The notes below the pieces were generated by a model. It saw nothing but the letters and a program-made list of their open reading frames with translations, searched no databases and had not been told where the DNA came from. Shown here in pieces: positions 1 to 64,000 of a DNA stretch of 64,000 bases (position 1 is its first letter; the number at the start of each line of letters is the position of its first letter). This stretch comes from Devosia equisanguinis. Its GTDB lineage: Bacteria; Pseudomonadota; Alphaproteobacteria; Rhizobiales; Devosiaceae. The position numbers and the translations under genes were made by a program. The stretch is taken from positions 186,001 through 250,000 of the forward strand of contig NZ_UZWD01000023.1 in the NCBI RefSeq assembly GCF_900631955.1, written 5' to 3'.

Positions 1-85
1 CGTCGTCCGAGCGTCGCCGATCACCCGCATGTGCCCGAGATGCCCCCGCCCGGACAGGTCCGCAATGCGCCATTGGAGACTGGGA

Positions 86-574
86 ATGACGACGACAATT
101 CGCGCCGCTACTGACGCCGACTGGCCGGCGATCCTCGCCATGCTCCATCCCGTCTTCGCCGCAGGCGAGACCTATGCCGTGGACCGGGACCTTGATGAAG
201 CCGGCATCCACAGTTTCTGGATGATGCCTGGACATGAAGTGTTCGTTGCCGAAATCGACGGCAAGGTGGTGGGCACCTATTACCTTATGGCCAACCGGCA
301 CGGTGGTGGCGCCCGCGTGGCCAATTGCGGTTACGTCACCTCAGAGTCAGCGCGCGGAAAAGGCGTGGCCAGCGCCATGTGCACCCACTCGCTCACCAGA
401 GCTCGTGAACGCGGTTTCCGCGCCATGCAGTTCAATCACGTCGTGTCGACCAATGAAGGCGCTGTAGCGCTGTGGCAGAAACTCGGCTTCACCATTGTCG
501 GCACCCTGCCCGGCGCCTTCGAGCACCCGGTGCATGGTTTCGTGGACGCCTATGTGATGTACCAGACACTGTAG
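86..574 (+). CDS. GNAT family N-acetyltransferase
   Basis: A 162-residue protein that fills the GNAT fold: an N-terminal IRAATDADWPAI strand/helix, a central beta region ending in ANCGYVTSESARGKGVASAM (the acetyl-CoA pyrophosphate-binding loop R-G-K-G-V-A) and a C-terminal LWQKLGFTIVGTLPGAF segment. It should transfer an acetyl group from acetyl-CoA to an amine; the substrate cannot be read from sequence. The start at 86 is preferred over an upstream in-frame ATG at 29 because GGAG lies 8 bases before it and the GNAT fold begins directly after it. It converges on gnd with a shared terminator. The 85 bases before it hold nothing recognisable. Confidence 0.8.
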   Translation: MTTTIRAATDADWPAILAMLHPVFAAGETYAVDRDLDEAGIHSFWMMPGHEVFVAEIDGKVVGTYYLMANRHGGGARVANCGYVTSESARGKGVASAMCTHSLTRARERGFRAMQFNHVVSTNEGAVALWQKLGFTIVGTLPGAFEHPVHGFVDAYVMYQTL

Positions 575-626
575 CTGCAGAGCAGCCCGTCACACCTTTC
601 AACGCAGAGGCCCCTGGTCAAAAAAT

Positions 627-654
627 AAAAGGCCGGGACAAGTCCCGGCCTTTT
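627..654. terminator. Bidirectional terminator between acetyltransferase and gnd
   Basis: A perfect hairpin (AAAAGGCCGGGAC, short loop, GTCCCGGCCTTTT) lies between two convergent stop codons. T-runs occur on both strands, so it can serve both genes. Confidence 0.8.
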
Positions 655-674
655 CGCAAGATAGCGCGGCGCGC

Positions 675-2093
675 TTACTTGCCCAAAGTGCTCGGCCAGG
701 TGCCGTGCAGGTCGGTGCCGCGGCCGACGATCTCGAAGCCGTGGGCGCCGAAGAAGTCGCGCTGACCCTGGATCAGATTGGCAGTGCCCTGGGCCTGACG
801 ATAGCTGTCGAAATAGCTCAGTGCGGCCGAGAGACAGATCATCGGGAATTCGCCGACGGCGGCAGCGGCCACCACCTTGCGCAGGCTCGGATGGCTGTCC
901 TTCATGATGGTGACGAAGTCGGGCACGACCAGAAGATTGGTGGCTTCGCCCTTGGCATAGGCCGAGCTCATCTGATCGAGGAAGCGTGAGCGGATGATGC
1001 AGCCGGCGCGCCAGATCTTCGCAATCGTGGCCAGAGGCAGTGCCCAGCCGTTCTCTTCCGATGCCTTGGCGATGACGGCAAAGCCCTGGGCATAGGAGAC
1101 GATCTTGCCGGCGAGCAGCGCCTTTTCCAGGTCTTCGAGCGTCACATCGGTCTTGGCGCGGTTCGGCTTGCCATAGACGGCCTCGGCCGCGACGCGTTCA
1201 TCCTTGCGCGAAGAAATCGAGCGAGCCGCCACGGCGCCTTCGATGGCTGTGGCCGGCACGCCCATCTGCTGGGCGGCGATGGCGGACCACACGCCAGTGC
1301 CCTTCTGGCCGGCCTTGTCGAGGATCAGATCGACCAGCGGCTTGCCGCTTTCGGCATCGACCGCATCCAGCACATGGCCGGTGATCTCAATGAGGTAGGA
1401 GTTGAGCGGACCCTCGTTCCACTTCTTGAACACGGCGGCGCATTCCTTGGCCGTCATGCCCAGGCCGTCGCGCATCACGCCATAAACTTCGGCGATCATC
1501 TGCATGTCGCCATATTCGATGCCGTTGTGGATGGTCTTGACGAAGTGGCCGGCGCCGCCTTCGCCGAGATAGGCGCAGCAGCTCTCGCCATTGAACTTGG
1601 CCGCGATGGCGGTCAGCACCGCTTCGGCATTGTGCCACTGCTCCTTGGAGCCGCCGACCATGATCGAGGGGCCGTGACGGGCGCCCTCTTCGCCGCCGGA
1701 CACACCGACGCCGAGATAGCCGATATTCTTGGGCTTGAGATAGTCGAAGCGGCGCTGCGTGTCGGTGAACAGCGAGTTGCCGCATTCGATGATAGCGTCG
1801 CCAGGCTCGAGATGGGGCAGCAACTGCTCGATCATGTCGTCGACCGGCTTGCCGGCCTTGACCATGATGATGATCGAGCGCGGCGCCTTTACCGTCTGGA
1901 CGAAGTCGGCCAGGTCATATTTCGGAATGGTCTTGCCATCGAGACCCTGCGCCTTGGCCTCGGCGACGAATTCGTCGATACGCCCCGGCGACCGGTTGTG
2001 AACGGCGACGGTGTACCCTTTCTCGGCGATGTTGAGGGCAAGATTGGACCCCATCACTGCAAGGCCGATAAGGCCAATATCCGCTGTCGACAT
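675..2093 (-). CDS. gnd: 6-phosphogluconate dehydrogenase, decarboxylating
   Basis: A 472-residue protein of the usual length for this enzyme, which oxidises 6-phosphogluconate to ribulose 5-phosphate and CO2 with NADP+ in the oxidative pentose phosphate pathway. The N-terminal Rossmann fingerprint GLIGLAVMGSNLALN starts at residue 7. The catalytic-lysine segment HFVKTIHNGIEYGDMQ lies near residue 180 and the substrate-site signature LDKAGQKGTGVWS near residue 260. The ATG at 2093 is chosen over a TTG six bases upstream because GGAAGGA precedes it at good spacing. It is divergent from the gluconate dehydrogenase/gluconokinase pair, so the locus covers gluconate entry and oxidation. Confidence 0.95.
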   Translation of the reverse strand: MSTADIGLIGLAVMGSNLALNIAEKGYTVAVHNRSPGRIDEFVAEAKAQGLDGKTIPKYDLADFVQTVKAPRSIIIMVKAGKPVDDMIEQLLPHLEPGDAIIECGNSLFTDTQRRFDYLKPKNIGYLGVGVSGGEEGARHGPSIMVGGSKEQWHNAEAVLTAIAAKFNGESCCAYLGEGGAGHFVKTIHNGIEYGDMQMIAEVYGVMRDGLGMTAKECAAVFKKWNEGPLNSYLIEITGHVLDAVDAESGKPLVDLILDKAGQKGTGVWSAIAAQQMGVPATAIEGAVAARSISSRKDERVAAEAVYGKPNRAKTDVTLEDLEKALLAGKIVSYAQGFAVIAKASEENGWALPLATIAKIWRAGCIIRSRFLDQMSSAYAKGEATNLLVVPDFVTIMKDSHPSLRKVVAAAAVGEFPMICLSAALSYFDSYRQAQGTANLIQGQRDFFGAHGFEIVGRGTDLHGTWPSTLGK

Positions 2094-2295
2094 CCACAAG
2101 TCCTTCCGAATTCGTCATACTATGCACGCAGCGCATAGCGCGCGGCGGCGAAATGACCACAATATGCGCGGATAAGGAAGGGCCGAATGCACACTTTTCG
2201 AACACGCCACGCTTCTTGTATGGAAGTTTTTGACAATGCTGGTACCCCTGGCAGCGCTAAACTAATGAACACACACAAAAGAAAGGGCATCTGCC

Positions 2296-3066
2296 ATGGC
2301 TCCAAGCAATCCGTTTGACCTCAAGGGCCGTCGTGCCCTGGTCACCGGCTCCAGCCGCGGCCTCGGATTCGCCATGGCCAAGGCCTTGGCCCAGGCAGGC
2401 GCGGCGGTCGTGCTCAATGCCCGCGACAGCGTCGCGCTCGGCAATGCCGCAGCCGATCTCGGCGATGGCGGTCACGATGTCAGCGCCGTCGCCTTCGACG
2501 TCACCAGTCGCGATAGCGTCAATGAGGCCATTACTCATATCGAAGACGAAATTGGCCCTATCGACATTCTGGTCAACAATGCAGGCATGCAATTCCGCTC
2601 GGCCCTCGAGGCCTTCCCGCCCGAAAAGTTCGACCAGATCGTCACCACCAATCTGACCTCGGTGTTCAACGTCGCCCAGCCCGTGGCGCGCCACATGATT
2701 GCGCGCGGGCATGGCAAGATCATCAATGTCTGCTCGCTCCTGGCAGAGCTTTCCCGGCCCTCAATCGCGCCCTATGCGGCAACCAAGGGCGCCGTGGCCA
2801 ATCTGACGCGCGGCATGGCTGTGGACTGGGCCAAGCATGGTCTTAACGTCAACGGCATCGCCCCCGGCTATTTCGCCACCGAGATGAACGAGGCCCTGCT
2901 CAAGGACGAAAAATTCAACAGCTGGATCGCCGGCCGCACCCCGATGGGGCGCTGGGGCCAGCCCGAAGAACTGGGCGGCGCCGCCGTCTTCCTGGCCTCC
3001 GAGGCCTCACGCTTTGTCAACGGACACATTCTCTATGTCGACGGCGCCTTCACAGCCACAGTTTGA
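2296..3066 (+). CDS. SDR oxidoreductase, gluconate 5-dehydrogenase-like
   Basis: A 256-residue classical short-chain dehydrogenase with the cofactor motif TGSSRGLG near residue 16, NNAG near residue 93 and the catalytic Ser plus YAATK dyad near residue 158. The opening PFDLKGRRALVTGSSRGLG is typical of gluconate 5-dehydrogenases, which interconvert gluconate and 5-ketogluconate. Overlap with the gluconokinase gene downstream and divergence from gnd support that role. Substrate is inferred from context; other sugar-acid substrates remain possible. A GGGCAT-type weak SD precedes the start. Confidence 0.8.
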   Translation: MAPSNPFDLKGRRALVTGSSRGLGFAMAKALAQAGAAVVLNARDSVALGNAAADLGDGGHDVSAVAFDVTSRDSVNEAITHIEDEIGPIDILVNNAGMQFRSALEAFPPEKFDQIVTTNLTSVFNVAQPVARHMIARGHGKIINVCSLLAELSRPSIAPYAATKGAVANLTRGMAVDWAKHGLNVNGIAPGYFATEMNEALLKDEKFNSWIAGRTPMGRWGQPEELGGAAVFLASEASRFVNGHILYVDGAFTATV

Positions 3067-3598
3067 ACCGGCTCGCATCATCATCGTGATGGGCGTGTCA
3101 TCCTCGGGCAAATCCACGATCGGGGCCGCGCTCGGCCGCGCCCTGCACGCGCCGTTCCTCGATGGCGACAAATACCATCCCGAGGCCAATGTCGAAAAAA
3201 TGCGCAACGGCATTCCGCTGACCGACGAGGACCGCTGGCCCTGGCTGGAAGCGCTCAGCGCCGCCTTGGTCGAGGCGGCGGAAAAGAAGAACGTCGCGGT
3301 TGGCGCCTGCTCGGCACTGCGCAAAACCTATCGCGACTTCATCACCGAAAAGGCCGGCGAGCCGGTGCTGTTTGTCTATCTCGACGGCAGCCGCGACGTC
3401 ATCGGCGAGCGCATGGCCAAGCGCCATCACGAATACATGCCGACCAGCCTGCTCGACAGCCAGTTCGCGACGCTGGAAGTGCCCGATCCGGACACGGAGA
3501 ATGTCCTGAAAGTGCCGGTGACCGATCCGGTCAATCGTATCGTCACCACGGTCACGGCAGCGCTTCCCCAGCACAAGAGTTTTAAGCGCTGGCAGTAA
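3014..3598 (+). CDS. gntK: Gluconokinase
   Basis: A GntK-family kinase that phosphorylates gluconate to 6-phosphogluconate. The P-loop GVSSSGKST is followed by FLDGDKYHPEANVEKMRNG, which carries the family's DxDxxHP-like substrate segment, and LTDEDRWPWL. Length fits the family (about 165-190 residues). The start is uncertain: ATG codons at 3014 and 3035 both lie inside the preceding dehydrogenase gene, without a clear SD, so translation is probably coupled to that gene. Its product feeds directly into gnd. Confidence 0.9.
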   Translation: MSTDTFSMSTAPSQPQFEPARIIIVMGVSSSGKSTIGAALGRALHAPFLDGDKYHPEANVEKMRNGIPLTDEDRWPWLEALSAALVEAAEKKNVAVGACSALRKTYRDFITEKAGEPVLFVYLDGSRDVIGERMAKRHHEYMPTSLLDSQFATLEVPDPDTENVLKVPVTDPVNRIVTTVTAALPQHKSFKRWQ

Positions 3599-3606
3599 AA
3601 TGGCGT

Positions 3607-3631
3607 AAGCCCCGGCCATAAGCCGGGGCTT
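3607..3631. terminator. Hairpin between gntK and a convergent SDR gene
   Basis: A 10-bp perfect stem (AAGCCCCGGC / GCCGGGGCTT) sits between convergent stop codons. No strong T-run follows on either strand, so termination is likely but weakly supported. Confidence 0.6.
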
Positions 3632-3645
3632 GCCGATTATGCCGC

Positions 3646-4398
3646 TTATTGCGCGGTGTAGGCGCCGTCCACCAGATGGTAGGAGCCGGTGATATTGGAC
3701 GCAGCGTCGGACAACAGGAACAGGGTCAGTGCCGCAACTTCCTCGGACTTGCCCAGGCGTCCGATCGGATGGAGAGAGGTCAGCCCGTCATAGGCTTCCT
3801 TGGGCACGGCCGCCAGGAGCGGCGTATCGATGAAGCCCGGGCCAACAGCGGTAACGCGAATGCCCTTCTTGGCATAATCCAGCGCGGCCGACTTGGTCAT
3901 GCCGACCACGCCGTGCTTGGCGGCGACATAGGCCGGAGCGTTCGGGAAGGCTACGGAGCCAAGAATGGAGGCCATGTTGACGATAGCGCCGCCACCGATC
4001 TTGAGCATTTCGGCGATCTCGTACTTCATCGAGTAGAAGACGGAGTTGAGATTGATGTCGATGACCTTGTGCCAGCCCTCAAAAGTGTAGTCACCGAGGG
4101 GAGCGGCATCGCCACCGATACCGGCATTGTTCACCGCCACATCGAGCTTGCCATAGGTGTCGACGGTGAACTTGACCGCCTTCTCCACCTGGTCGATCTG
4201 GCCAACATCCACCGCGACCGCAGCCGCTTCGCCACCTGCGGACTTGATGGTCTCAACCAGCTTCTGGGCGGCGTCGAGCTTGAGATCGGCCACCACTACC
4301 TTTGCGCCGCGCGCGGCCAGCTGTTTGGCAACCGCTTCGCCGATCCCCGACGCTGCGCCGGTAACAAAGGCAACCTTGCCTGCAAAATCCTTGGTCAT
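3646..4398 (-). CDS. SDR family oxidoreductase
   Basis: A 250-residue classical short-chain dehydrogenase: TGAASGIG cofactor loop near residue 14, NNAG near residue 90, catalytic Ser in MASILGS and YVAAK near residue 155, and a C-terminal GSYHLVDGAYTAQ. AAGGAG lies 7 bases before the ATG. It resembles NAD(P)-dependent alcohol or cyclohexanone/glucose-type dehydrogenases, but no neighbour fixes the substrate. It is a separate unit, convergent with gntK. Confidence 0.8.
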   Translation of the reverse strand: MTKDFAGKVAFVTGAASGIGEAVAKQLAARGAKVVVADLKLDAAQKLVETIKSAGGEAAAVAVDVGQIDQVEKAVKFTVDTYGKLDVAVNNAGIGGDAAPLGDYTFEGWHKVIDINLNSVFYSMKYEIAEMLKIGGGAIVNMASILGSVAFPNAPAYVAAKHGVVGMTKSAALDYAKKGIRVTAVGPGFIDTPLLAAVPKEAYDGLTSLHPIGRLGKSEEVAALTLFLLSDAASNITGSYHLVDGAYTAQ

Positions 4399-4508
4399 GG
4401 AAAACTCCTTTGGTTGTCCCTCACATGTGGGCTGTCTGCGCCACCGCTTCCATGATCGAGGTCAAACTTCGGAGCGAACAGGCCGTTCAGGTGACAGCAC
4501 CAATCCTG

Positions 4509-4988
4509 TCACGATCCCGTCGCATTCGGCACGCCGGGATTGCGCGACAGGCTAGCATTGGCATAGCGGTCGTCGTGGCTGACTTCAGGCCCGGCCCAGT
4601 CCGGCAGGGCCACCGCCTGGTCGGCCGAAACAAGTTCTACTTCGGCCATGACCAAACCCGCATGGGCGCCCTCGAACACATCGACCTCCCAGGTCAGCCC
4701 GGCATGCGGCACGATATGGCGACGCTTCTCGACAACATGCGGCCTTGCCATGTCCAGCATGGCCCTGCCCTCGTCCAGCGGCACCTCATATTCAAACTCG
4801 GCACGTGAAATGCCTGATGTCGGCCCCTTCAAGGTCAGGAAGGCCCTGGCATCATCGACGATGCGGATGCGCACGGTGGCCTTGGCGCTGGTGGAGAGAT
4901 AGCCCTGTCGCATGGCCGAACTGCCGATCACCGCCTCGCGCCAGCTATCGCCCAATACCAGGAATTTCCGTTCGATCTCGACGCCCAT
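4509..4988 (-). CDS. CYTH domain protein, probable inorganic triphosphatase
   Basis: A 159-residue protein opening with the ExExK signature of the CYTH superfamily (E4, E6, K8 in EIERKFL), followed by alternating charged beta strands (VRIRIVDDARAFLTLKG, EFEYEVPLDEG, TWEVDVFEG, VMAEVELVS) that line the triphosphate tunnel. Short CYTH proteins of this kind hydrolyse tripolyphosphate or act as thiamine-triphosphatase-like enzymes with a divalent metal. It starts 3 bases after the stop of the upstream methyltransferase gene, so the two are probably co-transcribed, though no functional link is evident. Confidence 0.85.
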   Translation of the reverse strand: MGVEIERKFLVLGDSWREAVIGSSAMRQGYLSTSAKATVRIRIVDDARAFLTLKGPTSGISRAEFEYEVPLDEGRAMLDMARPHVVEKRRHIVPHAGLTWEVDVFEGAHAGLVMAEVELVSADQAVALPDWAGPEVSHDDRYANASLSRNPGVPNATGS

Positions 4989-4991
4989 CGC

Positions 4992-5528
4992 TCAAAACCC
5001 GAATGTCATCTGCCCGGCCGGCGTGCCGACCGACACCCCTTCCAAGGCCAGCATTTTCACCTTCGATGCCGCTCCACCCGGCGCCGAAAACCCGCCCGGC
5101 TTGCCATCGCTGGCCAGCACCCGATGGCAGGGAATAACCAGCGGCATCGGATTGGCCCCCATCGCCTGCCCCACGGCACGGGACAGGTTCACATCGCCCA
5201 GTTGCCGCGCCAAGTCGCCATAGGTGCGCGTCTCGCCCCAAGGCACGCTGAGCAGGAGATCATAGGCGCGGCGATGGAACTCCGGCGCCCCGCGCAGATC
5301 GAGCGTCACCCCCGAAAAATCCACGCGCTCGCCCTCCGCATAGTCCTCGATTCGATCCATCAGGGCCGCAATTTCACGTGTCGGGGACCCCAACCGGGCG
5401 CCATTGCGCCCAAGACGCTCGGCCATGATCTCCGGCGCATCACCCGGCAGAAGAACCCGGCAAAGACCCCGATCGGTCCAGCCCAGCCCGAATACACCCA
5501 ATGCCGTATCGAAGATTGCAGTGCCCAT
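4992..5528 (-). CDS. ogt: Methylated-DNA--protein-cysteine S-methyltransferase
   Basis: A 178-residue DNA repair protein that removes O6-alkyl groups from guanine in a suicidal reaction. The active-site PCHRV motif (IPCHRVLASDGKPGGF) lies near residue 130, with the upstream GETRTYGDLA helix and the RAVGQAMGANPMP segment of the family. The reading frame stays open further upstream to 5663, but the ATG at 5528 is chosen because the family fold begins there and the longer form would overlap the divergent gene at 5641. The SD is weak. Confidence 0.85.
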   Translation of the reverse strand: MGTAIFDTALGVFGLGWTDRGLCRVLLPGDAPEIMAERLGRNGARLGSPTREIAALMDRIEDYAEGERVDFSGVTLDLRGAPEFHRRAYDLLLSVPWGETRTYGDLARQLGDVNLSRAVGQAMGANPMPLVIPCHRVLASDGKPGGFSAPGGAASKVKMLALEGVSVGTPAGQMTFGF

Positions 5529-5640
5529 TTTCAGACCATAGGCGCCGCGCCGCAGAGAAACCAGAACCTGATACGGCGCTGCTGACAGCTTCTGTCGCCG
5601 TCGGCCGGCACTGAGCGGCGACAACAAAAGGATATCGCCT

Positions 5641-6168
5641 ATGGCCCGCATCGTTGGATACATCGCCGCCAGCCTCGACGGTTACATCGCGGACGCCGAT
5701 GGAAGCCTCGACTGGCTGTTCAAATACAACGACATGGACCTGGGTGAGCACGACTATCGCAAATTCGTCGCCACGATCCGCACCGTGGTGATGGGCCGCG
5801 CGACCTATGACTGGCTGGCCGCGGATGAAAGCCCGTGGGCCTATGGCGCGCTACGATGCTTCGTCGTCACGCGCGGCAGCATCGATAGCCCCAAGGGCGA
5901 GCTAGAGACACGCTCCGACATCGATGCCTTGATCGCGGAATTGCGCGCCCTCGATGATGGTGACGTGTGGATGCTTGGCGGCGGGCGCCTGCAGATGGCG
6001 TTCATGGAACGCGGTGCGCTCGACGAACTGGAAATCTATGTCATGCCGGAATTGCTTGGGGGTGGAGCACCACTATTCCCTGCGACCGGCTTTCGCACCG
6101 CACCAAAACTGCTGTCTGCCAAGGCGCTCGACAAGGGCTGCGTCCGGCTGCACTACCGCTTCACATAG
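5641..6168 (+). CDS. Dihydrofolate reductase-family (RibD C-terminal-like) protein
   Basis: A 175-residue protein with the RibD/DHFR-like fold: IVGYIAASLDGYIADADGSLDWL at the N-terminus, VVMGRATYDWL in the centre and a DVWMLGGGRLQMAFMERGALDELEIYVMPELLGGG segment (dinucleotide-binding G-G-G plus the DEL/E stretch). Proteins of this group probably reduce a pteridine- or pyrimidine-type substrate with NADPH; the substrate is unknown. AAAAGGA precedes the ATG. Followed by a strong terminator hairpin. Confidence 0.75.
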   Translation: MARIVGYIAASLDGYIADADGSLDWLFKYNDMDLGEHDYRKFVATIRTVVMGRATYDWLAADESPWAYGALRCFVVTRGSIDSPKGELETRSDIDALIAELRALDDGDVWMLGGGRLQMAFMERGALDELEIYVMPELLGGGAPLFPATGFRTAPKLLSAKALDKGCVRLHYRFT

Positions 6169-6197
6169 AAAAAGGGCCCCTTGCGGGGCCCTCTTTT
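6169..6197. terminator. Terminator after the DHFR-like gene
   Basis: The hairpin AAAGGGCCCC-TTGC-GGGGCCCT is followed by CTTTT on the + strand and has an A/T-rich tail on the other strand. It separates convergent genes and may work in both directions. Confidence 0.8.
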
Positions 6198-6200
6198 CGA

Positions 6201-6383
6201 TCAGTTCTTCAGGGCCTTGCCGGCCTTGTCTTTCAGCTCGCCGGCCTTTTGCTGCAGCTTGCCTTCGGCCTTGTCCATCTTGCCTTCGGCCTGCAGCTTG
6301 GTGTTGCCGGTCAGGCCGCCTGCGGCGTCCTTGATCGCACCCTTGACCTGCTTGCCGGCGCCTTTGACTTCGTCCTTATGCAT
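6201..6383 (-). CDS. CsbD family stress-response protein
   Basis: A 60-residue, lysine- and alanine-rich hydrophilic protein with the CsbD pattern: repeated short helices of the form GKxxKGAxKDAAGxLTG, GKMDKAEGKLQQKAGELKDKAG. CsbD proteins accumulate under general stress in many bacteria; their molecular role is not known. AAAGGAGACC precedes the ATG. It lies between a convergent terminator and the upstream membrane-protein gene on the same strand. Confidence 0.85.
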   Translation of the reverse strand: MHKDEVKGAGKQVKGAIKDAAGGLTGNTKLQAEGKMDKAEGKLQQKAGELKDKAGKALKN

Positions 6384-6452
6384 GATGGTCTCCTTTCAAG
6401 AAACTCGAACACAACAACGGACGGGTAGCGCCGGTGTTCCCAGGCATTTCGA

Positions 6453-7421
6453 TCACATTGCCGTGCCGAACCGACGCGCTGTCCATCCGGCCGCCTTGTC
6501 CTTGATCTGGCCGAACTTCCGGGATGCGGACGTCAGCCGCTGGTCCCAGGCCGGATCGGGGTTCTGTCCCTCAATGGTCTTGAAATAAGCCTGCATCATG
6601 CAGGCAATGGCGAAGGGTTCGATGAGCGCCACCTTTACCGCCCAGGCGAAAAGCAGCGCAAAGACGAAACCGCCGGCCGACCAGGCGCCGGGGATGAGAT
6701 AGACCAAAGCCGCTGCTGGCGCGAGCATGATCAGAAACACCAGGAAAGCCAGCCCATAGGTGATGATCGTCAACCAGGCGGCGTTCTTGAGCATGCCCTG
6801 ATAGTTCTGCCCATACAGCACCAGCGCCGTCTTGGCCGATTCCCAGGGATTGGTGGAACGGGTCTTGATGGCATAGGCGAGGATCACCTCATCGACGAGG
6901 CCTACTGCAATGCGCAGAAAGGCCCGCACGATACCGACGATCTGCTGCAACCCCGGAATAGGCAGGATCGAGGCAATGCCCTGCACGAGACCGGTAATGG
7001 CGCCGAGGACACCCTTGACCAGCTGGTCCACGCCGAACAGCACGCTGGCCTCGGCGAAGCGTTCCTTGACCACGCCGCTGGCATAATCGATCTGCGAGCG
7101 GCCATCGGGAATGGACTTGCCTTCCAGCAATTCGACCATCACCGCAATATGGCCGGCCTTGACGATGTAGAGAATGTATTCCCGCAGGAAATAGAGCACA
7201 CCCGCGGTAAGCCCGAAGCCGAAAATGCCGCCCCAGACGGCGCTGCTGGCCTGGAATTCGGCGTCACCAAAGGCACCCACGCCCCAGCCCACGCCCGCAC
7301 CTGCGCCGGTGGCCACCACATAGGCCACTGCGATACCGAAATAGACCACCATTCGGAACACGACGAATGGCCAGGTGCGGGCCATCAGGCCCAGCCCCCT
7401 GCTGATTGAAAAGTCCCACAT
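6453..7421 (-). CDS. Multi-pass membrane protein of unknown function
   Basis: A 322-residue protein with about five or six hydrophobic stretches: residues 17-50, 60-85, a glycine-rich amphipathic region near 145-190, and a long hydrophobic block near 235-285. A soluble C-terminal tail ends in RRFGTAM. No catalytic motif is visible. The pattern fits an inner-membrane protein with glycine-rich helices. It overlaps the upstream frame of the divergent pseudouridine synthase only if that gene started earlier than chosen here. Confidence 0.6.
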   Translation of the reverse strand: MWDFSISRGLGLMARTWPFVVFRMVVYFGIAVAYVVATGAGAGVGWGVGAFGDAEFQASSAVWGGIFGFGLTAGVLYFLREYILYIVKAGHIAVMVELLEGKSIPDGRSQIDYASGVVKERFAEASVLFGVDQLVKGVLGAITGLVQGIASILPIPGLQQIVGIVRAFLRIAVGLVDEVILAYAIKTRSTNPWESAKTALVLYGQNYQGMLKNAAWLTIITYGLAFLVFLIMLAPAAALVYLIPGAWSAGGFVFALLFAWAVKVALIEPFAIACMMQAYFKTIEGQNPDPAWDQRLTSASRKFGQIKDKAAGWTARRFGTAM

Positions 7422-7476
7422 GCTTGTTGTCCCTCAAGCCCTTGGTCAAAGGGGCCGATGTCTGGTACAGGGCCTC

Positions 7477-8148
7477 ATGCCCGGTCCCATGCCCACCCTC
7501 ATCGATTACTTTCCGCCGACTGAACCCTACCTGAACATCATCCATGTCGATGATGACATTCTGGTCGTGGACAAGCAAAGCGGACTTCTGAGCGTGCCGG
7601 GCAAGGACCCCAGCCTCTGGGACTGCATCGAATACCGCGCCCGCCGGACCTGGCCAACGGCCGGCATGTGTCACCGGCTCGACAAGGATACCTCGGGCGT
7701 GCTGGTGCTCGCCCTGAACAAGCGCGCCCATGGGCGCATCGGCAGCCAGTTCGAGCACCGCAAGACTACCAAAAGCTATGTCGCTCGGGTCTCAGGCATC
7801 ATCGAGAGGGATAGCGGCCTCATCGATTTACCCCTGGCTACGGATTGGGAGAACAAGCCGCGCCAGCGGGTCGATTATGACAATGGCCGTTCGGCGCAGA
7901 CGCAGTGGGAAGTGGTGGAGCGCGAGGACAAGGCAACGCGCGTCCGCCTGGTGCCGCTGACGGGCCGCACCCATCAGCTGCGAGTTCACATGAAGGCCAT
8001 CGGCCATGTGATTCTGGGCGATGCATTTTATTCCGAAGGCGAGGACTTTGCCGCTGCCGACCGGCTGCAACTGCACGCCGCCGAGCTCGGGTTCACCCAC
8101 CCGACCACCGAAGAGTTCATGACCTTCTCGGCGCCCACCCCGTTCTAG
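7477..8148 (+). CDS. rluA: RluA-family RNA pseudouridine synthase
   Basis: A 223-residue enzyme that isomerises uridine to pseudouridine in rRNA and/or tRNA. The catalytic motif HRLDKDTSGVLVLA carries the essential Asp near residue 63. Other family segments are ILVVDKQSGLLSVPG at the start, LPLATDWENKPRQRVD in the middle and LTGRTHQLRVHMKAIGHVILGD towards the end. No S4 domain is present and the length fits RluA (sites 746 of 23S rRNA and 32 of tRNA in E. coli) rather than RluC/D; site specificity is inferred. The ATG at 7477 has CAGGG just upstream; 7489 is an alternative. Confidence 0.85.
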   Translation: MPGPMPTLIDYFPPTEPYLNIIHVDDDILVVDKQSGLLSVPGKDPSLWDCIEYRARRTWPTAGMCHRLDKDTSGVLVLALNKRAHGRIGSQFEHRKTTKSYVARVSGIIERDSGLIDLPLATDWENKPRQRVDYDNGRSAQTQWEVVEREDKATRVRLVPLTGRTHQLRVHMKAIGHVILGDAFYSEGEDFAAADRLQLHAAELGFTHPTTEEFMTFSAPTPF

Positions 8149-8199
8149 GGCTGGCAGAGTCTGTTTCTGCTGGCATGATGATAGCAACGGAGAATGTCT

Positions 8200-9255
8200 A
8201 TGCGACCTCTCATTGCCCTTGCCATTGCCCTCGTCAGCCTGGCGCCGAGCCACGCCTATGACCAGGTGGCGCGCTTTGCCGCGGCCATTCCCATAGAGCA
8301 AAACGACGGCCCGAGCTTTCTCTACGTCGCCCCGCCCCTGGGATTTATCGGCGTGAGGACGATCGATTTCACCCTGCCACAGGATATCGCCATCGGGCGA
8401 ACCCTGATCTCCGCCAAGTCGATCGATCCGATGACCGGCATTGATTTCCGCAGGGTCTATGCCGTCCTCTCGATCGGCAATGGATTGAACACCACGAACG
8501 TTCTTTTCGGACAGAACGGCTTTGCAGCCGACACTGCAGCAACGCTTGCAGCACGCGGTTTTGACAGCCGGGACATCGGCAGCATCGCGGTTCTGGCCAA
8601 TGGAGAAGACGCCTCGCTCGACCTGTCCCAGGCCAGAAACGCCGATCCCCTTGCCGCCGATATGGGGCGAGCGCAAAGGGTCGCGGTTGTGGAGGACATG
8701 GTTCTGGTCAATCCGTCATGGGCGGGCATTGAAACAGCGCTAACCGCGCTGTCACCCAAGGCGGCCAAGGCGCGTCCGGAGTGGGTTGCGGTGTTCGATG
8801 CCCTCAACGCGCTGCGCGGATCAGGAACGACGGAGGCCGCGATCGGTTGGAGCGGCGCAGTGCTGAGCACGCTGGAGACGACAAGTCAGGCGATTCTGGA
8901 TGGCAGCATCTACCAGCAAGCCACTGACAGTGGACGAAAATTCGTCTTTCCCCCATTCCCGATCGCGGCGATGGGCATCGACCGCCTGCATGGAGACACG
9001 CATCTGCGCATCGCACTGCCCTATCGGGATGAACGCGATGCCGAGTTCGCCCTCGAGCATATCGGTCGCTATCTGATAAGGTTCCCCCAAGTGCCGGACG
9101 TGCCGCGGCAGCAGATGATTTCTTCAGGAGACTGGCACGTTGCGGTGCTGACCCTGACGTTCAAGGGCGACGAAGGCGGGACGGCCCACGCCCTATTGCT
9201 AAGCTTCACCAGCGCCATCCTGCGGCGCCAATTCGCACCGCTGGAATTTCTGTAG
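8200..9255 (+). CDS. Secreted protein of unknown function
   Basis: A 351-residue protein with a clear signal peptide (RPLIALAIALVSLAPSHA, probable cleavage before YDQV) and no later membrane segment, so it is probably periplasmic. I do not recognise a family. ATG 8200 is preferred over 8194 because GGAG at 8189-8192 gives a normal spacing only for the former. It stands alone, between a pseudouridine synthase and a convergent RidA/ASCH pair. Confidence 0.6.
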   Translation: MRPLIALAIALVSLAPSHAYDQVARFAAAIPIEQNDGPSFLYVAPPLGFIGVRTIDFTLPQDIAIGRTLISAKSIDPMTGIDFRRVYAVLSIGNGLNTTNVLFGQNGFAADTAATLAARGFDSRDIGSIAVLANGEDASLDLSQARNADPLAADMGRAQRVAVVEDMVLVNPSWAGIETALTALSPKAAKARPEWVAVFDALNALRGSGTTEAAIGWSGAVLSTLETTSQAILDGSIYQQATDSGRKFVFPPFPIAAMGIDRLHGDTHLRIALPYRDERDAEFALEHIGRYLIRFPQVPDVPRQQMISSGDWHVAVLTLTFKGDEGGTAHALLLSFTSAILRRQFAPLEFL

Positions 9256-9264
9256 TCCTGCGCC

Positions 9265-9555
9265 TCAGGCCTCGGCCTCTCCGGCATAGGCAACTTCGAT
9301 GCGTTGGAAGAGGCTGCCATCTTTCATCGTATCGAGCCAGCGGCGGAAGTCATCAACATCCTTGAAGCCGGCGCGCTGGGCGTCGGCGTCTGTAACATCG
9401 TCGGGGCTTATATCCCTGATCGACTTGATGGCCAGGAGCCCGACCTTGGTCTTGAGTGTGCCACCGGCCCTGACGGTCGGTCGATTCCAGCGGCGGAAGA
9501 TCAGATCGACCTTGCCGGCCTTGATGTCTTCGAGCAGGTCGCGTTTGAGCAGCAT
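9265..9555 (-). CDS. ASCH-domain-like protein
   Basis: A 96-residue protein with the layout of a small ASCH/PUA-like RNA-binding domain: LLKRDLLEDIKAGKVDLIFRRWNRPTVRAG (basic groove strand), LKTKVGLLAIKSIRDISPDDVTDADAQRAGF and a C-terminal strand IEVAYAGEAEA. ASCH proteins are thought to bind RNA, and one group has amidohydrolase activity. Its ATG overlaps the RidA stop by one base (TGATG), which indicates a two-gene operon. Confidence 0.65.
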   Translation of the reverse strand: MLLKRDLLEDIKAGKVDLIFRRWNRPTVRAGGTLKTKVGLLAIKSIRDISPDDVTDADAQRAGFKDVDDFRRWLDTMKDGSLFQRIEVAYAGEAEA

Positions 9556-9941
9556 CAGCCCAGCACCGCCGTTGCCGTCATCTCGATACGCAGGCCTTCG
9601 GCCAGCAGTTCCTTGACCACCACCGTGGCACGAACCGGAAACGGCTGCTCGGTAAAGAACTCGCGATAGACCGCGTTCATGCCGGATGCGTCGGCGCTGT
9701 CGATGAGAAAAATCTGCACCATGACCAGATTGCGCAAGCTACCGCCTGCAGCCTTGACCGCTATCTCCAGATTCTGAATGCAGCGCCGCGCCTGCGCCTC
9801 GATCCCGCCAGCGACGATCTCGCCGCTCACCGGGTCTTCGGCAATGGCTACCAGCCACACATGCTTGCCCGCCCGCACCGCATCGCTGATGGGCGCCGAT
9901 GACGGCGCAATACCGGTTTCAATGCGTTCGATCATGGCCAT
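9555..9941 (-). CDS. RidA family protein
   Basis: A 128-residue member of the RidA/YjgF/UK114 family. It has the family's central AGGSLRNLVMVQIFL segment, the FFTEQPFPVRATVVVKELLAEGLRIEMTATAV ending with the conserved Arg, and PxR. Canonical RidA proteins hydrolyse reactive enamine/imine intermediates from amino-acid catabolism. The start is slightly uncertain (9941 or 9935). It is the last chromosomal gene before the broken tRNA gene at the ICE boundary. Confidence 0.8.
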   Translation of the reverse strand: MAMIERIETGIAPSSAPISDAVRAGKHVWLVAIAEDPVSGEIVAGGIEAQARRCIQNLEIAVKAAGGSLRNLVMVQIFLIDSADASGMNAVYREFFTEQPFPVRATVVVKELLAEGLRIEMTATAVLG

Positions 9942-9953
9942 CTTTCACTCTTT

Positions 9954-10008
9954 TGGTGCGGGCGGCGGGACTCGAACCCGCACGGGGCTACCCCCTCCGG
10001 ATTTTAAG
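9954..10008 (-). other. ICE attachment site: 3' half of tRNA-Leu(TAA)
   Basis: On the minus strand this reads from the anticodon loop CTTAAAA through the variable arm, a complete T arm (GCGGG-TTCGAGT-CCCGC) and the acceptor strand CGCCCGC to an encoded CCA end. The anticodon would be UAA (leucine). The 5' half is missing: no complementary GCGGGCG and no pairing partner for the anticodon stem lies next to it. Such a 3' fragment beside an integrase gene is what remains at one end when an element integrates into a tRNA gene. The reconstituted full tRNA should lie at the far right end, outside the window. Confidence 0.85.
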
Positions 10009-10128
10009 CGAGCCCAGATGGCCTATCCTTTGTTTATCCGGGGGTATCCGATTTCCCGATAACCGACTGTAGGCACTAGCTTTTTTCGGCTATCAATACA
10101 TCCATACCTAACCGGGCACACGCCACGG

Positions 10129-10168
10129 CTGGATTTCTAGGTGCTCCTATTTTGCACCTGAAATCCGG
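10129..10168 (+). promoter_or_regulatory. Stem-loop directly upstream of the integrase start
   Basis: CTGGATTTCTAGGTGC and GCACCTGAAATCCGG pair over about 15 bp with one bulged base and one G-T pair, around a 9-base loop. It ends 6 bases before the integrase SD (AAGGAGG). It could be an operator dyad, an attenuator, or a recombination arm site near attL; sequence alone does not decide. Confidence 0.6.
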
Positions 10169-10186
10169 CCTCAAAGGAGGTTAGGA

Positions 10187-11602
10187 ATGGCCAAAATCAA
10201 GCTCACCAAGACTGCTGTCGACGCCGCAACCCCGCAGGAACGCGACTACGAACTCCGCGATACGACGATACCGGGCTTTCTCGTGAAGGTCACTCCCGCT
10301 GGTCGGAAAACTTTCATGATCGCCTATGTCACGAACAGCGGTCAGCGCCGAAAGCCCGCCATTGGTCGCTACGGCGAGATCACCGTCGAACAGGCGCGTG
10401 GGATCGCACAGGACTGGCTTGCCGAGGTTCGGCGCGGCGGCGATCCCAGCGCCGAGCGGACGGCGATCCGTCAGGCCCCAACGGTCAAAGAACTCTTCGA
10501 TCGTTTCATCACCGATTATTCGGAGGGCCGCAATAAGCCCTCTACCGTCCAGTCCAATCGGGAACGGGGCAAGCGCCACCTCATTCCCAAGCTCGGCCAC
10601 TTGAAGGTGCCGGACGTTACGCGCGCTGACATTGCCGATCTCATGAAGAAGATGGCGAAGTCTCCCACCAGCGCAAACCGCGTTCTGGCGCTGTGCCGGA
10701 AAATGTTCAATGTGGCCGAAGTCTGGGGATTGCGGCCTGATGGCTCCAATCCCTGCCGCCACGTCCCGAAATATCCCGAACGCGGCAAGACCCGCCTCAT
10801 CACCGATGGGGAGATGCGCAAACTCTTCGAATATCTCGATCGCGCCGAGGCGGAAGGGTTGGAACACCCGTTCATCATTCTGGCCATTCGGCTCCAGTTC
10901 GAGTTTGCCGCCCGCATGTCGGAGATCACCGAACTCGAATGGGCCTGGGTCGATTTCGACAACCGCCGCGTCGTCTGGCCGGACAGCAAGACCGGCGGGA
11001 TGTCGAAACCGATGAGCGCTGAGGCTCTGCGCCTGTTCGAGACCGCGCCGCTGGTGGTGGATTCGCCTTATGTCTGCCCTTCGATCTTCGACCCGGAAAA
11101 GCCGATGTCGGCCTATACCTACTATCAGGGCTGGAAGCGCATTCTGGAGCGGGCCGGCCTTCCTCATGTTGGCACCCATGGCATCCGCCATCGCTCCGCC
11201 ACCGACATCGCCAATTCCGGCGTGCCGGTGAAGGTCGGCATGGCGCTCACTGCCCACAAGACGGTGACCATGTTCATGCGCTACGTCCACACCGAGGACG
11301 AGCCTGTCCGGGCGGCGGCGGAAGCCGTGACGCGGCGCCGACTGAATGTCATCGGCGTCGAGCATCAGCCGCCCGCGCCACCGTCTCCGCCCGTCATCGA
11401 GCCGCCGTCTATCGCGCCGGTCGGCGGGTCGGCACCCGCGATCCTGGGCCCGGACGGCAAGCCGCTCGGGTTCGAGGACGGCAAATACGCCTCGCGCACG
11501 CGCGTTGGAAATTACCGGCCGTTCCGCCACCGCAGCGGTGAGAACCGGACCCTGCCGCCCGGCAGCAAGCGCTCCGAGCCGGAGGTGGCCGATCATGCGT
11601 GA
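10187..11602 (+). CDS. int: Tyrosine recombinase (ICE integrase)
   Basis: A 471-residue integrase. Residues 1-85 form the DUF4102/P4-type arm-binding domain (LTKTAVDAATPQERDYELRDTTIPGF) and residues 95-195 the core-binding SAM-like domain. The catalytic domain shows Arg in FAARMSEITELEW, HGIRHRSATDIAN as the H-x-x-R box, the AHKT position and Tyr in FMRYVH near residue 364. The C-terminal 90 residues are an unusual proline-rich extension. It should insert the element at the adjacent tRNA-Leu gene. A strong SD (AAGGAGGTTAGGA) precedes the ATG; the next gene overlaps by 8 bases. Confidence 0.95.
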   Translation: MAKIKLTKTAVDAATPQERDYELRDTTIPGFLVKVTPAGRKTFMIAYVTNSGQRRKPAIGRYGEITVEQARGIAQDWLAEVRRGGDPSAERTAIRQAPTVKELFDRFITDYSEGRNKPSTVQSNRERGKRHLIPKLGHLKVPDVTRADIADLMKKMAKSPTSANRVLALCRKMFNVAEVWGLRPDGSNPCRHVPKYPERGKTRLITDGEMRKLFEYLDRAEAEGLEHPFIILAIRLQFEFAARMSEITELEWAWVDFDNRRVVWPDSKTGGMSKPMSAEALRLFETAPLVVDSPYVCPSIFDPEKPMSAYTYYQGWKRILERAGLPHVGTHGIRHRSATDIANSGVPVKVGMALTAHKTVTMFMRYVHTEDEPVRAAAEAVTRRRLNVIGVEHQPPAPPSPPVIEPPSIAPVGGSAPAILGPDGKPLGFEDGKYASRTRVGNYRPFRHRSGENRTLPPGSKRSEPEVADHA

Positions 11603-11897
11603 GGAAGCCAAAGCTCAACGCCGCTGGCCGACGCCCGAAATTCTGCGTCGTTCCCAATTCGTCGACGATGCCGGCCCCATCCGCTTCGTCGATACCGAAG
11701 CCGCAGCGCGATACCTCGCGCTGTCGGCCCACACGCTCGAATGCTACCGCTCGCTCGGCGGCGGCCCCGCCTACCACAAGTTCGGCAAGTGGGTCCGCTA
11801 TTCCGTAGAAGATCTCGATACCTGGGCCGCGAGCTGCCGCCGATCCACGGCAGCCTCGCCGGACGCGCCAAGCGTCCTTTCCGTTGACCGAACATAG
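11595..11897 (+). CDS. AlpA/excisionase-like helix-turn-helix protein
   Basis: A 100-residue DNA-binding protein with a MerR/AlpA-type winged helix: FVDTEAAARYLALSAHTLECYRSLGGGPAYHKFGKWVRYSVEDLDTWAAS. It resembles the RdfS-like protein at 41697 in this same element but is encoded with the integrase, overlapping its stop codon by 8 bases. It may act as a second directionality factor or as a regulator of int; which of the two cannot be told from sequence. Confidence 0.75.
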   Translation: MREEAKAQRRWPTPEILRRSQFVDDAGPIRFVDTEAAARYLALSAHTLECYRSLGGGPAYHKFGKWVRYSVEDLDTWAASCRRSTAASPDAPSVLSVDRT

Positions 11898-12007
11898 CCC
11901 TAAAGCTATACAGGCGCAGATTAATTGTCGGTAGAATCACGGCATTCGCTGATCGTCTTTTGGCAGTAACGTCACCACGCCAACACTAGTTAAGGAAAGG
12001 CAGCAAG

Positions 12008-12388
12008 ATGGGTAGAAGCACCGATCATATCGTTGCTCGCCTTCCTCATGACCAGCAGGCCGTCATAGATGCGCGTCAACAGGGTATGACCCAAGTGGTC
12101 GAGGGTTTGCGCGAACTTCGTCAGATCACGGGCAAAGCTCAGGCGGATATCGCTTCCGCTTTGAATATTACTCAGCCATCCGTCTCCAAAATCGAGAAGC
12201 AGACTGACATGCACCTCTCGACTTTGCGCAATTACGTGGAAGCCGTCGGCGGCGAATTGGAGCTGACCGTCAAGCTGCCCAAGCGGCCGGTGCTGCGGAT
12301 TCATCATCTTGGCGATCTTGCGCCTGTCAGAGCCGCATCGGTGCGGAAGAAGAGCGGCGATCCGACGTCAAGGCGGCGCCATGGATGA
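12008..12388 (+). CDS. XRE family regulator (paralogue 1)
   Basis: A 126-residue protein with one HTH: residues about 30-85 (GLRELRQITGKAQADIASALNITQPSVSKIEKQ), followed by a conserved STLRNYVEAVGGELELTVKLP tail typical of XRE antitoxins that pair with RelE/HigB toxins. It heads the ABC-3C operon, its stop overlapping the next ATG by 8 bases, so it probably represses the operon. A close paralogue lies at 17274. AAGGAAAGG precedes the ATG. No toxin gene lies next to it. Confidence 0.8.
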   Translation: MGRSTDHIVARLPHDQQAVIDARQQGMTQVVEGLRELRQITGKAQADIASALNITQPSVSKIEKQTDMHLSTLRNYVEAVGGELELTVKLPKRPVLRIHHLGDLAPVRAASVRKKSGDPTSRRRHG

Positions 12389-13295
12389 GTTGCAGCGGTC
12401 CATCTACGTCGATCGTTTCCGTTTGGCGTTTCACACCAAGAAAGGCGCCGCCTTTCAGGATTGGTTCGTGCTTCTCGCAGGCCATGCCCTCGGCGCTGAT
12501 TTCGAGGAAGTCCGCCCCTACGGTCCCTATGGGGACCTGAAATGCGATGGCCGCCGGATCAGCTCCGGCTCGGTTTTCCAGTGCTACGCCCCCGATGCCA
12601 TGAAGGAAGCCGACCTCATCGCCAAAGTCGATGAAGACTTTCACGGTGCCCGTGCCCATTGGAACGGCAACATGCAGGAGTGGGTCTTCGTCCATAACGA
12701 CGGGCGCGGACTCCCCCCGAACGCGGTTCAGCATCTCGACGGCCTTCGTCAGGCTCATGCGCCGCTGCAGATTACCACTTGGTCCGAGCCGGAGTTGCTC
12801 GATCTTACCATGATGCTCGATCTGGCCGCGCTTCAGGCCCTCTTCGGTCCTGCGGCTTCGATAGCGATCGTGGATCGCCTCGTCATGTCTGATCTGGTGC
12901 CGATCATTGAGGCGCTCCAGCGGCAGGAGCCCAATCCAAGCGATCCGCCGCTGACGCCGCCGTCGCCGGAAAAGCTGGAAAAAAACGCTCTATCCGAGGA
13001 ATCGGGCCTGTTTCTGCGCATTGGCAGGCGGAAATCGGCGCTCGTTGATACGTTCTTCCAGAAAATTCCCCGTCCTGATCTCGGCGAACGCATCGCCGAG
13101 GCTTTCCGACTGCGGTACGCTGAGCTGAAAGCTCTCGATCTTCCGGCCGACACGATTTTCAAGCATCTTCAGGACTACGCCGGCTTCAACGGCGAGCCGA
13201 AGCGTCAGGGAGCGGCGCTGGCAGTCCTCTCCTATTTTTTTGATAGCTGCGACATCTTCGAAGATCCGACCATCATTTCTGTGGAGGCATCATGA
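12381..13295 (+). CDS. ABC-3C system protein with REase-like N-terminus
   Basis: A 304-residue protein. Residues 1-150 look like a restriction-endonuclease-type fold: helix FQDWFVLLAGHALG, then GPYGDLKCDG (D52, K54, D56) and the strand VFQCYAPD, an arrangement seen in nuclease-like domains of ABC three-component systems. Residues 185-304 form a helical region (LVPIIEALQRQ, DTFFQKIPRPDLGERIAEAFRLRYAELKAL) that probably contacts the other components. The lysine of the usual E/QxK motif is replaced (Q67-C68-Y69), so activity is uncertain. It overlaps the XRE gene upstream and the MC6-like gene downstream (ATGA). Confidence 0.65.
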   Translation: MDELQRSIYVDRFRLAFHTKKGAAFQDWFVLLAGHALGADFEEVRPYGPYGDLKCDGRRISSGSVFQCYAPDAMKEADLIAKVDEDFHGARAHWNGNMQEWVFVHNDGRGLPPNAVQHLDGLRQAHAPLQITTWSEPELLDLTMMLDLAALQALFGPAASIAIVDRLVMSDLVPIIEALQRQEPNPSDPPLTPPSPEKLEKNALSEESGLFLRIGRRKSALVDTFFQKIPRPDLGERIAEAFRLRYAELKALDLPADTIFKHLQDYAGFNGEPKRQGAALAVLSYFFDSCDIFEDPTIISVEAS

Positions 13296-13537
13296 TCCTC
13301 CCGACAAAGCATGTCCGTCCTGATCGCGCGCTCATTGGCGTTGGGGCAGAGGTTCTCGATATTTTAAAGCGACCGATGACCATGTCGCGGCTATGGGACG
13401 AGATGCGCGGACGCCGTTCGCTTCATGCGCCCAATGCTCCAATTGACTATCAGTGGTTCATTCTCTCGCTTGACCTGCTCTTCACGATTGGTGCGGTTGA
13501 CTTTGATCGTGGCGTGGTGCGGAGGATTCAGCCATGA
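13292..13537 (+). CDS. ABC-3C middle component, MC6-like
   Basis: An 81-residue protein opening with MILPTKHVRPDRALIGVGAEVLD and containing MSRLWDEM and WFILSLDLLFTIGAVDFDRGVVRR, a pattern I recognise from middle component 6 of ABC three-component systems: a small winged-helix-like linker between effector and ATPase. It overlaps both neighbours by 4 bases (ATGA), consistent with a stoichiometric complex. Confidence 0.75.
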   Translation: MILPTKHVRPDRALIGVGAEVLDILKRPMTMSRLWDEMRGRRSLHAPNAPIDYQWFILSLDLLFTIGAVDFDRGVVRRIQP

Positions 13538-15297
13538 TCCGCCGTTTCGGCAGCGACCTCGCGTCTTTCAAGACACTGACCTTCAAGCCGGGTCTGAACA
13601 TCCTATTGGCTGACAAGAGCGAGGGTGCCAACGATCGCCAGTCGAGGAATGGCGCGGGCAAGACCAGTTTCATAGAGTTGGTCCATTTCCTGTTTGGCGC
13701 TGACGCCCGCAAGGACAGCATCTTCCGTTCTGATGCGCTGACGACGTGGACCTTCGACGTCTCCGTCGACATAGCGCAAGAAACCACCTCGGCGGCCCGT
13801 AGCGGCGCCAAGCCGAGTCGGATCTTTATCAATGGCGCCGTCGAGAACTGGCCAATCCCGCCGCAGTTCGACACGCGCGCCGGCCTGTTCGAGTTGTCGA
13901 ACGAGAACTGGAAAGCCAACCTCGGCCAGCTCTGGTTCGGCCTGCCCATTTCGGCAGGGGACGAAGCCGAGCGTTTCCAGCCGTCGTTCCGCTCGCTCTT
14001 CTCCTATTTCGTCCGCCGTCAGAACAGCGGCGGCTTTCAGCAGCCAATGCAACATTCGGCGATGCAGCAGGCGTGGGATCAGCAGGTCTCGATCTGCTAT
14101 CTGCTTGGCCTCGACTGGAGCATCCCCGGCCGCTTTCAAGAACTGCGCGCGCAGGAGAAGGTCGCTCAGGAACTGCGTAAGGCCGCCCGTAGCGGCGACC
14201 TTGGCCGGTTCTTCGGTAAGGCGGCCGACCTCAGAACGAAGCTGACTGTCGCGGAGGCTCGTGCCGTGCGGCTTCGCCAGCAGCTTGAAACGTTCGAGGT
14301 AGTGCCGGAATACAAAGCTCTGGAGCGTGAGGCGAACGAAATTACGCGCGAAATTGACGGGATGAACGTCGAGAATGTGATCGACGGCGATCTCCTGCAA
14401 CAGCTTCGCGCTTCGCTGGTCGGTGAGGATGCGCCCGACTTGGGCGACGTTACGAAACTCTATGCGGAGGCCGGCGTCGTCCTCCCCGATATGGTGCGGC
14501 GGCGTTTTGACGAGGTGGAGCGCTTCCACCGAACCATCATCGAGAACCGGCGCGCGCACTTGACCGCCGAGATCGCCTCGGCAGAGGCTCGCATCGCTGA
14601 ACGCGATCAGCGCACAGTCGATCGCGACCGGCGGCGGCGTCAGATAATGGGTGTCCTGCGCTCCGGTGGAGCACTCGAACATTATACATCGCTGCGCGAA
14701 GAAGCCGGCCGAGCCGAGGCTGAGGTCGAGGGACTTCGCCAGCGGCTCGATACCGCTGAACGGATCGAAAGCACCAAGGCTGAACTCGACATCGAACGGG
14801 CCAACCTGACCAAGGCGCTACGCGACGATATCCACGAGCGGACCGACATCATCCGCGAGGCTATCCTCATTTTCGAGTCGCTCTCGGAGTCCCTTTACGA
14901 AAAGGCGGGCAGCCTAACGATTGGCGAGACCGGAAGCGGCCCCCAATTCGAGGTCCATATCGATGGACAACGAAGCAAGGGCATCACCAATATGCAGATA
15001 TTCTGCTTCGATCTCATGTTGACCGAAATCAGCCTGAAGAATGGGCGCGGTCCCGGCTTTCTGGTCCATGACAGCCATCTATTCGATGGGGTGGACGAAA
15101 GGCAGGTTGCTAAGGCGTTGCAACTCGGCGCGGAACGGGCTGAGGCAGCCGGGTTTCAGTACATTGTCACAATGAACTCCGACGCGCTGCCGCGTGAAGG
15201 GTTCAAGGCCGGGTTCGATATCCGCTCCTATGTCATGGACACGAAGCTGACCGACGCGACCGACACTGGGGGGCTATTCGGCCTGCGGTTTGAGTAG
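13534..15297 (+). CDS. DUF2326 SMC/RecN-like ABC ATPase of ABC-3C system
   Basis: A 587-residue ATPase. The Walker A motif NGAGKTSFIELVHFLFG lies near residues 37-53, just after a LNILLADKSEGANDRQSR segment. Residues about 200-450 are rich in heptad-like charged helices (coiled-coil arms), and the C-terminal lobe holds GITNMQIFCFDLMLTEI and the Walker-B-like FLVHDSHLFDGVDERQV. DUF2326 ATPases are the core of ABC-3C conflict systems, thought to sense DNA or phage signals and license an effector. Overlap with the MC6-like gene (ATGA) and the REase-like gene upstream fit this architecture. Confidence 0.85.
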   Translation: MIRRFGSDLASFKTLTFKPGLNILLADKSEGANDRQSRNGAGKTSFIELVHFLFGADARKDSIFRSDALTTWTFDVSVDIAQETTSAARSGAKPSRIFINGAVENWPIPPQFDTRAGLFELSNENWKANLGQLWFGLPISAGDEAERFQPSFRSLFSYFVRRQNSGGFQQPMQHSAMQQAWDQQVSICYLLGLDWSIPGRFQELRAQEKVAQELRKAARSGDLGRFFGKAADLRTKLTVAEARAVRLRQQLETFEVVPEYKALEREANEITREIDGMNVENVIDGDLLQQLRASLVGEDAPDLGDVTKLYAEAGVVLPDMVRRRFDEVERFHRTIIENRRAHLTAEIASAEARIAERDQRTVDRDRRRRQIMGVLRSGGALEHYTSLREEAGRAEAEVEGLRQRLDTAERIESTKAELDIERANLTKALRDDIHERTDIIREAILIFESLSESLYEKAGSLTIGETGSGPQFEVHIDGQRSKGITNMQIFCFDLMLTEISLKNGRGPGFLVHDSHLFDGVDERQVAKALQLGAERAEAAGFQYIVTMNSDALPREGFKAGFDIRSYVMDTKLTDATDTGGLFGLRFE

Positions 15298-15305
15298 CCC
15301 CGCCC

Positions 15306-16121
15306 ATGCGATCAGCTCCCTTCACCCGTCCGACCCTGGTTGCTGCCGTCGAACTGCTCGAACTGCACAGCCAGGCGCGCTTCAACCAGGTCGTGCTTCG
15401 TCTCGGGCTTGAGGATGAGATTTCGTCGGATACCGGCATCAGCGTCACGAAAAAATGCGATCTGCTTGGACGCATTGTCGTCCAGCGCGCCGATGCAATC
15501 CTCGACACGCTGGATGGTCGCATGACGCTCGGCGAAGCCGTCGTGCGCCAAGCGGCGCTGCTGGCACAACCCGACGCGATTCATCCATTGCAGACGGCGT
15601 TTGCCCGTGGGCTTGCCCGCGATGCCTTTGTGTTGGTCTGGGACGACAATGGTCGGAACGCAACCATTCGAGCCGCGCTGCCGGGAGAAATCCAGCTTCC
15701 CGAAACCGACGATGAAGTGCATCGGCTCCTAAAATCCTTCGCTTTCATGACCCCACTCGGTCATCTCGATCAAGCGATCGAGGCGCACAGCCGCGGCGAT
15801 TGGGCTGCCTGCAACGGACAGCTTCGCACATTCCTTGAAAGCCTGTTCGACAACATTGCCCGCAACGTCCGCCCGGAAGATGCAGCGAAAAGGCCCAGCT
15901 CCGAAAATCGCCGGGCGTTGCTGGCGGAAATCGGCTTCCTGTCGACGAGCCGCAATGAATGGACCGGAGACGGGAAGAACTACGTCAATGGCCTTTTCAA
16001 GATGCTGCACACCGAAGGATCGCACCCCGGTCTTTCAGACGAGGATCACAGCACCTTCCGTCTCCACGTCGTGCTCGTTACCGCGCGAACCTTCCTCCGG
16101 CGCTTAGCCAACGGGCGGTAG
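15306..16121 (+). CDS. Uncharacterised protein in ABC-3C operon (271 aa)
   Basis: I do not recognise this family. Residues 1-90 are helical (RPTLVAAVELLELHSQARFNQVVLRLGLEDEI), somewhat like N-terminal domains of abortive-infection proteins. Residues 150-271 are a second helical domain with WAACNGQLRTFLESLFDNIARNV and a conserved-looking ending, NGLFKMLHTEGSHPGLSDEDHSTFRLHVVLVTARTFLRRL. The GSHPG-containing stretch resembles C-terminal domains of Abi-type proteins (inference only). It starts 8 bases after the ATPase stop, so it belongs to the operon. Confidence 0.6.
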   Translation: MRSAPFTRPTLVAAVELLELHSQARFNQVVLRLGLEDEISSDTGISVTKKCDLLGRIVVQRADAILDTLDGRMTLGEAVVRQAALLAQPDAIHPLQTAFARGLARDAFVLVWDDNGRNATIRAALPGEIQLPETDDEVHRLLKSFAFMTPLGHLDQAIEAHSRGDWAACNGQLRTFLESLFDNIARNVRPEDAAKRPSSENRRALLAEIGFLSTSRNEWTGDGKNYVNGLFKMLHTEGSHPGLSDEDHSTFRLHVVLVTARTFLRRLANGR

Positions 16122-16130
16122 GAGGCGCAA

Positions 16131-17018
16131 ATGAGTAGGTGGACGGCGGACGATCTGCGCCGATTGGATCTGAAATACGCCGAGGATGGCGTTCACATTC
16201 ACCAACGGCCATTCCGGGCCGCGATGGAGCTGCTCGGCTCCAGTTTCGTGATGGGTGTGGGCGGCAATCCCGAGGTCAAACGCATAATGGATGCTTATGC
16301 AGCCATGATGCCGGAAGTTGCGACGAACTGGCCCGGCGCCGGAATCGGATTAGTAGCTTCGGTCGATCAGGTGCGAAAGGCCGTTTTCCCCGTCGTGTTC
16401 GGTCAGAATTCTCTCCAGCCGTGGCAGATGACTGGCTTCGAGAATGCGGAAGAATGGTGGAATTGGTGCCGCCGGGATAGGTCGATCGCCGCTGACGTCG
16501 CCTTTGCTGGCGCGGACATTCACGATTTCACAATGGGTCTCAACGAGGTTGATCAAGGCAATGCTGACGCGGTGACGCTCTGGCGGATGGCAGGGTCGAA
16601 TCTCGAAGACGTGGCGAACACATTGCCTACCGCGTTCAGCCACGACTCGGTGGTACAGCCGATCTGCATGGCCGCAGAGCTATCCATAAAGGCAACATTG
16701 GTTTGGGATGGTGTTGATCCCGACTCTTTCCGAAAAGGCAAGGACGGCCATAACTTGGCCGTGCTCGCCCAGCGTATGGTTACTGCACGGCCGCACCGCG
16801 ACGATGCGCGGGTTCAAGCGGTGGTGGTGAGCCTGCCGCCCTATGTTGCCAGCCGATACAAGCCCGCTGGCTTGAAGCGACTTTCGGTAGTCAGGTTGGC
16901 ACTCGGCGTCCAGTTCATTGCAGCGTCTAGCCTGAGGCGGATCGCAGCAGCCGATCTCGCAAGCCAGATGGAAACCGATCCCGATTGGCCGGGACCGAGA
17001 CCCGCATTTGCGATCTGA
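16131..17018 (+). CDS. Uncharacterised HEPN-like protein in ABC-3C operon (295 aa)
   Basis: A 295-residue protein; GGTAGGAGG precedes the ATG and the gap to the previous gene is 9 bases, so it is the last gene of the operon. The C-terminal half (residues 170-280) is helical, with PICMAAELSIKATLVWDGV, then FRKGKDGHNLAVLAQRM and VVRLALGVQFIAASSLRRIA. The order resembles HEPN domains, in which a helix of the type AELxLKAxL precedes GHxLxxL. RKGKDGH could serve as an R-x4-6-H RNase motif, but its place is not the usual one. Assignment is tentative. Confidence 0.55.
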   Translation: MSRWTADDLRRLDLKYAEDGVHIHQRPFRAAMELLGSSFVMGVGGNPEVKRIMDAYAAMMPEVATNWPGAGIGLVASVDQVRKAVFPVVFGQNSLQPWQMTGFENAEEWWNWCRRDRSIAADVAFAGADIHDFTMGLNEVDQGNADAVTLWRMAGSNLEDVANTLPTAFSHDSVVQPICMAAELSIKATLVWDGVDPDSFRKGKDGHNLAVLAQRMVTARPHRDDARVQAVVVSLPPYVASRYKPAGLKRLSVVRLALGVQFIAASSLRRIAAADLASQMETDPDWPGPRPAFAI

Positions 17019-17155
17019 AAGTCCGCTTGAGAAAGTGTCGAGTGATCGGGGTGGTACTCCGTAGTGGATTATCACTCGCTTGGTCGCGAGTCGTTTTGTT
17101 GATCCGGCATAGCTTTGAGGCTATGAACGGTGAAATGACATTATCGGGCTCGTAG

Positions 17156-17272
17156 CGGGCGGATGCATCCGGCGAGAGTCAGCAGCGGTTCTACCGGCAG
17201 CTCATCGCAAAAGCGGATCTCCGGTTTTCCGAGCATGTGGAAAGCCTGAAATCCGCAAAGAAGGAACGTTGA
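17156..17272 (+). pseudogene. C-terminal remnant of a RelE/HigB-type toxin gene
   Basis: The 38 codons ending at a TGA one base before the XRE start read ADASGESQQRFYRQL, IAKADLRFSEHVESL and KSAKKER. This matches my memory of the C-terminus of RelE/HigB-type toxins that are encoded just upstream of XRE antitoxins (SG-x-x-x-RFY-x-x-LI-x-x-AD-x-R-F/Y-x-x-H). An in-frame TAG at 17153-17155 and no recognisable upstream portion show that the rest of the toxin is missing. Confidence 0.6.
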
Positions 17273-17273
17273 G

Positions 17274-17651
17274 ATGGCACGAAGCCTGAATGAAATCATT
17301 GCCGCGCTTCCCGCGGACGAACAGGCGGCAGTTGAGGAGCACTATCAGCAACTGCGGCAGGAGGTCGAGGGTCTGCGCGAGCTGCGCCAAATCGCCGGCA
17401 AGGCACAGGAGGACATCGCATCGGCTCTCAACATCAAGCAGCCGTCCGTGTCCAAGATCGAGAAGCAGGCGGATATGTATCTCTCGACGCTACGCAGCTA
17501 TGTCGAAGCCATCGGCGGCAAGCTCGAACTCACGGTAAAGCTGCCATCGCATCCGGCGCTTCATCTCCATAGCCTGGGTGACATGACCATGGGCGATAGT
17601 GCTGGCGTTCGTACCGTGGCCCGTCGTCGGAAGCAGGCCGGGACCAGGTGA
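17274..17651 (+). CDS. XRE family regulator (paralogue 2), probable orphan antitoxin
   Basis: A 125-residue HTH protein closely similar to the one at 12008 across the HTH (GLRELRQIAGKAQEDIASALNIKQPSVSKIEKQ) and the following YVEAIGGKLELTVKLP segment. It starts one base after the stop of a toxin-gene remnant, so it probably descends from a HigBA/RelBE-like antitoxin that lost its toxin. GAAGGAACGTTGAG supplies the SD. It lies between the ABC-3C operon and the heavy-metal transposon. Confidence 0.8.
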   Translation: MARSLNEIIAALPADEQAAVEEHYQQLRQEVEGLRELRQIAGKAQEDIASALNIKQPSVSKIEKQADMYLSTLRSYVEAIGGKLELTVKLPSHPALHLHSLGDMTMGDSAGVRTVARRRKQAGTR

Positions 17652-17666
17652 GCAGATTCAGGTGAA

Positions 17667-17684
17667 GGGGGAAAGCCTTCCCCC
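17667..17684 (+). terminator. Hairpin after XRE paralogue 2
   Basis: GGGGGAAAGCCTTCCCCC forms a 7-bp stem with a short loop 15 bases after the stop codon. No T-run follows, so it may instead be a mobile-element backbone structure. Confidence 0.4.
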
Positions 17685-17732
17685 TGGCCGGCGCCGAGGT
17701 CGCCGGCACACCCCCTTCTGCGGGGAGACCCC

Positions 17733-17748
17733 CAGGCTGTGCAAAAAC
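17733..17748 (+). repeat. Left inverted repeat of metal-resistance transposon
   Basis: CAGGCTGTGCAAAAAC, identical in reverse complement to 22245-22260; divergence begins immediately after these 16 bases. Confidence 0.8.
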
Positions 17749-17860
17749 CAACCCCATATTGCTGATCTGGGATTTTACTCACTCGCGGTGATGTGCGCGA
17801 TCGTATTCAGCTTGGTTCGATCGGTGCCCTGGGGTCTGACAGAATGAGCACTCCATAGCT

Positions 17861-19060
17861 TTACGTCACCAGGCCAAGGGCAGTTCCACCCACGGCCGCC
17901 AGCAAAACCACAACCCATGGGGGAGTTCTCCAAGCCACCAGCGCTACGAAGCAAATCATGGCCAGCGCGAAGTCTGGCATGCCGGCGATCGCGCTTGTGA
18001 AGACAGGCGAATAAAGGGCAGCGCCGAGGATTCCGACGACGGCTGCATTGGCGCCCTGCATAGCCGACTGCGCCCTTGCTGTACGACGCAACTGATCCCA
18101 GAATGGGAGCGCGCCGATCAGGATGAGAAAGCCCGGAAGGAAGAGTGCGGCAAGAGCGATTGCTGCACCAGCGACACCGTTCGGCGCCGGTCCCATGACC
18201 GCCCCGAGCCAGGCGGCGAAGGTGAAGAGTGGTCCCGGTACCGCCTGCGCGGCACCATAACCCGCGAGGAAGGCGTCATCGGACACCCATCCCGGGGCGA
18301 CGGTTTCCGCCTGCAACAGCGGTAGCACGACATGTCCGCCGCCAAAAACCAGCGAGCCGGCGCGATAGAAGCTGTCGGCCAGCGCCCATCCCTGCGCCTG
18401 CCCGGCGAGCACCGGGAGGCCGATCAGCAAGGCGGCGAAGAGTACAAAGGCCGTGAGGCCCACTGTCCGTGAAACCGGCACAGGCAGATGCGCGCCTGTC
18501 GCGACTTGTCCCTTGCTCAAGGCGAGCCCGGCGATCGCGCCGAGGAAGATTGCGGCCATCATTCCGGTCGCGCCCGGCGCCCAGGCGAGCACAAGCACGG
18601 CTGCGACCGCGATAGTCGCGCGCGCTCTGTCGGGGCAGAGGTTTCTGGTCATGCCCCATACGGCCTGCGCCACGATGGCGACGGCGACGATCTTGAGGCC
18701 ATGCAGGACACCGAGCGCAAGCGGGCCTTCGAGGCGTGTTGCCGTCATGGCGAGGGCGAGAAGGATCAGGGCAGATGGCAGGGTGAAGGCGAGGAAAGCT
18801 GCAAAGGCACCGCCCCAACCCGCCCGTATCAAGCCAAGCGCAAAGCTGACCTGGCTGGAGGCGGGACCCGGCAGGAACTGGCACAGTGCCACTAGATCGG
18901 CATAGGCGCTCTCGCTCAGCCATTTTCGCCGTGTCACCAGTTCGTCGCGAAAATAGCCCAGATGCGCGATCGGGCCGCCGAACGAGGTGAGCCCCAGCTT
19001 CAGGAAGACGCGGAATACTTCGGAGACGCTTGCCTGCAATTGCTGGGGGCTGGGTTTCAT
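17861..19060 (-). CDS. chrA: Chromate efflux transporter ChrA
   Basis: A 399-residue two-domain CHR transporter of the inner membrane that exports chromate. The first half carries the signature FLKLGLTSFGGPIAHLGYFRDELV and LCQFLPGPASSQ; the second half repeats it as AGSLVFGGGHVVLPLL and GYGAAQAVPGPLFTFAAWLG. About ten hydrophobic helices are visible. It is the leftmost gene of the transposon and faces away from the metal-sensor gene. No chrB regulator is present, so chromate-responsive control is not evident. Confidence 0.95.
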   Translation of the reverse strand: MKPSPQQLQASVSEVFRVFLKLGLTSFGGPIAHLGYFRDELVTRRKWLSESAYADLVALCQFLPGPASSQVSFALGLIRAGWGGAFAAFLAFTLPSALILLALAMTATRLEGPLALGVLHGLKIVAVAIVAQAVWGMTRNLCPDRARATIAVAAVLVLAWAPGATGMMAAIFLGAIAGLALSKGQVATGAHLPVPVSRTVGLTAFVLFAALLIGLPVLAGQAQGWALADSFYRAGSLVFGGGHVVLPLLQAETVAPGWVSDDAFLAGYGAAQAVPGPLFTFAAWLGAVMGPAPNGVAGAAIALAALFLPGFLILIGALPFWDQLRRTARAQSAMQGANAAVVGILGAALYSPVFTSAIAGMPDFALAMICFVALVAWRTPPWVVVLLAAVGGTALGLVT

Positions 19061-19249
19061 TCAGGAGGCTTCCTTGGTTGGTCATTCTCGCGCGCGATGA
19101 TCTATCGGCGCGTGAGGATTATTCAGGGTCGCCGCGGTCAGGTTGACCCGCCACCAGAACATCACCGCTCACCCCGTGCTCCGAACAGCGCTCGGTTCGA
19201 CGGGTAGAGGCATCGCGTGTCAACAGAATGAAAGTTTCCAATTCTTCCA

Positions 19250-19389
19250 TCACGTAGATTGCTGCAGGGCGATGAGCATGGCCGTTGCGGTGTCGCCAGA
19301 ATACCCGGACCAGTACCGGCGCGCGTCAGACCGACCGTGACCGGTTTGCCGTCGGCGGTCCATTCGATCTGGTCTTCAGTCCATTCCAT
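19250..19389 (-). pseudogene. Probable N-terminal stump of an alpha/beta hydrolase gene
   Basis: From the ATG at 19389 the minus strand encodes MEWTEDQIEWTADGKPVTVG and LTRAGTGPGILATPQ, which looks like the opening of alpha/beta hydrolases (VxVGLTRAGxGPxxLLLPA) and then loses similarity without any catalytic part. The remainder of the 397-base gap between chrA and the metal sensor (19061-19457) otherwise contains only the operator described separately. Confidence 0.35.
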
Positions 19390-19410
19390 GGCTTCACCAA
19401 TCCTATCTAA

Positions 19411-19433
19411 TATAGTATAGTCCCCCATACCAT
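19411..19433 (+). promoter_or_regulatory. Probable RcnR/DmeR operator
   Basis: GTATAGTCCCCCATAC (19415-19430) has GTAT/ATAC arms around a C-tract, 27 bases before the ATG of the sensor gene. Sites of this form (A/T-rich inverted arms around a G/C tract) are known operators of RcnR-type repressors. It overlaps the likely promoter of the sensor-efflux pair. Confidence 0.65.
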
Positions 19434-19457
19434 AAGAAGTCGAGGTTAGCCATCGCC

Positions 19458-19730
19458 ATGTCTCACACCATCCGCGACAAAGAGAAGCTGATTGCGCGAG
19501 TGCGCCGTCTAAAAGGTCAGATCGAGGGGATCGAGCGCGCGCTTGAAGCCGAGAAACCCTGCGGCGAAATCCTTCGCCAGCTCGCTTCCGCCCGCGGCGC
19601 AATGAGCGGGCTGACTGCCGAGGTGATGGAGGATCATCTGCGCGAGCATGTGCTTCACGCCGAAACCGACGCCGACCGCAAGCAGGGCGGCGAAGAACTG
19701 ATCGAAGTCATCCGAACCTACATGAAGTAA
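19458..19730 (+). CDS. dmeR: RcnR/DmeR-type Ni/Co-responsive repressor
   Basis: A 90-residue all-helical CsoR/RcnR-family (DUF156) protein. The metal ligands of RcnR are all present at the canonical positions: His3, Cys35, His60 and His64. This points to a Ni(II)/Co(II) sensor rather than Cu (CsoR) or formaldehyde (FrmR). Known members bind a G/C-tract operator and release it on metal binding; a fitting operator lies just upstream. The efflux gene follows after 27 bases, so the pair forms a self-contained dmeRF-like unit. Confidence 0.85.
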   Translation: MSHTIRDKEKLIARVRRLKGQIEGIERALEAEKPCGEILRQLASARGAMSGLTAEVMEDHLREHVLHAETDADRKQGGEELIEVIRTYMK

Positions 19731-19757
19731 GCCGGCGTACCGGCGGGAGCTAAAGCC

Positions 19758-20711
19758 ATGTCCGAAGTCGACATCTCTATGCATACCCACGATCATAACT
19801 TCCTCGGGCGCGACCACCAGCGGAATGAATATCGGGTCTGGCTGGTCATCGCCCTGACCGCGTCAATGATGGTCGTCGAGATCGTTGCGGGTACGATCTA
19901 TGGTTCGATGGCGCTGGTGGCGGATGGCTGGCACATGTCCACCCATGCCGGCGCGATGCTGATCACCGCGCTGACCTACCTCTACGCACGCCGCCACGCC
20001 GATGATCGTCGCTTCACCTTCGGCACCGGCAAGCTAGGCGATCTTGGTGGTTTTGCCAGCGCCATCGTCCTGGCCCTGATCGCGCTGCTGATCGGCTGGG
20101 AGAGCCTGTTGAGGCTGGCCAATCCGGTGGAGATCAGCTTCGAGCAAGCGATCGCCGTCGCTGTGGTCGGACTCGCCGTCAATCTTGTCTGCGCCTGGCT
20201 GCTTCGGGACGATCATTCCCATCATCACCATGGGCACCATCATGCGCACGATCACGATCATGACCACCATGAGCATACACGCGACAACAATCTGCACGCC
20301 GCCTATCTGCATGTGCTGGCCGACGCGCTGACCTCGATCCTGGCCATCGTGGCGCTGTTGGCCGGGCGCAGCTATGGCTGGCTCTGGGCCGATCCCCTCA
20401 TGGGCGTTGTCGGCGCGCTGGTGATTGCGCGCTGGTCCTGGGGGCTGATCCACGATTCCGGCGCAGTCCTGCTAGATCGGCTTCCCGATGACGAGGATCT
20501 GCCCGCGGAAATCCGCGAGGCGCTGGAAACCGAGGCCGACCGGATCGCAGATCTGCATGTCTGGCAGGTCGGGCCAGGACACCACGCCGCCATCATATCG
20601 CTGGTGTCGAGCGCTCCCCGCGAACCGTCGGACTACAAGGCTCGCCTCGCGGAAATACACGAACTCTCCCACATCACCATCGAGGTCGAGCGGGTGAATG
20701 TCACCGCCTGA
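19758..20711 (+). CDS. dmeF: CDF family Co(II)/Ni(II) efflux transporter
   Basis: A 317-residue cation diffusion facilitator. Six membrane helices are visible; metal-site residues appear as ALVADGWHMSTHAG in TM2 and YLHVLADALTSILA in TM5. Between TM4 and TM5 is a long histidine/aspartate-rich loop (around residues 153-175, HSHHHHGHHHAHDHDHDHH) that binds metal. The cytoplasmic C-terminus contains DLHVWQVGPGHHAAI. Such DmeF proteins export Co(II) and Ni(II). Preceded by the dmeR-like gene and followed directly by the transposase. Confidence 0.9.
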   Translation: MSEVDISMHTHDHNFLGRDHQRNEYRVWLVIALTASMMVVEIVAGTIYGSMALVADGWHMSTHAGAMLITALTYLYARRHADDRRFTFGTGKLGDLGGFASAIVLALIALLIGWESLLRLANPVEISFEQAIAVAVVGLAVNLVCAWLLRDDHSHHHHGHHHAHDHDHDHHEHTRDNNLHAAYLHVLADALTSILAIVALLAGRSYGWLWADPLMGVVGALVIARWSWGLIHDSGAVLLDRLPDDEDLPAEIREALETEADRIADLHVWQVGPGHHAAIISLVSSAPREPSDYKARLAEIHELSHITIEVERVNVTA

Positions 20712-20751
20712 ATCCGAAATGGATTGAACGAGGCCCGCCGGAGGAAGTTTT

Positions 20752-22176
20752 ATGACCCGCTTCATCGAAGGTCACGACCGCCATCAACCCAGCCTGCTTC
20801 CTCCTTGCGTTGACGACTATGTTGCCCCCGAGGCGCTCGTCCGGGTCGTTGACGCGTTCGTCGAGACTCTCGATCTTGCGGCACTCGGCTTCGGTCGCAC
20901 AGTCTCGGCGACGACCGGACGCCCGGGCTTCCACCCTGGCGACATGCTGCGCCTCTATGTCTGGGGCTATCTGAACCAGCTTCGCTCCTCGCGACAATTG
21001 GAACGTGCCTGCGAGCGTGATCTTGAGGCGATCTGGCTGATGCGGCGCATGTCGCCCGACTACCGGACGATCGCCGCATTCCGGCATGACAACCCGGAAG
21101 CCATTGTCGGCGCAGGTGCCGCCTTCATTCGCTTCTGTCGCGAAGCCGGGCTGATCGCGGGCGCCAAGGTCGCGCTGGATGGCACTAAGATGCGGGCGGT
21201 GGCCAGCGCCAAGAACATTGCCGGGGCCGAACGCCTTGCCAGAGACATTGCGCATACCGAAGCGGAAATCGCCTACTATCTCGACCGTCTCAACATTGCC
21301 GATGAGCATACGGCCCAAGGGATCGCGGATCAGATTGTGCATCGTGAGGCCTTTGCCCAGGCTATCGGTTCGCTGGAGCGTCGGAAGGCGAGACTTGAGC
21401 GGCGGCAATCCGAGCTTGGCGATCACGACACGGATGTTGTCGTCTTCGGAGAACCGGACGCAAGACCGATGGGCTATGGCCGCGCACCGAAGTTCCCCGC
21501 GTACAATATGCAGAGTGTCGTCGACGTCGAAAGTGGCTTGATCGTTCATCAAGATGTCGCCAACGAGGCCAACGATAGCCAGTTGCTTCACCCGATGGCG
21601 ATGGCCACGAAAGAGGTTCTCGAAGTCGACGAACTAGACGTTCTGGCCGATGGGGGATACTCGAACGCCCAGGAAGTTGCCCGTTGCGAACAGGTCGGCG
21701 TTCGCGTCGCCGCCCCGATCAAACGGGGCGCCATGAGCGCGGAATACTTCCGGCCCATACAGTTCGTTCATGACGAAGGGACAGACACCATACGCTGCCC
21801 GGCCGGAGCCATCATGCACCCGAAGGGCAAGCACACCCGCAATCGCGCCATTCGATACCGGACACCGGCCTGCCAGACTTGCCAGATCAAAGGACAATGC
21901 ACGCCTGGATACCAGCGCACGATCCACCGGCTTGTGGACCAGGGCGCGCTCGACCGAATGGAACGGCGGATCCACGAGAATGCTGATCTGATGAAGGTTC
22001 GTCGTTGCACCGTCGAGCATCCCTTCGGGACGATCAAAAGAATGACCGGCGGAGGGCGCTTCCTGACACGAGGACTAAGGCGAGTGAAGGCGGAAGCAGC
22101 GCTCTCGGTTCTCGCCTTCAACCTTATCCGTGCCTCAAACGCCTTCGGGGTAACAACGCTGATGGCACGATGCTGA
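20752..22176 (+). CDS. IS1182 family transposase
   Basis: A 474-residue DDE transposase with the IS1182 layout. The N-terminal DUF772-type domain has FHPGDMLRLYVWGYLNQLRSSRQLERAC. The first catalytic Asp lies in VALDGTKMRA, the second in ADGGYSNAQE, and the Glu within VEHPFGTIKRMTGGGRFLTRG. A Cys cluster (CQTCQIKGQC) precedes the C-terminus. It is full length. GGAGGAAG precedes the ATG. It presumably mobilises the whole 4.5 kb unit through the outer inverted repeats. Confidence 0.9.
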   Translation: MTRFIEGHDRHQPSLLPPCVDDYVAPEALVRVVDAFVETLDLAALGFGRTVSATTGRPGFHPGDMLRLYVWGYLNQLRSSRQLERACERDLEAIWLMRRMSPDYRTIAAFRHDNPEAIVGAGAAFIRFCREAGLIAGAKVALDGTKMRAVASAKNIAGAERLARDIAHTEAEIAYYLDRLNIADEHTAQGIADQIVHREAFAQAIGSLERRKARLERRQSELGDHDTDVVVFGEPDARPMGYGRAPKFPAYNMQSVVDVESGLIVHQDVANEANDSQLLHPMAMATKEVLEVDELDVLADGGYSNAQEVARCEQVGVRVAAPIKRGAMSAEYFRPIQFVHDEGTDTIRCPAGAIMHPKGKHTRNRAIRYRTPACQTCQIKGQCTPGYQRTIHRLVDQGALDRMERRIHENADLMKVRRCTVEHPFGTIKRMTGGGRFLTRGLRRVKAEAALSVLAFNLIRASNAFGVTTLMARC

Positions 22177-22197
22177 TCGGCCCCTTCGCGCCGGTGT

Positions 22198-22231
22198 GAT
22201 CTGCCGATCTGCCGATCTGCCGATCTGCCGC
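22198..22231. repeat. 8-bp tandem repeat near the right transposon end
   Basis: About four copies of GATCTGCC follow each other between the transposase stop and the right inverted repeat. They may be transposase-binding sites or simple slippage. Confidence 0.75.
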
Positions 22232-22244
22232 CACTGACGTTCGC

Positions 22245-22260
22245 GTTTTTGCACAGCCTG
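22245..22260 (-). repeat. Right inverted repeat of metal-resistance transposon
   Basis: GTTTTTGCACAGCCTG, the exact reverse complement of 17733-17748, followed by CCCC as at the left flank. Confidence 0.8.
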
Positions 22261-22339
22261 CCCCGCAACGCCCCCTTGTCAGGCGATCGTCCAGCGCGAT
22301 CTTCAAGGCGTAAGACGCCGAGAAGGAGAAAGCGCCCGA

Positions 22340-22597
22340 ATGCGCTTCCTGTTTCCTCATAGCCATGCCTTTCGGAAAGGCCGCGTCACCGTCGACGATG
22401 ATGGGAAGGCCGCGCCCGACTGCCTAGTCGAGTTCGGCGATGGCGTCACCGTCATCGCGGAATGGCGCGCCGAAGGCGATTCCATCCGTCTCACCGTTCC
22501 CGACTATCGCACCGCCCGCGGCACGCTCGTAACCGCGCGGAACTGGCGGCTCGCCAAGGGCCAAGATGGCCACTGGCGGTCCGAGCGCACTGCTTGA
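22340..22597 (+). CDS. Small conserved ICE protein, unknown function (85 aa)
   Basis: An 85-residue protein rich in beta-strand patterns (KGRVTVDDDGKAAPDCLVEF, VTVIAEWRAEGDSIRLTVPD). No known domain is recognised. AGAAGGAG precedes the ATG. It is the first backbone gene to the right of the transposon and its upstream region contains a small GGCGT-AAG-ACGCC hairpin. The frame and SD support a real gene; function is unknown. Confidence 0.6.
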   Translation: MRFLFPHSHAFRKGRVTVDDDGKAAPDCLVEFGDGVTVIAEWRAEGDSIRLTVPDYRTARGTLVTARNWRLAKGQDGHWRSERTA

Positions 22598-22673
22598 TCA
22601 CGCGCCGTTTCACTTGATCGCACCGCGCCAATCATGGCGCTGCCCGACCACACGATGCAGTGCCTGAACTATT

Positions 22674-22755
22674 AGAGTGAGAGTGCGGACCGGTTTTGCC
22701 GTGACGGGTAGAGAGCTGGAGGAGAGGCTTCCGGCGCCCGTCGCGGAGAGCCGCG
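22674..22755 (+). promoter_or_regulatory. Structured 5' leader, type 1 copy A (ardC-like gene)
   Basis: AGAGTGAGAG at the 5' end, then GACGGG (22703-22708) pairing with CCCGTC (22737-22742) around an inner imperfect stem CTGGAG / CTTCCGG with a purine loop. The SD GGAG starts 3 bases after the helix and the ATG follows. Related leaders occur before 25436, 28915 and, more diverged, 31437. Confidence 0.7.
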
Positions 22756-23709
22756 ATGTCCAGAAACGATCGCCGCGTTCGTGCCGGAGCCGACCGGGCG
22801 AACCTCTATGACGAAGTCACCGACAAGATCATCGCCGAGCTGGAAGCCGGCCGCGTGCCGTGGGTCCAGCCCTGGGGCACGTCGGCGGCCAAGGCCCCGC
22901 TTGGCCTGCCGCGCAACGCCGCAACTTCGCGAAGCTACAGCGGCATCAATGTCCTGATCCTCTGGGGAGCCGTCATCGAGCACGGCTTTCCCGGCCAGGG
23001 CTGGCTCACCTTCCGCCAGGCACTGTCGCTCGGCGGCCATGTCCGCAAGGGCGAGCGCGGCACAACCGTTGTCTATGCCGACCGCTTCACGCCGGAGGAC
23101 GAGAAGCGCCGCGCCTTCGAGGCTGGCGAGGAAGCGCAGGCGATCCCGTTCCTGAAGCGCTTCACGGTATTCAACACGGCGCAATGCGACGACCTGCCCG
23201 AAGACATCGAGGCGACCGCGCCGCCGCCGCCGCCCGGCATGATCGAGCCCCAGGTGGAGGCGCTCATCAAAGCGACCGGCATCGATTTCCGCATTGGCGG
23301 CAACCGGGCGTTCTACGTTCCGTCGCTCGACTACGTGCAAGTCCCTCCGCCGGCCGCCTATTTCGAGCCGATCAACTGGCACCGGACGGCCTTGCATGAA
23401 CTCGGTCACGCGAGCGGCGCAGAGCACCGGCTGAACCGGAACCTCTCAGGCTCCTTCGGCTCGAAGCTCTATTCGGTCGAGGAAATCACCGCCGAATTGA
23501 TCTCGGCCTATAGCTGCGCCGCGCTCGGGATCGTCCCGACCGTGCGCCATGCCGACTATATCGGCTCTTGGCTCGACGTCCTGCGCGAAGACAACCGCGC
23601 CATCGTCCGAGCCGCCTCCCAAGCCAGCAAGGCGGCCGACTGGCTTCTCAGCTTCCTGCCGGATGCCGGCAGCATCGACCAGAACGACGACGAGCGGGAG
23701 GCGGCGTGA
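22756..23709 (+). CDS. ardC: ArdC-like anti-restriction protein
   Basis: A 317-residue protein. Residues 15-130 form the DUF1738/ArdC N-terminal ssDNA-binding domain (LYDEVTDKIIAELEAGRVPWVQPW, SYSGINVLILW, GWLTFRQALSLGGHVRKGERGT). Residues 190-300 form a zincin-like metallopeptidase domain with HELGHASGAEHR (HExxH plus a third ligand His) and a downstream Glu-containing helix EEITAELISA. ArdC proteins protect incoming conjugative DNA from restriction in the recipient. The gene carries a type 1 structured leader and its stop overlaps the next ATG. Confidence 0.85.
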   Translation: MSRNDRRVRAGADRANLYDEVTDKIIAELEAGRVPWVQPWGTSAAKAPLGLPRNAATSRSYSGINVLILWGAVIEHGFPGQGWLTFRQALSLGGHVRKGERGTTVVYADRFTPEDEKRRAFEAGEEAQAIPFLKRFTVFNTAQCDDLPEDIEATAPPPPPGMIEPQVEALIKATGIDFRIGGNRAFYVPSLDYVQVPPPAAYFEPINWHRTALHELGHASGAEHRLNRNLSGSFGSKLYSVEEITAELISAYSCAALGIVPTVRHADYIGSWLDVLREDNRAIVRAASQASKAADWLLSFLPDAGSIDQNDDEREAA

Positions 23710-24656
23710 TGAACGCGCTCGCCTTTCCGGGTTTCGTCCCCGACCCCGCGCAGTCGGCCGACATCCGCCTGCGCGTCCTCAGCCTCGGCGCCGGCGTCCA
23801 GTCCACCACGCTGGCGCTGATGGCGGCGCATGGCGAAGTCGGCCCCATGCCCGATTGCGCCATCTTCGCCGATACCGGGTGGGAGCCGCAGGCCGTCTAT
23901 GACCATCTCGCCTGGCTGCGGTCGCCCAATGTCCTGCCGTTTCCCGTCCATATCGTCTCGGCCGGGGATCTACGCGCCGACCTCATCGCCGGCGCACAGG
24001 GCGAGCGCTGGGCATCCATTCCAGCCTTCACCCGCACCGTGACGCCTGCCGGGAGCGAGCTTCCCGTCTATGACGAGGATGAAAACGGCGATCTCGTCGT
24101 CGTCGGCTCCCGCATCGTGGCGACCGAGCGGGCCAGCATCGGCATGATCCGCCGCCAATGCACCGGAGACTACAAGATCGTGCCGATCAGGCGGAAAGTG
24201 CGCGAGCTGCTCGGCATCGCAGGGCGGCGCTCGCCCACGTCGCCGGTCGCCGAACAATGGATCGGGATTTCACTCGACGAGGCGCTTCGCATGAAACCCT
24301 CTTTCGAGAGCTGGCGGGTCAACCGCTGGCCCCTGATCGAGCGGGGCCTGACCCGACAGGATTGCCTGCGCTGGCTGGAACGGCATGATTATCCTCCGCC
24401 GCCCAAGAGCGCCTGCATCGGGTGTCCGTTTCATTCCGACGATCACTGGCGACAGATGCGCGATCATGATCCCGAAGCCTGGGCGGACGCCGTGTCGGTC
24501 GACGCCGCCATCCGCACCGGTTTCCGCGGCATCCGCGCCGAAGTCTATCTGCACCGCTCCGCCGTGCCGCTCGACCATGCCGACCTATCGACGGCCGGCG
24601 ACCGCGGCCAGCTCGATCTCTGGCCGAACGAGTGCGAGGGCATGTGCGGGGTCTGA
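23709..24656 (+). CDS. PP-loop / PAPS reductase-like protein
   Basis: A 315-residue protein of the adenine-nucleotide alpha-hydrolase superfamily. A PP-loop variant LSLGAGVQSTTLALM lies near residue 25, with CAIFADTGWEPQAVYDHL downstream, RRQCTGDYKIVPIRRKVRE in the middle and Cys pairs in ACIGCPFHSD and ECEGMCGV that could hold metal or a cluster. Relatives are called phosphoadenosine phosphosulfate reductases, but on phages and ICEs they are more likely nucleotide- or DNA-modifying enzymes (inference). Its ATG overlaps the ardC stop by one base, so the two are co-translated. Confidence 0.75.
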   Translation: MNALAFPGFVPDPAQSADIRLRVLSLGAGVQSTTLALMAAHGEVGPMPDCAIFADTGWEPQAVYDHLAWLRSPNVLPFPVHIVSAGDLRADLIAGAQGERWASIPAFTRTVTPAGSELPVYDEDENGDLVVVGSRIVATERASIGMIRRQCTGDYKIVPIRRKVRELLGIAGRRSPTSPVAEQWIGISLDEALRMKPSFESWRVNRWPLIERGLTRQDCLRWLERHDYPPPPKSACIGCPFHSDDHWRQMRDHDPEAWADAVSVDAAIRTGFRGIRAEVYLHRSAVPLDHADLSTAGDRGQLDLWPNECEGMCGV

Positions 24657-24771
24657 TTCCCTGAAAGCCGCAGATGCGCAAAGCCGCTTCTCCGGCTTTC
24701 CGGCTTTCCGGTTCTGCGGTTTTCCGCGTTTCCGGCTCGTCAGCTTGCAGCCTTGCGCTACGACGCTCAGC

Positions 24772-25074
24772 CTACCGGCCGTCCTTCATCAACCCTGCCC
24801 AGACAGCGAGAATATCGCCTTCGGCCGCGTTGTCCTCAGCGACAACCACGCTGAACACGCCGAGCGTGCCGGCGAACTCCTCCATATCCATCACGCCCCG
24901 TGCGTGAAGCATTGTCGCCAACAGCATCAGTGTCTTGCCCTGCGCGGTGATGACGGCCCGGTCCGCCTCGGAAAAGCGGACATGGCGGGCTGGCGACGCG
25001 CCCAGCCATCGGCGCAGAACGCGCGCCAAGTCCGCCCAGGGCGGATTTCTCAAGCCAGAAATCATAGCGTCCAT
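24772..25074 (-). CDS. Conserved ICE protein of unknown function (100 aa)
   Basis: A 100-residue, mainly helical acidic protein (WADLARVLRRWLGASPARHVRFSEADRAVITAQGKTLMLLATMLHARGVMDMEEFAGTLGVFSVVVAEDNAAEGDILAVWAGLM, read in parts). It is one of the few backbone genes on the minus strand. The ATG at 25074 is chosen because GGGG lies 8-11 bases upstream and the region before it has no protein-like character. No domain is recognised. The 361-base gap to the parB-like gene holds only the type 1 leader near its right end. Confidence 0.6.
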   Translation of the reverse strand: MDAMISGLRNPPWADLARVLRRWLGASPARHVRFSEADRAVITAQGKTLMLLATMLHARGVMDMEEFAGTLGVFSVVVAEDNAAEGDILAVWAGLMKDGR

Positions 25075-25353
25075 AGACAATTCCCCGCCGCCCCGACTGG
25101 CGCCGGGACGGTTGAACACGCGTGAACACTGGGAACCGCGCCCCACGTATTTCCCACGCCGGGCAAGCCCGACGCTGATGGGTATTCTATTCCGTGGGCC
25201 GCCCGACATAGTCGGTGACCCAGTGTTCAAACGCTTGATGCGATCGATGCGGTGTTCAAGCCGCAGGCGATGCAATCCCTATGGCACAGGAAGACAGTCC
25301 TGAACATCGCCGTTCCGTTCTCGCCCCTGGCCAGACGACAGGGTCCGACCAGC

Positions 25354-25435
25354 AGAGTGAGAGGGAGGTGGGGATTTTCGTGACGGGTTCGGGTCGAGAG
25401 AGAGGCTCTCGGCGCCCGTCGCGGAGACTACCACG
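25354..25435 (+). promoter_or_regulatory. Structured 5' leader, type 1 copy B (parB-like gene)
   Basis: AGAGTGAGAG, GACGGG (25382-25387) pairing with CCCGTC (25415-25420), and a perfect inner stem CGAGAG (25395-25400) / CTCTCG (25406-25411) around an AGAGG loop. GGAG follows the helix. The inner stem differs in sequence from the other copies but still pairs, which supports a real RNA structure. Confidence 0.75.
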
Positions 25436-27583
25436 ATGGCTACTGCCGCCCAGAAAATCATCCTGTCGCCTTCCCGCGACATCCCCTTCAACAAGCTCGT
25501 GCTCAGCCAATCGAATGTCCGACGCGTCAAGGCCGGCGTCTCGGTCGAGGAACTGGCCGAGGACATCGCCCGCCGAGGCACGCTCCTCCAGAGCCTCAAT
25601 GTCCGCCCGGTCCTCGACGCCAGGGGCGATGAGACCGACATGTATGAAGTTCCCGCCGGCGGTCGCCGCTATCAGGCGCTCGCCATCCTCGTGAAGCAGA
25701 AGCGTCTCGCCAGGACCGCGCCTGTGCCCTGCGTCGTGCGTGATCCCTCCACGTCGATTCTCGCCGAGGACGACAGCCTCGCCGAAAACACCCAGCGCGT
25801 GCCGCTGCATCCTCTCGATCAGTTCCGAGCCTTCTATGACATGCGCCGCAAGGGCATGAGCGAGGAGGAGATCGCTGCGGCCTTCTTCACGACCGCGCAG
25901 GTGGTGAAGCAGCGCCTGCGTCTGGCCTCTGTCTCGCCCACGCTCCTCGACATCTATGCCGAGGACGGCATGAAGCTCGAAGAGCTGATGGCCTTCACCG
26001 TCAATCCCGACCATGCCCGCCAGGAGCAGGTCTGGGAGACGGTCCAGACCTCCCACAATCGCCAGCCCTGGTATATCCGCCAGTTGCTCACTGAAACCAC
26101 GGTGCCGGCCACCGACAAGCGCGCCCTGTTCATCGGCATCGAAACCTATGAGCAGGCGGGCGGCAGCGTGCTGCGCGATCTCTTCCAGACCGATGGAGGC
26201 GGCTGGCTTCAGGACCCCGCGCTTCTCGACCGCCTGGTCGCGGAGCAGCTCAAGACCCTCGCCGAGGAAATCGCCGCCGAGGGCTGGAAGTGGATCACCG
26301 TCGATACCGATCTGCCCTATGGCTTCGATCAGGGGCTGCGGGCGCTCGACTTCACCCTCGTCGATCTGAACGATGACGAGCGCGCGGCCCGAGAAGCCCT
26401 GCGTGAGGAATACGAACGGATCGAGGCTGAATACTCGGAAGCCGATGAGCTGCCGGACGAGATCGACCAGCGTCTCGGCGAGATCGAGACGGCGCTCGAA
26501 GCCTTCGAGAAGCGCCCGGTCATCTACGATCCGGCCGACATCGCGCGTGGCGGCGTCTTCATCAGCGTCGACCGCAATGGCGCGCCCGTCGTCGATCGCG
26601 GCTATGTGCGCCCGGAGGACGAGACGCCGGTCGGCGTCGAGGACCCCGACGGCGAGGCCGAAGCCACCGGTACCGAAGTCGCGGCATCCGGCACCGTTCA
26701 GCGCGCCGTCATCACCATCGGCGGCCAGTCGGCCGAACCGGAGGATGACGACGAGGAAGACGTCATCAAGCCGCTGCCCGAACGGCTCGTTACCGAGCTG
26801 ACTGCGCACCGCACCCTGGCGCTCCGCGATGCCGTGGGCGCCAATCCCCAGGTCGCGTTTACCGCCTTGCTGCACAAGCTCGTGCGCGACACCTTCCAGC
26901 GGACGGCCACCTCCGGCGCCAGCCTGCAGGCGTCCGTCAATCACGTCTTCTTCCGCGAACAGGGCAAGGATCTCGCCGAGACGGCCTATGCCAAGTCCGT
27001 CATCCAGCGGCATGAGGACTGGAAGGCTGACCTACCAGCCGATGAGGATGCGCTGTGGGACTGGCTCGCCGTGCTCGACGACGCCAGCCGCATGGCGCTG
27101 CTCGCGCATTGCGTCAGCTATGGGATCAACGCCCTCTATGAACGGCCCAATCCCTACAGCGGCAGCGGCGTGTCGCAGTCGGGTCTCGACCGGCGTATGG
27201 CAGAGGCCGATCGACTGGCCCGCGCCACCGGCCTCGACATGGTGGACGTCGGCTTCCGACCCACGGTCGAGAACTATCTCGGCCGCGTCACCAAGCCCCG
27301 CATTCTTGCGGCCGTCCGCGAAGGCGCGGGCGAACGCGCGGCCCAGCTCATCGACCACTTGAAGAAGGGCGACATGGCCAAGGAGGCCGAACGCCTGCTG
27401 GCCGACAGTGGCTGGCTACCGGAGCCGCTGCGCCTGATCGACCATGACGAGCCGACCACGTCCGATACCTCGGAAGGCGAGGCCGAGACGGCGCTCCCAG
27501 CCTTCCTTGCCGGTGAGGACGAGGACGAGGAAACCGCCGAAGACCCGGAAGCCGAGGCGCCAGCGATGATCGCCGCGGAATGA
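25436..27583 (+). CDS. Large ParB/RepB-like nuclease-fold protein
   Basis: A 715-residue protein. Residues 15-120 are the ParB N-terminal (sulfiredoxin-fold) domain with VRRVKAGVSVEELAEDIARRGTLLQSLNVRPV, the GGRRYQAL box and EDDSLAENTQRVPLHPLDQFRAF. Residues 130-190 form the ParB HTH (SEEEIAAAFFTTAQVVKQRLRLASVSP). The long C-terminal part, with acidic linkers at about 335-365 and 440-450 and an acidic tail, is much larger than in partition proteins (about 300 residues). Such large ParB-like proteins are common in conjugative elements and may act in stability or DNA binding. A type 1 leader precedes it. Confidence 0.85.
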   Translation: MATAAQKIILSPSRDIPFNKLVLSQSNVRRVKAGVSVEELAEDIARRGTLLQSLNVRPVLDARGDETDMYEVPAGGRRYQALAILVKQKRLARTAPVPCVVRDPSTSILAEDDSLAENTQRVPLHPLDQFRAFYDMRRKGMSEEEIAAAFFTTAQVVKQRLRLASVSPTLLDIYAEDGMKLEELMAFTVNPDHARQEQVWETVQTSHNRQPWYIRQLLTETTVPATDKRALFIGIETYEQAGGSVLRDLFQTDGGGWLQDPALLDRLVAEQLKTLAEEIAAEGWKWITVDTDLPYGFDQGLRALDFTLVDLNDDERAAREALREEYERIEAEYSEADELPDEIDQRLGEIETALEAFEKRPVIYDPADIARGGVFISVDRNGAPVVDRGYVRPEDETPVGVEDPDGEAEATGTEVAASGTVQRAVITIGGQSAEPEDDDEEDVIKPLPERLVTELTAHRTLALRDAVGANPQVAFTALLHKLVRDTFQRTATSGASLQASVNHVFFREQGKDLAETAYAKSVIQRHEDWKADLPADEDALWDWLAVLDDASRMALLAHCVSYGINALYERPNPYSGSGVSQSGLDRRMAEADRLARATGLDMVDVGFRPTVENYLGRVTKPRILAAVREGAGERAAQLIDHLKKGDMAKEAERLLADSGWLPEPLRLIDHDEPTTSDTSEGEAETALPAFLAGEDEDEETAEDPEAEAPAMIAAE

Positions 27584-27742
27584 CGCCAAACCCCGGCGGG
27601 CGGTCGAAGCCGCCCCGCCGTCTTCATTTTCAGCTTCAAGGCCCGGCGATCCGTCGTCGGACCTTTTTTCATTTTCAGGGAACTCCCACCTCCGACATTT
27701 ATCTACCAGCCGGCCGTCAAATGGCGGTAGCCGGTTCCCCTC

Positions 27743-27955
27743 TCAGTGGGATTTCCGCTCGTAGACGTGATTGAGGTTATCGGCTTGGTGCTGGAGGCTC
27801 CTCGCCACCGTTGCAGCCGCGGCCCGGTTTGGAAACGCCCCTGTTGTCATCCCGTTCAGGCTTACGCACCACCCATCGGGCTTCTCAATGACCGTATAAC
27901 GCCGTCGCTCGCCACCGATATTGGCGGACTTACCCGTCAAATAGCCACTCATCAT
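27743..27955 (-). CDS. Small DUF2188-like protein (70 aa)
   Basis: From the ATG at 27955 this reads MMSGYLTGKSANIGGERRRY, TVIEKPDGWCVSLNGMTTGAF, PNRAAAATVARSLQHQADNL and so on, a pattern like DUF2188 proteins (Tyr-x-Val strand, Gly-Trp, then a helix of repeated alanines). The start overlaps the stop of a 49-codon frame upstream (ATGA), indicating a coupled pair on the minus strand. Function unknown. Confidence 0.5.
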   Translation of the reverse strand: MMSGYLTGKSANIGGERRRYTVIEKPDGWCVSLNGMTTGAFPNRAAAATVARSLQHQADNLNHVYERKSH

Positions 27956-28101
27956 GAGCGTCGATCGCCTTGTTGGTTCGGTGTGTCGGGCTTCGTCCAA
28001 ATCCCGAAGGCCGCTCCGATAACCGTCATCGCCATACGCCAGGATGATCGGCTGCTCTCTTTCGTCTTCATCGTTGCCCGCAAAAGTGCATTTCTGCTCA
28101 T
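27952..28101 (-). CDS. Tiny protein coupled to the DUF2188-like gene (49 aa)
   Basis: A 49-codon frame beginning MSRNALLRATMKTKESSRSS and containing a short hydrophobic stretch MAMTVIGAAFGIW; GAGG lies 8 bases before the ATG. The stop overlaps the next ATG (ATGA). The coupling and SD are the only support; composition alone would not prove it coding. Confidence 0.35.
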   Translation of the reverse strand: MSRNALLRATMKTKESSRSSWRMAMTVIGAAFGIWTKPDTPNQQGDRRS

Positions 28102-28504
28102 GGTTTCACCTCAACAAGAGGCCGCATCAAAGCTTCGAGCGCGTATGAATTCCATCCTGACGCAACCGGCCGCTCATAGTATTCTCATCAATTCGACCGG
28201 TGGACCTCGGCGCCATGCAACGCCATAGCGGGCCAAGCTCGTGCCCGGACAGCTCAGACCCTCAAACATCTTCGCTTCACCATTAGGCGGGAAGTGCGGG
28301 GCAATGGCATCCCTTTAGATTGATGATCCGGCTGCTGTCTGATGCCGGACACCATCCCGCTTCCATTCGCAAACCTTGGTCCGATCCGTCTCCTTATCAA
28401 TCAACCCGCAAGGGGTCGGCTTACGCGCGCGTGCCGCCCTCGGGGATTCGGAAAAGGTCCGAACGCCCGAGGGTGATTGCAGAGCCGGTCAGACACTTCG
28501 GGCG
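28102..28504. other. Intergenic stretch without recognisable genes
   Basis: Between the minus-strand small genes and the 54-aa gene I see no convincing coding frame or repeat; the right end merges into the type 2 leader at 28505-28554. Confidence 0.5.
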
Positions 28505-28554
28505 CCTGTCGCGCGGGGGATGGTCCCCCGCCTCCCAAGACAGGAGCCGGAACC
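28505..28554 (+). promoter_or_regulatory. Structured 5' leader, type 2 copy E
   Basis: CCTGTC (28505-28510) pairs with GACAGG (28539-28544) around the perfect hairpin GCGGGGGATGGTCCCCCGC (8-bp stem, TGG loop). The SD AGGAG overlaps the 3' strand of the outer helix, so folding would hide it. The GGGATGGTCCC core recurs before ssb. Confidence 0.65.
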
Positions 28555-28719
28555 ATGTCCTATGCAGATGCCACCGCTTTCGCCGCAAGCCTAGCCACCA
28601 CGCTGATGGTTTCGATCATCGTCTTCCAGGCCGGGGACGGCACTCACGGCGCCATGCCCGCCAACGAATTCGATGGCGACGAAGAAATGGTCAGGCTGGA
28701 ACTTGATCCCTTCGGCTGA
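28555..28719 (+). CDS. Small conserved ICE protein (54 aa)
   Basis: A 54-residue protein starting MSYADATAFAASLATTLMVS with a hydrophobic stretch near residues 10-25 and an acidic second half (NEFDGDEEMVRLELDPFG). I recall near-identical short proteins from similar ICEs. CAGGAG precedes the ATG and a structured leader lies upstream. Function unknown; it may be membrane-associated. Confidence 0.65.
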   Translation: MSYADATAFAASLATTLMVSIIVFQAGDGTHGAMPANEFDGDEEMVRLELDPFG

Positions 28720-28831
28720 GGCGCGACAGCGCCTCACCCCGACGGCTCGGAGCGCAAGATCGCGTCCGGGCCTTCAGCGCTGCGCTACCGCTCATCGCCG
28801 GCAGCGGCACCGGCTCATGCCCCGGCAAGGG

Positions 28832-28914
28832 AGAGTGAGAGTGCGGACGGGTTTTCCGTGACGGGTTGGTTGCCGGAGAGAGAGCTCCCGGCGCCCGTCC
28901 TGGAGCATCCTGCG
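28832..28914 (+). promoter_or_regulatory. Structured 5' leader, type 1 copy C
   Basis: AGAGTGAGAG (28832-28841), GACGGG (28860-28865) pairing with CCCGTC (28894-28899), inner stem CCGG-AG / CTCCCGG around an AGAGAG loop, then GGAG and ATG. It shares the CGTGACGGGT and GGCGCCCGTC blocks with copies A and B. Confidence 0.75.
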
Positions 28915-29472
28915 ATGGCCCTTGCACCTCAAACCACCTTCGCCCCGATCGGCGACATCCTCGCGCATCAGATCCTGCCCCGGCTGCGCCTTGCCGCGAA
29001 GCTGCCGCTGCGCATCACCTGCATCGGCACGGCCCGCTATGTCGGCACCGACGAGGCCGACAGCTTCGACCGCAGCGTCTTTCTCGGCGACCGCCCGTCG
29101 CTGGAGAACGCCACCAGCTTCGCGGCCGTTTCGGTCAGGCGCGGCGGCATTGGCGTGAGACAAGATAAGACGCTGCGCTTTCATCCACGCTTCGCCGTCA
29201 TCCAGGACAACGATCAGAATCTGGTTCTGGCCGGCGAAATCCGCGCTGGGATCATTCTCTGGCAACAGCCCGTCGCCAGCGACGGCGAGGCCCGCCGGAT
29301 CGTGACCGAAGCCAGCCGCCTGCGCGGACTGGCTTTCGCCGCCTCCGGCCGGGGCGAGCAGCGTGCGGCCCGCAATCATCGCCACCAGGCCGGCCTGCTC
29401 GAAGCACGCCTGGTCGACCCCTTCTGGCGCGAGGCCGCCGCCGATCTGCTCCGGCTGCCTCAGGCCGCCTGA
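28915..29472 (+). CDS. Conserved ICE protein of unknown function (185 aa)
   Basis: A 185-residue protein with PIGDILAHQILPRLRLAAKLP at the start, a central strand-rich region (LRITCIGTARYVGTDEADSFD, FAVIQDNDQNLVLAGEIRAGIILW) and a helical C-terminus rich in arginine. No catalytic motif is recognised. ATG 28915 lies directly after a type 1 leader with GGAG. It heads a run of five same-strand small genes that precede the methylase/helicase gene. Confidence 0.65.
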   Translation: MALAPQTTFAPIGDILAHQILPRLRLAAKLPLRITCIGTARYVGTDEADSFDRSVFLGDRPSLENATSFAAVSVRRGGIGVRQDKTLRFHPRFAVIQDNDQNLVLAGEIRAGIILWQQPVASDGEARRIVTEASRLRGLAFAASGRGEQRAARNHRHQAGLLEARLVDPFWREAAADLLRLPQAA

Positions 29473-29544
29473 TCCCATCCCCCGATTTCCACCCATCCGA
29501 CCCGGCGCTTCGCTTCGCCGGGTTCTCACCTATGGAGTTTTCCC

Positions 29545-29946
29545 ATGCCGAAATTCGTCGTCAGCAAAGGCCACGACGCCTTCGTCTATTACGAAACCGT
29601 CCTAGAGGCCGACACGCCCGAAGAGGCGCGAAGTCTCGTCCGGAGCGTTCATTACGAAGGCGCATGGCTCCCCACCGGCTATGTGCAGGAGTTCGACGAT
29701 TACGAGATCGACGAGCATAGCGGCGTTCGCCTCCTCGAAGACGGTGAAGCCGTAGAGGCCTTCCTGACCATCGGCGTCACCGCCCAGGAGCGCGACGCCT
29801 TGCTGGCGGGGCTGCGCCTCCTCCAGCTCGCCCTTGGGCGCGGCGATCTCGAACCTGCGCTCGAAAACATCGTCACCAATGACGGCGCGCATACCGGCCT
29901 CGATCCGACTCGTATCGACGCTCTGTGCGAACGCATCAACGTCTAG
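29545..29946 (+). CDS. Conserved ICE protein of unknown function (133 aa)
   Basis: A 133-residue acidic protein with MPKFVVSKGHDAFVYYETVL followed by EADTPEEARSLVRS, which looks like a small beta-hairpin-plus-helix domain, then QERDALLAGLRLLQLALGRGDLEPALENIVTNDG in the C-terminal half. No family is recognised. TATGGAGTTTTCCC provides the SD. It is the second gene in a run of small genes. Confidence 0.6.
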   Translation: MPKFVVSKGHDAFVYYETVLEADTPEEARSLVRSVHYEGAWLPTGYVQEFDDYEIDEHSGVRLLEDGEAVEAFLTIGVTAQERDALLAGLRLLQLALGRGDLEPALENIVTNDGAHTGLDPTRIDALCERINV

Positions 29947-29955
29947 GTGGTGGCG

Positions 29956-30150
29956 ATGTATGCGACCTACCTGCGCCTCGACATCCTGGTCTGGGACAGC
30001 CAGCGCGCCGTAATCCGCGCCGCGCGCTGCAAGCTGGCTTTATCGGCCCGGCGAGATCCCGCACTGCGGGGCGCGCGAAAGCGGTTCTATCGCGACATGC
30101 TGCGCCACCATGCCGATGCCCAGCGGCTTGTGGCGCAGTTCCGCCTCTGA
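29956..30150 (+). CDS. Small basic ICE protein (64 aa)
   Basis: A 64-residue, arginine-rich helical protein (LRLDILVWDSQRAVIRAARCK, ARKRFYRDMLRHHADAQRLVAQFRL) starting 9 bases after the previous stop. The ATG at 29956 has GGTGG upstream; a GTG at 29947 is an alternative start. High positive charge suggests nucleic-acid contact, which is inference. Confidence 0.5.
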   Translation: MYATYLRLDILVWDSQRAVIRAARCKLALSARRDPALRGARKRFYRDMLRHHADAQRLVAQFRL

Positions 30151-30224
30151 CGCTTCCGCACCGCGTCCATCCCTTGAACCTCGCCCGGCCATCGCGCCGG
30201 GCTTTCTCGTTTCAGGAGCCTGAC

Positions 30225-30641
30225 ATGGCCAACTACTTTACCCATTTCTCGTGCCTGCTTGACGTCGGCACGCCCGATAATGCCGCCCGAGCGCTTGACC
30301 TCTACAACAAGCTTTCGGAGGAAGGCGCTTCCGACGAACCGCCGTCCGAGGGGTTTCTCCTATCGATCCAGCCGGAGCACGGGGGTGCCCGGCTCTGGAT
30401 GCGCGATGACCAGACAGGCGATCCCGAGCGTCTGCTCCGGTTCGTGAAGATCTGCGCGACCGAGTTCCGCCTCAGTGGTCTCTGGGGCTTCCAATACGCC
30501 AACACCTGCTCGCGGCCACGCCTCGACGGTTTCGGCGGCGGCGCTCATGTCCTCGACCTCGCCACCGGCGAGACGGTGGCATGGACCTACACCGATGGCT
30601 GGCTCGCCCAGGTTCTCGATGGAGGCGGCTCAGATGAGTAA
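30225..30641 (+). CDS. Conserved ICE protein of unknown function (138 aa)
   Basis: A 138-residue acidic protein (MANYFTHFSCLLDVGTPDNA, FLLSIQPEHGGARLWMRDDQTGDPERLLRFVKIC, GFQYANTCSRPRLDGFGGGAHVLDLATGETVAW). The pattern of short strands suggests an alpha/beta fold, but no family is recognised. CAGGAG precedes the ATG. The next gene starts inside its last codons, so the two are coupled. Confidence 0.6.
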   Translation: MANYFTHFSCLLDVGTPDNAARALDLYNKLSEEGASDEPPSEGFLLSIQPEHGGARLWMRDDQTGDPERLLRFVKICATEFRLSGLWGFQYANTCSRPRLDGFGGGAHVLDLATGETVAWTYTDGWLAQVLDGGGSDE

Positions 30642-31278
30642 GGTCATCGAAACCACGGTCTATCAGCTCGACGAGCTTGCTGACGCCGCCAAGGAGAAGG
30701 CCCGCGATTGGTATCGCGAAGGCGGCTTCGACTACGACTGGTATGATGCCGTTTACGAGGATTTCCAACAGATCGCGGAAATCCTCGGCCTTCGGCTGAA
30801 AACCCGCAGCATGCGGCTCAACGGCGTCGGCTCCCGGCAGAAGCCCTGCATCTGGTTTCGGGGGTTCTGGAGCCAGGGCGACGGCGCCTGCTTCGAGACC
30901 TTCTATTCCTACCGGAAAAACGCCCCGCGCCGGATCAGGGAACACGCGCCGCAAGACGCCGCACTGCACCGCATCGCCGATGCACTTCAGGCGGTCCAGC
31001 GGCGTAATTTCTACCAGCTTCGCGCCGAGGCGAGCCATCGCGGTCACTACTACCACGAATACTGCATGACGGTCTCGGTCGAGCGCGACAGTCCAACCTA
31101 TCAGGATATGACGGCCGATGCGGAAGACGCCGTGGCCGATGCGCTACGCGACCTGGCCCGTTGGCTCTATCGGCAGCTCGAACGTGAACACGAATATCTC
31201 ACCTCGGACGAGGCCGTCGATGAGGTCATCGCCACCAACGAATACACGTTCACGGCAACGGGCCGTCGCTTCGGCTGA
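30634..31278 (+). CDS. Conserved ICE protein of unknown function (214 aa)
   Basis: A 214-residue protein beginning MSKVIETTVYQLDELADAAK, followed by EKARDWYREGGFDYDWYDAVYEDFQQIAEILGL. Aromatic residues are frequent in FRGFWSQGDGACFETFYSYRK and HRGHYYHEYCMTVSVE. I have seen very similar proteins labelled antitoxin-like on ICEs, but nothing here proves that. It overlaps the preceding gene by 8 bases and GGAGG lies upstream. Confidence 0.65.
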   Translation: MSKVIETTVYQLDELADAAKEKARDWYREGGFDYDWYDAVYEDFQQIAEILGLRLKTRSMRLNGVGSRQKPCIWFRGFWSQGDGACFETFYSYRKNAPRRIREHAPQDAALHRIADALQAVQRRNFYQLRAEASHRGHYYHEYCMTVSVERDSPTYQDMTADAEDAVADALRDLARWLYRQLEREHEYLTSDEAVDEVIATNEYTFTATGRRFG

Positions 31279-31342
31279 ACCAGGCAAGCGTCCTGCCATT
31301 CGGCAGGGCGCTTTTTGCATGCCAGCCACGGCCCACCTTTCG

Positions 31343-31436
31343 AGAGTCAGAGGAGGCCGGGACGGGTTTGAGCCTGTGCGGTCGAGAGAGAGCGCTGCGC
31401 GGCTCAATCCTGTCCTACTCTCCCGAGGTCTCCTCC
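31343..31436 (+). promoter_or_regulatory. Structured 5' leader, type 1-like copy D (methylase/helicase)
   Basis: AGAGTCAGAG at the 5' end, then GGACGGGTTTGAGCC (31360-31374) pairs with GGCTCAATCCTGTCC (31401-31415) over 15 positions with one mismatch and one G-T pair, enclosing a GAGAGAGAGCG purine loop. It is longer and more diverged than copies A-C but keeps the order: purine block, helix with GACGGG, purine loop. Confidence 0.6.
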
Positions 31437-34400
31437 ATGAACATGATTTCCGCATCTGCGGCGGCATCGGTCGCCGGGCCGCTTCCGCTTGTCCCCGACA
31501 GCCATGCCGCCACGTCCGTCTTTTCGGCGGCAGGTCTTCTTCTGCCTCACCTCGAGCGCGGCCAGCGCATCGACGCCGCCACGCTTCGCAGCGCGATGGA
31601 AACCGCCTTCGGCGCGTCCGATACCGCTGGCGCCTGGGACTGGAAAACCGCCTATGACGCCTGCGAGGCCGCGATCGTCCTGTTCCTGCGCAAGTACGGA
31701 AAGGCGCTTTTCCGTAAAGCCGGTTCGCCAGCCGATAGCCTGCCGCTGCTGACGCGGATCGCCGGGCTGCTGCCGACCCATACACGCCGCTCGGAGGAGG
31801 CGCAGACCTTCCAGCAATTCTCCACCCCGATCCCGCTGGGGCTGGCAGCGGCGACCGCGGCCGCCATCACGCCCGCCGACCGGGTTCTGGAACCCTCGGC
31901 CGGGACCGGACTGCTCGCCATCCTGGCCGAGATCGCTGGCGGCGCGCTCGTCCTCAACGAGCTGGCCGAAATGCGCGCCGGTCTTCTTACTTCCCTCTTT
32001 CCCGCCTTGTCCGTCGCGCGTTTCGACGCGGCGCAGATCGACGATCACCTCGATCCCGCCCTGGTCCCGTCCGTGGTGCTGATGAACCCGCCGTTCTCGG
32101 CGCTGGCGAATGTCCAGGGCCGCGTCGCCGATGCCGCCTTCCGCCACGTCGCTTCGGCGCTTGCGCGCCTTGCGCCCGGCGGGCGGCTGGTGACGATCAC
32201 CGGCGCGAGCTTCGCCCCCGATAATCCTGCCTGGACCCCGGCCTTCGTCCGGCTGCAGGAGCGCGGTCGCGTGGTCTTCTCCGCCGCAGTCGATGGTTCT
32301 GTCTATGCCAAGCATGGCACGACGATCGATACCCGGATCACCGTCATCGACAAGCTGCCCGCCGACGATCCGGCAGTCTTCCCGACCTCTCCCGGCGCCG
32401 CACCGGATGCCGCCACCCTGATGGTCTGGATCGGCGCGAGCCTGCCCGCGCGTCAGCTTGTCGATCCTTCAGTCGTTGTTCCGGTTGCCGCAGCGCCTAC
32501 GCCTCGCACCGTGCGCGGCTATATCGCCGCCACGGCGAAAGCCGCCCGCCCGGCGCCGCAGACCGAACCGGAAGCCGCACCGCTCGACTATGAGATCGTC
32601 GATTGGCAGCCGGCCGAGGGCGGCCACATCACCGATGCCATCTATGAGGAATACGCGCTTCAGGTCATCCGTATTCCCGGCGCCCAGCCTCATCCAACCC
32701 AGCTCGTCCAGTCGGCGGCGATGGCGAGCGTCGCCCCGCCGAAGCCCAACTACCGGCCGCATCTGCCGAAGACCATTCTCGGTCTTCTGTCCGACGCGCA
32801 GCTTGAGACCGTCATCTATGCCGGCCAGGCCCATGCCGACCATCTCGCCGGGGCCTGGACCGTCGACGAGACCTGCGATGTGGTCAGCGCGGCGGCCGAG
32901 GACGCCAAGAACGCCGTCCGCTTCCGGCAAGGCTTCTTCGTCGGTGACGGCACCGGCGTCGGCAAGGGTCGGGAATCCGCCGCCATCATCCTCGACAACT
33001 GGATGCAGGGCCGCCGGAAGGCCGTCTGGATCTCCAAATCCGACAAATTGCTGGAAGACGCACAACGCGACTGGTCTGCGCTCGGCATGGAGCGCCTCCT
33101 GGTTACGCCGCTGTCGCGCTTCCCGCAGGGCAAGCCCGTGACGCTGCCCGAAGGCATCCTTTTCACGACCTATGCCACGCTACGCTCCGACGACCGCGGC
33201 GATAGGGTTTCCCGCGTCAAGCAGATCGTCGAATGGTTGGGCGAGGATTTCGATGGAGTGATCATCTTCGACGAGGCGCATTCGATGCAGAACGCCGCAG
33301 GCGGCAAGGGAGAACGGGGCGATGTCGCCGCCAGCCAGCAGGGCCGAGCCGGGCTTCGCCTCCAGCACGCCCTGCCGGATGCCCGCATCGTCTATGTCTC
33401 CGCGACCGGCGCCACTACGGTCCACAACCTCGCCTATGCCCAGCGCCTTGGCCTTTGGGGCGGCGAGGATTTCCCGTTCGCCACGCGGGCCGAATTCGTC
33501 GAGGCCATCGAGGGCGGCGGCGTCGCGGCGATGGAGGTTCTGGCCCGCGACATGCGCGCCCTCGGCCTCTACACCGCCCGGTCGCTGTCCTTCGCCGGCG
33601 TCGAATACGAGCTGGTCGAGCATGAGCTGACCCCGGAACAGACCCGCATCTACGATGCCTATGCCGGGGCCTTCGCCATCATTCACAACAATCTGGATGC
33701 GGCGATGGAAGCGGCCAATATCACCGGCAGCACCGGCACCCTGAATCGGCAGGCGAAATCCGCCGCGCGCTCGGCCTTCGAGTCGGCCAAGCAGCGGTTT
33801 TTCGGCCACCTCCTGACCAGCATGAAAACCCCGACGCTGCTCCGCTCCATCGCACCCGATCTGGAGGCGGGCCATTCGGCCGTCATCCAGATCGTCTCGA
33901 CCGGCGAGGCGCTTATGGAACGCCGGCTGGCCGAGCTGCCGACCGAGGAATGGAACGACGTCCGCGTGGACATCACCCCGAGGGAATATGTCCTGGACTA
34001 CCTTGCCCATTCTTTCCCGGTGCAGCTCTACGAGCCGTTCACCGACTCGGAGGGCAATATGTCGTCGAGGCCCGTCATGCGCGACGGCCAGCCCGTCGAA
34101 AGCCGTGAAGCGGTCGCCCGCCGCGACGAGCTGATCGCAAAGCTCGCCAGCCTGCCGCCGGTCCCCGGTGCGCTGGACCAGCTCATCCAGCATTTCGGCA
34201 CCGATACCGTGGCTGAAGTGACGGGCCGGTCGCGGCGCATCATCCGCAAGGCTGGCAAGGGCGTCACTGTTGATCGCCTTGTCGTCGAAAACCGCGCAGC
34301 TTCGGCCAACCTGGCCGAAACCCAAGCGTTCATGGACGACGGCAAGCAGGTTCTGGTGTTCTCCGACGCCGGCGGCACAGGCCGCAGCTATCATGCCGAA

Positions 34401-35783
34401 CTGTCGGCCCGGAACACGCGGTTGCGCGTCCATTACCTGCTCGAAGCCGGATGGAAGGCCGATACTGCGATCCAGGGGCTTGGCCGAACGCACCGGACCA
34501 ACCAGAAGCAAGCGCCCCTGTTCCGGCCGATCACCACGAACGTCAAAGCCGAAAAGCGCTTCCTCTCGACCATCGCCCGCCGTCTCGACACCCTGGGCGC
34601 GATCACGCGCGGCCAGCGACAGACCGGCGGTCAGGGACTGTTCAGACCGGAAGATAACCTGGAGTCCCATTACGCACGCGACGCGCTGCGCCAGCTCTAT
34701 CTCCTGCTGGTGCGCGGTAAGGTCGAGGGATGCTCGCTCGACCGCTTTGAGAGCGCCACCGGCTTGAAGCTGATGGACTCCAACGGCATCAAGGATGACC
34801 TCCCAGCCATCACGACCTTCCTGAACCGGCTGCTGGCCTTGACGATTGAGCTTCAGGGCGTGCTGTTCACCGCCTTCGAGCAACTTCTGACGGCGCGCAT
34901 CGAGGGCGCCATCGCGTCGGGCACCTATGACGCCGGGCTGGAGACGCTGCGAGCGGAGAGCTTTGTCGTCACCGACCGCCAGACGATCTATACGCACCCG
35001 CGCACCGGCGCCCAGACCCGCCTGCTGACCATCACCGAGCGCAAGCGCAACCATCCGGTCACGCTGGCGGAGGCCATAGGCAACCTGGACGATCCGCGCG
35101 CGGTCCTGTTGGTCAACGAGCGGTCGGGCCGCGCCGCCGTGCAGGTTCCGACCACCAGCGTCATGCTGGACGATGGCGAGATCGAGCGCCGTGTCCGGCT
35201 GATCCGGCCGATGGAAGCGCACAACATCCCGGTCAAGACCATGCCCGAGACCCATTGGGTCGAAGCCGACCGGGACGCCTTCGCCTCTGCCTGGAATGCC
35301 GAGATTGCCGAGGTGCCGGAGTTTTCCGACAGCACCCTGCATATGGTGACAGGTCTCCTGTTGCCTATCTGGAAGCGGTTGCCGAACGAATCCACCCGCG
35401 TCTATCGGCTCCAGACCGATGCTGGCGAGCGGATCATCGGCCGCCGCGTTTCGCCTGCCTGGGTTGCCCACGCGACCGCGACCGGCGTCGCGTCGATCAC
35501 GCCGGAGGATGCCTTCACCGCCCTTATGGACGGAAAGACGATCCTCGATCTCGCCGAGGGCCTTCAGCTTCGCCGGGTCCGCGTCATGGGCGCGCTGCGC
35601 ATCGAACTCACCGGCTTCACCGACACGATGCGCCAGCGCCTCACGGCCTATGGCCTCTATCACGAGATCATCTCGTGGAAGCTGCGCTTCTTCGTGCCGG
35701 TGGATGCTCAGGGGCCGGTAATCATCGGCAAGCTCTTCGACCGCTGGCCGGTCGAACGCATCGGCGAACGGGAGGCCGCATAA
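31437..35783 (+). CDS. Strawberry-notch-like helicase with N6-adenine methylase domain
   Basis: A 1448-residue fusion. Residues 120-330 form a methyltransferase domain (VLEPSAGTGLLAILAEIAGG as the AdoMet loop, MNPPFSAL as the NPPF catalytic motif). Residues 430-760 form an SF2 helicase domain of the strawberry-notch type: Walker A GDGTGVGKGRESAA, FTTYATLR, the DEAHSMQN box and VYVSATGAT. A helicase C-terminal domain follows (DDGKQVLVFSDAGGTGRSYHA, GLGRTHRTNQ as motif VI). Such proteins are common on ICEs and plasmids and probably remodel or methylate entering DNA. A structured leader precedes the ATG; the Toprim gene follows with no gap. Confidence 0.85.
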   Translation: MNMISASAAASVAGPLPLVPDSHAATSVFSAAGLLLPHLERGQRIDAATLRSAMETAFGASDTAGAWDWKTAYDACEAAIVLFLRKYGKALFRKAGSPADSLPLLTRIAGLLPTHTRRSEEAQTFQQFSTPIPLGLAAATAAAITPADRVLEPSAGTGLLAILAEIAGGALVLNELAEMRAGLLTSLFPALSVARFDAAQIDDHLDPALVPSVVLMNPPFSALANVQGRVADAAFRHVASALARLAPGGRLVTITGASFAPDNPAWTPAFVRLQERGRVVFSAAVDGSVYAKHGTTIDTRITVIDKLPADDPAVFPTSPGAAPDAATLMVWIGASLPARQLVDPSVVVPVAAAPTPRTVRGYIAATAKAARPAPQTEPEAAPLDYEIVDWQPAEGGHITDAIYEEYALQVIRIPGAQPHPTQLVQSAAMASVAPPKPNYRPHLPKTILGLLSDAQLETVIYAGQAHADHLAGAWTVDETCDVVSAAAEDAKNAVRFRQGFFVGDGTGVGKGRESAAIILDNWMQGRRKAVWISKSDKLLEDAQRDWSALGMERLLVTPLSRFPQGKPVTLPEGILFTTYATLRSDDRGDRVSRVKQIVEWLGEDFDGVIIFDEAHSMQNAAGGKGERGDVAASQQGRAGLRLQHALPDARIVYVSATGATTVHNLAYAQRLGLWGGEDFPFATRAEFVEAIEGGGVAAMEVLARDMRALGLYTARSLSFAGVEYELVEHELTPEQTRIYDAYAGAFAIIHNNLDAAMEAANITGSTGTLNRQAKSAARSAFESAKQRFFGHLLTSMKTPTLLRSIAPDLEAGHSAVIQIVSTGEALMERRLAELPTEEWNDVRVDITPREYVLDYLAHSFPVQLYEPFTDSEGNMSSRPVMRDGQPVESREAVARRDELIAKLASLPPVPGALDQLIQHFGTDTVAEVTGRSRRIIRKAGKGVTVDRLVVENRAASANLAETQAFMDDGKQVLVFSDAGGTGRSYHAELSARNTRLRVHYLLEAGWKADTAIQGLGRTHRTNQKQAPLFRPITTNVKAEKRFLSTIARRLDTLGAITRGQRQTGGQGLFRPEDNLESHYARDALRQLYLLLVRGKVEGCSLDRFESATGLKLMDSNGIKDDLPAITTFLNRLLALTIELQGVLFTAFEQLLTARIEGAIASGTYDAGLETLRAESFVVTDRQTIYTHPRTGAQTRLLTITERKRNHPVTLAEAIGNLDDPRAVLLVNERSGRAAVQVPTTSVMLDDGEIERRVRLIRPMEAHNIPVKTMPETHWVEADRDAFASAWNAEIAEVPEFSDSTLHMVTGLLLPIWKRLPNESTRVYRLQTDAGERIIGRRVSPAWVAHATATGVASITPEDAFTALMDGKTILDLAEGLQLRRVRVMGALRIELTGFTDTMRQRLTAYGLYHEIISWKLRFFVPVDAQGPVIIGKLFDRWPVERIGEREAA

Positions 35784-36821
35784 ATGGCTTCGCGTCACGC
35801 CTCGGAACTGGCGCATCGTCTCGGCCGCGAGGCCGAGGCGGTCTGCCGCGAATACCTGTCCTCCGGTCGGAGGGCAGGCAATTACTGGCAGGTCGGGGAC
35901 GCGCAGAACAGCCCCGGCCGCTCCCTCTATGTCCGGCTCAGGGACACCCCCAAAGGTCCGGCCGGGAAATGGACCGACGCCGCCACCGGCGACCATGGCG
36001 ATCTGCTCGACATCATCCGCGAGGCGCTTGGCCTCGTCGATTTCAAGGATGTGGTCGAGGAAGCGCACCGTTTCCTCAGTCTCCCGCATCCCGCGCCGGA
36101 ACAGACAGGGACGCCGACCGGCAGGACATCGGGCATTGCCGTCGGTTCGCCGGAAGCGTCGCGGCGGCTGTTCGCCATGTCGCAGCCGATCCCCGGCACG
36201 CTCGCGGCGACCTACCTCAGCGGGCGGGCAATCACGTCGCTCATCGGCGGCACCGCACTGCGCTACCATCCCCGGTGCTATTACCGGCCCGACGAGCAAT
36301 CGCCCACGGAGATCTGGCCCGCGATGATCGCGTCCGTCACCGATCTTGACGGGCGACAGACCGGCGCGCACCGCACTTGGCTCGCCCCGGACGGCTCGGG
36401 CAAGGCGCCTGTCGAAACGCCGAGGCGGGCGATGGGAGACCTTCTCGGACACGGCGTCCGCTTTGGCGTTGCCGGAGATGTGCTGGTCGCCGGAGAGGGC
36501 ATCGAGACCGTGCTGTCGCCCCGTCAGGTTCTGCCGCACATGCCGATGCTGGCGGCGCTCTCGGCCGCACACCTCGCCGCCATCCTGTTCCCGGCGACGC
36601 TGCGCAGGCTCTATGTCCTTCGCGATCGTGATCCGGCTGGGGACGGCGCGAGAGACAGCCTGATCGCCCGAGCTGCGAGCGTCGGGATCGAAGCGGTTGC
36701 GATGTCGCCAGCGCGCGAGGACTTCAACGAGGATCTGCGCTGGCGCGGCGTCGATGCCCTCCGGGCGGCCCTGAAGGATCAGCTTCATCCCGTGGACGTC
36801 AGCCGGTTCATGGAGGGGTGA
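35784..36821 (+). CDS. Toprim domain protein (primase-like)
   Basis: A 345-residue protein. The N-terminal half (RAGNYWQVGDAQNSPGRSLYVRL, KWTDAATGDHGDLLDIIREALGL) resembles the DUF7146/zinc-free primase leader domain. The C-terminal half is a Toprim domain with VLVAGEGIETVLSP (catalytic Glu) and RRLYVLRDRDPAGDGA (DxD). It could synthesise primers for transferred single-stranded DNA. It starts one base after the stop of the methylase/helicase gene and probably works with it. Confidence 0.8.
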   Translation: MASRHASELAHRLGREAEAVCREYLSSGRRAGNYWQVGDAQNSPGRSLYVRLRDTPKGPAGKWTDAATGDHGDLLDIIREALGLVDFKDVVEEAHRFLSLPHPAPEQTGTPTGRTSGIAVGSPEASRRLFAMSQPIPGTLAATYLSGRAITSLIGGTALRYHPRCYYRPDEQSPTEIWPAMIASVTDLDGRQTGAHRTWLAPDGSGKAPVETPRRAMGDLLGHGVRFGVAGDVLVAGEGIETVLSPRQVLPHMPMLAALSAAHLAAILFPATLRRLYVLRDRDPAGDGARDSLIARAASVGIEAVAMSPAREDFNEDLRWRGVDALRAALKDQLHPVDVSRFMEG

Positions 36822-37152
36822 GAGGATCGGCGGGGGATGGGGCAAAGCTCTGAATGGTTCCGCCTGCCGTCTCCACTCATCATCGGGAACACCCTTCCCG
36901 TGTCGGAGAGGGCGCCCACGGCCTTCTGAGGGGGCGATCGGCTCACAAACGGGCCAGCCGGGCAATGGCGCTGCGCTGTCGGCTATTTTCCGCCGGCGGG
37001 GCAAGCCCCGCCTTTGCATCGCGAAGCAAAATAGCCGGCTTGGCCATCAAGGCCCTCGCGGCAGCACGAGGGCTGCCAGGCCGGCCCGCCCGTGAGCTTC
37101 GACGCCTGCGAAGGCCGCGATGGGCGCGGTCTCCAGACGAAGGATGCTCCCG
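36822..37152. other. Intergenic region with nested hairpins
   Basis: No coding frame is convincing in these 331 bases. CGGCTATTTT (36980-36989) and AAAATAGCCG (37028-37037) form a 10-bp perfect inverted repeat that encloses a second perfect hairpin, GGCGGGGC-AA-GCCCCGCC (36995-37012). Further palindromic GC blocks follow up to 37100. The SD GAAGGA for the next gene lies at its right end. It may be a terminator, a small RNA or a protein-binding site. Confidence 0.55.
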
Positions 37153-38088
37153 ATGATGAACGAAGACGATGACGCAGGCTTCGAGCCGTTCCACACCTCA
37201 TCCCCCACCGATCACGTCCTCACCGAACTCCAGCTCTATGGCTACCGCCCCTTCCAGGACGAACCCGATCCGCGTCCGCTGCCGGAAGGCAACACCGTCG
37301 CCGCAGCCGTCGCAGACATCTTCGACGCCCTCGTCTCGACGCTCGGCGACACCCGCCTCGAGCCCGATCTCGACGATCTCCTCTGGTCGACGGTCAATCT
37401 CTTCCATCGCGCCGCCGACCGGGTCGAACGCGAACTCGACGACAACGAGCAGGGGCAGCGCCGCCTCCAGCGGGAACAGGATGGCAGCGAGGTCAAGAGC
37501 GTCGAACTCGAACGCCTCACGGCGGAGGGACAGACCCTGGTCGAACGGCGCAACAGCATGGAACTCTTCCGCGACCTCTCGGCGGACGCCTTCGAGCACC
37601 ACACCGGCACGCCCTGGCGGCCGCGCAGCGGTTCGATGGTCAACCATCGCAACCTCACCTCGGCAATGATCGACAGCCGCGATTTCCTCGCCGCTAAGCG
37701 CCGGGCCGAGACCGAGGTGCTGCTGCCCGCCGGTCCCAGGGTCGCCGTCACGGGCGGTGCGGACTTCAACGATCACAACCTGATCTGGACGAAGCTCGAT
37801 CAGGTTCATGCCAAGCACACGGACATGGTGCTCCTGCACGGCGGCTCGCCGAAGGGCGCCGAACTGATCGCCTCCCGCTGGGCTGACAGTCGGAAGGTGC
37901 CGCAGGTCGCCTTCAAGCCCGACTGGACGAAGCACGCCAAGGCCGCGCCCTTCAAGCGCAACGACGCCATGCTCGATGTCCTGCCGGTCGGCGTCCTGGT
38001 CTTCCCCGGCACCGGGATTCAGGAGAACCTTGCGGATAAGGCGCGCAAGCTCGGCATTCCAGTCATGAAGTTCGACGGCGGCGCGTAA
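37153..38088 (+). CDS. DUF2493 (SLOG superfamily) protein
   Basis: A 311-residue protein. The C-terminal 120 residues are a YspA/CpYpsA-like SLOG domain: GPRVAVTGGADFNDHNLIWTKL, MVLLHGGSPKGAELIASRWA and DVLPVGVLVFPGTGIQENLADKARKLGIPVM, which suggests nucleotide or nucleotide-derivative binding. The N-terminal half is helical with a probable coiled coil (residues 95-150). SLOG domains occur in several conflict systems, but this gene is part of the ICE backbone. ATG 37153 has GAAGGA upstream at good spacing; 37120 is an alternative without SD. Confidence 0.75.
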   Translation: MMNEDDDAGFEPFHTSSPTDHVLTELQLYGYRPFQDEPDPRPLPEGNTVAAAVADIFDALVSTLGDTRLEPDLDDLLWSTVNLFHRAADRVERELDDNEQGQRRLQREQDGSEVKSVELERLTAEGQTLVERRNSMELFRDLSADAFEHHTGTPWRPRSGSMVNHRNLTSAMIDSRDFLAAKRRAETEVLLPAGPRVAVTGGADFNDHNLIWTKLDQVHAKHTDMVLLHGGSPKGAELIASRWADSRKVPQVAFKPDWTKHAKAAPFKRNDAMLDVLPVGVLVFPGTGIQENLADKARKLGIPVMKFDGGA

Positions 38089-38252
38089 ACCCCCGCCGCT
38101 CGGCGGCCTGCCAGCCGCCTCTACTTGACTGAACACGAGGTTGATGGCTTTCTTGAAGAATATTTGCAGCAACGGCGAACTGGCATAGTCGCAGGCGGAG
38201 CGTATTATCCGGCAGCCTGTGGTGATCCTCAATCGTTCATGCGGAGGCTGCC

Positions 38253-38669
38253 GTGACCCTCATCCTGCTTGCCATCTCCCTGACGATCGCGCTTTGCGTC
38301 ATCGCCTACAACTTTGCCATCTACGCCTTGCCGTTCATGGTCGGGCTGACGGCCTTTCAATATGTCTATGGAATGGAGGCCGGCTTCCTGCTGTCGGCGC
38401 TCGCCGCCCTCGGCGCGGCGCTGCTATCCGTGGCGCTGGTCATCGCCGTCGTAGGCTTTGCCAAGAACCCGGCCTTGCGGCTTATCGCCCTCGCCGTATT
38501 CGCGGTGCCGGCGATGATCGCCGGTTATGCGCTCGTGCATGGCGTCACGAAGAACTTCGTCGACTCGACGATTATGCTGAACCTGCTCGGCGGCGCCGGC
38601 GGTCTCTTCATCGGCATAGCGGCGATGCTCAATCTCAATGCGCTCGGTACAGGCGTCCTGTCTCGCTGA
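38253..38669 (+). CDS. Small membrane protein (138 aa)
   Basis: A 138-residue protein with four predicted membrane helices (starting LILLAISLTIALCVIAYNFA, LLSALAALGAALLSVALVIAV, LRLIALAVFAVPAMIAGYAL and LLGGAGGLFIGIAAMLNLNAL). It starts with GTG; GCGGAGG lies upstream. No family is recognised. It stands alone, followed by about 700 bases without genes. Confidence 0.65.
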   Translation: MTLILLAISLTIALCVIAYNFAIYALPFMVGLTAFQYVYGMEAGFLLSALAALGAALLSVALVIAVVGFAKNPALRLIALAVFAVPAMIAGYALVHGVTKNFVDSTIMLNLLGGAGGLFIGIAAMLNLNALGTGVLSR

Positions 38670-39232
38670 TGCGATCGCGAATCGCCGCTCGTCACAAAAA
38701 AAATCTGCGCCGGTTTGCACTGTTGGGCTTCCGGCATCCTGCTCTGAGGAATGGCGCCACCGGCGCTGTAACGGCCAGGGTCTTCGCTCCGATTGGCCCC
38801 GCTGTGGAAGTCGGTCATCGGCCGGTGCTCTCTGCCGTAGCAAGGTCGCCACTCTCTGCTTCGTTCCCCTCCGTATCGTGGCGTCCGCGAACACCTTCAT
38901 GCTCTCCAGCCCTGCAATTCACTAGATCGCACCTCCGGCCGACGGGGTGGAACAACGCCATACATCCTGGAGCCCAATAGCCGTTTCGTCCTGGTCCCGG
39001 CTCGCCTTCCGACTGGCGGCGTGCTGTGGCTCGTGACGGAGATCCCGGCGGCGCACACCCTGCTGATGCGGGTTTCATATCGGGGCCTGTAGCGCCCTCG
39101 TTGCCGGAAAGGACGAACGGTTCTGCTGTGCGTCCCCGGTGTGAGCTTTCCGAGGCGCCAATCCCTCCGACTGACTGATCCCCTAAGTCCGTTCGGTTTC
39201 CGACCGCAACCCCCGCGGCTCCGGACCGTGTT
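38670..39232. other. Long intergenic region without recognisable genes
   Basis: I see no convincing coding frame on either strand; frames present lack SD and protein-like composition. A GCGCC-ACC-GGCGC hairpin lies near 38755. It leads into the hairpin cluster before ssb. Confidence 0.5.
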
Positions 39233-39373
39233 GCCGCGCAAGCGCGGCTGCCCGCTCCACTCCGGGCCTTAAGGGCGAGGTGCCGCCAAGGCGGCACTTG
39301 CTGGCGTCTCCCGACGGCCTTGGCCGGGTCTCGTCGGAGGGATGGTCCCTTCGAGAAGCAACGGAGACTTACA
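39233..39373 (+). promoter_or_regulatory. Hairpin cluster and type 2 leader F upstream of ssb
   Basis: Three hairpins stand in a row: GCCGCGC-AA-GCGCGGC (39233-39248), GTGCCGCC-AA-GGCGGCAC (39282-39299), and a leader in which CCGACG (39311-39316) pairs with CGTCGG (39332-39337), followed by AGGGA-TGG-TCCCT (39338-39350). In addition GTCTCC near 39306 can pair with the SD region GGAGAC, which would block ssb translation. The AGGGATGGTCCCT hairpin repeats the core of leader E. Confidence 0.6.
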
Positions 39374-39775
39374 ATGCAGAACATCGTCATTCTTGCCGGC
39401 AACATCGGCCAGGACCCCGAAACCCGCAACACGCAGAGCGGCACCTCGATCACCCACTTCACGCTGGCCACCTCGCGCCCCCGCTACTCGGAAGGCAAGG
39501 TTGTCCGAGACAAGGACGGCTATCGCGTCCAGGACACCGAATGGCACCGGATCACCGCCTTCAACGGCCTCGGTAAGACGATCCAGCAGCATTGCGAGAA
39601 GGGCATGAAGGTTCTGGTTCGCGGCCGCATCCACTACACCAAGTGGACCGATCAGCAGGGCGTTGAGCGCTACGGCTGCGAGATCATCGCCGAGACGGTG
39701 GACTTCCTCAGCCGGGCAAAGCAGACCCAGAACGAAGACGGCAAGTTCATCGACGACGATGACATCCCGTTCTGA
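39374..39775 (+). CDS. ssb: Single-stranded DNA-binding protein
   Basis: A 133-residue OB-fold protein beginning MQNIVILAGNIGQDPETRNT with the GTSITHFTLATSRPRY and EWHRITAFNGLGKTIQQHCEKGMKVLVRGRIHYTKWTDQQGVERYGCEIIAE strands typical of bacterial SSB. The acidic C-terminal tip DDDIPF, which recruits partner proteins, is intact. As an element-borne copy it probably coats transferred DNA in the recipient. ACGGAG precedes the ATG; the upstream leader may regulate it. Confidence 0.9.
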   Translation: MQNIVILAGNIGQDPETRNTQSGTSITHFTLATSRPRYSEGKVVRDKDGYRVQDTEWHRITAFNGLGKTIQQHCEKGMKVLVRGRIHYTKWTDQQGVERYGCEIIAETVDFLSRAKQTQNEDGKFIDDDDIPF

Positions 39776-40048
39776 GCGGGATACCGGGAGCCCGGCGGCG
39801 CAAGCCGCCGGGATTTCCTAATTGTCTGGCGTTCCTGGCATGAGTCGTCGTCTCCCGGCAGCACGATAAGCTTCGAACAATCTTTCCTACGCGCCTTGGC
39901 TTGCGGAGAGAGAACCAAGCACCTTCCGAATCGCCCCCGCCGCTGACTCCACGTCAAATCTGTAGGAACACCGATTCTGGATCGCTTTCCAATCAAACTC
40001 CGTCTATAATAGCCGTAGTTCTGGCGTGACGTTGACGCACGGTGGGAG

Positions 40049-40066
40049 GTGATCATGCATGATCAC
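40049..40066. promoter_or_regulatory. Perfect 18-bp palindrome over the XRE start codon
   Basis: GTGATCATGCATGATCAC is a perfect palindrome that contains the ATG at 40059 and directly follows the SD GGGAGG. A dimeric HTH protein bound here would block its own transcription or translation. The 283 bases between ssb and this gene otherwise show no gene. Confidence 0.6.
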
Positions 40067-40319
40067 TTCCCGACAAACACGGGCCGCGCGCGCATTACTG
40101 GGTTGGACACAGGAGATGCTCGCTGACAAGGCCAAGGTTTCGCTGACGGCGCTCAAGCGCATGGAGTCGGCCGCTGAACTGCGAGTGTATGAAAGCACCA
40201 GCGACCAGGTCCGCAGAGCGCTTGAGGCCGAAGGAATCGCCTTCATCAGATCGGGCCGCAACGAAGGGGTGATGCTTGTCGATGTGCACGAAGCAGCCGA
40301 ACGCAGCAAAGTCCGGTAA
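40059..40319 (+). CDS. XRE family regulator, possibly QseC-like
   Basis: An 86-residue HTH protein (ITSRQTRAARALLGWTQEMLADKAKVSLTALKRMES) followed by a short EGIAFIRSGRNEGVMLVD tail found in many phage-type regulators. It precedes a DUF2285 gene and an fseA-like gene, the same neighbourhood in which the QseC regulator of ICEMlSymR7A acts, so it may hold the transfer genes off. The start at 40059 lies within a perfect palindrome; an overlapping ATG at 40055 is out of frame. Confidence 0.7.
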   Translation: MITSRQTRAARALLGWTQEMLADKAKVSLTALKRMESAAELRVYESTSDQVRRALEAEGIAFIRSGRNEGVMLVDVHEAAERSKVR

Positions 40320-40413
40320 TTCCCACCCTTCTACCGCCTCCCGCTTGTCATCGTCGCGCTGTAATGGTGCTTCAGAATAGCAACCGCCATCCCAGAGTGT
40401 CACGTGCCGACTA

Positions 40414-40677
40414 ATGACCACAATTGATTTCCTCGACGAAGCCCCGTCCATGCTGTCGCTCACCGAATACGACCGACAGCACATCAAACTCTATGCTCGT
40501 CTGCTGGACGCAGAGGCAGATGGAGCAGACTGGCGGGAAGCGGCCGAGGTTCTTTTCGGCATCTGTCCAAGGACTGAGCCGGACCGCGCTCGCCGCGTCC
40601 ACGACAGCCATCTGGCTCGCGCACACTGGATGACCGAGCAGGGCTACCGGCAGCTCAGGCGCGGCCGGCCTCATTAG
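40414..40677 (+). CDS. DUF2285 protein, QseM-like antiactivator candidate
   Basis: An 87-residue protein whose LTEYDRQHIKLYARLLDAEA, DWREAAEVLFGI and HWMTEQGYRQLRRG segments match the single DUF2285 domain of QseM, an antiactivator that binds TraR and FseA in ICEMlSymR7A. Its place just before the fseA-like gene and after an XRE gene supports the same role. No TraR homologue is visible in the window, so only the FseA branch can be proposed. Confidence 0.7.
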   Translation: MTTIDFLDEAPSMLSLTEYDRQHIKLYARLLDAEADGADWREAAEVLFGICPRTEPDRARRVHDSHLARAHWMTEQGYRQLRRGRPH

Positions 40678-40789
40678 ATCCCGTGTTGTCTCAAGTGCAA
40701 CGCCTGTTGCGCCTTGCAACCTTCCCAAGAAATAGAATCCCCGGAATCAATTCGCTCTGTACGCGTATTCGCTGAACGGGGAGGATTAA

Positions 40790-41561
40790 ATGACGCCCGA
40801 TACAAGAGAATGGCGATCATCAACTACATACGACTATCTCGATCGGGCAGATGTGGATGCACTGGCGTGGGAGTGCCTTCGGCGCAATCTCGATTACCAG
40901 CGCGACTACGCAAACTCCATCCGCACGGCCTCCGAACTCGGGCCTGAGACCGAAGCGATCGGCGATCGCTGGGGTCTCCGATTTCCCCGCCAGGCCCAGC
41001 CTGAATGCACTCGAACAACCTGTTTTCTGGACGCCGGAAGCTGACACAAGCGTAGTCCATATCGGACCCGCCCCGGAAATTGAGCAGGTCAGCCCTCGCA
41101 TTTTCGAGGATATTCGCTCGGAAATCAGCCGCAGTTCAGAGGAAGGACTGCATATATCGGTTCTCACCGGAAGCGGTCGCCTGCACCTTGTCGCGAGAGC
41201 GGGTCTCGAGCCGACGCAGTCCATCGCCGCCATCATTCCGCTCGACGCCCACAGCCTGGATCGTGTCCAGTCACTGATCAGACTCTGGCGAAGCCTTCAC
41301 GGCCTGCCTGTTCCACAGGACAGCCGGATGACGGCGCAGCAGCGCCGTCGTCTCAAAAACATGCTACGCGCCGCTGACGGCCGTTTGCACAATGCCGACT
41401 ATCGCGAGATCGCCGAAGCGATTTTCGGCGTTGAACGCGTTGCCAGCGACCCCTGGAAAACGTCCGCGCTCCGGGACGCTGTCCTCGATCTGGTCAAGGA
41501 CGGCTTCGCGATGATCGACGGCGGTTACCGCAAGCTTCTTCGCCACCGCCGTCGTTCGTAA
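40790..41561 (+). CDS. FseA-like activator (DUF6499 + DUF2285) split by a +1 frameshift
   Basis: The frame from 40790 encodes a DUF6499 domain (MTPDTREWRSSTTYDYLDRA, then WECLRRNLDYQRDY) and stops at 41044. The DUF2285 part (SLNALEQPVFWTPEA through YREIAEAIFGVERVASDPWKTSALRDAVLDLVKDGFAMIDGGYRKLL) lies in the +1 frame. The frames join naturally at TTTCCCC (40982-40988): RWGLRFP continues as ARPSLNA if one base is skipped. In ICEMlSymR7A the excision activator FseA is made by a programmed +1 frameshift of this same domain pair. AGGAGG-type SD (GGGGAGG) precedes the ATG. A simple indel mutation is the alternative. Confidence 0.75.
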
Positions 41562-41582
41562 CCTGCGCTACTAGGGCAAGGT

Positions 41583-41611
41583 GTGCGAATTAGACCCCCC
41601 CAAGTTCGCAC
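41583..41611. promoter_or_regulatory. Inverted repeat upstream of the rdfS-like gene
   Basis: GTGCGAA (41583-41589) and TTCGCAC (41605-41611) form a perfect 7-bp inverted repeat separated by 15 bases that include a C-tract, 86 bases before the rdfS-like ATG. It is a candidate operator for the FseA-like activator. Confidence 0.6.
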
Positions 41612-41696
41612 TCCCCCTTCGCTATTCTTCTTCGCCACCGTGGCCTTCGTTCGCCGCTGATCGCCAGCGGCTCCCGCGAAAGCCACGGAGGCCACC

Positions 41697-41978
41697 ATGA
41701 ACGCCAATCTCGCGACCCTGCCGCCGCGCTTCCTCCGCACCAAGGAAGCCGCCGAATTCCTCAGTCTCTCGGCCCGTACCCTCGAAAAGCACCGGACCTA
41801 CGGCACCGGGCCGGCCTATCGCAAGCTTGGCGGGCGCGTCGTCTATTCTGTCAATGAGCTTGAGGCATGGGCTGAACGCGGCGCCGTGACGTCCACCTCC
41901 GATCCGCGGGGCAGCGTGCTGCCCGCGAAACGCCATGAGCCCGCACCGGCATCCCATGCCGGCCGTCACGCCCGCTGA
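41697..41978 (+). CDS. rdfS: RdfS-like excisionase (AlpA-type HTH)
   Basis: A 93-residue DNA-binding protein with LRTKEAAEFLSLSARTLEKHRTYGTGPAYRKLGGRVVYSVNELEAWAERG, the winged-helix pattern of recombination directionality factors such as RdfS of ICEMlSymR7A. It should bias the integrase towards excision. It follows the FseA-like gene, its predicted activator, and precedes the repA/parA module, as in related elements. CGGAGG lies 7 bases before the ATG. Confidence 0.8.
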   Translation: MNANLATLPPRFLRTKEAAEFLSLSARTLEKHRTYGTGPAYRKLGGRVVYSVNELEAWAERGAVTSTSDPRGSVLPAKRHEPAPASHAGRHAR

Positions 41979-41995
41979 TCCGCGCGGTCTTTTCA

Positions 41996-43156
41996 ATGAC
42001 GACGCGGCATCGCCCATCTCCGGAGCGCGGACAACTCGATCTGTTCCACGCGCTCCCTGGCGATTTCGCGCCCCGCGACGCGCAGGACCTCATGGCCTAT
42101 CCGTTCTTCTCCCTCTCCAAGTCACACCGCACCGCGCCGATCGATTTCGTCGCCGGCGACGTGAGCATCCGCGTCGAGGCGGTTCCCGATCATGGCATGG
42201 CCACAATCTGGGATGCCGACATCCTCATCTGGGCGGCGAGCCAGATCGTCGAAGCGCGCGACAAAGGTCTTCGCACTTCGCGCCTGATGGCCGCCACCCC
42301 CTACGAGATCCTCAATTTCATCGGCCGCGGCGTATCGATGCGCGATTATCAGCGCCTCAAGGCTGCCCTCGACCGGCTGCAGTCGACCACGGTCGCAACC
42401 TCGATACGGCAAGCAGCCGAAGGCCGCCGCCACCGTTTCTCCTGGATCAATGAATGGCAGGAGCGCACCGATCGCCAGGGGCGTCCCGCCGGCATCGAGC
42501 TGATCGTGCCGGACTGGTTCTACCGCGCCGTTCTCGACGATGCGCTCGTCCTGACCATCGACCGGGACTATTTCGGTCTCACTGGAGGCCTCGACCGCTG
42601 GCTCTACCGCATTGTGCGCAAGCATGGCGGCAAACAACGCAATGGCTGGCGCTTCGACTTCCGCCACCTGCATCAGAAATCCGGCAGTCTTTCGCCATTC
42701 AAGCGCTTCGCGTTCGAGCTGCGCGACATCATTCGCCGCCAGCCATTGCCCGGCTACTCGCTGTTCCTTGAGGTCGAAGTCGGCGGCCGGTTGCTGCTTG
42801 CTTTCGAACCATCGGCGGCCTGTGGACAACCTGTGGACGGCCTCGTGCTATCAGGAACCCGACCTATCGTGCTATCGGGAACCGGAGGCTCGTGCTATCG
42901 GGAACCGAAACAGGGTGTAAGCTCTGGAAACAAAAAGCGAAATCGCGCCCTTAACTTAGAGTCTAACCAAGAATCTAACTTTGAAGAGCGCGCGCGCGAT
43001 GTGGAAAACATCGCCGGAAGGCGTCCGAACCAGGCCAAAAAGCCATCACTTCAAGCGCATGTAACCGATCAGGCTCTTCGTAGCTCCGCCTGTACGGACC
43101 GCTCTTCCGGCCACGCGCATCGCACCTTCGGCGACGAGCCTGGAGGCGCGAAATGA
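41996..43156 (+). CDS. repA: Plasmid-type replication initiator protein RepA
   Basis: A 386-residue protein with the RepA (PF10134-like) pattern: QLDLFHALPGDFAPRDAQDLMAYPFFSLSK, DADILIWAASQIVEARDKG, ATPYEILNFIGRG, YQRLKAALDRLQSTTVATSIRQ and FKRFAFELRDIIRRQPLPGYSLFLE. It should bind repeats and start plasmid-like replication of the excised circle. The C-terminal 100 residues are low in similarity and instead contain DNA repeats (iterons) and DnaA-box-like sites. Its stop overlaps the parA start (ATGA). Confidence 0.85.
   Translation: MTTRHRPSPERGQLDLFHALPGDFAPRDAQDLMAYPFFSLSKSHRTAPIDFVAGDVSIRVEAVPDHGMATIWDADILIWAASQIVEARDKGLRTSRLMAATPYEILNFIGRGVSMRDYQRLKAALDRLQSTTVATSIRQAAEGRRHRFSWINEWQERTDRQGRPAGIELIVPDWFYRAVLDDALVLTIDRDYFGLTGGLDRWLYRIVRKHGGKQRNGWRFDFRHLHQKSGSLSPFKRFAFELRDIIRRQPLPGYSLFLEVEVGGRLLLAFEPSAACGQPVDGLVLSGTRPIVLSGTGGSCYREPKQGVSSGNKKRNRALNLESNQESNFEERARDVENIAGRRPNQAKKPSLQAHVTDQALRSSACTDRSSGHAHRTFGDEPGGAK
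42821..42840 (-). promoter_or_regulatory. Two DnaA-box-like sites inside repA
   Basis: TGTGGACAA (42821-42829) differs by one base from the complement of the consensus TTATCCACA; TGTGGACGG (42832-42840) is weaker. Both lie directly before the iterons. Confidence 0.55.
42843..42906 (+). repeat. Three iterons in the 3' part of repA (oriV candidate)
   Basis: TCGTGCTATC(A/G)GGAACC occurs at 42843, 42867 and 42890, that is with 23- to 24-bp spacing on the same face of the helix. The first copy differs by one base. DnaA-box-like sites lie before them and an A/T-rich stretch with two TCTAAC copies (42950-42985) after them, so the order resembles an iteron-type origin. Confidence 0.75.
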
Positions 43157-43791
43157 TCGTCGCGCTTCTCAATCAGAAAGGCGGCGTCGGCAAAACGACG
43201 CTCGCGCTGCATCTTTCCGGTCAATGGGCGCGTGAAGGCAAGCGCATCACCCTGATCGATGCCGACCCGCAGGGATCGGCGCTCGACTGGTCGCAGCAAC
43301 GCACCCGCGAGGGCCTGCCTCGCCTGTTCGGCGTCATCGGCTTGGCGCGCGACACACTTCATCGCGAGGCGCCCGAGCTCGCGCGTGACGCCGATCACAT
43401 CGTCATCGACGGACCACCGCGCGTTGCAGGTCTTATGCGTTCGGCGCTGCTCGCCGCCGATCTTGTCCTGATCCCTGTGCAGCCGTCACCTCTCGATGGC
43501 TGGGCCTCGGCCGAAATGCTGGCGCTGCTCGCAGAGGCCCGAATCTATCGGCCGCAACTCCTCGCCCGCTTCGTACTCAACCGCTGCGCTGCACGCACCG
43601 TCATCGCCCGCGAGACCGCCGAGACACTGGCCGATCACGATCCGCCCCTGATGTCGGCGACAATCGGCCAGCGGGTCGCCTTCGCCGACCTGGCGCAGTC
43701 CGGACGCCTCGTTTTTGAGGCCGACGACAATAGCGCGGCCGCGCGCGAGATCGCCGCCCTGACTGCGGAAGTCGGGAGGTCGGCGCCATGA
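43153..43791 (+). CDS. parA: ParA-family partition ATPase
   Basis: A 212-residue ATPase with deviant Walker A NQKGGVGKTTLALHL at the N-terminus, TLIDADPQGSALDW (Walker A') and HIVIDGPP as Walker B. Its size fits the short ParA (type Ib) group, which works with a small ribbon-helix-helix partner. It overlaps repA (ATGA) and is followed by such a small partner gene. It should stabilise the excised element. Confidence 0.9.
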   Translation: MIVALLNQKGGVGKTTLALHLSGQWAREGKRITLIDADPQGSALDWSQQRTREGLPRLFGVIGLARDTLHREAPELARDADHIVIDGPPRVAGLMRSALLAADLVLIPVQPSPLDGWASAEMLALLAEARIYRPQLLARFVLNRCAARTVIARETAETLADHDPPLMSATIGQRVAFADLAQSGRLVFEADDNSAAAREIAALTAEVGRSAP

Positions 43792-44042
43792 CCAAAGCCA
43801 GCGCCCGGCGCGGCTTCGTCGCCCGTCCTTCCGACCCAGACGACTGGATCAAGTCCGCTGAACCGGGGTCGCCCGGTCCAGCTTCCAGCACGGGCTTCAC
43901 CGCAAGGCTGACCATCGACGTTACGCTGGAGGTGCGCGGTCGCATCAAGATCGCCGCCTTTCAACGCGGCGTCACCGTCGCCGACATGCTTCGCGAATTG
44001 CTCGCGCGCGAATTCCCCCAATCGCCAGGAGACCCGTCATGA
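43788..44042 (+). CDS. Small ribbon-helix-helix-like partner of ParA
   Basis: An 84-residue protein; the second half (FTARLTIDVTLEVRGRIKIAAFQRGVTVADMLRELLAREF) looks like a ribbon-helix-helix: a beta strand then two helices, as in ParG-type centromere-binding proteins. The N-terminal half is proline- and serine-rich and probably flexible. It overlaps parA and the following gene by 4 bases. Confidence 0.7.
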   Translation: MTKASARRGFVARPSDPDDWIKSAEPGSPGPASSTGFTARLTIDVTLEVRGRIKIAAFQRGVTVADMLRELLAREFPQSPGDPS

Positions 44043-44560
44043 CCGGCATCGCGGCCCCCCGCATGCGCGGCGGCTCGATGCCGTCGTCTTTCCAAACCGA
44101 CCGTCTCACCCACGTCGAGCTGACATGGGTGGAAAAGCAGATCGAATACTGGATCAGGTTCGGTCAAGACGTGCAGGAGACGATCCTTGATCGCCGCCGC
44201 CGCGTCCTCTTCTTCAGGCCCGGCACGACTTTCGCCTTCGTCCGGTGGGCGTCCAACGACTTCGGCACGATCATCTCGCGCATCGATATCGTGCGCGCCA
44301 TCACGCCCGGCGAAGCCTATCAGACGCTGCCCTTTGTACGCCCCGGCGGCGACATCCTGCTCAAGATCGAAAGCTGGCCGAAGGTCGAACGCGTGCTGCA
44401 GCTCATCGACGCGATCGAGGCCCTTTCGCTCGATCCGGCCGAAGCCGCGCCAGACTATTGGCGGCATGTACACAACCGACTGAGCGCCGGCCAGGACGCA
44501 CGCCGCTACTCGCGCGATCAGCACCAGGCGTGGCTTAAGCGTCGGAGGATCGCGCCATGA
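44039..44560 (+). CDS. DUF2840 protein
   Basis: A 173-residue protein with THVELTWVEKQIEYWIRFGQ, DRRRRVLFFRPGTTFAFVRWASNDFGTIISRIDIVRA and ERVLQLIDAIEALSLDPAEA, matching the DUF2840 family found next to traF in Mesorhizobium-type ICEs. Function unknown; genetic coupling (ATGA on both sides) suggests a role in transfer or partition. Confidence 0.8.
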   Translation: MTGIAAPRMRGGSMPSSFQTDRLTHVELTWVEKQIEYWIRFGQDVQETILDRRRRVLFFRPGTTFAFVRWASNDFGTIISRIDIVRAITPGEAYQTLPFVRPGGDILLKIESWPKVERVLQLIDAIEALSLDPAEAAPDYWRHVHNRLSAGQDARRYSRDQHQAWLKRRRIAP

Positions 44561-45102
44561 CCGACCTCAAATGGGCCATGGCGACGTTCGTAGCGTCCAG
44601 CGCGATCGCCGTGACGACGTGGATCGACGCCCCCACCAAACTCATCTGGAATGCCTCGGCCAGCACTCCGATCGGTTTCTATTCGGTCGAACCTGCAAAG
44701 CGGCTCGAAGTCACCGATCTGGTCGCCGTCGCTGCGCCGGAACCGATTGCGAGCTTCCTCGCCGATGGCGGATACCTGCCGCGCGACACGCCGCTCCTGA
44801 AAAGGGTCCTTGGCCTTCCCGGGCAGACCGTCTGCCGCTCCGGCGTCCTGATCAGTGTCGACGGCGTCGCGATGGGAACGGCACTCCAACGCGACCGCAT
44901 CGACCGACCGCTCCCCGATTGGCAGGGCTGCCGCATCGTCGCGGACGGCGAGATCTTCCTCATGAACTGGGACGTTCCCGACAGTCTGGACGGCCGCTAT
45001 TTCGGCCCGATCCCGGCCAGCGCCGTCATCGGCCGCGCGGTTCCCTTGTGGACCGACGAGGACGGCCACGGCCGCTTCGAATGGCGGGCGCCAACGCGGT
45101 GA
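44557..45102 (+). CDS. traF: Conjugative transfer signal peptidase TraF
   Basis: A 181-residue S26-family serine peptidase with one N-terminal membrane helix (ATFVASSAIAVTTWI). The catalytic Ser is in NASASTPIGFYSVEP and the Lys in TPLLKRVLGLPGQTVCRSG; the DRPLPDWQGCRIVADGEIFLMNWDVPDSLDGRYFGPIP block is typical. TraF matures and cyclises pilin (TrbC). It overlaps the DUF2840 gene and precedes DUF736. Confidence 0.85.
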   Translation: MTDLKWAMATFVASSAIAVTTWIDAPTKLIWNASASTPIGFYSVEPAKRLEVTDLVAVAAPEPIASFLADGGYLPRDTPLLKRVLGLPGQTVCRSGVLISVDGVAMGTALQRDRIDRPLPDWQGCRIVADGEIFLMNWDVPDSLDGRYFGPIPASAVIGRAVPLWTDEDGHGRFEWRAPTR

Positions 45103-45170
45103 TCGCCCAGCCTGAGGCGGGCGTGGTGCTCGCCCAATCCTTCTCCACCGCATCTTGAAAGGAAACCGCC

Positions 45171-45509
45171 ATGCCGCAAATCGGCGAATTCACCCGCGAG
45201 GAATCCGGCTTCACCGGCCGCATTCATACGCTCACCCTATTTCGCGAGATCACCATCGTTCCCGTCGATCCTTCGGACGTCGAGAACGCGCCGAGCTACC
45301 GCGTCCACCACGGCGCGGATGACAACGCACCGGAGATCGGCGCGGCCTGGACGGAGTCCAGCGAAAAGGCTGGTGAATATCTCTCACTGCTGATCGACGA
45401 CCCCAGCTTTGCGCAGCCGATCCGTGCCCGCCTGTTCCAGAACGGGGCTGATACGACCTCTTGGTCTTTGCACTGGAGCCGCCCTCAGAAGCGCGGCGAA
45501 CGGGAATAG
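45171..45509 (+). CDS. DUF736 protein
   Basis: A 112-residue protein of the DUF736 family (IGEFTREESGFTGRIHTLTL, SYRVHHGADDNAPEIGAAWTE, EYLSLLIDDPSFAQPIRARLF), widespread in alphaproteobacterial conjugative elements. GAAAGGAAACC provides the SD. Function unknown, though its constant place between traF and the transglycosylase gene ties it to transfer. Confidence 0.85.
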   Translation: MPQIGEFTREESGFTGRIHTLTLFREITIVPVDPSDVENAPSYRVHHGADDNAPEIGAAWTESSEKAGEYLSLLIDDPSFAQPIRARLFQNGADTTSWSLHWSRPQKRGERE

Positions 45510-45512
45510 CGC

Positions 45513-46298
45513 ATGCGGATCGCTCGCACCAACCCCGCATCGCCGATGTCAACCGGGCGGCCTCGCGCTGCCCGGTGCATCATCCTCTTCCTCCTTTCCG
45601 GCCTGTCTGTTTCCGCCGCGCCGCCGCTCGACGTACTGGCGCAGAGCGCTCCGTCGATCGCGCAGCCAACCCACGATCCTCACGCCGCCTTCGTGACCGA
45701 GGCCTCGCAGCGTTTCGGCATTCCCGAACACTGGATCAGGTCGGTGCGCCGCGTCGAAAGCGCCGATGACGCGCGCGCCGTCTCATCGGCGGGAGCAATG
45801 GGCCTGATGCAGGTCATGCTCGCCACCTGGGCGGAATTGCGCGTCCGTTATGGCCTTGGACGCGATCCGTTCGACCCGCGCGACAACATCATCGCTGGTA
45901 CGGCCTATCTGCGCGAAATGTACGATCGCTACGGATCGCCGGGCTTTCTTGCAGCCTATAACGCTGGACCCGGACGCTATGAGGAATACCTCGCGGGCCG
46001 CCCCCTTCCGGCAGAAACCCGCGCCTATGTCGCCACGCTCGCGCCATTGATCGGCGGGGCTCACCTGTCGCCACCCGCACCGGGGACCGTCGCTGTTGCC
46101 GCCGCCGATCCGCACGCTTGGCGACGAGCTCCGCTCTTCGTCACGCCGACAGCCCACGGTCTGGATGCGCGCAAAACGGTATCCGAACCGCAAGAAAACG
46201 ACGCCCGGACTGCGCCGTCATCGGGCGAAGGTCCCGCCAATTCTGTGCAAAGCGGCAGCATTTTCGTTGCCCGTGCCGACGATGGAGACCCGCAATGA
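45513..46298 (+). CDS. Lytic transglycosylase, VirB1-like
   Basis: A 261-residue protein with an N-terminal signal sequence (ARCIILFLLSGLSVSAAPP) and an SLT domain: PEHWIRSVRRVESADDARAVSSAGAMGLMQVM with catalytic Glu, then NIIAGTAYLREMYDRYGS and AAYNAGPGRYEEYLAG. It opens the peptidoglycan for the transfer channel. The start overlaps no gene; the next coding region is the relaxase after 250 bases. Confidence 0.85.
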   Translation: MRIARTNPASPMSTGRPRAARCIILFLLSGLSVSAAPPLDVLAQSAPSIAQPTHDPHAAFVTEASQRFGIPEHWIRSVRRVESADDARAVSSAGAMGLMQVMLATWAELRVRYGLGRDPFDPRDNIIAGTAYLREMYDRYGSPGFLAAYNAGPGRYEEYLAGRPLPAETRAYVATLAPLIGGAHLSPPAPGTVAVAAADPHAWRRAPLFVTPTAHGLDARKTVSEPQENDARTAPSSGEGPANSVQSGSIFVARADDGDPQ

Positions 46299-46548
46299 GC
46301 CGGTTCGCATCATGGCGCAGCTTGGCGTGTTCCAGAGAGCGTTGTGCGCAAGGGTGGGAGGAGCAGAGAGCAACGACAGCAGGACGGCGAGATAAAAGGG
46401 CCTCGCCATATTCGCACAAGCCATTGACATGGCTTGGCTTTTGGCGTGCCGGTCGGTCGGGTCGCGTGCCGCGACTGCTGTTTTACCCAGCGATTTCAAC
46501 GCTGTTTTCGGCACTGTGCGCCTTCGCGCCGTCTCGGGAGGCCCTCTC
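46299..46548. other. Gap before rlxS: oriT candidate region
   Basis: This 250-base gap directly upstream of the relaxase gene contains a perfect inverted repeat CAAGCCA-TTGACA-TGGCTTG (46417-46436). oriT sites commonly lie beside the relaxase gene and next to an inverted repeat. An 85-codon frame from 46295 overlaps the region but has no protein-like features. Confidence 0.45.
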
Positions 46549-48312
46549 ATGAGCGAGGGCGACAGCGATTTCCGCGTCCGCCCAGGACGCATCAAATCCA
46601 CGCGCGCACCCAAGTCCAAGAGCTTCATCAATCAAGTGCTGAGGGCCTCGAAGAAGGCCGGGCACAGCTCAGGCGAAGGGCAGACCGCCAAGAGAAGCGC
46701 CGGCCATGGTCATTCGACCTTCGGGCGTGGACGAACCAGCTTCAGCCGTTCGCGCATATTCAGTGCTTCGCGCCGTGTCGTCATCAAGGCGCGCGTGGTC
46801 CGCCATCAGGGCAAGTCTTTCCGCTCCGCGCCACTCTCGGCTCATGTGTCCTACCTGAAGCGCGAAGGCGTCAGCCGTGATGGGAAGAAGGGGGTCTTGT
46901 TCGACGCGACGAACGAGCGCGCCGACGATCTCGCCTTCTCCGACCGATGCAGGGATGACCGGCATCATTTTCGATTCATCGTCTCGCCCGAAGACGCGGG
47001 GGACATGACCGATCTGCGAGAGTTCACCCGCGACCTCGCCAACCAGATGGAATCGGATCTGGGTACCAAGCTCGACTGGGTCGCCGTCGATCACTGGAAC
47101 ACCGACAATCCGCATGTGCATTTGCTTGTGCGCGGCGTCGACGAGACCGGCGCCGATCTGGTCATCTCGCGCGATTACATCAGCCGCGGCCTGCGCTCCC
47201 GCGCCGAGGATCTTGTCTCCATCGAGCTCGGCCCCAAGCCCGAACATGAAATCCGCAACGCGCTGGAAAAGGAAGTCACCGCCGAGCGCTGGACACGGCT
47301 CGATGTTGAAATCCGCATCGCCGCCGACGAGACCGGCTTTATCGACCTGCGCCCCGAGGCGAACGGCAAGGCCGATCCCTCGCTGCGCCGCCTGATGATC
47401 GGCAGACTCCAGCATCTCGAAAGCATGGAGCTCGCGGCGCAAGGCGCTCCAGGGGAATGGACCGTCGGGCTGCAGGCCGAACGCACACTGCGCGATCTCG
47501 GCATTCGCGGCGACATCATCAAGACCATGCACCGCGCCTTCACCGAGCGTGGTCAGGATCGCGGCGTCAGCGATTACACGATCGACGGCAGCGGGGCGGG
47601 TTCACCCGTTATTGGCCGCCTGGTCGATCGCGGCCTGCATGACGAGCTGACCGGCGAAGCCTATGCCGTGATCGACGGCACGGACGGCCGCGCGCACCAT
47701 GTCCGCTTCCGCGGGATCGAGGCCTTCGAGCATGCGCCCCCGATTGGCGGCATCGTCGAGGTACGTCGCTTCGGGGGCCCCGACGATCCCCGGCCGACGC
47801 TGGCGCTCGCCAACCGATCGGACTTCGATCTCAACCGCCAGATCACGGCGCCGGGCGCGACCTGGCTGGATCATCGCCTGGTTGAGCGCGAGGCGATGCC
47901 CATGTCGATGGGAGGCTTCGGCGGTGAGGTGCGCGACGCCATGCAGGCGCGCGCCGAGCATCTGGCCGATGAAGGCCTTGCCCGCTGGCAGGGCCAACGC
48001 ATCCTGCTGCAACGCGATCTCCTCGATACGCTGCGGCAGCGCGAGCTCGATGCCGTTGGCACGAAGCTCCAGAGCGAACACGGACTGCCGTACCAGAAAG
48101 CGCAGGCCGGCGAGCATGTCGCCGGTATCTATCGCCAGCGTATCGCACTCACCTCGGGCCGCTTCGCCATGATCGACAATGGGCTCGGCTTCCAGCTCGT
48201 GCCCTGGACACCGCCGCTCGAAAAGAAGCTCGGCCAGCATATCGCCGGCGTCGCCAAGGGGCATGGCGGCATCGAGTGGAGCCTGGGCCGCCAGCGCGGC
48301 CTGGGCCTCTAG
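46549..48312 (+). CDS. rlxS: Relaxase RlxS (DUF3363)
   Basis: A 587-residue relaxase. The N-terminal part is basic and serine-rich, then residues 75-180 hold the relaxase core with VRHQGKSFRSAPLSAHVSYL, RDDRHHFRFIVSPEDAGDM and the metal-binding motif WVAVDHWNTDNPHVHLLVRG (three histidines). Residues 180-420 belong to the DUF3363 region and the tail to a helical domain. It nicks oriT and leads the DNA strand into the recipient. The ATG at 46549 follows GGGAGG; longer in-frame starts lack an SD. Confidence 0.9.
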   Translation: MSEGDSDFRVRPGRIKSTRAPKSKSFINQVLRASKKAGHSSGEGQTAKRSAGHGHSTFGRGRTSFSRSRIFSASRRVVIKARVVRHQGKSFRSAPLSAHVSYLKREGVSRDGKKGVLFDATNERADDLAFSDRCRDDRHHFRFIVSPEDAGDMTDLREFTRDLANQMESDLGTKLDWVAVDHWNTDNPHVHLLVRGVDETGADLVISRDYISRGLRSRAEDLVSIELGPKPEHEIRNALEKEVTAERWTRLDVEIRIAADETGFIDLRPEANGKADPSLRRLMIGRLQHLESMELAAQGAPGEWTVGLQAERTLRDLGIRGDIIKTMHRAFTERGQDRGVSDYTIDGSGAGSPVIGRLVDRGLHDELTGEAYAVIDGTDGRAHHVRFRGIEAFEHAPPIGGIVEVRRFGGPDDPRPTLALANRSDFDLNRQITAPGATWLDHRLVEREAMPMSMGGFGGEVRDAMQARAEHLADEGLARWQGQRILLQRDLLDTLRQRELDAVGTKLQSEHGLPYQKAQAGEHVAGIYRQRIALTSGRFAMIDNGLGFQLVPWTPPLEKKLGQHIAGVAKGHGGIEWSLGRQRGLGL

Positions 48313-48342
48313 CACCACAAGCAGCAAGAAAGGACCCGGCGA

Positions 48343-50334
48343 ATGTCCGCCACCAAAATCCTCTGGGGCCAGATCCTCACCGTCTTTCTGATCATCCTCC
48401 TCACCACCTGGGGCGCGACGCAATATGTCGCCTGGCAACTTGGCTATCAGGCCCAGCTCGGCACACCATGGTTCGAGCTTGCCGGGACGCCGATCTATTA
48501 TCCCCCTGCGATCTTCTGGTGGTGGTACTTCTTCGACGCATATGCGCCGGGCGTGTTCGCCAAGGGCGGCGTCATCGCCGCATCAGGCGGCTTCATCGCC
48601 ATCGCGGTCGCCATAGGCATGTCGGTGTGGCGCGCCCGCGAACAGAAGAACATCGAAACCTATGGCTCGGCTCGATGGGCGAAGCCGCAGGAGGTGAAGG
48701 CGGCGGGCCTGCTCAACCCTGACGGCGTCGTCCTCGGTAAGCTCGATCGTGACTATCTTCGCCACGACGGACCGGAGCATGTTCTGTGTTTTGCTCCGAC
48801 CCGATCCGGCAAGGGTGTCGGCCTCGTCGTCCCAACCCTGCTGACCTGGCCGGGCTCCGTCGTCGTCCACGACATCAAGGGCGAAAACTGGCAGCTCACC
48901 GCCGGCTTCCGCTCGAAGCACGGTCGGGTGCTGCTGTTCGACCCCACCAATCCGAAATCGGCCGCCTACAATCCTCTGCTCGAAGTGCGGCGCGGCGAGT
49001 GGGAGGTGCGCGACGTCCAGAACGTCGCTGACGTCCTGGTCGACCCCGAGGGTTCGCTGGAGAAACGCAATCACTGGGAAAAGACCAGTCACTCTTTGCT
49101 GGTCGGCGCCATCCTTCACGTCCTCTATGCCGAGAAGGACAAGACCCTCGCCGGCGTCGCAGGTTTCCTGTCCGACCCGAAGCGCCCGATCGAAACCACG
49201 CTGGCGGCGATGATGACCACGCCACATCTCGGCGAGGCCGGCCCGCACCCCGTCATCGCTTCAACGGCCCGCGAACTGCTCAACAAATCCGACAACGAGC
49301 GCTCCGGCGTCCTGTCCACCGCCATGTCCTTTCTGGGCCTGTACCGCGATCCCGTCGTCGCTGAAGTGACACGCCGCTGCGACTGGCGCATCGCCGACCT
49401 GATCGAGGACGCGCGGCCGGCCACCCTCTACCTGGTGGTCCCGCCATCCGACATCTCGCGCACCAAGCCGTTGATCCGGCTTGTGCTCAACCAGATCGGT
49501 CGCCGCCTGACCGAGGATCTGCACACCAAGGCCCGGCGGCACCGCGTGCTGATGATGCTCGACGAGTTTCCGGCTCTCGGCCGCCTCGACTTCTTCGAAA
49601 GCGCGCTCGCCTTCATGGCCGGCTACGGCATGAAAGCCTTCCTCATCGCCCAGTCGCTCAACCAGATCGAAAAGGCCTACGGCGCCAATAACTCGATCCT
49701 CGACAACTGCCATGTCCGCGTGAGCTTCGCGACCAATGACGAGCGCACCGCAAAGCGCGTCTCGGATGCGCTCGGCACAGCCACCGAAATGAAGGCGATG
49801 AAAAACTACGCCGGGCACCGTCTGTCGCCCTGGCTCGGTCATCTCATGGTGTCGCGCTCTGAAACCGCGCGTCCGCTGCTGACCCCCGGTGAGATCATGC
49901 AGCTTCCGCCCAACGATGAAATCGTCATGTTGGCGGCGACCCCGCCGATCCGGGCCAACAAGGCGCGCTACTTCGAGGACAAGCGCTTCGTCGAGCGCGT
50001 ACTGCCCCCGCCGGACCCGGCCCAAACCAGTCGCACGAGGCGCAAGGACGCCTGGACAGAGCTGAAGCCGCAGGCGCCGGACGCTGCGCTGCTCGCCGAG
50101 ATCCAGAAGGCCGAGCAAGACGCGGCCAATAGCGGCCTTCGTCGACAACCCGAGCTTCCCGATCATGTCGCCATCGTCAAGGAAACGACCGATCCGAACC
50201 CTGCCGACGAGTTCAAAGCTCTGCTCGACGACGAACCCGAGGACGCCGCGCGCCAACGGCAAGCGCTTCGCCGCCACATGACTGGAATCGCCCGCCAGGT
50301 CGCCATGGACCCCAACGACAATATGGAGCTCTGA
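48343..50334 (+). CDS. traG: Conjugal coupling protein TraG/VirD4
   Basis: A 663-residue type IV coupling protein. Two N-terminal membrane helices (ILTVFLIILLTTWGATQYVAW; about residues 75-95), Walker A APTRSGKGVGLVVPTLL near residue 150, and Walker B VLMMLDEFPALGRL near residue 400. Downstream is the QSLNQIEKAYGANNSILDNCHVRVSFATND segment. It joins the relaxosome to the Trb channel. Preceded by AAGGACC and followed after 3 bases by the copG-like gene. Confidence 0.95.
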   Translation: MSATKILWGQILTVFLIILLTTWGATQYVAWQLGYQAQLGTPWFELAGTPIYYPPAIFWWWYFFDAYAPGVFAKGGVIAASGGFIAIAVAIGMSVWRAREQKNIETYGSARWAKPQEVKAAGLLNPDGVVLGKLDRDYLRHDGPEHVLCFAPTRSGKGVGLVVPTLLTWPGSVVVHDIKGENWQLTAGFRSKHGRVLLFDPTNPKSAAYNPLLEVRRGEWEVRDVQNVADVLVDPEGSLEKRNHWEKTSHSLLVGAILHVLYAEKDKTLAGVAGFLSDPKRPIETTLAAMMTTPHLGEAGPHPVIASTARELLNKSDNERSGVLSTAMSFLGLYRDPVVAEVTRRCDWRIADLIEDARPATLYLVVPPSDISRTKPLIRLVLNQIGRRLTEDLHTKARRHRVLMMLDEFPALGRLDFFESALAFMAGYGMKAFLIAQSLNQIEKAYGANNSILDNCHVRVSFATNDERTAKRVSDALGTATEMKAMKNYAGHRLSPWLGHLMVSRSETARPLLTPGEIMQLPPNDEIVMLAATPPIRANKARYFEDKRFVERVLPPPDPAQTSRTRRKDAWTELKPQAPDAALLAEIQKAEQDAANSGLRRQPELPDHVAIVKETTDPNPADEFKALLDDEPEDAARQRQALRRHMTGIARQVAMDPNDNMEL

Positions 50335-50337
50335 GCC

Positions 50338-50760
50338 ATGCGCGACCGCATGAATGTGTACTTTCCGCCTGAGATGCTGCGCCAGATCGCCGACCTCGCG
50401 GACCGCAAGAAGATCTCGCGCTCGGCGATCGTCGAGGCTGCGGTCGCATCGTTTCTTTCGCCTGATGGAGCAGACAAGCGCGAAGCCGCCCTCACACGCC
50501 GTCTCGACCGCATGACCAGGCAGATCCACCGCATCGAACGCGATCTCGGCATCACGGCCGAGACGCTTGCCCTATACGTTCGCTTCTGGCTGTCGGTCAC
50601 GCCGCCGCTGACCGGCGACGCCAACTCAGCTGCGCAGGCGAAGGGCCGCGAACGCTACGAAGGGTTTATCGAGACGATCGGACGGCGCCTCCAACAGGGT
50701 CAGAGCTTCTTGCGTGAGATACCCGACGATATCGGTTCGGACGATCAACGCGAGAGCTGA
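50338..50760 (+). CDS. CopG/ribbon-helix-helix protein
   Basis: A 140-residue protein with an N-terminal RHH (MNVYFPPEMLRQIADLADRKKISRSAIVEAAVASFL) and a helical rest containing ALTRRLDRMTRQIHRIERDLGITAETLALYVRFWL. In related ICEs this gene sits between traG and trbB. Here 2.9 kb of cargo separate it from trbB. It may regulate the transfer operon or act as a relaxosome accessory. Confidence 0.8.
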   Translation: MRDRMNVYFPPEMLRQIADLADRKKISRSAIVEAAVASFLSPDGADKREAALTRRLDRMTRQIHRIERDLGITAETLALYVRFWLSVTPPLTGDANSAAQAKGRERYEGFIETIGRRLQQGQSFLREIPDDIGSDDQRES

Positions 50761-50802
50761 AGAGTGGCGGGGTGGCAGCGACGGCTTTTAAGCACATTGC
50801 TG

Positions 50803-52047
50803 TCATCTGGCTTGGTTCAGCTTTCTCTCGATAAAGTCGATGGCGGCCGCGACCCCATTCTCGGCACGGATAGCTGTTCCAATTTCGGCGGCGCGGGCGC
50901 GCATGCCGACATCGTCCATCGCCAGAAAGGCGGAAGCCAGGTCCTCGGCTGTCATCGCATCCTTGACGAGGGGCTTTGGCCCCACCCCAAGAGCAACGAC
51001 GCGACGCGCCCAGAAGGGCTGATCACCGAGAAATGGACAAATGGCCGTGGGGTTGCCCGAACGCAAAGCAGCGCCAGTGGTCCCAGCACCGCCGTGATGT
51101 AGCGTTGCGTGCATAAGCGGAAGGAGCCGGTCGTGCGGAGCGCCCGAGATGACATGGATATGCCGACTCGGCTCGATCTGCCCGAGCGCACCGCCCGCGG
51201 TCGCGAGCAACCCCCGCTTGCCCGCTCGCTTCAAACCGTCGACCACGAGACTTGCCAGCCGTTGCGGATCAATACCGGGCATGCTGCCGAAGCCGATATA
51301 GATCGGCGGATCGCCAGCCGCGAGGAAATCAGCAAGCTCCGCGTCGGGCTTCCAATCCGGCGTATCGAGGAACCAATAGCCGGTCACTGCAACGTCTGCG
51401 CCCCAGTCTTTCGGCTTCGGCAGTACATGCGGACTGTAACCATAGAGTGTTCCACTTAGCGGAGCCGTTTTGCCGCGAGCAGAAGCCCCGAGCGCCTCAG
51501 CTCGCCAAGCCCGGATTGTCTTTGCAAACAGGATGCGTCCGCCGTGGATCATCAGCGCATGACTTACCCGATTGAGCGGTCCAAGCGAACCGAACGGAAG
51601 GATAGGTGTTGGAAAAGCCGACGTGTAGGTGAAGCCCGGCAGCGGCGATGCGAGAAAGAGTGGAATGCCGAGCTTCGCCGCGATATGGGGTGCGCCGAGC
51701 GCCTTGGGGTGGAATAAAATCGCTTCGGGAGCGAACATACGAGCGGCATCCCACTCGGCATCAAGCAGCTTTCGGCCTATCTCGCGATAATACCGCAGCA
51801 GCTTGAAGCCGGCTCCAAAACCAGCGCCCGAGCTGCCGATAGCCTTTTTCGCTTCAGCGGTTTCAAGGAGCTCTAGGAACTCGGCTGGCAAAGGCGCAAA
51901 CGCAACGCCTTCCGCCGCTGCCATCTCGGCGAATTGAGCAGGCGCAACAATCAGCACCTCGTGCCCGCGCGCCTTGAGTCCACGAGAAAGCGCCAGATAA
52001 GGCTGAATGTCGCCGCGCGTGCCGAGCGTATGGATGGAAAAACGCAT
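50803..52047 (-). CDS. UGT-type glycosyltransferase (GT1 family)
   Basis: A 414-residue glycosyltransferase of the GT-B fold: the N-terminus has MRFSIHTLGTRGDIQPYLAL and SRGLKARGHEVLIVAP, and the donor-binding region has PIYIGFGSMPG, SGAPHDRLLPLMHATLHHGGAGTTGAALRSGNPTAICPFLGDQPFWA, the signature of macrolide/sterol UDP-glycosyltransferases. It probably transfers a sugar to a small hydrophobic acceptor; inactivation of a drug or toxin is conceivable but unproven. It is cargo, oriented against the transfer operon. Confidence 0.85.
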   Translation of the reverse strand: MRFSIHTLGTRGDIQPYLALSRGLKARGHEVLIVAPAQFAEMAAAEGVAFAPLPAEFLELLETAEAKKAIGSSGAGFGAGFKLLRYYREIGRKLLDAEWDAARMFAPEAILFHPKALGAPHIAAKLGIPLFLASPLPGFTYTSAFPTPILPFGSLGPLNRVSHALMIHGGRILFAKTIRAWRAEALGASARGKTAPLSGTLYGYSPHVLPKPKDWGADVAVTGYWFLDTPDWKPDAELADFLAAGDPPIYIGFGSMPGIDPQRLASLVVDGLKRAGKRGLLATAGGALGQIEPSRHIHVISGAPHDRLLPLMHATLHHGGAGTTGAALRSGNPTAICPFLGDQPFWARRVVALGVGPKPLVKDAMTAEDLASAFLAMDDVGMRARAAEIGTAIRAENGVAAAIDFIERKLNQAR

Positions 52048-52092
52048 CCTCTTATCCCTGTATAGGTCGCCGATGATGCAACGTAGTGAGTG

Positions 52093-53325
52093 TTACGATT
52101 TGCGCTCCAACGACGTGGGCAAGGCGGAACTGGCCTGCCTGCGATTAGAAATCCTCAGGATGAAGTAACCCGCCAATCCGGCGATCAGCGAACCAAACAA
52201 AATCCCGAACTTGGCTCGGTCCTGCAATGCAGGATCGTCAAACGCCAATAAGCCGATGAACAGGCTCATCGTGAAGCCTATTCCGCACAGCAGCGCAACG
52301 CCAAGCGTCTGTCCCCAGCTTGCGGCGGCAGGGAGATCGGCAAGCCGGGCTTTTACCAGAATGGCTACGGTGCCGAACACCCCAACCAGCTTCCCGACAA
52401 CTAGACCAGCCGCCACGCCAAGTGTGAGCGGCTCGATCAAGACCGCAGGCGTCACGCCCGCGAAGGAAACCCCGGCATTAGCAAAGCCGAAAATCGGGAC
52501 GATCAGAAAGGCGACTGGCTTTTGCAGAAGATGTTCGAGCTGATGCAGAGGGGAAACCGACGGCGAGGCTTCCGGGGTTCCGGGTGTGAGGCGGATAGGA
52601 ACGGTCAACGCCAGTATGACGCCGGCCAGGGTGGCATGAATACCTGAGCGCAGCACCAGCACCCAAAGCACGGCACCAAGAATCAGGTAAGGCCAAAGGC
52701 GCATGACGCCGGACCTGTTCATCACAGTCAGCGCACCGACAACGAGCACCGCACCAGCTAACGCGGGAAGACTCAAATCGGCGGTATAAAACAGGGCAAT
52801 CACGATGACGGCCCCGAGATCGTCTATGATTGCGAGCGCCGCGAGGAAGATTTTCAACGACGCTGGGACCTTTGGCCCGAGCAGCGACAGCACACCGAGT
52901 GCAAAAGCTATATCTGTTGCGGCAGGGATCGCCCATCCGCGCAGGGCGGCCGTGTTGCCGAGATTGAAGGCAATATAGATCAATGCGGGAACAGCCATTC
53001 CGCCCGCGGCCGCAGCGCCGGGAAGTAGCCTTCGGCTCCAACTGGACAATTGCCCGTCCAGCATCTCCCGTTTGATCTCAAGCCCGACCAGCAGAAAGAA
53101 TACGGCCATTAGCGCGTCGTTTATCCAGTGCTGGACGCTTAATGGACCGACATAGGCGTGTAGTGCGGCGAAGTAGCCCTCGGCGAGTGGCGAATTCGCC
53201 GTCAGAATGGCGAGCGCTGCAACGCCCATGAGAATGATGCCGCCAGAGGCCTCATTGTCGAGGAACTGCCGAAGCGTGGAATTGATACGCCCGCGATTGG
53301 GGCTGACAGGCTGCGTTGAGGCCAT
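52093..53325 (-). CDS. nhaA: Na+/H+ antiporter NhaA
   Basis: A 410-residue inner-membrane antiporter with the NhaA pattern: [66 protein letters not shown] with the ion-binding residues, and [24 protein letters not shown] carrying the paired Asp (DD) of the ion site. [13 protein letters not shown] and [21 protein letters not shown] follow. It exports Na+ or Li+ against protons. It is cargo with the glycosyltransferase, 45 bases away on the same strand, and has a structured leader. Confidence 0.95.
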
Positions 53326-53400
53326 AGGGCTGCGTCCTCTGGGTAAGAGTTATTCTCTTCTCCGTATGAGGGCGAGACCCTGGCGCACGCAGCACACGCC
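53326..53400 (-). promoter_or_regulatory. Structured nhaA leader, riboswitch candidate
   Basis: On the minus strand CTGCGT (53387-53392) pairs with ACGCAG (53330-53335), enclosing hairpins AGGG-TCTCG-CCCT (53369-53381) and AAGAG-AATAA-CTCTT (53345-53359). The SD AGGA lies next to the closing helix. nhaA genes are known to carry Li+/Na+-responsive leaders (nhaA-I, nhaA-II motifs); I could not compare with the consensus. The rest of the gap to trbB holds a weak terminator (53583-53603). Confidence 0.5.
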
Positions 53401-53582
53401 GTGGTGTTCCTATCATACTCAAACCGTCCGACATCGCCAGCGAAACCGTGTCGATTGCGTCGCATTTTTTGGATTCGCGTCGCGACCACTCCCTGACCGC
53501 CCATGCTTTTCAGTAAAGCACTGTCCGCCGTTCTCCTGTATTTGCACGCCACGCTACTACTCCGACAAAGACTTGTTGAATC

Positions 53583-53603
53583 AGCCCAACTTCGGGCTCT
53601 TTT
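53583..53603 (+). terminator. Weak terminator before trbB
   Basis: AGCCC-AACTTC-GGGCT followed by CTTTT on the + strand. It would stop transcription entering trbB from the left, so trb expression may need its own promoter. Confidence 0.45.
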
Positions 53604-53656
53604 AATCGTCCCCGATCCAGGGCCGGCTGAACGGTCCCTGGCCGCAAGGGGACGAC

Positions 53657-54646
53657 ATGGCGGCATCTCACCAGAAATCGGAAGCGATCACGCGCGGCGC
53701 GCGCATGCTGCGCACAGCCCTTGGACCGGCCATCGCGCGGTTTCTGGAAGATCCGTCGATCGTCGAGGTGATGCTCAATCCTGACGGCCGGCTCTGGATC
53801 GACCGGCTGTCCGAAGGCCTGTCTGATACAGGCGAGCAGCTGGCGCCCGCAGATGGCGAACGGATCGTGCGACTCGTCGCGCACCATGTCGGCGCCGAGG
53901 TCCATCCCGGCAATCCGCGGGTGTCGGCCGAACTGCCCGAGACGGGGGAGCGCTTTGAGGGCCTGTTGCCCCCAGTTGTTGCGGCGCCGGCTTTCGCGAT
54001 CCGCAAACCTGCCGTCGCAGTCTTCACGCTCGACGACTATGTGGCCGCCGGAATCATGTCGGCGGACCAGGCCGAGGCTCTGCGCGAGGCGGTCGCCGCC
54101 CGGGCCAACATCCTTGTCGCCGGCGGCACCTCGACCGGCAAGACCACACTCACCAATGCGTTGCTCGCCGAGGTCTCCAAGACCACGGATCGCGTCGTCA
54201 TCATCGAGGACACGCGCGAGCTGCAATGCTCCGCACCCAACCTCGTCGCCATGCGCACCAAAGACGGTGTCGCCACCTTGTCGGATCTGGTGCGGTCCTC
54301 GCTGCGATTGCGACCAGACCGCATTCCGATCGGAGAGGTCCGCGGCTCCGAAGCTCTCGACCTGCTCAAGGCCTGGGGGACCGGTCACCCGGGCGGCATC
54401 GGCACCATCCATGCCGGCACAGGGATCGGTGCGCTGCGCCGCCTCGAGCAACTCATCCAGGAAGCCGTCGTCACCGTCCCAAGGGCGCTGATCGCCGAGA
54501 CCATCGACCTCGTCGCTGTCCTCGCTGGTCGTGGCTCGCAACGCCGGCTCGCCGAACTCGCGCGCGTCGATGGCCTCGGCCCGGACGGCGACTACCGCGT
54601 CACTCCCGCAACCTCAGCCTCAAGCCCAACAGGAGATCCCTCATGA
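53657..54646 (+). CDS. trbB: Conjugal transfer ATPase TrbB
   Basis: A 329-residue VirB11-type traffic ATPase: Walker [23 protein letters not shown] near residue 155, Asp box [10 protein letters not shown], Walker [26 protein letters not shown] and the His box TIHAGTG. It powers pilus assembly and DNA export from the inner-membrane face. First gene of the trb operon; its stop overlaps trbC (ATGA). Confidence 0.95.
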
Positions 54647-54975
54647 TCCGTCACGCCCGGCGCATCCGCCGCCATGTCACGGCAGCAGCAGCCGTCACCT
54701 ATGCGACCCTGATCCTCACCCCCGCCGCTCACGCTTCCGGTTCGTCCATGCCCTGGGAAGCGCCGCTTCAATCGATACTGCAATCGATCGAGGGCCCGGT
54801 CGCCAAGATCGTCGCTGTCATCATCATCATCGTCACCGGCCTCACACTGGCCTTCGGCGACTCGTCCGGCGGGTTCCGCCGTCTGATTCAGATCGTGTTC
54901 GGTCTGTCGATCGCGTTCGCCGCATCCAGCTTCTTTCTCTCCTTCTTCTCGTTCGGCGGCGGGGCGCTCGTGTGA
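54643..54975 (+). CDS. trbC: Pilin TrbC
   Basis: A 110-residue prepilin: an N-terminal signal sequence (AAAAVTYATLILTPAAHASGSS) and two hydrophobic helices (IVAVIIIIVTGLTLAFG and IVFGLSIAFAASSFFLSFFSF). TraF is expected to process it. AGGAGATCCCTC gives the SD. It overlaps trbB and trbD. Confidence 0.9.
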   Translation: MIRHARRIRRHVTAAAAVTYATLILTPAAHASGSSMPWEAPLQSILQSIEGPVAKIVAVIIIIVTGLTLAFGDSSGGFRRLIQIVFGLSIAFAASSFFLSFFSFGGGALV

Positions 54976-55256
54976 TGGCGGGGAGGCTGGAACAGCTCGA
55001 CGAGGTGCCGGGCTTCACCGTGCAGGTCCACCGGGCGCTAACCGAACACATCCTGCTCGGCGGCGCACCGCGCTCCATCGCCATCATGAACGGCACTTTG
55101 GCCGGAGCCGTTGGCCTCGGTCTGCGCCTCTGGCTTGTCGGCCTGGCCATCTGGGTTGTCGGCCACTTCGCCGCCGTCTGGGCCGCCAAGCGCGACCCGC
55201 TCTTCGTCGAGGTCGGCCGAAGGCATCTGCGCATCCCCGGCCACCTGTCGGTCTGA
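54975..55256 (+). CDS. trbD: Conjugal transfer protein TrbD
   Basis: A 93-residue VirB3-like membrane protein: VPGFTVQVHRALTEHILLGGAPRSIAI followed by two hydrophobic stretches (GTLAGAVGLGLRLWLVGLAIWVVGHFAAVWA). It starts inside the trbC stop (TGATG). Confidence 0.9.
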   Translation: MAGRLEQLDEVPGFTVQVHRALTEHILLGGAPRSIAIMNGTLAGAVGLGLRLWLVGLAIWVVGHFAAVWAAKRDPLFVEVGRRHLRIPGHLSV

Positions 55257-55269
55257 AGGAGCAGCGCTC

Positions 55270-57726
55270 ATGATGAACCTCGCTGAATATCGCCGCACTT
55301 CCAGCCGCCTGGCGGATTTCCTGCCTTGGGCGGCTCTGGTGGGCCAGGGCGCCGTCCTCAATAAGGACGGTTCGTTCCAGCGCACCGCACGCTTCCGCGG
55401 CCCTGACCTCGACAGTGCCGTTGCGGCCGAATTAGTCGCGGTCGCGAGACGCCTCAACAACGCCTTCCGTCGGCTCGGCTCCGGCTGGGCGATCTTCGTT
55501 GAAGCGCAACGGCACGAAGCCTCGACCTATCCCGAGAGCCGTTTTCCCGATCCGGCGTCGGCCTTGGTCGATGCCGAGCGCAAGGCGGACTTCGAGGAAG
55601 CCGGCGCCCATTTCATTTCCGGCTACTTCCTCACCTTCATCTATCTCCCGCCGGCCGAAGATGCGGCGCGGACTGAAGCATGGCTCTATGAGGGACGCGA
55701 CCGAAACGGCGTCGATCCGCATGAGGTCCTGCGCGGCTTCATCGATCGCACCGACCGGGTGCTGTCGCTGCTCGATGGCTTTATGCCGGAATGCGGCTGG
55801 CTCGATGACGCCGAGACGCTGACCTATCTGCATTCCTGCGTTTCAACCAACCGTCATCGGGTGCGGGTCCCCGAAACGCCGATCTATCTGGATGCGCTGC
55901 TCGCCGATCAGCCGCTTACCGGCGGGCTTGAGCCGCGTCTGGGACATTCCGATCTGCGCATCCTCACTATCGTCGGCTTTCCCACCGCGACGACACCCGG
56001 AATCCTGGACGAGCTGAACCGTCTTGCATTCCCCTATCGCTGGTCGACACGGGCAATCCTGCTCGACAAGACCGACGCCACCAAGCTGCTGACAAAGATC
56101 CGGCGGCAATGGTTCGCCAAGCGCAAATCCATCGCCGCAATCCTGAAAGAGGTCATGACCAACGAGGCGTCCGCCCTCGTTGACACCGACGCAGCCAATA
56201 AGGCCGCAGACGCCGATCTCGCACTTCAGGAACTAGGGGCCGACTATGCCGGCCAGGCTTATGTCACGGCGACCATCACCGTCTGGGACAAAGACCCGCG
56301 GATCGCTGACGAAAAGCTGCGTTTGGTCGAGAAGGTGGTCCAGGGCCGCGACTTCACCGCCATGCCCGAGACCATCAACGCCGTAGACGCATGGCTCGGC
56401 TCGCTGCCGGGCAATGTCTACGCCAATGTTCGGCAGCCGCCGATTTCCACGCTCAATCTCGCCCACATGATCCCGCTTTCAGCGGTGTGGGCGGGGCCGG
56501 AACGGGACGAGCACTTCGGGTCGCCCCCCTTGCTGTTCGGCAAGACCGAAGGAAGCACCCCGTTCCGGTTTTCCCTTCATGTCGGAGATGTCGGCCATAC
56601 GCTCGTCGTCGGTCCGACTGGTGCGGGCAAGTCCGTGCTGCTGGCGCTGATGGCGCTCCAATTCCGCCGCTACGAAAATTCTCAGGTTTTCGCCTTCGAC
56701 TTCGGCGGCTCCATTCGGGTCGCGGCATTGGCGATGGGCGGCGATTGGCACGACCTTGGCGGTGATCTGACGGACGGCGCCGAGTCTTCCGTATCACTTC
56801 AGCCTCTCGCGCGCGTCCATGACGTGCCCGAACGCGCCTGGGCCGCTGACTGGCTCATCGCCATCCTCATGCGCGAAGGCATCCAGATCACGCCAGAGGT
56901 AAAGGAACACCTCTGGTCCGCCTTAACGTCGCTCGCCTCCGCCCCTGTCCAAGAACGGACCATCACCGGCCTGTGCGTGCTGCTGCAATCGAACGATCTC
57001 AAGCAAGCCTTGCGGTCCTATTGCGTCGGCGGGCCTTATGGTCGGCTTCTTGATGCCGAGAACGAGCATCTTGGGCATGCAGCGGTGCAGGCGTTCGAGA
57101 TCGAGGGCCTTGTCGGCACAGGCTCAGCGCCCGCTGTTCTCGCCTATCTCTTTCATCGCATCGGCGACCGCCTCGACGGATCGCCCACACTGCTGATCAT
57201 CGACGAAGGCTGGCTCGCCCTCGATGACGAAGGCTTCGCAGGTCAGCTCCGCGAATGGCTGAAGACCCTTCGCAAGAAGAACGCATCGGTCATCTTCGCC
57301 ACCCAATCGCTCAGCGACATTGATGGCTCGGCGATCGCCCCGGCCATCATCGAAAGCTGCCCGACGCGGCTGCTGCTGCCTAACGAGCGGGCGATCGAGC
57401 CCCAGATCACCGCAATCTATCGTCGCTTCGGCTTGAATGATCGGCAGATCGAGATCCTCGCGCGGGCCACCCCGAAGCGGGACTATTACTGCCAGTCGCG
57501 ACGAGGCAATCGCTTGTTCGACCTGGGCCTCTCCGAAGTGGGCCTCGCGCTCACCGCGGCTTCTTCCAAAACCGATCAGACGGCCATCGCCAGGATCTTC
57601 GCCGAGCATGGGCCAGACGGGTTCCTCCCCGCATGGCTGCGCCTGCGCGGCGTCGACTGGGCCGCCGACCTTATCCCCGATCTCGCCAATCTCGTTCCCC
57701 CAGCCCCCAAGGAGACTACGTCATGA
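55270..57726 (+). CDS. trbE: Conjugal transfer ATPase TrbE
   Basis: An 818-residue VirB4-type ATPase. MNLAEYRRTSSRLADFLPWA is the typical opening; Walker A lies in HTLVVGPTGAGKSVLLALMAL near residue 445, Walker B in LLIIDEGWLALDDEGFAGQLREWLKTLRKKN, and the motif SVIFATQSLSDI follows. It drives assembly of the mating channel. GAAGGAGC precedes the ATG; frames further upstream overlap trbD and are rejected. Confidence 0.95.
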   Translation: MMNLAEYRRTSSRLADFLPWAALVGQGAVLNKDGSFQRTARFRGPDLDSAVAAELVAVARRLNNAFRRLGSGWAIFVEAQRHEASTYPESRFPDPASALVDAERKADFEEAGAHFISGYFLTFIYLPPAEDAARTEAWLYEGRDRNGVDPHEVLRGFIDRTDRVLSLLDGFMPECGWLDDAETLTYLHSCVSTNRHRVRVPETPIYLDALLADQPLTGGLEPRLGHSDLRILTIVGFPTATTPGILDELNRLAFPYRWSTRAILLDKTDATKLLTKIRRQWFAKRKSIAAILKEVMTNEASALVDTDAANKAADADLALQELGADYAGQAYVTATITVWDKDPRIADEKLRLVEKVVQGRDFTAMPETINAVDAWLGSLPGNVYANVRQPPISTLNLAHMIPLSAVWAGPERDEHFGSPPLLFGKTEGSTPFRFSLHVGDVGHTLVVGPTGAGKSVLLALMALQFRRYENSQVFAFDFGGSIRVAALAMGGDWHDLGGDLTDGAESSVSLQPLARVHDVPERAWAADWLIAILMREGIQITPEVKEHLWSALTSLASAPVQERTITGLCVLLQSNDLKQALRSYCVGGPYGRLLDAENEHLGHAAVQAFEIEGLVGTGSAPAVLAYLFHRIGDRLDGSPTLLIIDEGWLALDDEGFAGQLREWLKTLRKKNASVIFATQSLSDIDGSAIAPAIIESCPTRLLLPNERAIEPQITAIYRRFGLNDRQIEILARATPKRDYYCQSRRGNRLFDLGLSEVGLALTAASSKTDQTAIARIFAEHGPDGFLPAWLRLRGVDWAADLIPDLANLVPPAPKETTS

Positions 57727-58502
57727 CCATCCATCGTTCCCGCTCGCGCGCACTATTCATGGCCGCGACAATGCTGGCGATGCCCGTCGCCCTGTCGCCG
57801 ATCTTCATCTCTCCGGCGCAAGCTCAATTTGGCTTCGGACGGATCGTCTATGATCCGTCCAATTACGCGCAGAACGTGCTCACTGCCGCGCGCACGCTGG
57901 AGCAGATCAACAACCAGATCACACAGCTCCAGAATGAAGCGCAGATGCTCATCAATCAGGCGCGCAATCTCGCGAGCCTGCCGCATTCCTCGCTCCAGCA
58001 GCTTCAACAGGGCTTTCAGCGCACGCAACAGCTTCTGAGCCAGGCTCAGAACATCGCGTTCGATGTTCAGAGCATCGATCGGGCCTTTCAGCAACAATAC
58101 GGCAATGTCTCACTGTCGACGACGGAACAACAGCTCGTCGCCGATGCACGCTCACGCTGGCAGAACACCGTGGGCGGACTGCAGGACGCAATGCGCGTCC
58201 AGGCCGGCGTGGTCGGCAACATCGACACGAACCGCGCCGAAGTTTCGACGCTGGTCGGCCAAAGCCAAGGGGCGACAGGCGCGCTCCAGGCGACCCAGGC
58301 CGGCAACCAGCTTCTCGCTCTCCAGTCGCAGCAGCTCTCTGATCTTGTCGCATTGCTCGCGGCCGATGGACGTGCCGGGGCGCTGACCGAAGCAGAAAGG
58401 GCTGCCGCAGCCGAACAGGGGCGCGAACAACGCCGCCGGTTCCTGACGCCTGGCTCCGGCTATCAGCCCGGCAACGCCCAGATGTTCAACAACGGCAACT
58501 GA
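57723..58502 (+). CDS. trbJ: Conjugal transfer protein TrbJ
   Basis: A 259-residue periplasmic protein with a signal peptide (ALFMAATMLAMPVALSPIFI and a QAQ cleavage region) and a VirB5-like helical body rich in glutamine (LEQINNQITQLQNEAQMLIN, LQQLQQGFQRTQQLLSQAQN). It probably sits at the pilus tip or surface. Overlaps trbE (ATGA). Confidence 0.9.
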   Translation: MTIHRSRSRALFMAATMLAMPVALSPIFISPAQAQFGFGRIVYDPSNYAQNVLTAARTLEQINNQITQLQNEAQMLINQARNLASLPHSSLQQLQQGFQRTQQLLSQAQNIAFDVQSIDRAFQQQYGNVSLSTTEQQLVADARSRWQNTVGGLQDAMRVQAGVVGNIDTNRAEVSTLVGQSQGATGALQATQAGNQLLALQSQQLSDLVALLAADGRAGALTEAERAAAAEQGREQRRRFLTPGSGYQPGNAQMFNNGN

Positions 58503-58512
58503 GGGCGCAAGC

Positions 58513-58800
58513 ATGGATGGCAAGCTGCTGGCCCGGCTCGGCGCGGTCGTCTTCGTCGCCATCGCGATCACTGCGACGGCGATCGAGATGACCCGGAAGG
58601 AGGGAGCTCCCGCAGAGGAGCCCGCGCGTCTCGCAGAGCCCGTGCGAGATCCCCTGCGCGAGGCTCAACGCCGGTGCCAGCAGCTTGGTCAGAGCGCCGC
58701 AAGCGATGCGGACTGCATGCGCGTCTGGGCCGAAACCCGCGACCGCTTCCTCGGCCGTGCGCCGGCGCCCACAGCCCCACCTCAGAATCAAGGACAGTGA
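58513..58800 (+). CDS. trbK: Entry exclusion protein TrbK (alternative type)
   Basis: A 95-residue protein with one N-terminal membrane segment (LARLGAVVFVAIAITATAIEM) and a soluble tail with two Cys (RRCQQLG, DADCMRVW). Position between trbJ and trbL and the Cys spacing match the TrbK-alt group. Such proteins block redundant mating with cells that already carry the element. Confidence 0.8.
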   Translation: MDGKLLARLGAVVFVAIAITATAIEMTRKEGAPAEEPARLAEPVRDPLREAQRRCQQLGQSAASDADCMRVWAETRDRFLGRAPAPTAPPQNQGQ

Positions 58801-58803
58801 TCC

Positions 58804-60162
58804 ATGGGCGGCACCGGCGTCATCGACACATTCCTCGGGACCTTCACCCGCTACATTGATTCCGGCTTCGGCCTGCTTGGCGGCGAAGTCGCCTTCATCG
58901 CCACAACCCTTATCGTCATCGACGTGACGCTGGCCGCGCTCTTCTGGTCCTGGGGAGCCGACGACGACATCATCGCGCGCCTTGTAAAGAAGACACTTTT
59001 CGTCGGCGTCTTCGCCTACATCATCGGCAACTGGAACAATCTGGCGAACATCGTCTTCGACAGTTTCGCCGGCCTCGGTCTGAAGGGTTCGGGCACCAGC
59101 TTCACCGTTCAGGATCTTTTGCGCCCCGGCAAGGTGGCGCAGACCGGCCTCGATGCCGCCCGTCCATTGCTCGAATCCATTTCCGATCTGATGGGGTGGA
59201 TCGCCTTCTTCGAGAACTTCATCCAGATCGCCTGCCTGCTGTTCGCATGGGCTCTGGTGCTTCTCGCCTTCTTCATCCTGGCCGTGCAGCTCTTCGTAAC
59301 GCTGATCGAGTTCAAGCTGACGACGCTTGCGGGCTTTGTGCTGATACCCTTCGGGCTGTTCGGCAAGACCGCCTTCATGGCCGAACGCGTGCTGGGCAAT
59401 GTCGTGTCATCCGGCATCAAGGTCCTGGTGCTTGCCGTCATCATCGGCATCGGATCGACCCTCTTCTCCCAGTTTACCGCTGGCTTCGGCGGCGAGACCC
59501 CTACGATTGACGAGGCCATGGCCGTGGTCCTCGCTGCGCTTTCGCTGCTCGGCCTGGGAATCTTCGGTCCTGGCATCGCCAGCGGCCTCGTCTCAGGCGG
59601 TCCGCAGCTCGGCGCCGGCGCCGCTGTGGGCACGGGGCTTGCCGTCGGCGGCGCGGCGCTGGCCGCAGGTGGTGCAGCGGGTCTGGCCGTCAAAGGCGGC
59701 GCCGCCGCCATGTCCGGTGGAGCCGCCGCCGTGCGTGGTGGCGCTGCCGCTGCCGGCGCCGCATCGTCGGCCTACAGTCTCGGTTCTCTTGGTCAGACTG
59801 GCGCGTCAGGCGTGGCCTCGGGCCTCGGAGGCGTCGCACGCGCAGCAGGTTCGGCTGCCGCATCGCCGCTCAAGCGCGCCGCAACGAAAGCTGGCGAAAG
59901 CGTCAAGTCCAGCTTCGCCGACGGCGCGAAGGCCGGTTTCGGAGCCACCGGCGGGTCCTCGACCATGGGGACCATCGGCGGCGGCGACGCTGCCGCTGCT
60001 TCCGCCAGCCCCCCGCGAGATGGAGCCCCTGACTGGGCGAAGCGCATGAAACGCAGCCAGGCCCTCAGCCACGGCGTCTCAGCGGCCGGTCACGCCGTGC
60101 GCTCCGGCGACAGCCATGGCGGCGGCTCTTCCGTCAACCTTTCTGAAAGTGATCGCTCATGA
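58804..60162 (+). CDS. trbL: Conjugal transfer protein TrbL
   Basis: A 452-residue VirB6-type polytopic membrane protein: FTRYIDSGFGLLGGEVAFIATTLIVID at the start, about six hydrophobic helices up to residue 280 (ACLLFAWALVLLAFFILAVQLFVTLIEF, TLAGFVLIPFGLFGKTAF), then a glycine/alanine-rich low-complexity tail to the C-terminus. It forms part of the inner-membrane channel. Confidence 0.95.
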   Translation: MGGTGVIDTFLGTFTRYIDSGFGLLGGEVAFIATTLIVIDVTLAALFWSWGADDDIIARLVKKTLFVGVFAYIIGNWNNLANIVFDSFAGLGLKGSGTSFTVQDLLRPGKVAQTGLDAARPLLESISDLMGWIAFFENFIQIACLLFAWALVLLAFFILAVQLFVTLIEFKLTTLAGFVLIPFGLFGKTAFMAERVLGNVVSSGIKVLVLAVIIGIGSTLFSQFTAGFGGETPTIDEAMAVVLAALSLLGLGIFGPGIASGLVSGGPQLGAGAAVGTGLAVGGAALAAGGAAGLAVKGGAAAMSGGAAAVRGGAAAAGAASSAYSLGSLGQTGASGVASGLGGVARAAGSAAASPLKRAATKAGESVKSSFADGAKAGFGATGGSSTMGTIGGGDAAAASASPPRDGAPDWAKRMKRSQALSHGVSAAGHAVRSGDSHGGGSSVNLSESDRS

Positions 60163-60848
60163 GCCTCTTCAAACGACCCGCAACCCACTATGGCAAGACA
60201 CCCGAGCCTGAGACGCCTTATCAGAAGGCTGCTCAGGTCTGGGACGAACGCATCGGCTCGGCCCGCGTGCAGGCGAAGAACTGGCGCTACATGGCGTTCG
60301 GCAGCCTAATTCTCACTGCGGGGTTTGCCGCAGCCCTGGTCTGGCAGTCAGCTCGCGGGACCGTCGTGCCTTGGGTCGTGCAGGTCGATAATCTCGGCCA
60401 AGCGCAAACCGTCGCGCCAGCCTCCGCGGACTATCGGCCCAACGACCCTCAGATCGCTTTCCACCTTGCTCGCTTCATCGAACAGACCCGCGCGATCCCG
60501 TCTGACGCCATCATCGTTCGCCAGAACTGGCTTCGCGCTTATGAATGGACCACTGATCGCGGCGCCGCAGCGCTGAACGACTACGCCCGCTCCAACGACC
60601 CCTTCACACGGGTCGGCCGCCAGCAAGTCGCCGTAGAAGTCTCAAGTGTGATCCGGGCTTCCCCCGACAGCTTCCGTGTCGCCTGGACAGAGCGTCATTA
60701 TGAAAACGGCCAGCTCGCCCGAACGGAACGCTGGACCGCCATCCTGACCATCGTCATCCAGACGCCGCGCGACGCAGAACGCCTCCGCGCCAATCCTCTG
60801 GGCATCTATGTCAATGCCATCAACTGGTCGCGGGAGATGAGCCAATGA
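60159..60848 (+). CDS. trbF: Conjugal transfer protein TrbF
   Basis: A 229-residue VirB8-like protein with a cytoplasmic N-terminus (TPYQKAAQVWDERIGSARVQAKNWR), one membrane helix (YMAFGSLILTAGFAAALVW) and a periplasmic domain (VVPWVVQVDNLGQAQ, NPLGIYVNAINWSREM). Overlaps trbL and trbG by 4 bases. Confidence 0.95.
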   Translation: MSLFKRPATHYGKTPEPETPYQKAAQVWDERIGSARVQAKNWRYMAFGSLILTAGFAAALVWQSARGTVVPWVVQVDNLGQAQTVAPASADYRPNDPQIAFHLARFIEQTRAIPSDAIIVRQNWLRAYEWTTDRGAAALNDYARSNDPFTRVGRQQVAVEVSSVIRASPDSFRVAWTERHYENGQLARTERWTAILTIVIQTPRDAERLRANPLGIYVNAINWSREMSQ

Positions 60849-61828
60849 GCCGCCCTCCGATGAGCAAATCCGCGTTTCAGGGTTTATCCAGATCTGGCCT
60901 CGCGATCGTTCTGCTTTCCGCGACCATACTTGCCGGTTGCGCGACCAATCGGCCGCCGCAAATCAGTTACGATTCGGACGTGCCGCCGCTGCCCGCCGTG
61001 CCGGCAGTCGTCACGGACGCGCAGCCGAGGCCATTGCATGTCCCTCCCGCATGGACGCCGGCAAGAGGGGGGACAGCCGCCAACACCCCGGAGGGACGCG
61101 TCCAGAACGCCAACTCGGCCGCCCGCGTTCAGCCTCGCCGCGAAGGCTATTTCAACTCGATCCAGATCTATCCCTGGAGCGAAGGCGCGCTCTATCAGGT
61201 CTATGCCGCGCCCGGCCAGATCACCAATATCGCGCTGGAGCCAGGGGAGAGCCTGACCGGAGCCGGCCCCATCGCCGCTGGCGACACGGCACGATGGATC
61301 ATCGGCGATACCGAAAGCGGCAGCGGCGCGACCCGTCGCGTCCATATCCTCGTCAAACCAAGTCGCGCTGACATCACGACCAACCTCGTCATCACGACCG
61401 ATCGGCGGGTTTACATGATCGAACTGCGCTCCGGCGAAGCGCCCTATATGCCCGCCGTCGCTTGGGCCTACCCGCAGCCGCCCGCAGGTCAGAGGCAGAG
61501 CGTCCCGGCGACGCCCGTCATCCCCGTCGCCTCGGCGCGCAACTATCGCTACGGCTTGACCGGTGATTCACCGCCCTGGCGGCCCGTGTCGGTCTATGAT
61601 GACGGGCGGCGGGTCTATGTCGAGTTCCCGCGCGGCATCGTCCAGGGTGAGATGCCGCCGCTGTTCGTCATTGGCTCCGATGGCGAAGCGCAGATCGTCA
61701 ACAGCCGCATTTTCCAGCACATCCTGATCGTCGATCGCCTCTTCGGCGCGGCCGAGTTGAGACTCGGCAGCGGCGACCGCCAGCAAACCGTCAGGATTGT
61801 CCGTACCGACGGGAGGCCAGCGTCATGA
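60845..61828 (+). CDS. trbG: Conjugal transfer protein TrbG
   Basis: A 327-residue VirB9-like outer-membrane-complex protein. It has a lipoprotein signal (LLSATILAGC, lipobox Cys near residue 32), the central YPWSEGALYQVYAAPGQITNIALEPGE block and the C-terminal SVYDDGRRVYVEFPRGI and LFGAAELRLGSG. ATG 60845 overlaps trbF; 60860 is an alternative start. Confidence 0.95.
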   Translation: MSRPPMSKSAFQGLSRSGLAIVLLSATILAGCATNRPPQISYDSDVPPLPAVPAVVTDAQPRPLHVPPAWTPARGGTAANTPEGRVQNANSAARVQPRREGYFNSIQIYPWSEGALYQVYAAPGQITNIALEPGESLTGAGPIAAGDTARWIIGDTESGSGATRRVHILVKPSRADITTNLVITTDRRVYMIELRSGEAPYMPAVAWAYPQPPAGQRQSVPATPVIPVASARNYRYGLTGDSPPWRPVSVYDDGRRVYVEFPRGIVQGEMPPLFVIGSDGEAQIVNSRIFQHILIVDRLFGAAELRLGSGDRQQTVRIVRTDGRPAS

Positions 61829-63021
61829 GCAACAAGGAAGATAACCGCGATGATAGCCTGGCGCCCGCCGGCCCCACTGTCGAGTCAACCTCGACCATGC
61901 GGCTGCGCGCTGAGCCTCCGCGCGTCACCCGGCTGTCCCGCAAGGTATTGGCTGGTGTCGGCCTCGTCGCCAGCATCGGCATCGGCAGCGCTCTGATTTA
62001 TGCGTTGCAGACGCGCCAAGCCGGGCCTGGCAACGAGGAGCTCTATTCCACGGAGAACAGAACCACTGCCGATGGTCTTGCGGGACTGCCGCGCGACTAT
62101 ACCGGACCGGTCCTCGGCCCGCCTTTGCCGGGCGATCTCGGCGGTCCGATCCTCGACGCCCAGAACCGCGGCCAGCCCGTCGTGCCGCCAGCAATGGCGA
62201 CACCCCAGGTCGATCCCGAGGAGCAACGCCGTCTCGCCGAGGAGGAAGCAGCCCGAACGAGCCGGGTGTTCTTCCAAACAGGACCTGGAACGGGCGCGCC
62301 GCCCGCAAGCCCCGGCATGAGCAATCCGTCGCTGGCGGGCCTCGGTCTGCCGGGGCAGGTTGGAACGCCAACCGCCCAAGACCGGCAGAGCGCTTTCCTC
62401 AATGCCGCCGTCGATCGGCGAACGGTGTCGCCAGATCGCGTCATGGCGCCGGCATCGCCCTATGTGCTTCAGGCCGGCGCAGTGATATCCGCCGCCCTCA
62501 TCACCGGCATCCGCTCCGACCTTCCCGGCCAGATCACCGCGCAGGTGACCGAGCACATCTATGACAGTCCCACCGGCCGCATCCTGCTCGTCCCCCAGGG
62601 CACCCGTATCATCGGCGAATACAGCAATGATGTCGGTTTCGGACAGCGCCGCGTGCTCTTGGTCTGGAACCGGCTGATCTTGCCGAACGGGCGCTCTATC
62701 GTCCTGGAACGCCAGCCCGGCGCCGACACGCAAGGTTATGCCGGCCTTGAGGACGGCGTCGACTACCATTGGTGGGACCTTGCGAAAGCCGCCGGGTTGT
62801 CGACCCTTCTCGCCGTGGGCGCCGAGCTCGCGGTCGATGATGAGGACCGCCTGATCCGCGCGATTCGCGACGGAGCCCAGGACACCATCAATGACGCGGG
62901 CCAGCAGATCATCCGTCGTCAGTTGCAGGTCGCGCCCACGCTGACAATCCGGCCGGGATTCCCGGTCCGCGTGATTGTCACTCGTGACCTGGTGCTCGAA
63001 CCCTACGGAGCAGCGCAATGA
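61825..63021 (+). CDS. trbI: Conjugal transfer protein TrbI
   Basis: A 398-residue VirB10-like protein: one membrane helix (VLAGVGLVASIGIGSALIYAL), a proline-rich periplasmic stretch (residues 75-190) and the conserved VirB10 domain with YVLQAGAVISAALITGIRSDLPGQI, ILLVPQGTRIIGEYSNDVGFGQRRVLLVWNRLILPNGRSI and TLTIRPGFPVRVIVTRDLVL. It spans the envelope and links the inner and outer complexes. Confidence 0.95.
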   Translation: MSNKEDNRDDSLAPAGPTVESTSTMRLRAEPPRVTRLSRKVLAGVGLVASIGIGSALIYALQTRQAGPGNEELYSTENRTTADGLAGLPRDYTGPVLGPPLPGDLGGPILDAQNRGQPVVPPAMATPQVDPEEQRRLAEEEAARTSRVFFQTGPGTGAPPASPGMSNPSLAGLGLPGQVGTPTAQDRQSAFLNAAVDRRTVSPDRVMAPASPYVLQAGAVISAALITGIRSDLPGQITAQVTEHIYDSPTGRILLVPQGTRIIGEYSNDVGFGQRRVLLVWNRLILPNGRSIVLERQPGADTQGYAGLEDGVDYHWWDLAKAAGLSTLLAVGAELAVDDEDRLIRAIRDGAQDTINDAGQQIIRRQLQVAPTLTIRPGFPVRVIVTRDLVLEPYGAAQ

Positions 63022-63239
63022 CCAAACTGAAGCTCGCCCCAATCGAAGAGGATAAGCCGGTGAAGATCACGCTCGACCTGCCAGGCGCTCTTCACCGTGA
63101 CCTCAGTGCCTATGCGGAGGCGCTCGGCCGTGAATCGGGCCAGCCCGTCAGCGACCCCAAAAGGCTCATTGTACCGATGCTTGAGCGGTTCATGGCGACG
63201 GACCGGGCGTTCGCCAAAGCGCGCCGAAATCGCGAGTGA
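63018..63239 (+). CDS. DUF2274 protein
   Basis: A 73-residue protein (KLKLAPIEEDKPVKITLDLPGALHRDLSAYAEALGRESGQPV, PKRLIVPMLERFMATDRAFAKAR) that matches DUF2274, a small ribbon-helix-helix-like family found at the end of this type of trb operon. Overlaps trbI by 4 bases. It may be a regulator of the operon. Confidence 0.85.
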   Translation: MTKLKLAPIEEDKPVKITLDLPGALHRDLSAYAEALGRESGQPVSDPKRLIVPMLERFMATDRAFAKARRNRE

Positions 63240-63267
63240 TCGCGGCACCGACTGCGGTTAGGCGAGA

Positions 63268-64000
63268 TCAGATTAGCCGCCGCGGACGTTCCCCAGAGTC
63301 TTTGGACGCCAGTCTCGAGGCCAGCGAGAGAAAACGCCGAAGTGACGGGTTATCCCGGCCGGGTGCCCAAACTGCGCTGAACGGTACAATGTCTTCGTCC
63401 TCGACCAAAGGTCGCAGTACGAGCCGAGGGATAGAGACAAAGCGCCAGCCGGCCGACACAACGGTTATGCCCCTGCCAATTGCGACCATATTCATCAAGG
63501 TCTCCTGATTGCAGGGCATGATCTCGATCGCAGGATAGGTGCTGTAGTCCGCCAGCCTACGAACGATGTAATCATGCACTTCGAGCCCCGGCGCGCATTT
63601 TGTCGCTAGGAATTTCTGGTCGCGGAGCCACGACCATTCGACCGATTCACGCTCGGCTAGATGATGATCCGCCGAGAGCGCAACATGCACTCGTTCCTGC
63701 CAGAGTTCGGCTGTTTCACAATCGGCGATCGCGCCATTCCCGGTGATAAAAGCGATATCCAGTTGTCGCGCCCGCAGTGCGGCGACGTGTTCAGCCCGTC
63801 CCCCATCTCTGATCTCTATGGCCACCTCTGGATGTAGCAAGGCATACTTTTCGATGAGCTCCCTCAGAAACCCGCCCGCAAGCGACGTCAGAACGCCGAT
63901 GCTCAGGCTTCCGTTTTCGCCGCGGCCCGCCGCGCCGGCGGTTTGGGTCGCTCGCATGATCTGCTCAATCGCTGGACGGACGGCGGCGACAAATTGCTCT
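63268..64000 (-). CDS. LysR-type regulator (N-terminus beyond window)
   Basis: The frame is open to the right edge, so the DNA-binding N-terminus is outside. The visible 240 residues form a periplasmic-binding-like effector domain: GSLSIGVLTSLAGGFLRELIEKY, VAALRARQLDIAFITGNG, CNQETLMNMVAIGRGITVV. It faces the trb operon tail to tail. Its effector and targets cannot be inferred here. Confidence 0.85.
   Translation of the reverse strand, partial: EQFVAAVRPAIEQIMRATQTAGAAGRGENGSLSIGVLTSLAGGFLRELIEKYALLHPEVAIEIRDGGRAEHVAALRARQLDIAFITGNGAIADCETAELWQERVHVALSADHHLAERESVEWSWLRDQKFLATKCAPGLEVHDYIVRRLADYSTYPAIEIMPCNQETLMNMVAIGRGITVVSAGWRFVSIPRLVLRPLVEDEDIVPFSAVWAPGRDNPSLRRFLSLASRLASKDSGERPRRLI

Follow-up and report, generated by a model that had tools for sequence, protein, structure and literature searches.

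Four forward-strand genes of the window, by which we mean the whole 64,000-nucleotide stretch of Devosia equisanguinis DNA that was analysed, are each preceded by a structured leader. The first, ardC (22756–23709), encodes a protein with the Pfam domains ArdcN and MPTase-PolyVal (zincin metallopeptidase). The second (25436–27583) encodes a 715-aa ParB-like protein that matched ParB_N, ParB-type NCBIfam models below their curated cut-offs and ParB-like PHROGs, and whose only solved relatives are Spo0J/ParB proteins, over its N-terminal part only. The third (28915–29472) encodes a 185-aa protein that matched no Pfam, NCBIfam or PHROGs family and whose predicted fold had a mean pLDDT of 64.3, too low for a fold search. 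The fourth (31437–35783) encodes a 1448-aa DNA methylase/strawberry-notch helicase with AAA_34 and Helicase_C_4 domains and a DNA methyltransferase PHROGs match at residues 128–310; when three of the leader-bearing proteins (ArdC not among them) were submitted to PADLOC, only this one matched, as mad2 and over its methylase part. Judged by their identity, the marked genes would be establishment genes. The initial annotation had called them unlinked, which is too strong, as they are separate genes yet all lie inside about 9 kb.

We observed exact copies of AGAGTGAGAG at 22674, 25354 and 28832 and a copy with one mismatch at 31343. The pattern GACGGGTN{10,30}GGCGCCCGTC had three matches in the window compared with 0.00 in 100 dinucleotide shuffles, which confirms the repeated structured leader that had been proposed here. 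Across the whole own genome (4.1 Mb, 79 contigs), a near variant of this pattern had three matches and the reversed pattern had none. The leaders of ardC (22674–22758), of the ParB-like gene (25354–25436, gene start 25436) and of the 185-aa gene (28832–28915, gene start 28915) are one family, which we named type I; they scored 88.4, 84.3 and 71.7 bits with the type I covariance model R1, in whose training set all three are included. The leader of the methylase/helicase gene (31343–31439, gene start 31437) is a related, longer form, named type II (90 bits with model R2, again as a training sequence). The initial annotation had already set this one apart as a longer version, and so it proved, but the type I model misses it, its best scores there being 7.2 and 6.3 bits. 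The fold z-scores of the four leaders in order were -4.65, -4.06, -1.65 and -3.25; the third, whose inner stem is irregular and bulged, is therefore unremarkable taken alone.

The ardC leader illustrates the type I architecture. It begins with a 5' box, AGAG-TG-AGAG (22674–22683), which is single-stranded in the consensus, followed by the 5' arm of the outer helix P1, CCGTGACGGGT (22699–22709; columns 26–36 of the type I alignment A1), the 5' arm of the covarying inner helix P2 (22716–22722; columns 45–51), an apical loop AGAGG (22723–22727; columns 52–56), the 3' arm of P2 (22728–22734; columns 57–63) and the 3' arm of P1, GCCCGTCGCGG (22736–22746; columns 67–77). The Shine–Dalgarno (SD) sequence GGAG, at 22745–22748, starts with the last two G residues of the P1 3' arm. 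The outer stem had been described as six pairs with the SD two to three bases behind it; in fact, CCGTGACGGGT/GCCCGTCGCGG makes 11 pairs, and the SD overlaps the helix because the outer stem takes in its first two G residues. Comparison of the copies shows this predicted pairing of P1 with the first two G of GGAG to be a type I feature, and it likewise shows a long P1/P2 hairpin, capped in most copies by an AGAG loop, and, also in most copies, an AGAG-NN-AGAG 5' box. P1 is almost invariant and extends into the SD, and the most constant unpaired parts are the 5' AGAG-NN-AGAG and the AGAG of the apical loop. The whole leader measures about 85–100 nt (R1 has 84 positions, R2 97) and forms a single hairpin without a junction.

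The exact 5' pattern was found in at least 118 genome stretches. Nine of the 137 parsed matches were removed before counting: three were not leader-like (L033, L043 and L097), two were cut or had no ATG in reach (L076 and L089), and four were removed by the filter yet look like leader variants (L021, L055, L069 and L085). The 128 remaining leaders yielded 72 non-redundant rows for A1. The cells of this alignment were paired in 97.1% of cases, compared with 38–45% in register-slid controls, and 74 double-change cells were counted compared with 25.5 after shuffling. Similarly, the ArdC leaders alone (n = 23) gave 31 double-change cells (maximum of 500 shuffles, 22) and the DUF932-like leaders alone (n = 19) gave 18 (shuffle maximum, 13), while the ParB-family leaders alone carried little signal (4; shuffle maximum, 4); these per-family counts omit five of the 72 rows, which have no gene-family label. 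The compensatory change claimed earlier is borne out for the inner stem in the larger alignment, and it is real also inside two single downstream-gene families. The outer stem pairs nearly invariantly and tells little; P1 changes on one side only, and its support therefore consists of G-U-compatible changes only. Because the first pattern fixed the box and one P1 arm, their invariance in A1 is built in, as is some of the pull of R1.

On the coding strand, P2 contained 10 A-C cells where 50.1 were expected, that is, a fifth, and 79 G-U cells where 117.6 were expected. The depletion of A-C mismatches on this strand indicates that the mRNA is the structured molecule. By this comparison, the predicted fold is shown to be selected on the coding strand, and the leader fold is well supported as a conserved RNA. 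Both the covariation for a fold on the transcribed strand and the fixed position and orientation 5' of several gene families are as expected of a cis-regulatory mRNA leader.

When other genomes were searched with the type I covariance model, as had been suggested, 27 of the 385 sampled from the class Alphaproteobacteria had the leader, and 20 of these carried two to four copies. We examined 49 of the 56 type I matches outside the own genome, omitting both from G361 and one each from G066, G175, G051, G260 and G331; the model-recruited set of 49 is what remained of 52 matches once two antisense matches and one copy of type II had been set aside. Of the 128 parsed leaders, 122 are followed immediately by a gene from one of four families, and 43 of the 49 model-recruited leaders precede ArdC, ParB-like or DUF932-like genes (assigned by eye). 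The downstream genes include those of ArdC, a KlcA/ArdB-type protein, RadC, ParB-like and DUF932-like proteins, the methylase/helicase, DUF6878 and AlpA; the 185-aa gene family follows 8 of the 128 parsed leaders, the window copy included, and a sequence search up to E 0.1 gave no solved relative for the DUF932-like protein. These results support the earlier proposal of an RNA element with covariation upstream of several establishment-type genes. An exact AGAG-NN-AGAG was present in 31 of the 49 model-recruited leaders and absent, mostly by one base, in 18; AGAG in the loop region was present in 42 and absent in 7, and both were absent in three (L211, L212 and L213). Box and loop are kept while the stem sequences change.

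The type II leader has the same box as type I and an AGAG-rich loop, and it showed 15 double-change cells compared with 6.4 (alignment A2 excludes L179 and L180, and A3/A4 exclude five more so that the type II set is homogeneous). It is conserved at the same methylase/helicase gene in other genomes, where the marking of the helicase gene tracks whether the genome carries type I leaders, and it also lies upstream of genes for RadC and for a KlcA/ArdB-type protein.

Could the SD strand serve as a switch between two pairings? The analysis supports an alternative in which it pairs with the stretch that ends with the AUG (CGCGG/CCGCG or CATGG/CCATG) in place of the foot of P1. This SD-to-AUG pairing amounted to 3.96, compared with 3.55 and 3.15 in controls (0 of 2000 in each control); it is partly confounded with gene family, and 16 of the 72 leaders reach only two pairs. 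An upstream rival hairpin (columns 11–15 with 26–30) had no covariation support; P0, a hairpin of the spacer with CCGTG, paired no better than shuffles and was dropped. An antisense RNA to the box was also sought within the window and rejected, as AGAGNNAGAG occurs five times, always on the forward strand and four times as the leaders themselves, and CTCTCNCTCTC occurs at chance level. No trans factor for the leaders was found.

We consider it fairly probable that the leaders constitute a new family of cis-acting mRNA elements acting on translation initiation, read by a putative factor, at the ribosome binding sites of anti-restriction and establishment genes that alphaproteobacterial conjugative elements carry. 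We infer regulation by the leader, its direction and the factor itself. The leader would govern how translation starts, with one state for each of the two SD-strand pairings, and the putative factor, perhaps a product of the element itself, would recognise the AGAG motifs and switch the marked genes jointly, plausibly on entry into the recipient. The leaders probably let mobile elements switch their marked genes together. That they coordinate early-transfer genes, as the initial annotation proposed, would follow from gene identity and the literature. A full RNA regulon is a more tentative proposal, and we would call it possible: one element-encoded factor would read the AGAG-NN-AGAG box as well as the AGAG of the loop and, once the element has reached a recipient, switch the translation of a whole set of mutually unrelated genes (anti-restriction, methylase and DNA-handling), and the mark would come or go together with the other marked genes of the element.

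On the other hand, the leader might pause, terminate or protect RNA polymerase and not act on the ribosome, as the ops and put sites do. A simple consensus scan of both strands of 22300–31600 found no sigma-70-like promoter (1.0 expected), and none was conserved in the 70 nt upstream of 71 aligned leaders. These findings would suit a transcription-level element, as would the terminator-like hairpin upstream of 6 of 18 type II leaders (21–62 nt from the box; 0–4 in ten shuffles) and EGeRS1 of pLS20, which acts in this way in Bacillus by blocking readthrough (PMC8708921). However, type I leaders are preceded by no excess of terminators (7 of 124; shuffles, 3–11), and the hairpin is followed by an SD and an AUG, with no U tract; we regard this reading as rather unlikely.

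A metabolite riboswitch would explain the conserved leader, the SD-overlapping helix and the alternative pairing, but it is improbable given a single hairpin without a junction, conserved unpaired bases that are short AGAG repeats and no evident metabolite common to the named downstream genes. The gene content resembles that of the leading-region genes behind Frpo (PMC11541004), yet a single-stranded DNA promoter of that type on the entering strand is very improbable, as it must fold the template strand, where G-T (A-C on the coding strand) is at a fifth of expectation; moreover, the scan found no -35/-10-like pair in the region and the hairpin ends in an SD. The imperfect inverted repeats in several copies per element might also suggest a double-stranded operator or a REP-like repetitive palindrome, but the covariation, the tolerance of G-U but not of A-C, the single orientation and the fixed distance to start codons make this extremely improbable.

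For the timing of anti-restriction and establishment genes at no later cost to the mobile element, the published answers met here comprise repressors, ssDNA promoters and a single structured element from Bacillus that is still uncharacterised. A leader RNA this compact, recurring across alphaproteobacteria and marking at least eight gene families, offers a direct test of timing at the RNA level and a handle for finding the regulator. Furthermore, the leader may serve as a finder, as a gene that follows one is a candidate establishment gene; the DUF932-like, DUF6878, 185-aa and ParB-like proteins are examples.

Among known systems, radC RNA (RF01754) precedes anti-restriction, methylase, integrase and radC-type genes. 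The leaders likewise precede anti-restriction, methylase and RadC genes (no integrase was seen among the downstream genes examined), and the initial annotation had advised a comparison. We reject kinship, there being no cross-match either way. The radC model had no match in the window at its 40-bit cut-off, and none up to E 10 in 22600–31600; its highest score in the own genome, 18.6 bits, stayed below the cut-off, and neither 18 loci at the gathering cut-off nor 20 loci up to E 0.01 gave a match. Conversely, the four radC loci of G260 gave R1 nothing better than E 0.15 and R2 nothing better than E 0.22. The radC RNA also differs in its 149-position model with several hairpins, and an AGAG box was absent from all four of its copies that were inspected. 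In Rfam 15, no family matched the leaders and none reached its own cut-off anywhere in the window. The STAXI motif also lies near anti-restriction and DNA-handling genes but consists of repeated pseudoknots (PMC2864571), whereas the leaders are single hairpins. The Frpo/ssi ssDNA promoters similarly place a structured sequence ahead of leading-region anti-defence genes but carry a -35 and a -10 in the folded strand (PMC11541004); the consensus scan found none in the region of the leaders. By position and fold, the leaders resemble EGeRS1 of the pLS20-family conjugative plasmids, whose repeats lie just upstream of the ribosome binding sites of several establishment operons, including ardC, and for which folding in the form of RNA or ssDNA is predicted, with no constitutive promoter detected (PMC8708921). 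The leaders are also structured repeats directly at the ribosome binding sites of several putative establishment genes. EGeRS1 itself, from Bacillus, is about 325 to 600 nt long with many branches, and its authors report no evidence of RNA or ssDNA action (PMC8708921); the leaders described here, unlike it, are alphaproteobacterial, measure about 85–100 nt, form one hairpin and show covariation on the coding strand.

We observed that the repeated 5′ leader proposed in the initial annotation is real in the window and beyond chance, as the strings common to the copies are exact and the two-arm pattern occurs three times, compared with 0.00 times in shuffled sequences. Type I leaders lie at 22674, 25354 and 28832, before ardC (gene start 22756), a ParB-like gene (25436) and the gene of a 185-aa protein (28915), and a type II leader at 31343 precedes a methylase/helicase gene (31437). 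All four genes lie inside a conjugative element carrying an integrase, RepA, ParA, DUF2840, an SLT protein, TraG, TrbE- and TrbL-type proteins and an RlxS-like relaxase (match below the curated cut-off), which, by gene order, we take to be Tn4371-like.

Further features of the window include metal-resistance cargo (chromate transporter and cation-efflux gene, 17861–20708) and, likewise as cargo, a candidate defence system at 12309–15294, formed by an ABC-three-component-like gene pair (CTD10 and DUF2326; PADLOC PDC-M68A and PDC-M68B). At 23709–24653 there is a PAPS-reductase-like protein with weak likeness to SspD, and at one other locus (L036) a type I leader stands directly 5′ of an apparent relative of this protein. 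An sRNA-Xcc1 match at 25094–25207 on the reverse strand, located 5′ of the ParB-like leader, stays under threshold (33.9 bits, gathering 53, E 0.0062).

How widespread are these leaders? An exact search with the pattern AGAGTGAGAGN{10,24}CGTGACGGG, which placed no constraint on the inner stem or the 3′ side, found at least 118 stretches in genome contigs. Among the 80 matches listed, all titles but one named alphaproteobacterial groups or unplaced Proteobacteria; the sole archaeal one was not leader-like. Parsing gave 137 matches, including the three window copies, of which 128 were kept and 72 non-redundant leaders were aligned as the basis of a type I covariance model. Among 385 genomes sampled from the Alphaproteobacteria, this model found 59 matches in 27 (own genome counted), with two to four leaders in 20 of the 27. 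In a sample of 398 genomes from the phylum, 34 were positive, every one from the same class (the share of the 398 outside it is not stated). Furthermore, blastn with one leader copy matched 145 plasmid records, 88 of them predicted conjugative, and the pattern occurred in five viral contigs, with strong leaders in three. The leader-bearing contigs of L183, L185 and L186, which IMG/VR classes as viral, are possibly phage-plasmids or misclassified conjugative elements.

The initial annotation had also claimed compensatory change in the inner stem. RNAalifold folded the 72 leaders into an outer helix, P1 (11 pairs), and an inner helix, P2 (7 pairs), with 97.1% of 1285 cells paired; when partners were slid by 1–3 columns, paired cells fell to 38–45%. 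Double-change cells numbered 74 compared with 25.5 in shuffles (none of 500 reached 74), whereas the number of pairs with a double change, seven, was reached in 60 of 500 shuffles and is the weaker indicator. These changes fell in all seven P2 pairs and in none of P1, and the claim for the inner stem holds in the larger alignment. Support for P1 is limited to changes that its partner tolerates: the two bases 5′ of the SD GG are GC in 41 leaders, AT in 20, GT in 6, AC in 2 and otherwise in 3, the four named forms all being pairable with the constant GU of CCGUG. When the test was rerun inside single gene families, so that inheritance by gene drops out, the ArdC leaders (31 cells, shuffle maximum 22) and DUF932-like leaders (18, maximum 13) retained the signal; the ParB-like leaders (4, maximum 4) gave no support, and the three 185-aa leaders equalled their maximum of 3. 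By corrected mutual information over 3486 column pairs, four P2 pairs ranked in the top 22 (4, 6, 15 and 19), the rest being mostly neighbouring or near-start-codon columns and some neither.

Could the stem instead form on the opposite strand or as a palindrome in duplex DNA? Neither would prefer G-U to A-C on the coding strand. In P2, Watson–Crick cells numbered 392 (299.2 expected from column shuffles), G-U cells 79 (117.6) and A-C cells 10 (50.1). Because G-U is favoured over A-C on the coding strand, the folded molecule is, judging from the alignment, RNA and not duplex DNA.

The unpaired parts are largely constant. A 5′ AGAG-NN-AGAG box, with TG, GA, GG, TC, TT, TA or CG in the middle, was exact in 31 of the 49 model-recruited type I leaders, a count biased toward box-bearing copies by the fixed box of the training set; most of the other 18 were off by one base. 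The loop region contained AGAG in 42 of the 49, and the loop was AGAG in 62 of the 72 aligned leaders. Box and AGAG loop were both absent from three weak members (L211, L212 and L213), which lie ~0.45 kb 5′ of the ParB-like leader and precede a 120–128 aa protein.

Which genes carry the type I leader? Among the 128 parsed leaders, the next gene was ArdC in 51, ParB-like in 34, DUF932-like in 29 and the 185-aa gene in 8, leaving three singletons and another three too short for assignment. BLAST clustering merged the ParB-like and DUF932-like genes, the inspected links passing through one fused reading frame, and the two were separated by signature; the Pfam match behind the DUF932 label is weak (18.2 bits, cut-off 23). 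In that frame, which follows a leader at L034:3056–3142, a DUF932-like start joins a ParB-like part, as would follow from a deletion between two marked genes. The 49 model-recruited leaders, read by eye, preceded ParB-like (23), ArdC (11), DUF932-like (9) and six other genes, of which one was AlpA and another was related to the 185-aa protein. One study reported that conjugation from E. coli to Pseudomonas putida depended on ArdC of R388 in recipient cells but not in donor cells (PMC7213743). The nearest neighbour of a leader belonged to the same gene family in 57 of 72 cases (shuffled mean 18.6), and the window copies are just 66–70% alike; from these likenesses, the leaders look old and separately maintained rather than recent duplicates.

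The type II leader has a box similar in kind (CCGGGACGGG where type I has CCGTGACGGG); its stem is longer, its loop is rich in AGAG, and it covaries independently (15 double-change cells compared with 6.4; 0/500 shuffles). The methylase/helicase protein was present in 18 of the 27 leader-positive genomes, at 19 loci, and the type II model matched all but one (L180): 12 training loci at 81–103 bits and six others (L175–L179 and L181), none weaker than E 0.0063. Seventeen of the 385 genomes were type II-positive, 16 of them also type I-positive (Fisher p 2.7e-20). Other type II copies stood 5′ of RadC (L204), Antirestrict PF03230 (L205), presumably of the KlcA/ArdB family, and DUF6878 (L201 and L206, with L207 a near copy of L206). 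The helicase gene occurred in 24 of the 385 genomes, 18 type I-positive and six type I-negative (Fisher p 1.5e-19), and none of the nine helicase loci in the latter six had a type II match (E 0.1). One of them had a weak type I match (L233, 20 bits) ~0.9 kb upstream, where a hairpin precedes an SD and the AGAG motifs of box and loop are both missing. Lineage is a confounder here, since the helicases of the six genomes are more divergent; still, marking of the helicase gene coincides with other marked genes being present, as expected of an element-encoded reader. A different G-rich stretch that resembles a hairpin lies upstream of the methylase/helicase gene in three genomes negative for the leaders (L234–L236 and L239–L241); the forms in which it ends close to the ATG include CACGGAGACCGCCC, and it is perhaps a second leader class.

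How might the leaders act? In P1, the partner of the SD strand (columns 73–77) is CCGTG; 39 of the 72 leaders alternatively allow this strand a five-base pairing with a segment whose 3′ end is the start codon. Best runs averaged 3.96, compared with 3.55 after tails had been swapped between leaders and 3.15 after the letters of the tails had been shuffled (0/2000 each), a signal that partly tracks gene family. Pairing of SD with AUG would replace the P1 foot and hide both together; given the two pairings, we propose that the leader would control translation initiation, with the AGAG motifs as the presumed contact point of a putative factor. The main rival is a transcriptional role, because no promoter-like site was found across the 9.3 kb scanned and 6 of 18 type II leaders have a terminator-like hairpin closely upstream.

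The initial annotation had suggested comparison with radC RNA (RF01754), and a test of kinship came out negative. No significant radC RNA match occurred in the window, its own genome or the loci tested; the one genome of the 385 with radC RNA (G260, four copies) carries type I leaders on a different contig, and neither leader model matched those copies. The genes served by radC RNA overlap strikingly with those of the leaders, and this overlap suggests similar target genes for two unrelated RNAs. Literature searches, mostly covering the best-ranked of many papers, gave no description of the leader, and the main text of a 50-genome RNA survey (PMC11109978) has no mention under the terms searched; the family is new in the sense of being unmatched in Rfam 15 and undescribed in that literature. 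Frpo single-stranded DNA promoters, as described in PMC11541004, do not fit the leaders. The nearest published idea that we met is EGeRS1 of pLS20, which consists of structured repeats directly before the RBS in five establishment operons, lacks a constitutive promoter and blocks readthrough (PMC8708921).
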